Source: a virus. Taken from it: a DNA stretch of 27,661 nucleotides. The stretch covers positions 1 to 27,661 of the IMG/VR virus record IMGVR_UViG_3300044844_000549. One strand, 5' to 3'. Made by a program: the position numbers and the translations under genes. This document shows, one piece after another, positions 1 to 27,661 of this stretch (its first letter is position 1; each line of letters starts with the position of its first letter). The notes under the pieces are model-generated. The model had not been told where the DNA came from, did not search any database, and saw only the letters and a list, made by a program, of their open reading frames with translations.

Positions 1-62
1 TTCAATTCATACGTGAGGCGCTCGATCTCTTGGTGCGCTCGCGCTAGTGGATCATCACTCAT
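1..62 (-). CDS. Partial small protein, N-terminus only
   Basis: The first 20 codons of a leftward gene are visible before the window ends, starting MSDDPLARAHQEIERLTYEL. The ATG overlaps the TGA of the upstream gene as ATGA, and a strong Shine-Dalgarno (GGAGG, about 7 nt upstream) precedes it, so the start is well supported. The spacing of hydrophobic residues (L, A, I, L, L) suggests the beginning of an alpha-helix or coiled coil. The function is unknown. It belongs to the same coupled operon as the recombination genes. Confidence 0.7.
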   Translation of the reverse strand, partial: MSDDPLARAHQEIERLTYEL

Positions 63-295
63 TTCCCGTCCTCCTGTGGAAAGCAATTCCATCCGCGCAC
101 CGTTGCGGTGTCGCGTGGGGTATTGCCCGTGTCCAATCCCTGCCACACGCACACCTCCCGCCTCGCCTCGTCGCGCTCGGCGGTGAGGCGGACGATCTTG
201 GTTTGAAGCGCGACGAGATCACCAAGATCAATGCTGGCAATGACGGGGCTTTGCGTGAAGCAGTACGGTTCGTGCTCGTCTCGTGAGTCGGTCAC
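59..295 (-). CDS. Small hypothetical protein, 78 aa, GTG start
   Basis: I chose the GTG at 295 because it overlaps the stop of the winged-helix gene as GTGA and has GGGGG about 5 nt upstream. The frame stays open further upstream to an ATG at 430, but that would lie wholly inside the neighbouring gene. The product has a charged helical stretch around residues 25-48 (ALQTKIVRLTAERDEARREV) that could form a short coiled coil, then a polar tail rich in D, T, R and W. No family is recognised. Its position between a DNA-binding protein and another small gene in the recombination operon suggests an accessory early-gene role, but this is inference only. Confidence 0.6.
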   Translation of the reverse strand: MTDSRDEHEPYCFTQSPVIASIDLGDLVALQTKIVRLTAERDEARREVCVWQGLDTGNTPRDTATVRGWNCFPQEDGK

Positions 296-633
296 GCTGC
301 CCCCACTGGAAACAGGAATTCCGAGTCGGCGCACTTCCATACCCGGGCGGATCTTCCGGAGCGCGTCGGGCGATAGCCGCTTGCCACGATCAATCCCTTG
401 TTCATCAGGTTGTTGACGGCTGCGCTGCATGTTTGATGTGTGAGGGCGAGCGCCTGCTCCAACTCGTCACAGGTGCTCGGGCATTCGCGGATGGCCTCCA
501 GCACCTTGTGCTGAATGGTTGCTAGCCGTGGCTGCACCGCATCCCATGCTGCATCCTGCGTGTCCCAGCGGGTTGCCTGCCCCGGCGTGCGCCGGGGAGG
601 CAACCCATTTGCTGCGAGGTCAGTCCTGCTCAT
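292..633 (-). CDS. Winged helix-turn-helix DNA-binding protein
   Basis: The 113-residue product carries a winged helix-turn-helix in its C-terminal two thirds. The sequence RLATIQHKVLEAI forms helix 1, STCDELEQALAL the second helix, THQTCSAAVNNLMNKGLI the recognition helix, and GYRPTRSGRSARVWK the basic wing. This is the MarR/ArsR-like fold common in small phage regulators. The ATG at 633 overlaps the end of the ERF gene by 14 bp and has a GGGGGA motif upstream; an in-frame TTG at 651 is less likely. It probably binds DNA, either as an early-operon regulator or as a helper of the recombination pair. The target is unknown. The fold is clear; the role is inferred. Confidence 0.75.
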   Translation of the reverse strand: MSRTDLAANGLPPRRTPGQATRWDTQDAAWDAVQPRLATIQHKVLEAIRECPSTCDELEQALALTHQTCSAAVNNLMNKGLIVASGYRPTRSGRSARVWKCADSEFLFPVGAA

Positions 634-1411
634 CGAAGATGTCCCCCGCAATCGAGGCGGGCTCCGGCGGCTTCATGCGGATCTGCGTGACACGGGGCGG
701 CGCATCGGCCTTCTTGGACGCCTCGGTGATGATCCACACCGTCTGCCCTTGCACGGCCTTGGCAACCCCGTGCAACTGCTCATCCCACACGAAGTAGGCG
801 TTGCCGTTGGAGTCCTTCAACTTCACATACGGAGTCTGATTCTTGCCAGCCACGCCCTCGTCCGCGTACTTGACGGTGATGGCAATCCAGTCACCGATAG
901 GTTCGGTCTGCGCTGGCTGCGCTGGCGTCGCCGCAGGCGCAGGCTTCTTTGCGGGAACCTCCGCCGCACCACGCGCCTGCGTGGGCTTGAACGCATCGCG
1001 GACCGGGGTCAAGCGGGTAGCGCGGTCGTTCTCCCCGTCATCGTCCTCGTCACCAACGATCCCGACGATGGCCGCGAGCGCGTACCTGCGAAGGTACGTG
1101 ATGCAGGATCCCATCTGCTGCACGGTGGCGTTGTTGGGCAGCGGGAACATGGCCACGTCCTCGATCGCCTGACCCGACGCGTGGATCAGCGAGGTAGTGA
1201 CGGTGACCATCCCGTTGGCCATGCTCACGGTCTGAACAGGGGCGATTCCATTCTTGGCAAGCGGAATGCGGATCGCGTTGAGGATGCTCCCGAGCGTGGC
1301 GTAGCGGTTCTTGAAGTGGGGGTTGACGCGGTCGAGTTCCGCATTGCGGATTTCCAAATTGCTCTTGGCGAGCGCAGCCGCCAGTTCTCCGATGAAGTCT
1401 GTGCGATTCAT
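620..1411 (-). CDS. erf: ERF-family single-strand annealing recombinase with extra C-terminal domain
   Basis: The 263-residue product has an ERF superfamily core in about residues 1-125. Typical signatures are the N-terminal helix with LAAALAKSNLEI, the segment FKNRYATLGSILNAIRIPLAKNGIAPVQ, and the VQQMGSCITYLRRYALAAIVGI block. These proteins anneal complementary single strands during phage recombination and usually pair with a 5'-3' exonuclease; here the exonuclease gene lies directly upstream, 3 bp away. After an Ala/Pro-rich linker (about 140-168) comes a second beta-rich domain (about 170-250) that resembles an OB-type fold, ending in an acidic tail (GDIFDEQD) reminiscent of SSB protein tips. 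The ATG has GGAGA 8 nt upstream. The family call is confident; the C-terminal domain call is tentative. Confidence 0.88.
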   Translation of the reverse strand: MNRTDFIGELAAALAKSNLEIRNAELDRVNPHFKNRYATLGSILNAIRIPLAKNGIAPVQTVSMANGMVTVTTSLIHASGQAIEDVAMFPLPNNATVQQMGSCITYLRRYALAAIVGIVGDEDDDGENDRATRLTPVRDAFKPTQARGAAEVPAKKPAPAATPAQPAQTEPIGDWIAITVKYADEGVAGKNQTPYVKLKDSNGNAYFVWDEQLHGVAKAVQGQTVWIITEASKKADAPPRVTQIRMKPPEPASIAGDIFDEQD

Positions 1412-1424
1412 GGGTCAGTCTCCG
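1407..1424 (-). repeat. 18-nt junction repeat, copy at ERF start
   Basis: On the minus strand the sequence CGGAGACTGACCCATGAA covers the Shine-Dalgarno (GGAGA), a TGA stop and the ATG of the ERF gene. An identical 18-nt copy lies at the exonuclease start. In this copy the TGA is the real stop of the exonuclease gene, whose last codons encode G-D. Confidence 0.85.
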
Positions 1425-2233
1425 ATAGGTGCGAGTAGGTCAGTGGTCGCCCAGTTGGGCATGCGGATTTCGGTCACGGTATCTGGCCAGCCTTGGCCGG
1501 GTTCGTCCATGTACTTGCGGTAGAGGTCGAGCAGTTCAGGCAGGCGGGCAGTCGCGAGGTCGAGATGGTCGGTGTGCAGCGCAGCGCACAGGCATGCGTG
1601 CGGTGCATTCTTCTCTACGACAATCAGGATCACGCTAGTGACCTCCTTGCCAGCGCGGCGCAGCATCTCGCGATAGAACGCGAACTGGGTCCAGTACCCG
1701 AAGTTGTGCGCAGCCTTGGCGAATTCCTGCGGCGATGCCAAGCCACCATGGGTCTTGATGTCGATGATGGTGCCGTGTTCCTCGATGAATCCATCGATGC
1801 GGGCCTTGCACGGGATGCCATCCCACTCACCAATGAGCGTCATTTCGGTGCAGGTCCCACACGCAGCGAGCAATTGGCGTGCGGTTTCGCAGGACATCAC
1901 GCCGCCACGCATCTCTTCGACAAGGTTCGACTCGTCCTTGGTAAGGACCGTGCGACCATCAGCGATCGTAAGAAATTTCTCCCACTCTTCCTTGCCAGCC
2001 TTCGTGCGGCGGTCGATGTCTGGGGAGGTGACGAAGTCCAGTTCGTACTTGGCTGGCGTCAGCAGCAGGCTGTGCAACGCACGGCCAACGCGAAATGCGG
2101 ATGAGTCGGTCTGGTTCTCCCGCTCGGCCAACAGGTGCAGCGGCGTGGCGCGGTCAAGGGTCTTGAGCGCGCTTGCGCTCATACGGTCGAGGCTGTGGTA
2201 TTCAGCCTCCGGCATGTCCATCACAATCTTCAT
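1415..2233 (-). CDS. RecE-like (DUF3799 / exonuclease VIII type) PD-(D/E)XK exonuclease
   Basis: The 272-residue product matches the C-terminal nuclease of RecE-type exonucleases. Residues 10-60 contain EYHSLDRMSASALKTL and AFRVGRALHSLLLTP, with the conserved His at 54. The catalytic core is at about 134-185: D147 in ARIDG, then IIDIK (D158, K160), followed by helix GYWTQFAFYREM with Gln183. Such enzymes resect double-stranded DNA from 5' ends to give 3' overhangs for an annealing partner, and the ERF gene follows immediately downstream. The ATG has GGAGA 8 nt upstream and shares an 18-nt initiation region with ERF. All expected active-site positions appear to be present. Confidence 0.9.
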   Translation of the reverse strand: MKIVMDMPEAEYHSLDRMSASALKTLDRATPLHLLAERENQTDSSAFRVGRALHSLLLTPAKYELDFVTSPDIDRRTKAGKEEWEKFLTIADGRTVLTKDESNLVEEMRGGVMSCETARQLLAACGTCTEMTLIGEWDGIPCKARIDGFIEEHGTIIDIKTHGGLASPQEFAKAAHNFGYWTQFAFYREMLRRAGKEVTSVILIVVEKNAPHACLCAALHTDHLDLATARLPELLDLYRKYMDEPGQGWPDTVTEIRMPNWATTDLLAPIGD

Positions 2234-2246
2234 GGGTCAGTCTCCG
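2229..2246 (-). repeat. 18-nt junction repeat, copy at exonuclease start
   Basis: This is identical to the copy at the ERF start and includes the same GGAGA, TGA and ATG. Here the TGA closes a very short minus-strand frame ending A-T-T-G-D that has no recognised start. The copy may be the scar of a duplicated or deleted gene boundary. Confidence 0.85.
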
Positions 2247-2440
2247 GTTGTGGCAAGCACCATGCTTGCGAGTCGCACGATAGCGACCGTATCGACACAC
2301 CGCAACCGGGTCCGTCAGGAATTCGCAATCAAATATGCGTACGGCTATCGCAAAACGCGTACCGCTTCGGGGCGCGACCGCAATTCGATGATGGATCGAA
2401 TCGACGGTACTTGTTCAAATATGTAGTACTTTCGTACACC
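2237..2440. other. Intergenic gap with a cluster of GTAC sites
   Basis: No convincing gene fills this ~200-bp gap. A minus-strand frame of about 20 codons ending at the TGA at 2237-2239 has no good ribosome binding site. The tetramer GTAC occurs five times in about 100 bp (2339, 2359, 2407, 2426 and 2434). Two pairs share flanks and are spaced 20 and 19 bp apart: GCGTAC at 2337 and 2357, GTACTT at 2407 and 2426. I see no clear sigma70 promoter. The region could hold operators or a promoter for the exonuclease-ERF operon. Confidence 0.5.
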
Positions 2441-2710
2441 TTATTCGGACTTGTCGATCCGGTAGCCAAGTCGCCACAACACCCGGCTCATTTCACGACT
2501 GGCTTGTGCAACTCGCTCTTCGCACCACGACGGTTCGATGCAATGCAACAGTTCGTGGATAAGGGTGTCCAACAATTCCTCCTCGGACTGCCACGTGCCG
2601 ATGCGGATTCGCCGTCCCTCCGCCTTGCCCGGATCAACCATATCCCCGTAGTCACGCAGTTGCGGAACGAAGCGTAGCGTCCACCACTTGCCGTTCAGTT
2701 TGACGCGCAT
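2441..2710 (-). CDS. Small HExxH zinc metallopeptidase-like protein
   Basis: The 89-residue product has a short beta-rich N-terminus and then the helix TLIHELLHCIEPSW. H52-E53-x-x-H56 is the gluzincin/SprT-type zinc site, and E64 or E65 in the CEERV helix is a candidate third ligand. Small phage proteins of this kind resemble minimal SprT/WSS1-like domains, but the substrate is unknown. A peptidase or a structural zinc fold are both possible. The ATG has an excellent AGGAGG 5 nt upstream, and the gene lies 17 bp after the metallophosphoesterase, so they are probably co-transcribed. Confidence 0.75.
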   Translation of the reverse strand: MRVKLNGKWWTLRFVPQLRDYGDMVDPGKAEGRRIRIGTWQSEEELLDTLIHELLHCIEPSWCEERVAQASREMSRVLWRLGYRIDKSE

Positions 2711-2727
2711 CTGTCCTCCTCAAACGG

Positions 2728-3627
2728 TCAGTTTGCGGGGAAGAACTCCGGCTTCAGGCGATAGGCCATGCACCCGCTGGGAGCGGTTCCCTTGTGCAAC
2801 GAGAGGCGCATCCATACTGCGCCCTGAATTTCCGGCGTGCGCCCCTGCTCCACGTGGAAGCCCCCATTTCCGTCGGCGTATTCGTCCTTGTACGTCCCGA
2901 CCCGCACGTGGTACTGGGTGTCGTGTTCGACGCGCATGCCGTTGCGATCGTAGATCAGGCGCTCCCGGGCCAGCGGCATCACCCATTGCTTGTGGACGTG
3001 GCCCTGCACGATTACGTCCGCGTCTGGAATCACCGCAGCCTGACGGCGAACCTTCAGGGTGTCGAATGACATCAGTGCGGCCCCTCCGCTGCCGTGGAAA
3101 TACTTCAGGTTCAGGGCGAAGCGGTGGCTGTTCACGCTGGCCGTGAACTTCACCCAGCCCCCGTACCCGCCAGCATGCACCCGATGCTTTGACATCATCG
3201 ACATGCGCTCGCACAGCCGCTCGGTCAGGTCCGTCTCATTATTCTTGAGGACACTAGACTCGTGGTTGCCGCGCCCGATCACGACGCAGTGCTGCGAGTA
3301 CGGCGCATAGAACGTCGCCGCATGGTTGACGATCGAGTCGAAGTAGTCCGGGGCCAGAGCGTGCTCTTCTCGTACCCCTTTGCGACTTCGCCGTGGATCC
3401 GCTCTCCCCTCCATCGCACAAAAGAGGTCACCTACATCGATCCAACCACCCTTGCGCCGAACCATTTCAGCGAAGTGTTGCTTCTCTAAATCGTGATTTG
3501 CCAATGGGTTATCGTGATGTCTGTCCCCTGATAACAGAAACCACCAGTGGTCGGTCACGCTCTTCGCCACCAGTTCTACGTGGTGGATGTTGCGGGCGAG
3601 TGAGGTCACCGACCACGGTAGTTTCAC
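2728..3627 (-). CDS. Calcineurin-like metallophosphoesterase
   Basis: The 299-residue product shows the metallophosphoesterase motifs in order: D35-R-H37, G66-D67 within GGWIDVGDLF, G120-N121-H122-E123, H in KYFHGSG (around 175) and GHVH (around 207). These residues build a two-metal centre that cleaves phosphodiesters or phosphomonoesters. In phage recombination or replication modules such enzymes are often SbcD/Mre11-like nucleases, but no partner ATPase (SbcC) is seen here, so the substrate is open. The start is a GTG with no good Shine-Dalgarno. A nine-codon leader frame ends 4 nt before it and may provide translational coupling. An alternative GTG lies six codons further in. Confidence 0.85.
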   Translation of the reverse strand: MKLPWSVTSLARNIHHVELVAKSVTDHWWFLLSGDRHHDNPLANHDLEKQHFAEMVRRKGGWIDVGDLFCAMEGRADPRRSRKGVREEHALAPDYFDSIVNHAATFYAPYSQHCVVIGRGNHESSVLKNNETDLTERLCERMSMMSKHRVHAGGYGGWVKFTASVNSHRFALNLKYFHGSGGAALMSFDTLKVRRQAAVIPDADVIVQGHVHKQWVMPLARERLIYDRNGMRVEHDTQYHVRVGTYKDEYADGNGGFHVEQGRTPEIQGAVWMRLSLHKGTAPSGCMAYRLKPEFFPAN

Positions 3628-3631
3628 AGGC

Positions 3632-3661
3632 TTACCGTAATTCAGGAGTGTTCAGGTCCAT
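3632..3661 (-). CDS. Possible leader peptide before the metallophosphoesterase
   Basis: An ATG at 3661, with GGGGG a few nt upstream, opens a nine-codon frame reading MDLNTPELR and then TAA. The stop lies 4 nt before the GTG of the metallophosphoesterase gene, which itself lacks a clear Shine-Dalgarno. This arrangement would couple translation of the two. The same ATG is also the last in-frame Met of a longer but implausible frame running back through the terminator hairpin. It is only a candidate. Confidence 0.3.
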   Translation of the reverse strand: MDLNTPELR

Positions 3662-3695
3662 ACACCCCCATCGGAAGTATTCATCGCAAGCCATG

Positions 3696-3733
3696 AATAA
3701 ACACGCCCCCGGCCTTGCGGCAACAGGGGCGTG
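3696..3733 (-). terminator. Intrinsic terminator, leftward
   Basis: On the minus strand an 8-bp perfect stem (CACGCCCC at 3733-3726 with GGGGCGTG at 3709-3702, 16-nt loop) is followed at once by TTTATT. It lies after the giant virion gene and before the metallophosphoesterase gene. It could end late-operon transcription, end a short RNA started at the promoter at 3859-3887, or attenuate the early operon. Confidence 0.65.
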
Positions 3734-3756
3734 CTTCCGGGGGCTTGAATGGGGGT

Positions 3757-3786
3757 GGGGACGGGCACCTGACCGCGCCCGTCCCC
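3757..3786. other. 10-bp perfect hairpin in the intergenic region
   Basis: GGGGACGGGC at 3757-3766 and its exact complement at 3777-3786 enclose a 10-nt loop. No T-tract follows on either strand, so it is not a classical terminator. It would form a stable element in the middle of the candidate leader or small RNA. Confidence 0.6.
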
Positions 3787-3798
3787 CTGACCCTGCGT

Positions 3799-3828
3799 TT
3801 GACATGGGCGCGACCGGGACGCTACCAT
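3799..3828 (+). promoter_or_regulatory. Weak candidate rightward promoter
   Basis: A perfect TTGACA at 3799-3804 is followed after 18 bp by TACCAT (4 of 6 matches to the -10 consensus). It faces the leftward promoter at 3859-3887 and would transcribe towards the 3' end of the giant gene in antisense. No gene on the plus strand is convincing, so this could be fortuitous. Confidence 0.25.
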
Positions 3829-3858
3829 GCTGGCTGAAGCACAACCAAACGCGCTGGG

Positions 3859-3887
3859 AGCATAGCGCACTCTGGCCTGCGGGTCAA
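3859..3887 (-). promoter_or_regulatory. Sigma70-like promoter, leftward
   Basis: On the minus strand TTGACC (3887-3882) and TATGCT (3864-3859) are separated by exactly 17 bp. They match the -35 box in 5 of 6 and the -10 box in 4 of 6 positions. It is the best promoter seen in the window. It lies in the gap between late and early modules, suitable for driving a small RNA or the early genes to the left. Confidence 0.5.
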
Positions 3888-4004
3888 TGCTCCTGCAAGT
3901 ATTGCCCGGCACGGTAGGGGCAAAGTGGTTCAAGACGCGGGACATGACCCTAGCCCGCGCCGTCGCCCTGACACGACGCGCTCATCCCACAGTGAGGCGG
4001 CTGG

Positions 4005-4097
4005 CTACCACCCAGCGAAATGGTGCAACATGTGGGCAATGGGAAACCTCGCACGGCTCCGGCTGGGCTGATTCCCGTGACCTCTTGCCGGGGTCAT
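4005..4097 (-). CDS. Possible 30-aa peptide in the intergenic region
   Basis: An ATG at 4097 is preceded by AAGGA at ideal spacing (5 nt) and opens a 30-codon frame beginning MTPARGHGNQPSRSRARF. The peptide is basic (several R and H) and ends H-F-A-G-W. It would be the last gene after the giant virion gene. No homologue is recognised. The ribosome binding site is the only support, and chance is a real possibility. Confidence 0.25.
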   Translation of the reverse strand: MTPARGHGNQPSRSRARFPIAHMLHHFAGW

Positions 4098-4164
4098 GGT
4101 GTTCCTTCACTCACCAGTTGAACTGCAAACAGCCCAGCAGCCTGCGCTCGGGGCTGTGCAGGGG

Positions 4165-4187
4165 TGCGGGGGGCGCAGCCCCCTGCG
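4165..4187. other. GC-rich hairpin downstream of the giant gene
   Basis: A ten-pair stem (two G-T pairs) with a GCA triloop forms around GGGGGC/GCCCCC at 4169-4174 and 4178-4183. No T-tract follows on the minus strand; on the plus strand a short TTTAT comes 5-6 nt after the stem. It may slow or stabilise transcript ends rather than terminate on its own. The rest of 3888-4254 holds an 11-bp palindrome, CAGTTGAACTG, at about 4115-4125 and nothing else I can identify. Confidence 0.45.
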
Positions 4188-4232
4188 AGACCTTTATAAA
4201 AACAAACTACTACTCACTCCCGTAGCGAGCAG

Positions 4233-4247
4233 CGAGGCGAAGCCTCG
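4233..4247. other. Small hairpin just after the giant gene
   Basis: CGAGGC and GCCTCG form a 6-bp stem with a 3-nt loop, starting 8 nt past the stop codon of the 3708-residue gene. A T-rich stretch (TTTGTTTTTAT on the minus strand) begins some 25 nt later, too far for a standard terminator. It may protect the 3' end of the long late mRNA. Confidence 0.4.
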
Positions 4248-4254
4248 ATGCGAA

Positions 4255-7200
4255 CTAGGGAATTCTTGGGACCGTCCGTCGTGCTGCCTGTTCGCGAATG
4301 CGCTTGCGAATTTCATCTGGTGAGTAGCGCATGCGCAGACGATCGACGGCTTCCTGCACGGTGCGCTCCTTGCCCTTCTCCTCTTCTGGAATCTGCTGCG
4401 CAACGAACCGATACAACTGGTACACGGGCACGCCACGCAACTGGCCCAGCGCCAGCAATGCAGGCACGGCGTTGTAGTACCACTCTCGGTCAGCCTGCAT
4501 CTCACGCGCTGCCTGTTCGATCGGTCGTACAACGATCGCCTGTCCCATCGCACGGCGATTGACGATCGATTGCAGGGCAGTCGAGAATCCGAGCCCAACG
4601 TATCCGAACGTGGAGCCGATCAATTCGGCTGCAACCGATGCCGGGACAGACTTCACGGCTTCAGCGAATGCCTTGTCTTCCTCGTCGTCAGGCTCGTCGG
4701 CTCCGCCGAACAGGGCCGCGATCGTCTTCGCCATGTATGCAACCGTCGCGACTGACGCCACACCGATGATCGTGCTGCTCGCGGTGTTGCCTGAAATGGC
4801 GAGCGCAGTACCGATTCGTCGTTCGCCAGACAGCCACGCACGGCGGATTTGGTTGCGCGCCTTGAGCGGGTCGCTGCTGAACACGAACAGCATGCGCCAC
4901 GTTGCGCCGGACCCACGCACTCGATTGACGGCAGCGAATGCAGTCTCATCGAATTCATCGCTGGCATTCTGGGTCAGCCGGAAGTCGCGCTCGGCCCGCT
5001 TCACCGCCTGCTCAAACGCATCGGTACCAGTCAAGCCCTCGTCCTTCGCCTCTGCCAGTCGTGCTTCCACCGCGACCGACATGATGTGCTCGTCCATCAG
5101 CCGGAGCATGTCGATCAATGCGGTGAGCGTGAGGTTCGCATTGTCGGTCGCATCCCCCAGCGCATTCAAACTGTCGGTGATGTTCTTGGCAATGGCCGCA
5201 TGCCCAGCGGCTGCGAACGCACGCGCCATTCCCTTGGCTGCGGTCATCACCTTGACTCGATCGCCAGCAGACAGCGTGCCTGACACGATGCCTCGCATCT
5301 GCATCTGATGCCGCCGCGTGAAGTAGCCACTGGCAGAATGGATCTCGTCAACGCGAGCAGCCCATGCGCTCGGTGAACGCAAGCGGATGGCCGCTCGCGA
5401 CAATCCCTCAACCCAGTAGTTGCCGGGGATCTCGCTGCCAAGACGAATCGTTCCACCGACCACGACCTTCGCTGCCGTGCGCGGCGACAACGACAGAACC
5501 GCGCCCGTGACGTTGTTGGTCATCCGGTCAATGGCGTTCGTTGACGCCCGGGCCGTCGCCCCGACGCCGTTGCTGAAGATCGCGAGGATCGCCTCCGCCG
5601 TGTTGCGTCCCATCTGCCGATCGATTGCCGCCACGATGTCGGGATCGGTGAGCACGGTCGATGCATCGCGATAGGGCTGCGCCATGTGAATCATGTCCAG
5701 CGCAACATGCAGGTGCCGCTCCCACGTCTGGAATGCATCGCGATAGATCAGCGGCTGGCGTCCACCTTCACGGGCATTGGTGAACCCAACGCTGGTCAGC
5801 GCACTGCGAACCAACGACCCATGCTGGTTCAGCACTGACTTTGACTCGCCTTGGAATTCGTCCATGTTTCGGACGCGAGGCCAGTAGTTCGTGATCACAG
5901 GGGGCTGGTCGCCCTCGACAAGGAACACGGCTTCCATTGCACGGTCACGGATCTGCACCTCAAGCACGTCCTTCATCGCATCGATCAGGCCGCGCTGTCC
6001 CGCAGTCAGCCCAGCACGAATCGCCCGGATCTCCGCGTCCGTCGGGAATACGGTGAGGGTCGTCTCGGCTCCTGCGAACTGCAAGCCCTGCCGTGCCGCA
6101 TCCGGTGCCGTCGGTGGAATGAACAACTCCAGCGTCTCGTCATCCATTGCCGCGATGGACATGGCCAAACCAACTGGAATTGTCCGCGTCCGACCTTCCA
6201 GCACCACGTCCATGGTCTCTGCGATCGACGTTCCGTTGAGACCGTTGCGAAGTGCGTAGTCTTCGATGCCAGCGTAGCCCGCCGCACGAAGTGCAGTGCC
6301 GAGCGAATTGACGATGCGCGCATGCTCAAGCCCAGCCTCGCCCTTCGCATCCTGTGCGCCGACGAGCATCTCGTTGATGACTCCGCCCATCGTGCCCTCG
6401 ACCTCAAGCATCAGGGTGTAGATGTCCGAGTTGGCAATGGAAATGCGGCGCGCCAGCGACTGGCGAGGTGGAAGGTCCGCACGATCCCGCATCGGCAGCG
6501 TCTGCCGACCAGTCATGGCGGTTGCAAGGCGGGTCTTCAGGTCGTTGTATCTGGCGACGCGCTGCTGCTGCCCGGCCACGAACGACGCCCGGTCCTGTTC
6601 GTACAGCAGCAACGCAGCCTGCACGTCATTTGCCGAATCCAAGACCTGCGCGTAGATGTTTACAGCGTTGACCACTGCCGAACCCATGCCCGGCACGGTA
6701 GCCACCGTTGCATAGATGCGACGGCGATTGGCCTGCCGGAGATTGGCGTCCGCCTTCGTCAGCAAACGCTCGATCGCCTGCCGCACGTCCCACCGCATTC
6801 CACGCTTGTTCATGCGCTTGCGCAGCGCAGAGATCACCCGCAGTTGCTGGCGAACTTCCTCATTGACGGCCAGTTTGGTTGCCTCGACTGCAACTCGATT
6901 GGCCTTTGCAATCGTCGTTGCGTTGGCGATTCGCGTGGCAAGCGGGCCGCGAAGATTGCGCGGAAGCATCATGGCCGCGTCCATGGCAATCCGCCGCGCT
7001 GCACGCTGCACTGCCAGCACGTTGCGTGACTTTTGGAGCATGGTCTTGATCGCGAAAATCTGGCGCTGAAGCGTGTCCTCACGCTGCTGCATCTTCTTCA
7101 GGATCTGCTGCCGACCACGCATCATTCCCTGCACTTGCCCAGCACGAAGACCCATCTGGTGCGCAAAGTCGATTGCCCGAGCAGACGCCTTGGCATCAAC

Positions 7201-10200
7201 CTTGATCCTGTGGGTCGCGGCGCGCAACGCAGACTCGGCCTGCGCAACGCGTGCTTCAAGCACCGCGACGCGTTCACGGAAAGGCTTGGCCGCGTTGCGT
7301 TCCTTCTGCATTCCAAACACCTGCCCGGCAACCAAGCCCTCGTTTCGTCCGATGGCATACGCCCAGTTGGCAATGCGATCGACACGATCCTCCGCTTCGG
7401 CCAGCGCCTCAATTGCTTCTCGCGTCTCGGACTTGCGATCCCGCATCTCCTCGCGCAGGCGGACCACGCGAGCACGCGCCTCCTCCAGTTTCTTCGCAGC
7501 CGCGCTTGCAGTCTCCGAAGCAGCGATCCGCTCGGCATCATTGATGGCCTTGACACGCTCCAGCCGCGCCTTCAATCGCTGCGCCTGTCCTTCCTTGCGC
7601 GATGCAACCAGTTCCGCGAACGACAACCTGCGCTGCAAGACCCGCACTTCGCGCATGGCGTTTGTACGCTGCGCAGCAGTCGTGTTCTCAAGATCCCGCA
7701 TCGTGCGCTGCATGTCGGAAATCTGTGACCGCAATGCGTCTCGCTCGGCATCTGAAGCGTCGGGATCTCGCGCCATGCTTTCTGTTGCGCTTGGCCCAGC
7801 ACCAACCGGAGTGGCAGTTCCGAACACCTGTTCAACGACCGACGTGCCCGGAATCTTGACTAGTTTGGCGTAGTTGCCATATGCGGACGAACTTGGGCGT
7901 TCTTCATTCCGCATCGAGGCAATGAATCCATCATGCGCATTGATGAGATACCCGATCAGACGCGCATCGGTATCCCCAAGAACCTTCGACAACACCATCT
8001 CTGGTTCCGTATTTCCAGACACCCGCATATATGCATCCACAAACCGTGGCAACAGCGCAACATTGACTTCGCCGGACTGTTCGCGCTCGATCATTGCGGT
8101 GCGCAGCGCAGCAATGCCAGCAGCGTATGCGTCCTGATTGGTCCGAAAATCAAGTGCTTCGTCAGGGATCAGTTCGCGAATGCTGGATGGTGCAACTCGT
8201 CCGTCGCTTACGAGGGCGCGAATGCTTTCAAACGTCATCCTCTGCCACGTCGCAAACGTGTTCGTGGAATTTCGGAGTGCATCGAGCCGCTTCCCGGCAT
8301 GCTCATAAATGCGCTCTATTGACGCCTCGTCCCTGTTCTGAAACAGGATGTTCGACAATTCCAAGGTGTTGGTCATTCCAGACACGCCAAGCAGCCATGC
8401 GGCAACCGTCCGCACGTGCTCCTGAAGATCACCGGGAAGGTTGACACGCTCTTCTTCTGGCGCGGCGCGGTTTTCTGCAATACCCTTGAAATACGTGAGC
8501 ACATCAGTAATAATCGCGCCGTTTGGCGGCATGTAGAAGTAATCGGGGTTGTACTCCACGAGCGTTTGCAGTTGAGTAAACCACCAAGGCCCTGTGATGT
8601 ATGGCTTGGCCTCCCCCTGTGCGCGGTAACCACCCGTGCCACCAAGATCGACATACAGCACGTTGCCAGTGTCCGGGTCAACAAGCGTGTTGTCACCGTC
8701 CATGCCAATGACATCCCAGTTGCGTGCCAATGCATGCAGAACGATGTGTTCTCCCAAGTCCGAATATGTCAGTGATTTTTCAAACGCTCGCTGCCCCATC
8801 TCCTTTCGGAACTGCCCGATCGTTTGATACCCCTCGGCGTACCGAGTGATCAAAACCCGGTTGAGATCCGGTGTTCCAACCCGGACATCCATTCCATGGT
8901 CAGGAACAGGCAGTCCAAAGAACCGATACGCGTTGAAGTATTGCAGTTCGTTCCGACCGAAGTTCGCGTTGCCAAGATCGCCCTTTACAACCCATCGTTC
9001 ACCCGTAGGCGCAGTCTGAAGCGTTGCTCCGGTGGATCCGCCAAGTGGCGAACTGCCCGACAGCGCCGCGAGCGGAGGAACATTCCCTACTCGCATCTCT
9101 GCAAAGTCCATTTGCTCCAGCGTTTCACCAGTGAACGGGCTGATGAGGTTGCGGCGTCCGCTGACGACAATTTCATCGTGCGTTCCAACGTCGTCGTTGA
9201 CCCCAACAAAGTGAACAACGTCGTACCCGTTAGCAAGCGCAACTTGCTGAACCTTATCCGTTGAGATAGCAACGTATTCTAGTTCATCGCGAATATCCAA
9301 CGGCAACGCCGAACTCGGAATGTTGTCCCACGACGCACCATGGCACTCAACACGAAGCGGGTTCGTGGCAATCACGTAGTACGCATGAATGTATTTGCCA
9401 AAGACCTTGAGTTCATCGGTATCGACCGTTGACAGCGACAACCCGCGAAGCAACTTGCCAGTTTCCGACCGATACGGGGAAAACTTCACCTCGTCCGTCG
9501 CGTGATAAAGCATCACTGGGTTGGTCGGATTTGGGCTTCCAATAAACTTGGCGTCTCCGGAAGCGACCAGCGCCTTGAGTTCGTCAGACGGTTCGCGTGC
9601 GAACGACTCAAGCGTAAACCCGCTTTCAGCGGCCCACCGAAGTTCTGCTTCGATTGCGGCCTTGGTCTTGCGGACCTCCGCATCCTGCGCCTCTTCGCGG
9701 GCAAAGGACTCGGATTGCGGCTCGGCAACAACACCAGCATCTGCACCATCCGCCACCGTGGCGTCGAGATCATTTTCCGCCAATGCGCTGCGCAACTGTG
9801 CCTGCGCCGATGACGTGCCGAGATCCACCGACATCGCCTCGCGCATCGCCACGCGGTAGTCCTGACCCACCGGGTCATCCGCCGCGCCGAACATGGCGTA
9901 CAACTCCTTCTCCACATACCACAGCGCGGCCTGCGCGTCTGCAACCTCATACTGCAAGCCAGTCTCGTTCTTGACAACATCAATCGCTTGCGTCAGAATC
10001 GACCGCATCTGCGTCCGAATGTAATTCGACTCTGGAGCCGCCGCCGACGCCGAAAGCGCCTTGGCATACCGCACAAGCGCAGCCTCAAGCGGGGACTTCT
10101 TCCGCAACTTCAGCGAGGTGCCAACCACCACGCGATTGCGGACATCCTTTGCAAATTCAACGTCGAAGTTCGTCGCAACCTGATCGAGCAGCGCCGGATT

Positions 10201-13200
10201 TTCCAAGACGTTCGCGGGGATTCGACGCAATACCTGCTCTGCTTCGGCAAACCCGACGGCATCAGGATTCCCTGCGGCAACGATTGCCCGTGCCTTCGCC
10301 AGTTCCTGTGCGACATCAGCAATAGCCGACCGAATCGCCGTGTCATCTTGTCTTCGCAGCATGCCAAGCGGACGCATGAAGGTCCGCGTGAACCAGACAT
10401 CTGCGGTCAGCGTGTCGAATCGCTTGTAAAGGTTGTTGAAGAACGATCCGATCTTCGGACCAAGAACGGACGACATGTACACGATGTCGTCGGCGGCGTC
10501 GTTGATCAACACCACCTTTCCGTTCTCGGACAACAGGTTCATCTCGCGCAAGGTCTTGTTGTGCTGGCGCACCTTCGCCTTGGTCAACATGAACTTCTCG
10601 ACAGCCTTCCATGAGCCGAGAGTCTCACGAAGGACGTTCAACTTGTTCAGGTTGCCGATCATCGGCCCAACGTGACGGGCATCGAACGACGGAGGAATCA
10701 CGATGCGATCACGCCCGGCGCTCACCCACGCCTCATACAAGGCCCGGGTCAGTAGTGCGTTGTTCGACACCCGTTCGCCCTGCGACGTGATTGCCAGCAT
10801 CAACGCGAATACGCGTCGATCGTCGCTCGTCTTCTTTGCCAACTCCGGGTATCGGCGCGACGCTTCCGACCACATCTGGTCAACGAGGCGTCCATACCAT
10901 TCCAGCGCCGAGGCCGACCCAGCCTTGGTGGCCGCATACTTGAGGTCGTCAGCAATGGATCGCACCATGATCTGCTCGACCTGCTTCGGAATCGGATTGG
11001 CCTGCGTGTATTCGGTGAGCCAGCCCATGATGGACTGGCTGAAGGAATCAAGCAGCACCTGAAGTTCACCAACCGTGTACTTCCGCGACCCGGCCATCCG
11101 ATAGGACATGATGCCCTTGTCGGCCAGAATGTCTCCGAACGTGTTTGCCTTGGCATCGGCAAGCGCGCTAGTTGACTCCGCGAGATCCTCCTGCGCTTGC
11201 ATCAGCGCCTGCACCAGAGGATCACCAGAAACCCATGAGGACACCTGCTGGTCAATGTCGCGGATTCGTTCCGTCAATGCAGCGATGCGATCCTTCGCAT
11301 CGGCGGCGTCGGCAAGGCGGACCAGTCGAGCCTCTGCCGACTGATCAACGTCATCCTTTGCGTATGCGCCCTTCAGTTTGGAATACTGCCGCAACGACTC
11401 GCGCTTCGCAACAATGCGCGCACGTTCATTCGTGATTGCGACAATGGTGCCGATCTCTGCCGTCATGTACGACGCGGTCTCGGCCAACGACGCGATGTCA
11501 CGACCCTGATTGAGTCGGACGATCGACGCTTGCGTCTGCGCAAGTTCGGCAGGCGATGCGTCCTTGCGCCGCAGTTCCGCACGAAGACGCTTGCGCTCGG
11601 CTTCGATGGCGTCCTGCGCTTCTGCGACAGCACGTTCCGACGATCGCACGCGAGCCATCGCATCGGCAATCACCGGAATTGCCGCCATGCGCTCGGCTTC
11701 TGCCGCTTCGGGATCGACCTTCACCGCAGCCGGAAGCCACTGGCTTGCAGACAGCAAACGCCCCTTGCTGTCTGGAGTCAGCGTGTCCAACTCGCGCTTG
11801 AGCGCGAGCGTGAGTTTTACGAGAGAGATGCGTCGAGCACTGCCGACGAAGATGTCAGAATCTGCCGACGGGTTTCTGCGATCCCCTTGATCGTCGCGAG
11901 CACCTCCTGCCGCGTCCACTTGCTCCACACGCGGGCTGGGTCTGCCTTCTCCATCGACTGATACACCAACGACAGCATCGCGTTCGCCTCGTCCTGCCGC
12001 AATCCTTTCCAGTCGGCTGGGGTCAGCGGTGAAGCCCGCAAGGCCAGTGCTACGAATCCGCTCTCGTTCGGACTCAGAGAGGTTGAGTTTGGCGAACCAG
12101 ACTCCGGGGTAATTCGTGACTCGTCCATTTGCATCTGTCTCCGGTACCCAGCCTTCTGACTTCCAGTACTTGGAAAGCAGGTCGATGTATTCATCCAGCG
12201 TCATGCCGGATGGAGGGGTCAAATACTGCGGATCAAACTGCGCATACCCGTTGGGCATCGCCTGCTCGTCCGCCACGAATCCGAACATGCGATACGCAGT
12301 CGGCAACTTGCCGTTCTGCTCTGCCTGCCCGGGCCGACGCACATCGTAGCAATCGCACCTCATCTCGGTGTTCGGATACCGAGAGATTGCGTGCAACATC
12401 ACTGGAGCAATCACGTCGGTGATATCGGTCTCATTGCTGTAAAGACCGACAGCCTCGTCGTATCCGCCGATGCGCTTGCCTTCAGAATCCAAAGACTCCA
12501 CGCGCTTGATCATGTACGCCACGTCAAGCCCGGGAATCCCATAAGGCTCGTAGGACGTGCGCGTCGTCCCCGTTTCGTTCGTTTCGATTGTCGGATTGGC
12601 AATCTGATCGAGCGTGTACTGGGTCAGCGTCTGCGTAGCCTTGTTTCGCTTGTGGCCTTGCAGGTATTCGCTCGGCGTGAGCGGACGAAAATTCAGCGTC
12701 GCCATCGACGCCGCTGCCGCCATGAAACGGCGGGCCATGTCAAGCCGTGCACCCTCGCGCATGTTCGGCTGGCCAACCAACGCCTCGCGCAACTTTGCTA
12801 CTGCTGTGGACTTCTGAATATCGCCCACCTGCGCCTTGCGCGCTGCCGCTTCGGCCTTCTCGCGCTTGGTCGCAATGACCTTCCCGACTCGTTCCGCCGC
12901 CTGCTTGGCAACGAACTTTCGTGCCGTCTCAATATCACGTGCGAAGTTCACATCCATGTTGCCAGCCCACAGCAACGTGCGGGCAAGTGGCGACAGTGAG
13001 GGATCCTGCACCTTCGGGCCAACGACGTTGGACACCGCCGCCGCCCGGGCAACGGTTTCAAATACCGCCATCGCCGCCATGGCCTCGCGGCCTAGGAACC
13101 CCCGTGCGGCGGCAAATGCCACCGCCGGGCCGAAGATGCCGCCACGGGTAGCCGCCGCTGCCGCTGCAAAGGCGTTGGCTGCGCCCTCCTGCTCCAGACG

Positions 13201-15381
13201 GGCCGCGCCCGCCCGGGCGACTCCCGGGGCAATCGGAGCCTGCTGGACGCCCTCCAGCGCCCCAAGAGCGGCCCCGGCCTGCTCCATGGCCGCGAGGTCC
13301 ATCCGACCCGTAGCAGCCGATTCTGGAGCCCCACGCCCAGCGTATTCGACCCCAGCCGCGTAGATCGGGGCAAGCCCCGCCCGCTCCATAAACACCTCGG
13401 CCAACTCCGGCTGGAACATCTGAATATCGTGGAAGACCTCCTCAAGCGCGGAAGCCATGATCCGATCAGGCTTTGCATCTGCGTTCAGGTACACCACCCC
13501 ACGGCTTCGCATCGAGTGGAATGCCGGGTTGAACTTGCCGGACGGGCGGAACCACACCACCTTCCGCCCCAAAGCCTCGATCTGCTTTTGGACACGCTTG
13601 CCAGACTTCGGGGCCGTGGTTTCGGTCATGGTCATCCCAGCCCGGGTGCCCATACCACTCAAGACGGTGGCCGGATCTGCCTGCTCCATAACCGCAGGCA
13701 TCTCGCTGATCTTCTCCGCCACCGCATTGTGGATGGCCGAAGCCATCAGCCGATCGGTGACAGCCGAGCCGATCGAAGCATCAATGCGTGCGATGTCGTC
13801 CTTGATGTCCTGAATCGCCTGCGCGTCCATGGCATCCATGGCACCCGCAAGACCAATGTCCAGACGCTGGCGTTCGTCCAGCATCGACTCAACCTCGGTC
13901 TGGATATCCGCCTGCCGCTGCGCCAAATCAGCGAGGAACACGCCGCGCTGCTGCTGGTCCATTCCGTTCAGGCTGTCCAACGCACTGGACACGCTGGCAA
14001 TCTGCGTCTGGTCAAGGCCGTCCTGCCAGTTCACCCGACGCTTCAGCGCGTCACCATGGATGGTCCGCAATGCACGTTCGTGGTCCGTTTCGGGCCGCAT
14101 GGCTTCACGGCGATTCATCAGCGCCCGATTGCCCGACACTGCGAGCACAGATCCCGTTCCGCCGATTCCACCCGCGATGGTTCCAATGAACGCCCCGTAC
14201 ACACCGTCAGCCAAATCCTTTGACAGCGGTGCTGCCGTGAACGGAGCCATCAGCGCAGCGGTGATTCCCTCTTCCGCGCCCTCCTCAAGTCCAGACACGC
14301 CAATGATTCCGGACGCACGGCCAAGCCACCCGTTCCTGAACGAGGCAGTCCCGTTGGAAATTCTGGCAAACGTATCAAGACCCTTCTGGCCAGCCTTGGA
14401 CTGCAACGCCTTGTTGACAATCGGCGCGCCGCGCTCGATGAACGGACGCAATGCCGCCTTGCCAACCTTGGTATTGAGCCCAACACCCGCAATCATTGCG
14501 AGCGCCTTGCCACCGATTGCAGCGCCACCAGCCTCCACTCCAGCCTCAATGACGGCGCGGGCTTCGGCTCGCGTTCTGGATTCCTGAAGCGAGTACTCCG
14601 TCAGCGGACGCCCCTCGATTGCGTCATCCGCACGCTGCTGGTCAACCTCGTCCATGGCTTCAATGAAGCCCGACGAATATGACGTGAACGGACTCATCGC
14701 CGTGCTGATGATGCCTGCCGCAACTGGGACATTTCCCGTCGCCAGCGCACCAGCAACACCAATCATCTGCGGGACATTCTGCCCAACTGCACGCGCTACG
14801 TCCGGAATCACACCCTCCGGGGCACCGCGCATCATGCCTTGCTGCGCGCCACGCATGGCAATCAATTCCGACCGCAAATCCTCAACAGTGAGCCCAGACT
14901 TCTCCGGCTCGACAGCCATGGACAGTTTGTCTGCAAATGCCTGAGCGACAAAGTTGTGCATTGCCGGATCGACATCGGAGAACCACGACGCGATGTACTC
15001 ACTCGGTCGCATGAGCGACCGAATGAACTGCCCTCGCATGCCCGGAGTGGCAATGGTCTGTGCAGCCTGTTCGGCGGTCATCCGCAACCCACGCTCAATC
15101 TCGCGCAGGGGCAGGATCCCGCCAGACCCAGTCATCCCAATTCCGCCTTCCGGCGTGATCAGCAGGTCTTCATACTGCTTGGCAGCACCCTCCAGAAGAT
15201 CCGCTTCGCCGGGTGCCGTGCCCGGCGTGGCACCGGGCGCTTCCGACAATTGCGTCTGAACGATCGAGTCGATCGCGTCCTGAAAGGACATTTGCGGTGC
15301 GGACTGCGGACGCATAGGTTCCGCGCCCGGCTGCGCAGACATGCGCAGCGCCTCGTCGATCGCCTTCTGGAAACTGGACAT
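4255..15381 (-). CDS. Giant internal virion / DNA-ejection polyvalent protein, 3708 aa
   Basis: A single open frame covers 11.1 kb. The ATG has AGGAAG 5 nt upstream, 8 bp after the previous gene. It follows three internal virion genes, the place of T7 gp16-like ejection proteins, and probably enters the host with the DNA. Segments: N-terminal twin motifs SFQKAIDEAL/SFQDAIDSIV (2-41); hydrophobic Gly/Ala-rich stretches (about 195-420); metalloprotease-like helix EEVFHD (647-652), lacking the first His of HExxH; GNAT-like CDCYD (1009-1013); coiled coil (about 1180-1330); ADP-ribosyltransferase-like domain (H1960 in YHAT, E2070 in DEIVV); kinase-like domain (K2133, N2221-W-D2223, D2230-N2231, D2245-x-G-G); long coiled coil (about 2540-2800); C-terminal membrane-prone part (about 3533-3556) and basic tail. 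The size and layout fit large polyvalent phage proteins. Domain functions are inferred from motifs. Confidence 0.85.
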   Translation of the reverse strand: MSSFQKAIDEALRMSAQPGAEPMRPQSAPQMSFQDAIDSIVQTQLSEAPGATPGTAPGEADLLEGAAKQYEDLLITPEGGIGMTGSGGILPLREIERGLRMTAEQAAQTIATPGMRGQFIRSLMRPSEYIASWFSDVDPAMHNFVAQAFADKLSMAVEPEKSGLTVEDLRSELIAMRGAQQGMMRGAPEGVIPDVARAVGQNVPQMIGVAGALATGNVPVAAGIISTAMSPFTSYSSGFIEAMDEVDQQRADDAIEGRPLTEYSLQESRTRAEARAVIEAGVEAGGAAIGGKALAMIAGVGLNTKVGKAALRPFIERGAPIVNKALQSKAGQKGLDTFARISNGTASFRNGWLGRASGIIGVSGLEEGAEEGITAALMAPFTAAPLSKDLADGVYGAFIGTIAGGIGGTGSVLAVSGNRALMNRREAMRPETDHERALRTIHGDALKRRVNWQDGLDQTQIASVSSALDSLNGMDQQQRGVFLADLAQRQADIQTEVESMLDERQRLDIGLAGAMDAMDAQAIQDIKDDIARIDASIGSAVTDRLMASAIHNAVAEKISEMPAVMEQADPATVLSGMGTRAGMTMTETTAPKSGKRVQKQIEALGRKVVWFRPSGKFNPAFHSMRSRGVVYLNADAKPDRIMASALEEVFHDIQMFQPELAEVFMERAGLAPIYAAGVEYAGRGAPESAATGRMDLAAMEQAGAALGALEGVQQAPIAPGVARAGAARLEQEGAANAFAAAAAATRGGIFGPAVAFAAARGFLGREAMAAMAVFETVARAAAVSNVVGPKVQDPSLSPLARTLLWAGNMDVNFARDIETARKFVAKQAAERVGKVIATKREKAEAAARKAQVGDIQKSTAVAKLREALVGQPNMREGARLDMARRFMAAAASMATLNFRPLTPSEYLQGHKRNKATQTLTQYTLDQIANPTIETNETGTTRTSYEPYGIPGLDVAYMIKRVESLDSEGKRIGGYDEAVGLYSNETDITDVIAPVMLHAISRYPNTEMRCDCYDVRRPGQAEQNGKLPTAYRMFGFVADEQAMPNGYAQFDPQYLTPPSGMTLDEYIDLLSKYWKSEGWVPETDANGRVTNYPGVWFAKLNLSESERERIRSTGLAGFTADPSRLERIAAGRGERDAVVGVSVDGEGRPSPRVEQVDAAGGARDDQGDRRNPSADSDIFVGSARRISLVKLTLALKRELDTLTPDSKGRLLSASQWLPAAVKVDPEAAEAERMAAIPVIADAMARVRSSERAVAEAQDAIEAERKRLRAELRRKDASPAELAQTQASIVRLNQGRDIASLAETASYMTAEIGTIVAITNERARIVAKRESLRQYSKLKGAYAKDDVDQSAEARLVRLADAADAKDRIAALTERIRDIDQQVSSWVSGDPLVQALMQAQEDLAESTSALADAKANTFGDILADKGIMSYRMAGSRKYTVGELQVLLDSFSQSIMGWLTEYTQANPIPKQVEQIMVRSIADDLKYAATKAGSASALEWYGRLVDQMWSEASRRYPELAKKTSDDRRVFALMLAITSQGERVSNNALLTRALYEAWVSAGRDRIVIPPSFDARHVGPMIGNLNKLNVLRETLGSWKAVEKFMLTKAKVRQHNKTLREMNLLSENGKVVLINDAADDIVYMSSVLGPKIGSFFNNLYKRFDTLTADVWFTRTFMRPLGMLRRQDDTAIRSAIADVAQELAKARAIVAAGNPDAVGFAEAEQVLRRIPANVLENPALLDQVATNFDVEFAKDVRNRVVVGTSLKLRKKSPLEAALVRYAKALSASAAAPESNYIRTQMRSILTQAIDVVKNETGLQYEVADAQAALWYVEKELYAMFGAADDPVGQDYRVAMREAMSVDLGTSSAQAQLRSALAENDLDATVADGADAGVVAEPQSESFAREEAQDAEVRKTKAAIEAELRWAAESGFTLESFAREPSDELKALVASGDAKFIGSPNPTNPVMLYHATDEVKFSPYRSETGKLLRGLSLSTVDTDELKVFGKYIHAYYVIATNPLRVECHGASWDNIPSSALPLDIRDELEYVAISTDKVQQVALANGYDVVHFVGVNDDVGTHDEIVVSGRRNLISPFTGETLEQMDFAEMRVGNVPPLAALSGSSPLGGSTGATLQTAPTGERWVVKGDLGNANFGRNELQYFNAYRFFGLPVPDHGMDVRVGTPDLNRVLITRYAEGYQTIGQFRKEMGQRAFEKSLTYSDLGEHIVLHALARNWDVIGMDGDNTLVDPDTGNVLYVDLGGTGGYRAQGEAKPYITGPWWFTQLQTLVEYNPDYFYMPPNGAIITDVLTYFKGIAENRAAPEEERVNLPGDLQEHVRTVAAWLLGVSGMTNTLELSNILFQNRDEASIERIYEHAGKRLDALRNSTNTFATWQRMTFESIRALVSDGRVAPSSIRELIPDEALDFRTNQDAYAAGIAALRTAMIEREQSGEVNVALLPRFVDAYMRVSGNTEPEMVLSKVLGDTDARLIGYLINAHDGFIASMRNEERPSSSAYGNYAKLVKIPGTSVVEQVFGTATPVGAGPSATESMARDPDASDAERDALRSQISDMQRTMRDLENTTAAQRTNAMREVRVLQRRLSFAELVASRKEGQAQRLKARLERVKAINDAERIAASETASAAAKKLEEARARVVRLREEMRDRKSETREAIEALAEAEDRVDRIANWAYAIGRNEGLVAGQVFGMQKERNAAKPFRERVAVLEARVAQAESALRAATHRIKVDAKASARAIDFAHQMGLRAGQVQGMMRGRQQILKKMQQREDTLQRQIFAIKTMLQKSRNVLAVQRAARRIAMDAAMMLPRNLRGPLATRIANATTIAKANRVAVEATKLAVNEEVRQQLRVISALRKRMNKRGMRWDVRQAIERLLTKADANLRQANRRRIYATVATVPGMGSAVVNAVNIYAQVLDSANDVQAALLLYEQDRASFVAGQQQRVARYNDLKTRLATAMTGRQTLPMRDRADLPPRQSLARRISIANSDIYTLMLEVEGTMGGVINEMLVGAQDAKGEAGLEHARIVNSLGTALRAAGYAGIEDYALRNGLNGTSIAETMDVVLEGRTRTIPVGLAMSIAAMDDETLELFIPPTAPDAARQGLQFAGAETTLTVFPTDAEIRAIRAGLTAGQRGLIDAMKDVLEVQIRDRAMEAVFLVEGDQPPVITNYWPRVRNMDEFQGESKSVLNQHGSLVRSALTSVGFTNAREGGRQPLIYRDAFQTWERHLHVALDMIHMAQPYRDASTVLTDPDIVAAIDRQMGRNTAEAILAIFSNGVGATARASTNAIDRMTNNVTGAVLSLSPRTAAKVVVGGTIRLGSEIPGNYWVEGLSRAAIRLRSPSAWAARVDEIHSASGYFTRRHQMQMRGIVSGTLSAGDRVKVMTAAKGMARAFAAAGHAAIAKNITDSLNALGDATDNANLTLTALIDMLRLMDEHIMSVAVEARLAEAKDEGLTGTDAFEQAVKRAERDFRLTQNASDEFDETAFAAVNRVRGSGATWRMLFVFSSDPLKARNQIRRAWLSGERRIGTALAISGNTASSTIIGVASVATVAYMAKTIAALFGGADEPDDEEDKAFAEAVKSVPASVAAELIGSTFGYVGLGFSTALQSIVNRRAMGQAIVVRPIEQAAREMQADREWYYNAVPALLALGQLRGVPVYQLYRFVAQQIPEEEKGKERTVQEAVDRLRMRYSPDEIRKRIREQAARRTVPRIP

Positions 15382-15389
15382 TTATCTTC

Positions 15390-16928
15390 CTACTTACGGT
15401 ACTTGACGAGCAAGGCCACGAACTTCGCGTAGCGCGCACGACCCTCACGTGAGGTGTCTGCCGCCAGTTGCTTCGATGCCTCGATGATGTCGCTGACCGG
15501 ATCACCTGAATCCGGCATGTCGTACCCGAGAGCCGACACTTCATCGCGAAGTTCGGCATACTGCTTCCTATCCTCTTCGGTAATGATCCCGGTAATGGCT
15601 TCGGTCTGTTGAGCAGAAGCCTCGCTGCGACGAGCGCCAGCCAGAGCACCCGCCGCACGGGCACGCTCCGACGCCAACTTCGCCTGCTGCATTTCCGTAG
15701 CCTGTGCCTGCTCTTCGCGGCCAGCCTGAATGCGGGCCATTCCGCCAAGCGTCCGCTGCCGCGTCGGATCCGTGGCTGGCGATGCCTCAAGAGCCGGGGC
15801 GTTGGCGTACTGCATGCCCATTTCCTGCGTGGGGCCATAGATGGGACGCATCCCCCCACCGCCCGTCGATGCCATCACAGCAGGTCCAAGACGCTGGGCA
15901 ATGTACTTGGCCGCAATGTCACGGTCTGCCGGATTCCATGGCCGACCCCAGCCGACCTGCCTCGTCATCTCCTCCGCTCGCTGTGCTAGCGTGGGAATTC
16001 GGAGTTCCGGCGGCATGGCCTCGATCGCATCGCGACCAAGGTCAGAGATGGCCATGTCGGCCATGCTGATCAACGCATTGCTGTTCCCGGTCGTCATGTA
16101 GTACGACGGGAATGCAGCCGCACCGACAACCGAACCGTCCGGAGGCGCATACACACCAAACTGCTGAAGGTTCAGCAACTTGATTCGCAAGTGCTGGTCC
16201 ATCTGCGCCTTGTAGTAGTCCGGGATGGAGTCATCGGACATGACACCTTCCAACTGACTGGTGTACTGGTCGGTCTTGTAGTTGACGAACGACTCTGCCT
16301 GCATGCGCGCCACCTCAAGATTGGTGGCATTCACGCGCTGGGTCATGGCTTGGATGACGGAATCATCCTTGGCCTGCACTCGCGCATACATCTCCTGAAC
16401 TGCCGTGTACGCGCCCTGCGGATCACGCTCAAGTGCGCTCTCCGCAAACATATTGAAGCCCGGGGCATAGGCTTCCAGTTCCTGCGCCATCTGGCGGATA
16501 GGGGCGCGCAGCCTGTCGGCGTCACGCTTCTTTCGCATCTGCATGGCCATGCCGATACGAGCCTGCGAACGCTGCTGAAGTGCCGCAAGCCACTGCTGTT
16601 CCGAAAGACGAATTGCCTGACGCTGTCCGGCCTTGTCGGTGAACAACACAGCAGGCGTTCCGTCTGGCATCGTGCCAAAGTCAAGAGCCTCAAGACCCGT
16701 GTAGTACCCGTTCTCCAGCCCCTGCTCAACAGCACCGAAAGTACCGTATGGAGCAATCTCACGCGAACCACGCGGGTCGAGTGCCGACTGCTTCAGCAGT
16801 TCGTCGTCCATCAGCGGATCCGGCTGCTCGGCCTGTTGTGGAGCCGCAGCAAAGCCCTCATTCGGACGAAGCGTCAGCGGAGGCTGGTTGGCGAAGTTCG
16901 TAGGCTGTGGATTGGGGAACGCGCTCAT
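15390..16928 (-). CDS. Internal virion protein, 512 aa
   Basis: The product is rich in Gln, Ala and Met, with a Pro/Asn-rich N-terminus (first 40 residues) and several helical stretches. The C-terminal third has a strongly charged helix (about 415-450) rich in E, A, R and Q, probably coiled coil. No enzymatic motif is seen. Its place between two smaller internal virion-type genes and the giant ejection protein suggests the middle ejection protein, comparable in position to T7 gp15, although no sequence similarity to gp15 can be claimed. The ATG overlaps the previous stop as TAATG with a weak Shine-Dalgarno, so translation is probably coupled. Confidence 0.65.
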   Translation of the reverse strand: MSAFPNPQPTNFANQPPLTLRPNEGFAAAPQQAEQPDPLMDDELLKQSALDPRGSREIAPYGTFGAVEQGLENGYYTGLEALDFGTMPDGTPAVLFTDKAGQRQAIRLSEQQWLAALQQRSQARIGMAMQMRKKRDADRLRAPIRQMAQELEAYAPGFNMFAESALERDPQGAYTAVQEMYARVQAKDDSVIQAMTQRVNATNLEVARMQAESFVNYKTDQYTSQLEGVMSDDSIPDYYKAQMDQHLRIKLLNLQQFGVYAPPDGSVVGAAAFPSYYMTTGNSNALISMADMAISDLGRDAIEAMPPELRIPTLAQRAEEMTRQVGWGRPWNPADRDIAAKYIAQRLGPAVMASTGGGGMRPIYGPTQEMGMQYANAPALEASPATDPTRQRTLGGMARIQAGREEQAQATEMQQAKLASERARAAGALAGARRSEASAQQTEAITGIITEEDRKQYAELRDEVSALGYDMPDSGDPVSDIIEASKQLAADTSREGRARYAKFVALLVKYRK

Positions 16929-17410
16929 TACTTCACCAGTCCAAGAGTGCGAGCGGCTGCGGTCTGCCCGTAACCGATCTTGATTCCGAACGGCTCCTCT
17001 GCCTGCTTCTCCGTGGCTCTTGGCGCAATGCCAGCAACCATGCCGCCGATGTCAGGCATGACCGATGCGCGCTCCGCCTGCGAACGGTAGATATCTTCCT
17101 CTGCCTGCGACTTGGCCATCATGTCCGCGACGCTTCGCTGGGTGGCCTGTTCGGCCCGGAACGCCATGACAGGAGCGTCGAGTTTGGCCTGAAGACCCTG
17201 CGTCGATCCAAGAATGGCCCCAGCAAACGAACTGTATTCGTTGCCCGGCTGATATGCAGCAAGACCCGTGGCAAGCCCACGAAGGTAGTTGCCAGCAAAC
17301 TGCGCGGTTCCAGACAGGAACGAATCCCAGCCAGACTTCGACTTGGCTTCAACCTGTGGAAGCGTCTGAAATGCCGCACGGGCTCCAAGACCTGCCTGAA
17401 ACATACTCAT
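16928..17410 (-). CDS. Small internal virion protein, 160 aa
   Basis: The product has a hydrophobic, Gly/Ala-rich central segment (around AGNYLRGLATGLAAY, residues 38-52) flanked by helical, charged parts, a pattern common in small ejection proteins that meet membranes. No family is recognised. The ATG overlaps the previous stop (TAATG) and has an excellent GGAGGAGG upstream, implying high expression. It is flanked by other virion genes in the same orientation with overlapping ends, so it is probably assembled into the particle in several copies. Confidence 0.6.
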   Translation of the reverse strand: MSMFQAGLGARAAFQTLPQVEAKSKSGWDSFLSGTAQFAGNYLRGLATGLAAYQPGNEYSSFAGAILGSTQGLQAKLDAPVMAFRAEQATQRSVADMMAKSQAEEDIYRSQAERASVMPDIGGMVAGIAPRATEKQAEEPFGIKIGYGQTAAARTLGLVK

Positions 17411-18219
17411 TACTGACCTCCTCCAAAGGCTCGTCCAAACGGCGAAAGCGCCTGCCCAAACCCACCGCCGATTCCTTCGGCAAGCGCACCAATTCCAGCG
17501 CCGAACAGAGCACCACCAAAGGCATTGCCAGCAGCCATGTCCTGTTGCGCCTTATTCATTTCTGCGGCATACCGCGCATCAATAGGACGAGTCATAAACC
17601 CAAGACTCGATTGAAGTTGCGCCGCCCGAGCAGCCTGCGCCGCCGTGGTGTATTGCTGATACTGTCCACTCTGATATTGCGCCGATCCAAGGCCAGCCGC
17701 AAACAGGCTCTGGGCACCCTGCTGTTCCATCTGTGCAAGCGCAGATGCCTGTGCCATCTGGGCCGATGCAAGCGTCTGTGCATACTGCTCCTGCACGGCT
17801 CCTGCCTGAAGTGCGCCCTGCGCCGCCACAGCATTGACTGCTGCCTGACCAAATGTGGTGTTAGAAAGACCAGTCAGCATTCCGCTGACTTGCTGTCGCG
17901 CAACCGATAGGTCAGTTTGCTGCTTGAGTAGCGCAAGCGTTGCATCGCGCCCGCTCGCAAGCGTCTGATACGCCTCCTGCCCCGCCGCACGAAACGCCTC
18001 GCGGGATTGCGCCATTAGGCTGCTGTACTTACCCACAGCATCGTTATATGCCTGTGAGTAAACCTGCGCGTTGGCGGTCCGTTCCTTTAGAAACTGATCA
18101 ATGATTTTGCCATACTCGGCGTCCGAATATGTTCGTACACCAGCATAAGCCCTTTCCATCTTTTTGATGGCTTCCCCATAGTCCGTTTCTCCACCAAACA
18201 AGTTGCTGAAGAGGCCCAT
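17410..18219 (-). CDS. Internal virion protein (T7 gp14-like in position and composition), 269 aa
   Basis: The protein starts MGLFSNLFGG, is rich in Ala, Gln and Tyr, and ends with a Gly-rich hydrophobic segment (about 228-269, AFGGALFGAGIGAL and following). This N-terminal amphipathic start plus Gly-rich tail is typical of small podovirus ejection proteins that help form a channel through the envelope. The middle is a long Ala/Gln helix. The ATG overlaps the nozzle gene stop as ATGA, with AAGGGA about 9 nt upstream. The role comes from composition and position; no catalytic motif is present. Confidence 0.65.
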   Translation of the reverse strand: MGLFSNLFGGETDYGEAIKKMERAYAGVRTYSDAEYGKIIDQFLKERTANAQVYSQAYNDAVGKYSSLMAQSREAFRAAGQEAYQTLASGRDATLALLKQQTDLSVARQQVSGMLTGLSNTTFGQAAVNAVAAQGALQAGAVQEQYAQTLASAQMAQASALAQMEQQGAQSLFAAGLGSAQYQSGQYQQYTTAAQAARAAQLQSSLGFMTRPIDARYAAEMNKAQQDMAAGNAFGGALFGAGIGALAEGIGGGFGQALSPFGRAFGGGQ

Positions 18220-20372
18220 CAGTACGTTCCCTTCACATTTTTTGTGTGCTGCATAGCATCTACAAGCACAGCCATTCGCTCAAGTGCCCACGGTACACCA
18301 TTACTTTCCAAACGCACATAGGCCGATTGCTCGCGAACTCGACAACGCAATGCGTCATTTCGTCCCGGGATCAAGGTTCCAAGGTTTGTGCGTGTAGCGG
18401 TCTCATATACAGCAGAACTCACAAGTAGCCGGGGCGCAACGATGTCACTCGGAAGCAAAAAGTTGTTGTCCCGTTCTTCAGATCGGTATAAATATGTTCC
18501 AGATGGCGTTTGTGCTGATGTATTGCCAAATGTTTCGTCGCGTCGAAATTGCGACTCAACACTCCCAACTGTTGGAAGGTGTTCCAAATACCAATCGTAA
18601 GTCGGCGTACCCGGCGTGGTATTACGAAATCGATTCGTAGTTTTTGCGTAAGTACGGTCGCCCGGATCCGTAATCAACGAATCAGCAGTGTTGTAAGTTC
18701 CAGCAATTTCGGCATCAAACAACAGATCAAGTGCCTGATCTACTGCGGTACTCCACACCGTATTTGGAGCGCCACAGTCATACGTTGCTGTTGGTGTAAA
18801 AGCAAGATGAGATCCACCATCTACAACAACAAGTGGGTACAACGGATCGAACTGAACCGTTACCGATGCAATATTTGCTCCAATGGCCTCTTCGGCTGTT
18901 TGACCAGACAAAATCGTCGCAACTGGTCCCGTAAGTTGCTGGACTGGTGTTGAAAAGATTGGATTTTCAATAGGAGAATCCATTGACAATTCAACTCTTA
19001 CATCACGAATCATCACTTGTCCAAGCGAAGGTTCGACAACAGGTCCAAGAGTGAGCACGCTATACACGCGCCTTACCGCAGCAAGGGCGTTGGTAACTGA
19101 AAATTCTGCCGCTGCTCCTTTGTAGCCAACAGCGGCTTGGCCATCTACTCCAGACACAAGATCACGATCAAACCACGCAATGAATCCGTTGCTGCTTCCG
19201 AACGCGATAAGCGGAGATCGAGCATCTCCAAATGGAAATTCTCCACAAACAGTTGGGGCAGCAAATGATGTCCAGCCAGTACTCCACGGCCAAAACGAAT
19301 CAGTTGTTTGGTTGTAAATTAGGTGAACACTTGAATTCGGCTGGTCTGTTCGCGATAACACCAAATATATGTTTTGCGCTTCGGCGTCGAATCCAAGCGA
19401 GCAATTGAGATTCTCAAACGACTGCTGTTGAAAAAATGTATCAAGTCTTCCGCCAGTAACGCGATTTGACTGCGTGACTTGAAAGTCGTTTGGACGAACC
19501 CGATACAGCCCATCTTGCGCAAGCATGTACATGGTCTGCGAATCGCTTGCACACCATGCGTTCGCACTAACAATTCCTACTGATCGAGACAATTCGATGA
19601 TGCGTGCTGTATCAATTACAGGATCTGCTGTGAGATACGAAATGGAATGTCTGCCAGCAAACATAAGTCCTGATTCACCAACTGGAATCAATGCGACAAT
19701 TGGTTCACCGGGAACTCCAAACCGCGTTGAAGACGCCCCCGCTACGGCGTCGTGAATATTGCCAGCACTTGGGTGCCAATCATCCGGGTTATTGATGTGA
19801 CTCAAAAACCAATTATTTGGCGACGCCTTTACGCCAGACAAAGCCAAGCGTCCGCCAAATCGCACCAATAGCGTTGCATAATCACCAGCCGAACCAACGT
19901 TTGCATATGGTCCAGTCCAATCAACAACCGTCGGAGAAGATGCCGTAATATCAATTTTGCGATACCTTGCCCCGTCTGCAAAGTAGCAAAACTGTCCAAA
20001 TACGGCTGCTCCAATTGATCCAGTGCTATTCATCGCGGCCAGCGCGCCGCGACCGCAATGTTGTTTTGTCCCGCCATTGTCAATTACATAGACCTCTCCT
20101 CCAGCAACAACAACACATCGCTGCGTCAGCGTCCCGCTAACGTATGCGTCTGCGCGAAGTATCACCTGCACCTGCCGTGTTATGGCCGTTGGGGTGTCGT
20201 TGAATGTGTACGCGCCAAGCAGCGGTTTGCGTTTTCCTAGCCGAAGTTTTCCCTTGAATGTGTCGTACGGAACAACATTCATGCATTCGGATGTAAACCC
20301 GGCAAGCAGCGACGAATATCCAGCATCGATGCTGATTCCGCGATACGGAATTGCGACTTGGTTATACGGCAT
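18219..20372 (-). CDS. Tail tube / nozzle-like beta-propeller protein, 717 aa
   Basis: The protein is beta-rich throughout. Its N-terminus NVVPYDTFKGKLRLGKRK resembles phage tail tubular B or nozzle proteins. Characteristic blocks follow: RFGGRLALSG with SHINNPDDWHP (about 175-205), PIVALIPVGESGLMFAGRHSISYL (about 222-246), and later repeats of the form MYMLAQDGLYRV. Such proteins form the distal tail tube below the adaptor (T7 gp12 or P22 gp10 type of role). The ATG overlaps the stop of the tail fibre as TAATG, with little Shine-Dalgarno, so it is probably coupled. Base composition is clearly more AT-rich than in the internal virion genes. Confidence 0.75.
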   Translation of the reverse strand: MPYNQVAIPYRGISIDAGYSSLLAGFTSECMNVVPYDTFKGKLRLGKRKPLLGAYTFNDTPTAITRQVQVILRADAYVSGTLTQRCVVVAGGEVYVIDNGGTKQHCGRGALAAMNSTGSIGAAVFGQFCYFADGARYRKIDITASSPTVVDWTGPYANVGSAGDYATLLVRFGGRLALSGVKASPNNWFLSHINNPDDWHPSAGNIHDAVAGASSTRFGVPGEPIVALIPVGESGLMFAGRHSISYLTADPVIDTARIIELSRSVGIVSANAWCASDSQTMYMLAQDGLYRVRPNDFQVTQSNRVTGGRLDTFFQQQSFENLNCSLGFDAEAQNIYLVLSRTDQPNSSVHLIYNQTTDSFWPWSTGWTSFAAPTVCGEFPFGDARSPLIAFGSSNGFIAWFDRDLVSGVDGQAAVGYKGAAAEFSVTNALAAVRRVYSVLTLGPVVEPSLGQVMIRDVRVELSMDSPIENPIFSTPVQQLTGPVATILSGQTAEEAIGANIASVTVQFDPLYPLVVVDGGSHLAFTPTATYDCGAPNTVWSTAVDQALDLLFDAEIAGTYNTADSLITDPGDRTYAKTTNRFRNTTPGTPTYDWYLEHLPTVGSVESQFRRDETFGNTSAQTPSGTYLYRSEERDNNFLLPSDIVAPRLLVSSAVYETATRTNLGTLIPGRNDALRCRVREQSAYVRLESNGVPWALERMAVLVDAMQHTKNVKGTY

Positions 20373-21424
20373 TACGCGGTTCTAATAGCAAAGATCAATC
20401 GATCAACACCGCTGTTTACAACGTGAATAGTCCACGTTCCACTCGCAGGCCGAAGATAATAAATTCCCGCAGCATTCACCTTTGACCACCCAAGTAACGG
20501 GAAAGCACCAAATTGCTCTACAGCAGTAGCATTTCCAGTATTGAACGCCGTTGAAGCAGTGGTAACACCAACTAGGTGCCCTTGCGTGGTGTTTCCTGAA
20601 TTCACAGGGCAGTTGAAAATTGTGAACCCATGCACCTGATCTTTAGCAACAAATACTTGTGTGATCGTTGATGTTGCTACTTCAGTAAGTCCCAACGTCG
20701 TTCGTTGCGCGGCAGTGTCCGCATCATCTATCAATGCCCGACCTGCCGATGTGCATGTGATCTCTTCCACCACACCAGCGCCAGCGGTGCTCCTTCCGAG
20801 CAACCTGTCTGTAGCACTTACGTTTTGAATCTTGGCGTACGTGACGTTTGAGTTCGTGATCTTTGCCGTAGTAATGGCCAAATCGCGAATGTGATCCGTC
20901 GTGACCGCACGATTGGCGTCCGTTGACGCGTCATCGCGCAACTTGTCTGCGGTCACTGAATCATTAGCAAGTTGTGCTGTTGCAACAGATCCGTCGTGGT
21001 TCGACAAAGCAACCCACGTTGTATAGTTCGTACCATCCCAAGCACGAGAAAAGACACGCTGTGTCTTTGTAGAAAACAATACTTGCGTAATGTTTCCACT
21101 AGAAATGCGAGTGACAATTAGCACTCCCGGGGCGTCTGATGCAGGAGTCCAGCCGGATGGCACATTGGTGACGACCGCAGCCAACACCTCATATCGACCC
21201 TGCGCTCGATAGCCAGTTCCGTTTAGGTCCGTACCAGCACCAGTGATCTGCGGATAGGTCGCACGCGAATACGCCAAAGAGTTCCACGCTAGCGTCCCAT
21301 CACCAATCTTGAAGTTGCCAGTATCGGTTTCAAACCCAATCTCCCCACCCAGCAACACCGGGTTATTTGCGGGGTTTGCCCAGTCGGCGGCGAGGCCACG
21401 GCGGATCTGCAACTTGATTGCCAT
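20372..21424 (-). CDS. Tail fibre with Mtd_N-type N-terminal domain, 350 aa
   Basis: The first ~50 residues (IKLQIRRGLAADW, then VLLGGEIGFETDTGNFKIGDGT) match the particle-anchoring N-terminal domain found in the BPP-1 major tropism determinant and many fibres. The middle (about 145-230) carries fibre-type repeats such as LANDSVTADKLRDD, ITTAKITNSNVTYAKI and DRLLGRSTAG. The C-terminus is beta-rich and ends VDRLIFAIRTA; it does not look like a C-type lectin variable domain, and no reverse transcriptase gene is near. It probably binds the host receptor. The ATG has AGGAA 8 nt upstream. It lies between the lysis-type cluster and the nozzle-like gene. Confidence 0.8.
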   Translation of the reverse strand: MAIKLQIRRGLAADWANPANNPVLLGGEIGFETDTGNFKIGDGTLAWNSLAYSRATYPQITGAGTDLNGTGYRAQGRYEVLAAVVTNVPSGWTPASDAPGVLIVTRISSGNITQVLFSTKTQRVFSRAWDGTNYTTWVALSNHDGSVATAQLANDSVTADKLRDDASTDANRAVTTDHIRDLAITTAKITNSNVTYAKIQNVSATDRLLGRSTAGAGVVEEITCTSAGRALIDDADTAAQRTTLGLTEVATSTITQVFVAKDQVHGFTIFNCPVNSGNTTQGHLVGVTTASTAFNTGNATAVEQFGAFPLLGWSKVNAAGIYYLRPASGTWTIHVVNSGVDRLIFAIRTA

Positions 21425-21440
21425 GAGAGTTTCCTGTCAA

Positions 21441-21554
21441 TCAGAACTTCTTGCCATACTTGCGCGACACCAGAACGCCTGCGCCAAATCCGACCACGCC
21501 GAGAAGCAGGGCGAAGAACACCGAACCGAGAAACGAAGAGGCATCAGCGAGCAT
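21441..21554 (-). CDS. Tiny one-TM membrane protein, 37 aa
   Basis: Starting at the ATG at 21554 the peptide reads MLADASSFLGSVFFALLLGV and continues to a basic end, SRKYGKKF. It has one transmembrane helix (about 8-29) with the C-terminus predicted to be cytoplasmic. I prefer this start because AAGAAGG lies 9 nt upstream; an ATG at 21563 is too close to that motif. The gene overlaps the preceding lipoprotein gene by 11 bp. Size, charge and place next to a spanin-like gene suggest a holin-type or lysis accessory protein, but no family is recognised. Confidence 0.55.
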   Translation of the reverse strand: MLADASSFLGSVFFALLLGVVGFGAGVLVSRKYGKKF

Positions 21555-22041
21555 GTCTTGCATCCTTCTTTCGTGCCGCCCGAGCCTTCGTAAAGGCCGA
21601 GTTGAATTCGGGGTCTGATGCGCGGCGGGCGGCGATGTACTCCCGCGCATTCTCCTTGTGATGCGGATCAAGCATGTCGGCAGCAAGTTCGGCGTCCTGT
21701 CGCTTGGCCCGTGGGATCCACCCTAGAGCCATGCGAATGGCCTGACCAATTCCTGTCTGCCACAGAATCACGACGGCAGCAACCGCAACGACCGCGATGA
21801 TGGCCCACTCCAGCGTGATCAACCACTGCGGAACCTTGTCCTCGATGGACGGGATCTCCTTGTGGATGGCCTGCGCCAAGGTGTAGATGCGTTCGGATCC
21901 ATCAATCACGGTCTGGTCTCCAGTCTCATTCCCGTGGTCCGCGAGCGCACGCGCCTCCGACTGGATGGTCGATGCGTTCGTGCCAATCCGCTTGCTCGCG
22001 GAGCACCCACATAAGACGAGGCTAGTTGCGAGATACCTCAA
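21544..22041 (-). CDS. Lipoprotein with second membrane anchor, unimolecular-spanin-like
   Basis: From the TTG at 22041 the product is 165 aa, starting MRYLATSLVLCGC: a short signal peptide with a lipobox-like L-C-G-C (Cys13). A ~65-residue polar region follows, then a transmembrane helix (about 79-96, WAIIAVVAVAAVVILW), a basic RAKR and a ~55-residue charged tail. Lipid anchor plus inner-membrane helix in one chain is the layout of unimolecular spanins such as T1 gp11, which join inner and outer membranes at lysis. The cytoplasmic tail is longer than usual. I chose the third in-frame TTG because GAGG lies 6 nt upstream; TTGs at 22062 and 22053 are alternatives. It overlaps both neighbours. 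The role is inferred. Confidence 0.6.
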   Translation of the reverse strand: MRYLATSLVLCGCSASKRIGTNASTIQSEARALADHGNETGDQTVIDGSERIYTLAQAIHKEIPSIEDKVPQWLITLEWAIIAVVAVAAVVILWQTGIGQAIRMALGWIPRAKRQDAELAADMLDPHHKENAREYIAARRASDPEFNSAFTKARAARKKDARHAR

Positions 22042-22225
22042 TCTTCGCCTCAATCTTGGCAAGCCTGTCAGACAACGACTCCTGTTGCGTCACGACCCGC
22101 ATGAGCAGACGGTCGTGGTGGATGAATGCAGCCAAGACCCCACTGCTGACGGCCACGACAATGCCGACAATTGCAATCCAGTCTCTGGAAGACAAACGCA
22201 CCACGTTATCTCGTTCAATCGTCAT
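22022..22225 (-). CDS. Small membrane protein, one TM plus coiled coil, 67 aa
   Basis: The product begins with a charged cytoplasmic segment, then one TM helix (about 17-35, WIAIVGIVVAVSSGVLAAF), then a helical tail with heptad-like spacing (LLMRVVTQQESLSDRLAKIEAKI). It could be a holin-type protein or an inner-membrane spanin-like partner, although the ~30-residue tail is too short to cross the periplasm alone. The ATG has only a weak upstream motif (AAAG). The 3' end overlaps the lipoprotein gene. The cluster position supports a lysis role; the exact function is open. Confidence 0.6.
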   Translation of the reverse strand: MTIERDNVVRLSSRDWIAIVGIVVAVSSGVLAAFIHHDRLLMRVVTQQESLSDRLAKIEAKIEVSRN

Positions 22226-22231
22226 CTTGCT

Positions 22232-22846
22232 TTAGACAAAATCGTTGGTTTGAGTCGGTTCAGGAAACACCCGAATGCTATTTGGTTGGGAGATGGATTG
22301 ATATAGGTCCATGTCTTCCGCATAATGGTCGGCCACCAGCGTTTTTTCTTCCTCAGTCAACACTGGCTTTGGACGAACCGCGATATTGCACTCCGGAAAC
22401 TCATCAAGATCCAGAAGTTCTGCCATCTCATTGACATGTTCTGGAAACCGGAATAAATGGGTTTCGCCACGGCAATTATTGATTTGCTTGGCAAAGTGAA
22501 TGTCTTTGGAAAACACAAAGTTGCGTCGCGGAGTTTGTATGACAGCGCCATTCAACAGCGAATTCAACGCCATCTCTACCGTCACATTGAAGTGCGCTAC
22601 GCCGCTGCAAAATCTGTCGATCGGATTGCGAATTCCAATGACAACAGGTCGGAATGGTTGCGTTCGTTGTGGGCACAGCGAGTGCCACTGCACGTGTTGC
22701 AGCGTTTTCCCTTCCGGGTAATGCCCATTCACAATCGATTGATAGACCACAGGATGCCACCGCTTGATGATTGCGATCACCATGCTGCTGCTTCCCGCCT
22801 TTGCGTTGAGCGGAACCATGAATGGACCTGCATCAAAGTATGTCAT
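22232..22846 (-). CDS. Sulfotransferase-family protein (PAPS-dependent type), 204 aa
   Basis: Translation from the ATG at 22846, which overlaps the previous stop as ATGA, gives 204 aa. An earlier in-frame start at 23065 would add a low-complexity basic stretch lying inside the upstream gene. The N-terminal motif PLNAKAGSSSM (12-22) is a 5'-phosphosulfate-binding loop (K16, S19-S21). VVIGIRNPIDRFCSG (68-82) is the 3'-phosphate motif with R73 and S81. The end has the usual HYAEDMDLYQSI pattern. The family transfers sulfate from PAPS to sugars, tyrosine or other acceptors. In a cluster of virion surface genes it might modify the particle, or the host surface to block superinfection. The substrate cannot be read from the sequence. 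Confidence 0.75.
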   Translation of the reverse strand: MTYFDAGPFMVPLNAKAGSSSMVIAIIKRWHPVVYQSIVNGHYPEGKTLQHVQWHSLCPQRTQPFRPVVIGIRNPIDRFCSGVAHFNVTVEMALNSLLNGAVIQTPRRNFVFSKDIHFAKQINNCRGETHLFRFPEHVNEMAELLDLDEFPECNIAVRPKPVLTEEEKTLVADHYAEDMDLYQSISQPNSIRVFPEPTQTNDFV

Positions 22847-23895
22847 GTCGTTAGAACCACATATCCCTTCGCGGTAGCAATGGATGGCGTGCAGGTCGCT
22901 GCGCCGGGATTGGTTGCGACATGGATAATTGGAGTTCCGATTGGCGCTGTAACGGGAAGTAGGTCTGCAAAAATCTTGTCGATTGCAGCCGCGCCAAGTT
23001 GATTTAGACGTAGATCGAGGGCTGGTGTAGGTGTGGATCCGTACTTGCCGTCTGTTGGACGACATCCAACCATGTCTACAGTTGTCAGATTGTTGTTAGA
23101 GAGAGAAATCTGACTTGCATATTCGCAATTCCTCAAACTGATGTCGCCCAGCGATGCGTTGCCCATAATGTAAAGTTGTCGCACATTTGTGTTGTCGCAC
23201 AACACTGTGTGTACAAGTGGATTGCTAACCACGTTGAGTGTGCCACCCGGGGACTGGTAATCAATCTGACGCGCGTTGACAGTTGTCAACGCGGTATTAC
23301 TTGCAATGTAGATGTTCGATATGTTGGATTGCCAACTCAAATCCATCTCTACGGCATCCGTGTTCACCGCAGACAATGCAGTGAATTTTACCGCATCAAG
23401 ACGTTGCCATAATCCGTTGACTTGCAGGAGCCCGCACACAAACGGATCATCTGGAAGTAACAGTACGGTATTTGACGAATTGATTACGACGCTGAGTGCT
23501 GTTGAATTATTCGCAAATGCACGCACGTCAAGTTCAGTGGCATTCGTCGGAACGCTGATATCAGACAACTCACCAAACTTTCCTCCTAGTGCATTGGAGG
23601 ACATTATGGTTACTGGCTTTTTTCCGGCGGGAGCGCCACTCAATGATTTTGCGAAGGTGATGTTTACCAGCGGGTTTCCACTACCTTGTAAAGAGGTAGT
23701 GTTGTCCCAGAACGTAGCAAAGCCATAACCCGTGTTTGATTTTGCCGTTATCGTCAGGGTGCCAGCAACATTATTCGCTGACACAAGTGCTTCGCCAGTT
23801 CTTGCTGGAAGCGTGAATGTGGCGCGCGCCTGACGCTCTCTGAGCATTTGGCGAGCACCGGAGTCGTTTGGAGTTCCACGAATTCTAAATCGCAT
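22843..23895 (-). CDS. Virion protein with leucine-rich-repeat-like region, 350 aa
   Basis: The first part (about 30-170) is beta-rich with Ig- or tail-fibre-like character. Residues ~175-290 form successive short units of LRR type: VEMDLSWQSNISNIYIASN, LTTVNARQI, LNVVSNPLVHTVLCDN, VRQLYIMGNASLGDISLRN, ISLSNNNLTTVDMVGC and LDLRLNQLGAAAIDKIFADL. Such solenoids usually bind proteins or glycans, so a receptor-binding or host-surface role is plausible. The ATG overlaps the preceding stop (TAATG), with GGGGA upstream; the gene ends overlapping the sulfotransferase start. The codon and base composition is AT-richer than in the capsid genes. The exact family is not recognised. Confidence 0.65.
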   Translation of the reverse strand: MRFRIRGTPNDSGARQMLRERQARATFTLPARTGEALVSANNVAGTLTITAKSNTGYGFATFWDNTTSLQGSGNPLVNITFAKSLSGAPAGKKPVTIMSSNALGGKFGELSDISVPTNATELDVRAFANNSTALSVVINSSNTVLLLPDDPFVCGLLQVNGLWQRLDAVKFTALSAVNTDAVEMDLSWQSNISNIYIASNTALTTVNARQIDYQSPGGTLNVVSNPLVHTVLCDNTNVRQLYIMGNASLGDISLRNCEYASQISLSNNNLTTVDMVGCRPTDGKYGSTPTPALDLRLNQLGAAAIDKIFADLLPVTAPIGTPIIHVATNPGAATCTPSIATAKGYVVLTT

Positions 23896-24443
23896 TAGAA
23901 TTCCCCAATAAATGCTCCGGCGAACTCACCGCCAACGGAACTACTGAAAATTAGTTCTACGAGATCACACGCAATGCAATCAACAACAAGCGTGCCATAT
24001 CGCGAGCCTCCGGCAAATCCCGGATACCGCGTTCGATTACCAGCGGTAGTCGGATCCGCAATCGTCACGGCACCAAACACGGTCGGCGGAGAACCGCCGA
24101 GCGGATACGCAAAACTTCCAGTGGTTGCATTCGTGAGGGGCTGGCTAACGATCGGAATCGGATACCACCGCGAAATCACCTCGTTGAACGTCCACCCAAG
24201 AATATTCAACGTATATGCGGTTCCGGACCCACTAACCAAAGGTGTAATGCGAAGAAAGTTGAAAGTTGGATTGACAATGATCCCAGCGCCATTTCCAGTC
24301 GTTGTAGTTGCTGGGCGGGTCTGCGTATAAACACGCTCTGTGATACTTGCGGTTGCAGGAAGCGTAATAGTCGGAGTTGCCGACCAGTTACTTACAAGCG
24401 TGCGTGGAGTCGCAATAACGCCCTTCAAACCAAATTGAGACAT
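23895..24443 (-). CDS. Probable virion structural protein, 182 aa
   Basis: The protein is rich in Thr, Gly, Ser and Pro with alternating hydrophobic residues, suggesting an all-beta fold. No signal peptide, membrane segment or catalytic motif is seen. The C-terminus GGEFAGAFIGEF is hydrophobic. It lies between the adaptor and the LRR-like protein, 9 bp after the former, with AAGGA 8 nt before the ATG. A minor tail, head-fibre or attachment role is likely from position. I do not recognise a family. Confidence 0.6.
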   Translation of the reverse strand: MSQFGLKGVIATPRTLVSNWSATPTITLPATASITERVYTQTRPATTTTGNGAGIIVNPTFNFLRITPLVSGSGTAYTLNILGWTFNEVISRWYPIPIVSQPLTNATTGSFAYPLGGSPPTVFGAVTIADPTTAGNRTRYPGFAGGSRYGTLVVDCIACDLVELIFSSSVGGEFAGAFIGEF

Positions 24444-24452
24444 ATTCGTTCC

Positions 24453-25169
24453 TTATGGGTTGCTTACGGTATTGACCATCCTAAATCCACTGCCACGCGC
24501 ATCGGACCATCCCCACACCGTCGGCTGGACCGGGCCGAAATTGCTCTGAATCATGCCGTCTTTTTGCTTGGCTGCACCGAAGATCGGACCAGCCTCAATT
24601 TCCGCAAATCGCTGGCTCTGGCTTCCATCTTCGTAGCCCTCTGCAACGGCACGAACATAGGCTATCAGCGTTGCCTCAACATGCTGCGGGATGGACACCA
24701 CGTGATCATTTGCCGTGTCGTGCGCAACCTGAACCCACCCAGCCCGGAAGAGCACCTTGAGGTTTTCGGCAGCGATCGGGGTCGGATACAGTTCCAGACG
24801 ATGCGTCTGGGTTGGCGCTGCGGTCGTCGGAACGACGACCCTGACATAGGCCATCAAGGTTCGGTCGTTGAAATTTGATGCCCGGGCGGTTTCGACCTGT
24901 TCGGGAGACAGAACAGCAACCTGCTGGTTCTGCCGCCAGACCTGCGTCAGTTCGGAGAACGCCGCCGGAAGCGCCACCCATGACTGGGCGGGAACCGTGG
25001 CAACAACGTCTGTCTGCTCCCTGAATCGCCACGGGTGCGTAAACAGGTGTTCGCCAGCAATGTTGATGATCTCCGCCTGCCGCTGTGCAACTGTCTGACC
25101 AGCAGCCGTCGATGGACGGCCACCGATAGCAAGCAGAACATGGTTTTTTAGATCACCGTATGTAAGCAT
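24453..25169 (-). CDS. Head-to-tail adaptor / gp4-like protein, 238 aa
   Basis: The N-terminal pattern MLTYGDLKNHVLLAIGG, then IINIAGEHLFTHPWRFRE, then the beta segment VVATVPAQSWVALPAAFSEL is typical of podovirus adaptor proteins (P22 gp4 / T7 gp11 class) that bind below the portal. I start at the ATG at 25169; an in-frame GTG four codons upstream sits inside a stable hairpin and is less likely. The only Shine-Dalgarno (GTGGA) is part of the hairpin's 3' arm, so folding may limit initiation. The rest is mixed alpha/beta with no catalytic motif. It is 52 bp downstream of the decoration candidate. Confidence 0.7.
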   Translation of the reverse strand: MLTYGDLKNHVLLAIGGRPSTAAGQTVAQRQAEIINIAGEHLFTHPWRFREQTDVVATVPAQSWVALPAAFSELTQVWRQNQQVAVLSPEQVETARASNFNDRTLMAYVRVVVPTTAAPTQTHRLELYPTPIAAENLKVLFRAGWVQVAHDTANDHVVSIPQHVEATLIAYVRAVAEGYEDGSQSQRFAEIEAGPIFGAAKQKDGMIQSNFGPVQPTVWGWSDARGSGFRMVNTVSNP

Positions 25170-25177
25170 AGAAAATT

Positions 25178-25205
25178 CCACTTGGCGGGTTTCCCCGTCA
25201 AGTGG
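25178..25205 (-). promoter_or_regulatory. GNRA hairpin before the adaptor gene
   Basis: On the minus strand a 7-bp stem, one A/C mismatch and a 4-bp stem (CCACTTG-A-CGGG / CCCG-C-CAAGTGG) are capped by a GAAA tetraloop. The 3' arm holds the probable Shine-Dalgarno of the adaptor gene, and AATTTTCT follows directly. It could act as a leaky terminator, an mRNA end stabiliser, or a translational brake. Confidence 0.6.
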
Positions 25206-25220
25206 AGTTATTGGAATTGT

Positions 25221-25730
25221 TTACGCCGTAATCCCGAACGACAGATCACCGGGCAGCAGCACGGTAATCGAAGTGACTGTCGTACCACCGACAAGAACCA
25301 CCGCGATCGTCTGCGTGGTCGTGGCGTTGGTCATGGTCCCAGCAGTAATAGCAGAAGCCGACAGACCAACACGCTGACCAACCGCGTAGGTTGCAGAAGC
25401 GACATTCGCCGTAGTGATTCCAGCAAGCATCACTGCGCCAGTGGCTCCGGCAGCGATGGACTCCTGTGCAATCCCATAAAAACCCGACGTAGTGGCTGCT
25501 CCCGTAGTCGGTCCAAGAACCACGTTTGCAAACACGCTGTTGGATGCAGCCGTAATTGCGGCAGTGCCCTGACCGCTTTCCGTGCTTCCCGACGCCAAGG
25601 CAAAGTCAAGACGCACCAGCGCACCACGCGAAATGGTCGAACTTGCCTCGGAGTTTCGGCACCGAACGATCAGGCGGCGCGGCTCGACCCCGAGCGACGG
25701 CTGCACGGATGAAGAAATAGTGAGTGACAT
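25221..25730 (-). CDS. Beta-rich capsid-associated protein, decoration candidate, 169 aa
   Basis: The product is Ala/Thr/Ser/Val-rich with repeated short beta segments and almost no charged residues after position 60. The N-terminal part reads ISRGALVRLDFALASGS, followed by FYGIAQESIAAGATGAVMLAG, which resembles DUF2190-like or head-decoration proteins. It follows the capsid gene with a good Shine-Dalgarno (AAGGA), after a strong hairpin, as expected for a high-copy particle protein. The function is inferred from position and composition; a head-fibre or cement role is equally possible. Confidence 0.55.
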   Translation of the reverse strand: MSLTISSSVQPSLGVEPRRLIVRCRNSEASSTISRGALVRLDFALASGSTESGQGTAAITAASNSVFANVVLGPTTGAATTSGFYGIAQESIAAGATGAVMLAGITTANVASATYAVGQRVGLSASAITAGTMTNATTTQTIAVVLVGGTTVTSITVLLPGDLSFGITA

Positions 25731-25754
25731 GATGTTCCTTATGAAAGTGGTGTT

Positions 25755-25778
25755 GGGGGCGGGCTTGCGCCCGCCCCC
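25755..25778 (-). promoter_or_regulatory. 10-bp GNRA hairpin after the capsid gene
   Basis: A perfect 10-bp GC stem (GGGGGCGGGC with its complement) is capped on the minus strand by GCAA, a stable GNRA loop. It begins 7 nt after the capsid stop codon. No T-tract follows, so it is more likely an mRNA stabiliser or processing site than a full terminator. Confidence 0.65.
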
Positions 25779-25785
25779 CTAATAA

Positions 25786-27051
25786 TCACGTGTCGTTGCG
25801 GCGGACGGGAGAAACAATTCCGTGGCGCTGACGGCTGTTGCAGAACAGATTCCACCAGCAGTCAACGGGCTGCACCCAACTAAACGGCTGATTGGGATGA
25901 CGCATCACGTCGTGCTTCTTCATGTAGCGCGTCGTGTGGAAAATCGGGGTAAGGTACTGGCCGTTGATAAAGTAGTAGCGCGGTCCCTTATCAATCGTGT
26001 TCGCGTTGGTTTCCGTCTGGCCAACGGTAGTCGATGCCGAAGTCGGGGCGTTTCGACCCGTAAGCGTGTCGGTCACCGCCGAAGTATGCGCCGGGAAAAT
26101 TGCCGCGTCATCAAGGTTGGCGCAGTACTCAAGCGGAATTCCACTGAACGTCGGCGTGTTGTACGCAGCATCCTGAAGGTTGACGAGAACATCATTTTCC
26201 GCACGAAGGGCACGCTTGTACTGGTTCATTCCAACGCGAGAGCAAAGAATCATCTGGCGCTGGAAGTTGGTTTCCTCAAAGTACTGACGCTGCGTAAGAG
26301 GCGCCTTGAACTGCACCTTGAGGTACATTTCGTCCATCGCCGGAAAAAGCCCACCAATCAGGCGCGTTCCAGCGTTATGGTTCGACATGGTTGCACTCGT
26401 AGGCGCAGCATTCTGGTCTGCGTTACGGTCATAGAACGAAACCTGATTCGTCCAGCGAGCATCGACCGTGGGGTCGATTCCGAGAACCGTGTTTCCGAAC
26501 CCAGTGGGACGACCACCACGATCACCAAACGTCGTGATCGAATTGAGTTGTTCGGTGATGAAGCAGGGAATGGAGTACGGCTCGCGTCCGCTGGACGACT
26601 CAATCGCGCTGCCCTGACCCTGCGGAGCAGCCCACAGGTCGTTTTCCATGCCGTTGAGCATGGAAGTCCACATGCGCATTTCCTTGACGCGCTTGAGGCG
26701 CTTATAGAGCGTCTTCGGATCGCCCTCGTTGAGTTCGACCTCCTGATCAGTCCACGCCATGTAATCCATGCTGAAGCGCCACGCCGCCGACAGCGTGTCG
26801 GTGACCTGCGGGTTCATCCACGTGAACGTATCGTTGGGCTGGTACTTCTGGTACGTGGCGGCATCGTCAAAGACAATGACATCACGAATCGTCGTTCCGG
26901 ACTGAATGAGAGTTTCGCTTGCCTTTTCCTTCAAAAGACGGGAAAGGACATAGTTGTTCTTGACCGCCTCCATGATGACGGCATCTGCGGACTTCAGGTA
27001 TGCAGGGCCAGTGCTCTGCATGAAGTCATTGAACTGGGTAATTGCAGGCAT
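25786..27051 (-). CDS. Major capsid protein, 421 aa
   Basis: The product lies right after a scaffold-like gene and has the size and secondary-structure pattern of HK97-fold coats. It has an N-terminal helix (QFNDFMQSTGPAYLKSADAVIMEAVKNNYVLSRLLKEKA), a beta segment (SGTTIRDVIVF, 51-61), and a long spine-helix region with TLYKRLKRVKEMRMWTSMLNGMENDLWA. The C-terminal block (YYFINGQYLTPIFHTTRYMK, then WNLFCNSRQRHGIVSP) recurs in podovirus-type coat proteins. The ATG has AAGGAG 9 nt upstream. A long rightward frame on the opposite strand is a shadow. Related capsid families differ widely, so the exact one is not named. Confidence 0.85.
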   Translation of the reverse strand: MPAITQFNDFMQSTGPAYLKSADAVIMEAVKNNYVLSRLLKEKASETLIQSGTTIRDVIVFDDAATYQKYQPNDTFTWMNPQVTDTLSAAWRFSMDYMAWTDQEVELNEGDPKTLYKRLKRVKEMRMWTSMLNGMENDLWAAPQGQGSAIESSSGREPYSIPCFITEQLNSITTFGDRGGRPTGFGNTVLGIDPTVDARWTNQVSFYDRNADQNAAPTSATMSNHNAGTRLIGGLFPAMDEMYLKVQFKAPLTQRQYFEETNFQRQMILCSRVGMNQYKRALRAENDVLVNLQDAAYNTPTFSGIPLEYCANLDDAAIFPAHTSAVTDTLTGRNAPTSASTTVGQTETNANTIDKGPRYYFINGQYLTPIFHTTRYMKKHDVMRHPNQPFSWVQPVDCWWNLFCNSRQRHGIVSPVRRNDT

Positions 27052-27064
27052 TTTGCCTTACTCC

Positions 27065-27661
27065 TTATTTGCGTAGCGCGGTGCGAAGGCGACCACCTTC
27101 GCCCGAAAGAATCTGGTCAAGGATCAGGTCGTCCTCGTCACGAACAGGCGGCTTCACTGGGGCTGTGTTTCCCTTTGTTGGGGCAGTCGGCTGTGCAGCG
27201 CGTACGTTTGTGGGTTGAGCACTTGCTGATCCAACGATTTCCGAGTAGGCAGCAGCGGCAAGAGAATCGACGCTTGCATACCCGCCCGGCTTGGCAGACC
27301 CGAGTTCCGACATCTTGGCCAATACCGCGTCCCACGTAGGAGACTTTGCTCCATATTGGACACGGAGTGACGCATCAGCAGCGCGGGCCTGCGCCAACAG
27401 CAGTTGTTCTTGCATCTGCTGCTGCTGGGACACGAAGGCAGCACGAACAGGGGCGACGAGTTCTTCGCCGTACACCTGTGCCATCTGTGCAAACGGATCA
27501 GCCTTGGTCGGTTCGGCTGCAACAGGGGTGTTGCCCTGCGCAGGCGTCGCCTGCTGGCTCGTCGCAAGACGTGCCTCCATCTCCTTCAATCGACCGCCGT
27601 ACGAGTCAACATCCTTCTGGCGCTTCACAGCCGCATCCGCCCATTGCTGGAGGATTGCTGG
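27065..27661 (-). CDS. Scaffold-like protein, 5' end outside the window
   Basis: The visible 198 codons run to the right edge without a convincing start; a GTG at 27628 exists but the frame continues upstream (QQWADAA before it) and has no ribosome binding site. The protein is rich in Gln, Ala, Glu and Pro. It has helical parts (QMAQVYGEELVAPVRAAFVS, then helical Gln/Ala runs), a disordered Pro/Thr section (about 136-165 of the visible part) and a charged C-terminus (DEDDLILDQILSGEG, then basic RTALRK). Helical, disordered and basic-tailed, directly before the capsid gene, is the standard layout of phage scaffolding proteins. Confidence 0.65.
   Translation of the reverse strand, partial: PAILQQWADAAVKRQKDVDSYGGRLKEMEARLATSQQATPAQGNTPVAAEPTKADPFAQMAQVYGEELVAPVRAAFVSQQQQMQEQLLLAQARAADASLRVQYGAKSPTWDAVLAKMSELGSAKPGGYASVDSLAAAAYSEIVGSASAQPTNVRAAQPTAPTKGNTAPVKPPVRDEDDLILDQILSGEGGRLRTALRK

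What the first reader, a model, noticed from the sequence alone, without database searches (positions are those of the whole stretch)
4255..15381. One 3708-residue ejected polyvalent protein carrying several toxin/effector-like domains
An unbroken 11.1-kb frame follows three internal virion genes. It shows separate regions resembling a peptidase, an acetyltransferase, an ADP-ribosyltransferase and a kinase, joined by coiled coils and hydrophobic stretches. A protein delivered with the genome that has so many possible host-modifying activities would act before any phage gene is expressed. This is the main candidate for an undescribed system in the window.
Basis: partly seen in the sequence, partly recalled or inferred. 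Interest (0 to 1): 0.78.

Follow-up and report, generated by a model that had tools for sequence, protein, structure and literature searches.

The report
Giant phage protein with swappable payloads
A giant protein that this phage probably packs in its particle and sends into the bacterium with its DNA has constant ends and an interchangeable middle that carries different enzyme-like parts, and related phages appear to swap these parts, often at a short repeated joint.

Summary
The 3708-aa frame (4255-15381, minus strand) is real and lies in a conserved late-gene block. Two of the four proposed activities are supported: a divergent ADP-ribosyltransferase (~1935-2090) and a HipA/CtkA-like kinase fold (2101-2370). 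The 'peptidase' is zincin-like but reads EEVFHD instead of HExxH (intact in 3 of 21 records). The 'acetyltransferase' is unproven.

Twelve full-length giants (2351-3928 aa) share an N-shell (~1-850) and a C-shell (~2548-3708) around an exchangeable 'payload bay'. Some giants with 87-99% identical shells carry unrelated or strongly diverged payloads; giants with 34-57% identical shells share payloads at 65-87%. A joint, S[FYM][AS]R, occurs 26 times in the bays (0.76 expected) and never in the C-shell. Eight of 14 hand-picked identity breakpoints lie within 5 residues of it; in this gene, identity to relative L002 drops from 100% to 80% at the codon after ESFAR (1926-1929). Other breakpoints do not lie on joints, and polyvalent proteins of other phages lack the joint.

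Best reading: an ejected polyvalent protein (a known kind) built as constant shell plus swappable cargo. Ejection, enzyme activities and the recombination mechanism are inferred.

The parts
4255..15381 (-). whole giant frame, 3708 aa
   Evidence: conserved in relatives
12832..15381 (-). N-shell, residues 1-850: constant delivery part (inferred role)
   Evidence: present in 12 of 12 full-length giants compared; alignment
13426..13443 (-). zincin-like site EEVFHD (residues 647-652), first metal-binding His replaced by Glu
   Evidence: 3 of 21 records (L020, L021, L023) read HE[LV]FHD, 18 read EE[VMA]FHD
11992..12681 (-). conserved module, residues 901-1130, proposed acetyltransferase; identity unproven
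   Evidence: 72-75% identical in L004, L006, L022; order alpha-beta-beta-beta-alpha-beta in a model with mean pLDDT 57.8; no family or credible PDB match
11092..11706 (-). long helices, probable coiled coil, residues 1226-1430
   Evidence: DSSP on model; least conserved part of the left bay (20-30% in residues 1261-1380)
9862..11094 (-). helical module, residues 1430-1840, function unknown
   Evidence: related to modules of giants in Limnohabitans phage DC33 and phages ctEw122, ctQRb9 (24-28% identity, E 5e-11 to 6e-16); faint resemblance to the DUF7178 module of L028 (hhalign prob 20)
9697..9708 (-). joint 1, SFAR, residues 1892-1895
9595..9606 (-). joint 2, SFAR, residues 1926-1929; identity breakpoint against L002 at its last codon
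   Evidence: 100% nt identity over residues 1870-1929, 80% over 1930-1949
9112..9579 (-). ADP-ribosyltransferase-like domain, residues 1935-2090
   Evidence: hhalign against ART-PolyVal payloads of relatives and other phages: prob 92.6; BFVD fold matches named PolyVal ART; dS 0.86 against L002
8272..9081 (-). kinase-like domain, residues 2101-2370 (HipA/CtkA-like fold)
   Evidence: invariant K, E, NWD, DN and D across window, L004, L022 and two other phages; PDB fold searches
7768..7779 (-). joint 3, SMAR, residues 2535-2538, 13 residues before the C-shell
4258..7740 (-). C-shell, residues 2548-3708: constant part
   Evidence: 44-68% identical to the C-shells of the other 11 full-length giants; no joint motif in any of them
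15390..16928 (-). 512-aa late gene, probable ejection protein (inferred from position)
   Evidence: homologue directly upstream of the giant in 17 of 17 loci that reach
16928..17410 (-). 160-aa late gene
   Evidence: synteny
17410..18219 (-). 269-aa late gene
   Evidence: synteny
18219..20372 (-). 717-aa tail gene
   Evidence: PHROG tail appendage, E 5e-4; synteny
1415..2233 (-). exonuclease VIII-like, possible partner in payload exchange (inferred)
   Evidence: phrog_412 E 4e-60; downstream of the giant in 13 of 13 loci that reach
620..1411 (-). Erf-like single-strand annealing protein, possible partner in payload exchange (inferred)
   Evidence: phrog_2324 E 5e-37; in 12 of 12 loci that reach

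Best explanation
It is a virion-packaged, ejected polyvalent protein built as a constant carrier with an exchangeable cargo bay. The N-shell and C-shell are the delivery parts (packing beside the 512-, 160- and 269-aa neighbours, threading through the tail, entering the cell); this is inferred from their constancy and position. The bay between them carries enzymatic or effector modules. Here these are an unassigned conserved module, a helical module, an ADP-ribosyltransferase-like domain and a HipA/CtkA-like kinase domain; relatives carry ART-PolyVal, GNAT, an HELMH zincin, DUF7178 or uncharacterised modules instead. After ejection the cargo would modify host proteins, or disarm defence, before phage genes are expressed (inferred). 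Bay modules are exchanged between phages by recombination (shown by the identity patterns). Many exchanges end at the in-frame joint S[FYM][AS]R, which lets modules of any length be inserted without disturbing either shell (co-occurrence shown, purpose inferred). The annealing recombinase/exonuclease pair encoded just downstream is a plausible agent (inferred).
For: 12 full-length giants share both shells but differ in bay length (2351-3928 aa in all) and content. Same shells, other payload: L008/L011 (N 87%, C 92%; bays share only a 27-aa stretch at the C-side joint), L008/L012 (N 96%, bays unrelated), L011/L012 (N 87%, bays unrelated), L021/L023 (N 99%, C 91%; bay 32%), L026/L028 (N 92%, C 90%; bays share only joint-proximal stretches). 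Other shells, same payload: L008/L020 (41/52%, payload 86%), L008/L021 (39/49%, 87%), L020/L028 (34/47%, 65%), C-shells only: L021/L024 (53%, 77%), L018/L024 (57%, 74%), L008/L024 (47%, 66%). Giants of other phages with no detected shell relation carry the same payloads: ctQRb9/L020 67%, DC33/L012 66% (shells of DC33 compared). Joints: 26 in 10,540 bay residues (0.76 expected), 5 in 10,647 N-shell residues, all within 37 residues of its end, 0 in 14,119 C-shell residues; 0 in 15 other window proteins. Breakpoints: 8 of 14 within 5 residues of a joint, 0.72 expected, 0 of 200,000 random placements reach 8; the window's own gene breaks at joint 2. Domains: ART, kinase; relatives. Late-gene synteny; MCP 14, SU10-type adaptor 94.
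Against: No virion proteomics or ejection evidence. Window domains stay below family thresholds and both structure models are weak (mean pLDDT 58). The ART lacks the strand-2 Tyr (Ser or Cys there). 6 of the 14 breakpoints are not within 5 residues of a joint, one is 864 away. In the window-L002 comparison several other switches (near 2190, 2250, 2370, 2450, 2590) and the downstream end of the ART block are not on joints, and joints 1 and 3 show no switch. No joint marks the left edge of the window's bay near 850-890. Giants of DC33, ctEw122 and ctQRb9 carry related payloads without the joint, and 0 of 11 outside polyvalent proteins have it, so the joint is not required for payload movement. 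The motif was defined on the same proteins that were tested, the breakpoints were picked by hand, and several share a protein. Some close pairs keep the same payload (L004/L006 96%, L025/L026 87% over 513 aa).
Confidence: 0.7

Rival explanations
1. The joint is a proteolytic processing site rather than an exchange seam: the giant is cut at S[FYM]AR after or during ejection to free the payloads, and breakpoints fall there because module borders do.
For: The joint is short, ends in Arg and stands 10-13 residues before the C-shell in 9 of 12 full-length giants. Processing by zincins is proposed for polyvalent proteins (PMC5512222 abstract and section passages). A small HExxH protein is encoded downstream of the giant in the window and in 6 of 13 loci that reach.
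Against: The joint persists although the shell's own zincin site is degenerate in 18 of 21 records and the small HExxH gene was not found in 7 of 13 loci. Synonymous choice at the joint's Ala is skewed (GCC 22 of 32 against 27% background, P 1e-6, not independent), which points to the DNA.
Confidence: 0.3
2. Ordinary mosaic domain shuffling at flexible linkers. The joint is a chance-amplified remnant of linker sequence copied along with payloads and has no role of its own.
For: Exchange inside the window's bay is patchy and often not at joints. Outside polyvalent proteins share payloads without the joint. L026 and L025 carry one SMSR hit that looks internal to a module.
Against: 26 hits against 0.76 expected; joints flank unrelated payload types (ART in L018, GNAT in L022, HDAFGH-type in L020 and L028, HELMH zincin in L011), so they are not part of one domain.
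Confidence: 0.35
3. The giant is mainly a structural ejection protein, like T7 gp16 or the non-catalytic parts of N4 vRNAP, and its enzyme-like regions are decayed and inactive.
For: Zincin site degenerate; the ART lacks the strand-2 Tyr; no CoA-site motif was recognised in the proposed acetyltransferase.
Against: The kinase keeps its invariant K, E, NWD, DN and D. ART and kinase regions are under purifying selection (dN/dS 0.18, 0.17 and 0.39 in the three windows). Payloads are replaced rather than lost, and relatives carry above-threshold ART-PolyVal.
Confidence: 0.2

Closest known systems
Polyvalent proteins (Iyer et al. 2017, PMC5512222)
   Same: Huge multidomain phage protein beside late genes, with ART, zincin-like and kinase-like domains; relatives match Pfam ART-PolyVal.
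   Different: Shells matched no Pfam, PHROG or NCBIfam family. Constant shells with an exchangeable bay and a recurrent joint are not described in the parts I saw; that paper raises recombinational variation only as a possibility, for Verrucomicrobium spinosum.
Giant protein of Limnohabitans phage DC33 (and phages ctEw122, ctQRb9)
   Same: Same gene position (after tail tube/stabilization and lysozyme-type genes) and shared payload modules, up to 66-67% identical to those of relatives.
   Different: No detectable shell relation (hhalign prob 0.7 and 0.1); N-terminal LPD22 in DC33 and ctQRb9; no S[FYM][AS]R joint.
N4 virion RNA polymerase gp50
   Same: A ~3500-residue ejected protein with an enzyme in the middle and delivery/encapsidation parts at both ends (PMC12633501 abstract; PMC5512222 section 5).
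   Different: No RNA polymerase match in the window protein.
MuF polymorphic toxins of temperate phages (PMC5576092)
   Same: A constant phage part carrying interchangeable toxin domains, proposed to ride into the cell with DNA (passages).
   Different: Variable part there is C-terminal; here it is internal. No MuF domain matched.
T7 gp16-type ejection proteins
   Same: Large last member of an ejection-protein gene set; domain swapping among ejection proteins is described (PMC8954989 passages).
   Different: No lytic transglycosylase match in the giant; far larger.

Membership tests
Polyvalent proteins | two or more domains of disparate activity in one chain | tested here: met
   ART-like and kinase-like regions in the window; in relatives ART-PolyVal plus other modules
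Polyvalent proteins | phage members lie beside late virion genes | tested here: met
   conserved synteny with tail genes; MCP and adaptor upstream
Polyvalent proteins | transferred into the host with the DNA | not testable with these tools
   needs proteomics or ejection assays
Pfam ART-PolyVal (window domain) | score above the curated cut-off of 31.2 bits | tested here: not met
   no match in window tiles
Pfam ART-PolyVal (window domain) | profile relationship to family members | tested here: met
   hhalign prob 92.6, pairwise E 5e-7
Tox-ART-HYD2 clade (H-Y-D/E) | His in strand 1 | tested here: met
   His invariant in 5 of 5 sequences
Tox-ART-HYD2 clade (H-Y-D/E) | Tyr in strand 2 | tested here: not met
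   Ser or Cys at the aligned place; alignment there is uncertain
Zincin metallopeptidase (MPTase) | HExxH | tested here: not met
   EEVFHD in the window; 3 of 21 records intact
HipA/CtkA-like kinases | kinase fold | tested here: inconclusive
   48 of 50 rows of the VIA list are known kinase-fold proteins, but Z only 5.4-7.0 on a model of mean pLDDT 58
HipA/CtkA-like kinases | conserved ATP-site Lys, Glu and catalytic/metal Asp-Asn-Asp | tested here: met
   invariant in 5 of 5 aligned sequences from window, L004, L022, Mecenats66, Touem01; residue roles assigned from general knowledge
GNAT acetyltransferase (window residues 901-1130) | family match or CoA-binding R/QxxGxG/A motif (motif recalled) | tested here: inconclusive
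   no family match; strand order suggestive only; L022 has a separate GNAT module, PF00583 21.9 bits against cut-off 20.7
N4-type virion RNA polymerase | T7-like RNAP domain | tested here: inconclusive
   no Pfam, PHROG or PDB-sequence match
MuF polymorphic toxin | MuF domain | tested here: inconclusive
   no match in the whole protein or in the tiles scanned

The most novel reading that the evidence does not exclude
The giant is a true exchange platform: a conserved in-frame joint, S[FYM][AS]R with a preferred codon string, is kept as a docking seam at which the phage's own ExoVIII/Erf pair, encoded directly downstream in every relative seen that reaches, splices new effector cassettes into an ejected carrier protein, giving phages a rapidly renewable set of pre-expression weapons.
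Probability: 0.3. Interest if true: 0.82.

Novelty: new variant of a known kind. Interest (0 to 1): 0.62.

Why it matters
Polyvalent proteins have been described mainly as a catalogue of domain architectures. This family offers close pairs of phages with near-identical carrier ends and different cargo, so which part delivers and which part acts can be separated by experiment. It is also a natural library of early-acting, probably anti-host or anti-defence modules, in a phage lineage whose capsid, portal and C-shell had no match in 50,697 phage records. If the joint is a real seam, it would be a natural in-frame cassette system for loading ejected proteins.

Tried and rejected
Whole-protein Pfam, PHROG and PDB scans gave nothing useful (one weak ribosomal L1 row). 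Tiling helped only for relatives.

PDB profile searches with the ART-kinase, helical and acetyltransferase-region alignments gave no credible match.

The model of residues 880-1950 (mean pLDDT 57.8) gave no PDB fold match below E 0.001; absence proves nothing.

Prophage or host search: C-shell and N-shell found no relative in genome contigs, so no host is assigned. The N-shell was not searched against the phage collection.

Considered and rejected: (a) the joint is a general polyvalent-protein feature: 0 of 11 outside proteins have it, 2 of 11 have one DIxFSR-like site; (b) the joint is the tail of the ART domain: it also flanks non-ART payloads; (c) the window's helical module is DUF7178: only prob 20; (d) DC33-type shells are homologous: not detected.

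The search (a made-up start/ribosome-site pattern) served only to learn that the window is a virus record.

Dropped rows: in the motif count 5 of 17 proteins were left out as incomplete (L006, L012, L024, L025, L027), and near-identical copies (L001, L002, L003, L007, L019) and fragments (L005, L009, L010) were not entered. One joint in L011 straddles the N-shell border and is counted in neither part.

Papers: PMC5512222 abstract, outline, sections 5, 9, 11, 32, 34 and passages; PMC12633501 and PMC3945230 abstract and outline; PMC5576092, PMC8954989, PMC12195039 passages; other papers only as listings. I found no description of a constant-shell/payload-bay build or of the joint in those searches, which cover open-licence papers only.

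Full report
1. Observation. The frame is real: 3708 aa at 4255-15381 minus, against a longest stop-free frame of 392 codons in 200 shuffles. The record is a 27,661-base virus record in IMG/VR. Thirteen loci with relatives were found from the whole protein, 18 from the C-shell alignment and 17 from the N-shell alignment; these sets overlap and include several cuts of the same contigs.

2. Surroundings. Upstream in reading order lie the major capsid protein (phrog_9953, E 4e-11), an SU10-type adaptor (38.5 bits), a tail gene and three small late genes. The order 717-269-160-512-aa genes, giant, ExoVIII, Erf is kept. The 512-aa gene is next to the giant in 17 of 17 loci that reach, ExoVIII follows in 13 of 13 and Erf in 12 of 12 (21 loci compared, two of them, L018 and L019, matching alike). 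The capsid protein and the portal of relative L002's phage have no match in 50,697 phage records.

3. Domains of the window protein. Whole-protein and tile scans found no curated family.
ART: aligned with the ART-PolyVal payloads of relatives and of DC33 and ctQRb9, the window domain gives hhalign probability 92.6. Strand-1 His and the Glu of HDEIVV or HNEIVV are kept, the strand-2 Tyr is not. Five of the 50 listed viral fold matches are named ADP-ribosyltransferases, the best at E 1.6e-5.
Kinase: residues 2101-2261 match a domain in Morganella phage Mecenats66 and Pseudomonas phage Touem01 (weak in the full database, E 1e-3 and 4e-3; 27-28% identity). K, E, NWD, DN and D are invariant. In the PDB fold list, nearly all of the 50 rows shown are kinase-fold entries by title, though only 2 of 1195 matches have E below 0.001. 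VIA ranks CtkA and HipA among the first rows (Z 6.5-7.0), and 48 of 50 rows are kinase-fold proteins, the other two being pre-40S ribosome chains. The model is weak (mean pLDDT 58.1), so the fold assignment rests on the agreement of sequence and fold evidence.
Zincin: the site reads EEVFHD. Relatives L020, L021 and L023 read HE[LV]FHD, which supports a zincin origin; 18 of 21 records, many near-identical, have Glu in place of the first His.
Acetyltransferase: not shown.

4. Constant shells, exchangeable bay. All 12 full-length giants (window, L004, L008, L011, L013, L018, L020, L021, L022, L023, L026, L028) share N-shell and C-shell; the middle is shared over its whole length only by the window, L004 and L022. 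Near-identical copies and fragments behave likewise. Pairwise comparison shows both halves of the exchange pattern: near-identical shells with unrelated bays (L008/L011, L008/L012, L011/L012, L026/L028; L021/L023 strongly diverged) and divergent shells with similar payloads (L008/L020, L008/L021, L020/L028, L021/L024, L018/L024, L008/L024). Against this, L004/L006 and L025/L026 keep the same payload. Payload content in relatives: ART-PolyVal above cut-off in L013 and L018, below it in L008 and L028; in a separate genome search 2 of 6 records passed; DUF7178 in L028; GNAT in L022 just above the PF00583 cut-off; an HELMH-containing module in L011 read from sequence, with no Pfam match; an HDAFGH module in L008, L020 and L028 that recurs in 200 phage records, 187 of them Mycobacterium phages with partial matches.

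5. The joint. S[FYM][AS]R occurs 26 times in the bays (expected 0.76), 5 times in N-shells (all within 37 residues of their end; expected 0.82) and 0 times in C-shells (expected 1.1). It lies 10-13 residues before the C-shell in 9 of 12 full-length giants; L022 (154), L026 and L028 (56) differ. It is absent from 15 other window proteins and from 11 polyvalent proteins of other phages. GCC encodes its Ala in 22 of 32 cases against 27% background. The motif was found by eye on the same proteins, so the enrichment is descriptive.

6. Breakpoints. DNA identity between related giants often stops at a joint: L008/L011 at residues 846/844 and 1364/1480 (joints 846/844 and 1366/1482), L011/L012 at 873/870 (joints 870/867), L025/L026 on both sides. 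Of 14 breakpoints that I picked by hand from 8 of the 14 pairs, 8 lie within 5 residues of a joint; random placement gives 0.72 on average and never 8 in 200,000 trials. The six misses are 9, 27, 35, 43, 47 and 864 residues away. In the window's own gene, identity to L002 is 100% over residues 1870-1929 and 80% from 1930, the first codon after joint 2. Several other switches in that pair are not at joints, and the other two joints show none. dS is 0.86 in the ART window and 0.45 in 2251-2400, against 0-0.38 in the other 23 windows; L004/L006 peak at the same place, 2251-2500, with dS 0.40. Third-position GC is 0.58-0.62 in residues 2001-2600 and 0.64-0.76 elsewhere. These patterns fit import of divergent alleles under continued constraint.

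7. Mechanism. Shown: constant shells, exchange of the bay, recurrence of the joint, purifying selection. Inferred: packaging, ejection, host modification, and recombination by the neighbouring ExoVIII/Erf pair. Rad52-like phage recombinases including Erf of D3 are reported to drive mosaicism between divergent sequences (PMC3945230 abstract and section titles).

8. Known or new. Polyvalent proteins are known (PMC5512222). Processing by zincins and cassette-like variation were proposed there; the text has no 'linker', 'swap' or 'shuffl'. The build described here is a new variant of that kind. It is not an N4-type RNA polymerase or a MuF toxin by the tests made.

Noticed in passing
window 2441-2710 (-): Small 89-aa protein with HELLH (phrog_87 metallo-protease, E 0.016; no Pfam match) close downstream of the giant; found in 6 of 21 loci, 13 of which reach that far.
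   Followed up: partly
window 22232-23065 (-): Frame whose middle (RNPIDRFCSGVAHF) recalls a sulfotransferase-type P-loop region among tail genes; from memory, no Pfam match. L009 has a 42% identical relative.
   Followed up: partly
window 22843-23895 (-): Possible leucine-rich-repeat protein among tail genes (LRR_6, 14.5 bits, below cut-off).
   Followed up: no
window 20372-21424 (-): Mtd_N (major tropism determinant N-terminal domain, 49 bits) in a tail-fibre-like protein. No diversity-generating retroelement was looked for.
   Followed up: no
window 15262-15381 (-), residues 1-40 of the giant: Two copies of an SFQxAID-like motif at the N-terminus (MSSFQKAIDEAL, MSFQDAIDSIV), partly kept in L004 and L009; possible docking peptide.
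   Followed up: no
L020:9140-10060: HDAFGH-type module of unknown function with matches in 200 phage records, 187 of them Mycobacterium phages.
   Followed up: partly
L053 (PQ492659.1): The record of Limnohabitans phage DC33 bears the taxonomy Inoviridae, while its paper describes a tailed phage placed in Caudoviricetes (PMC12195039 passages).
   Followed up: no
window 8272-8430, residues 2318-2370, and L004/L006 residues 2251-2500: The end of the kinase region is the fastest-changing stretch in both close pairs compared (76% aa in 2251-2400 and 82% in 2251-2500).
   Followed up: partly
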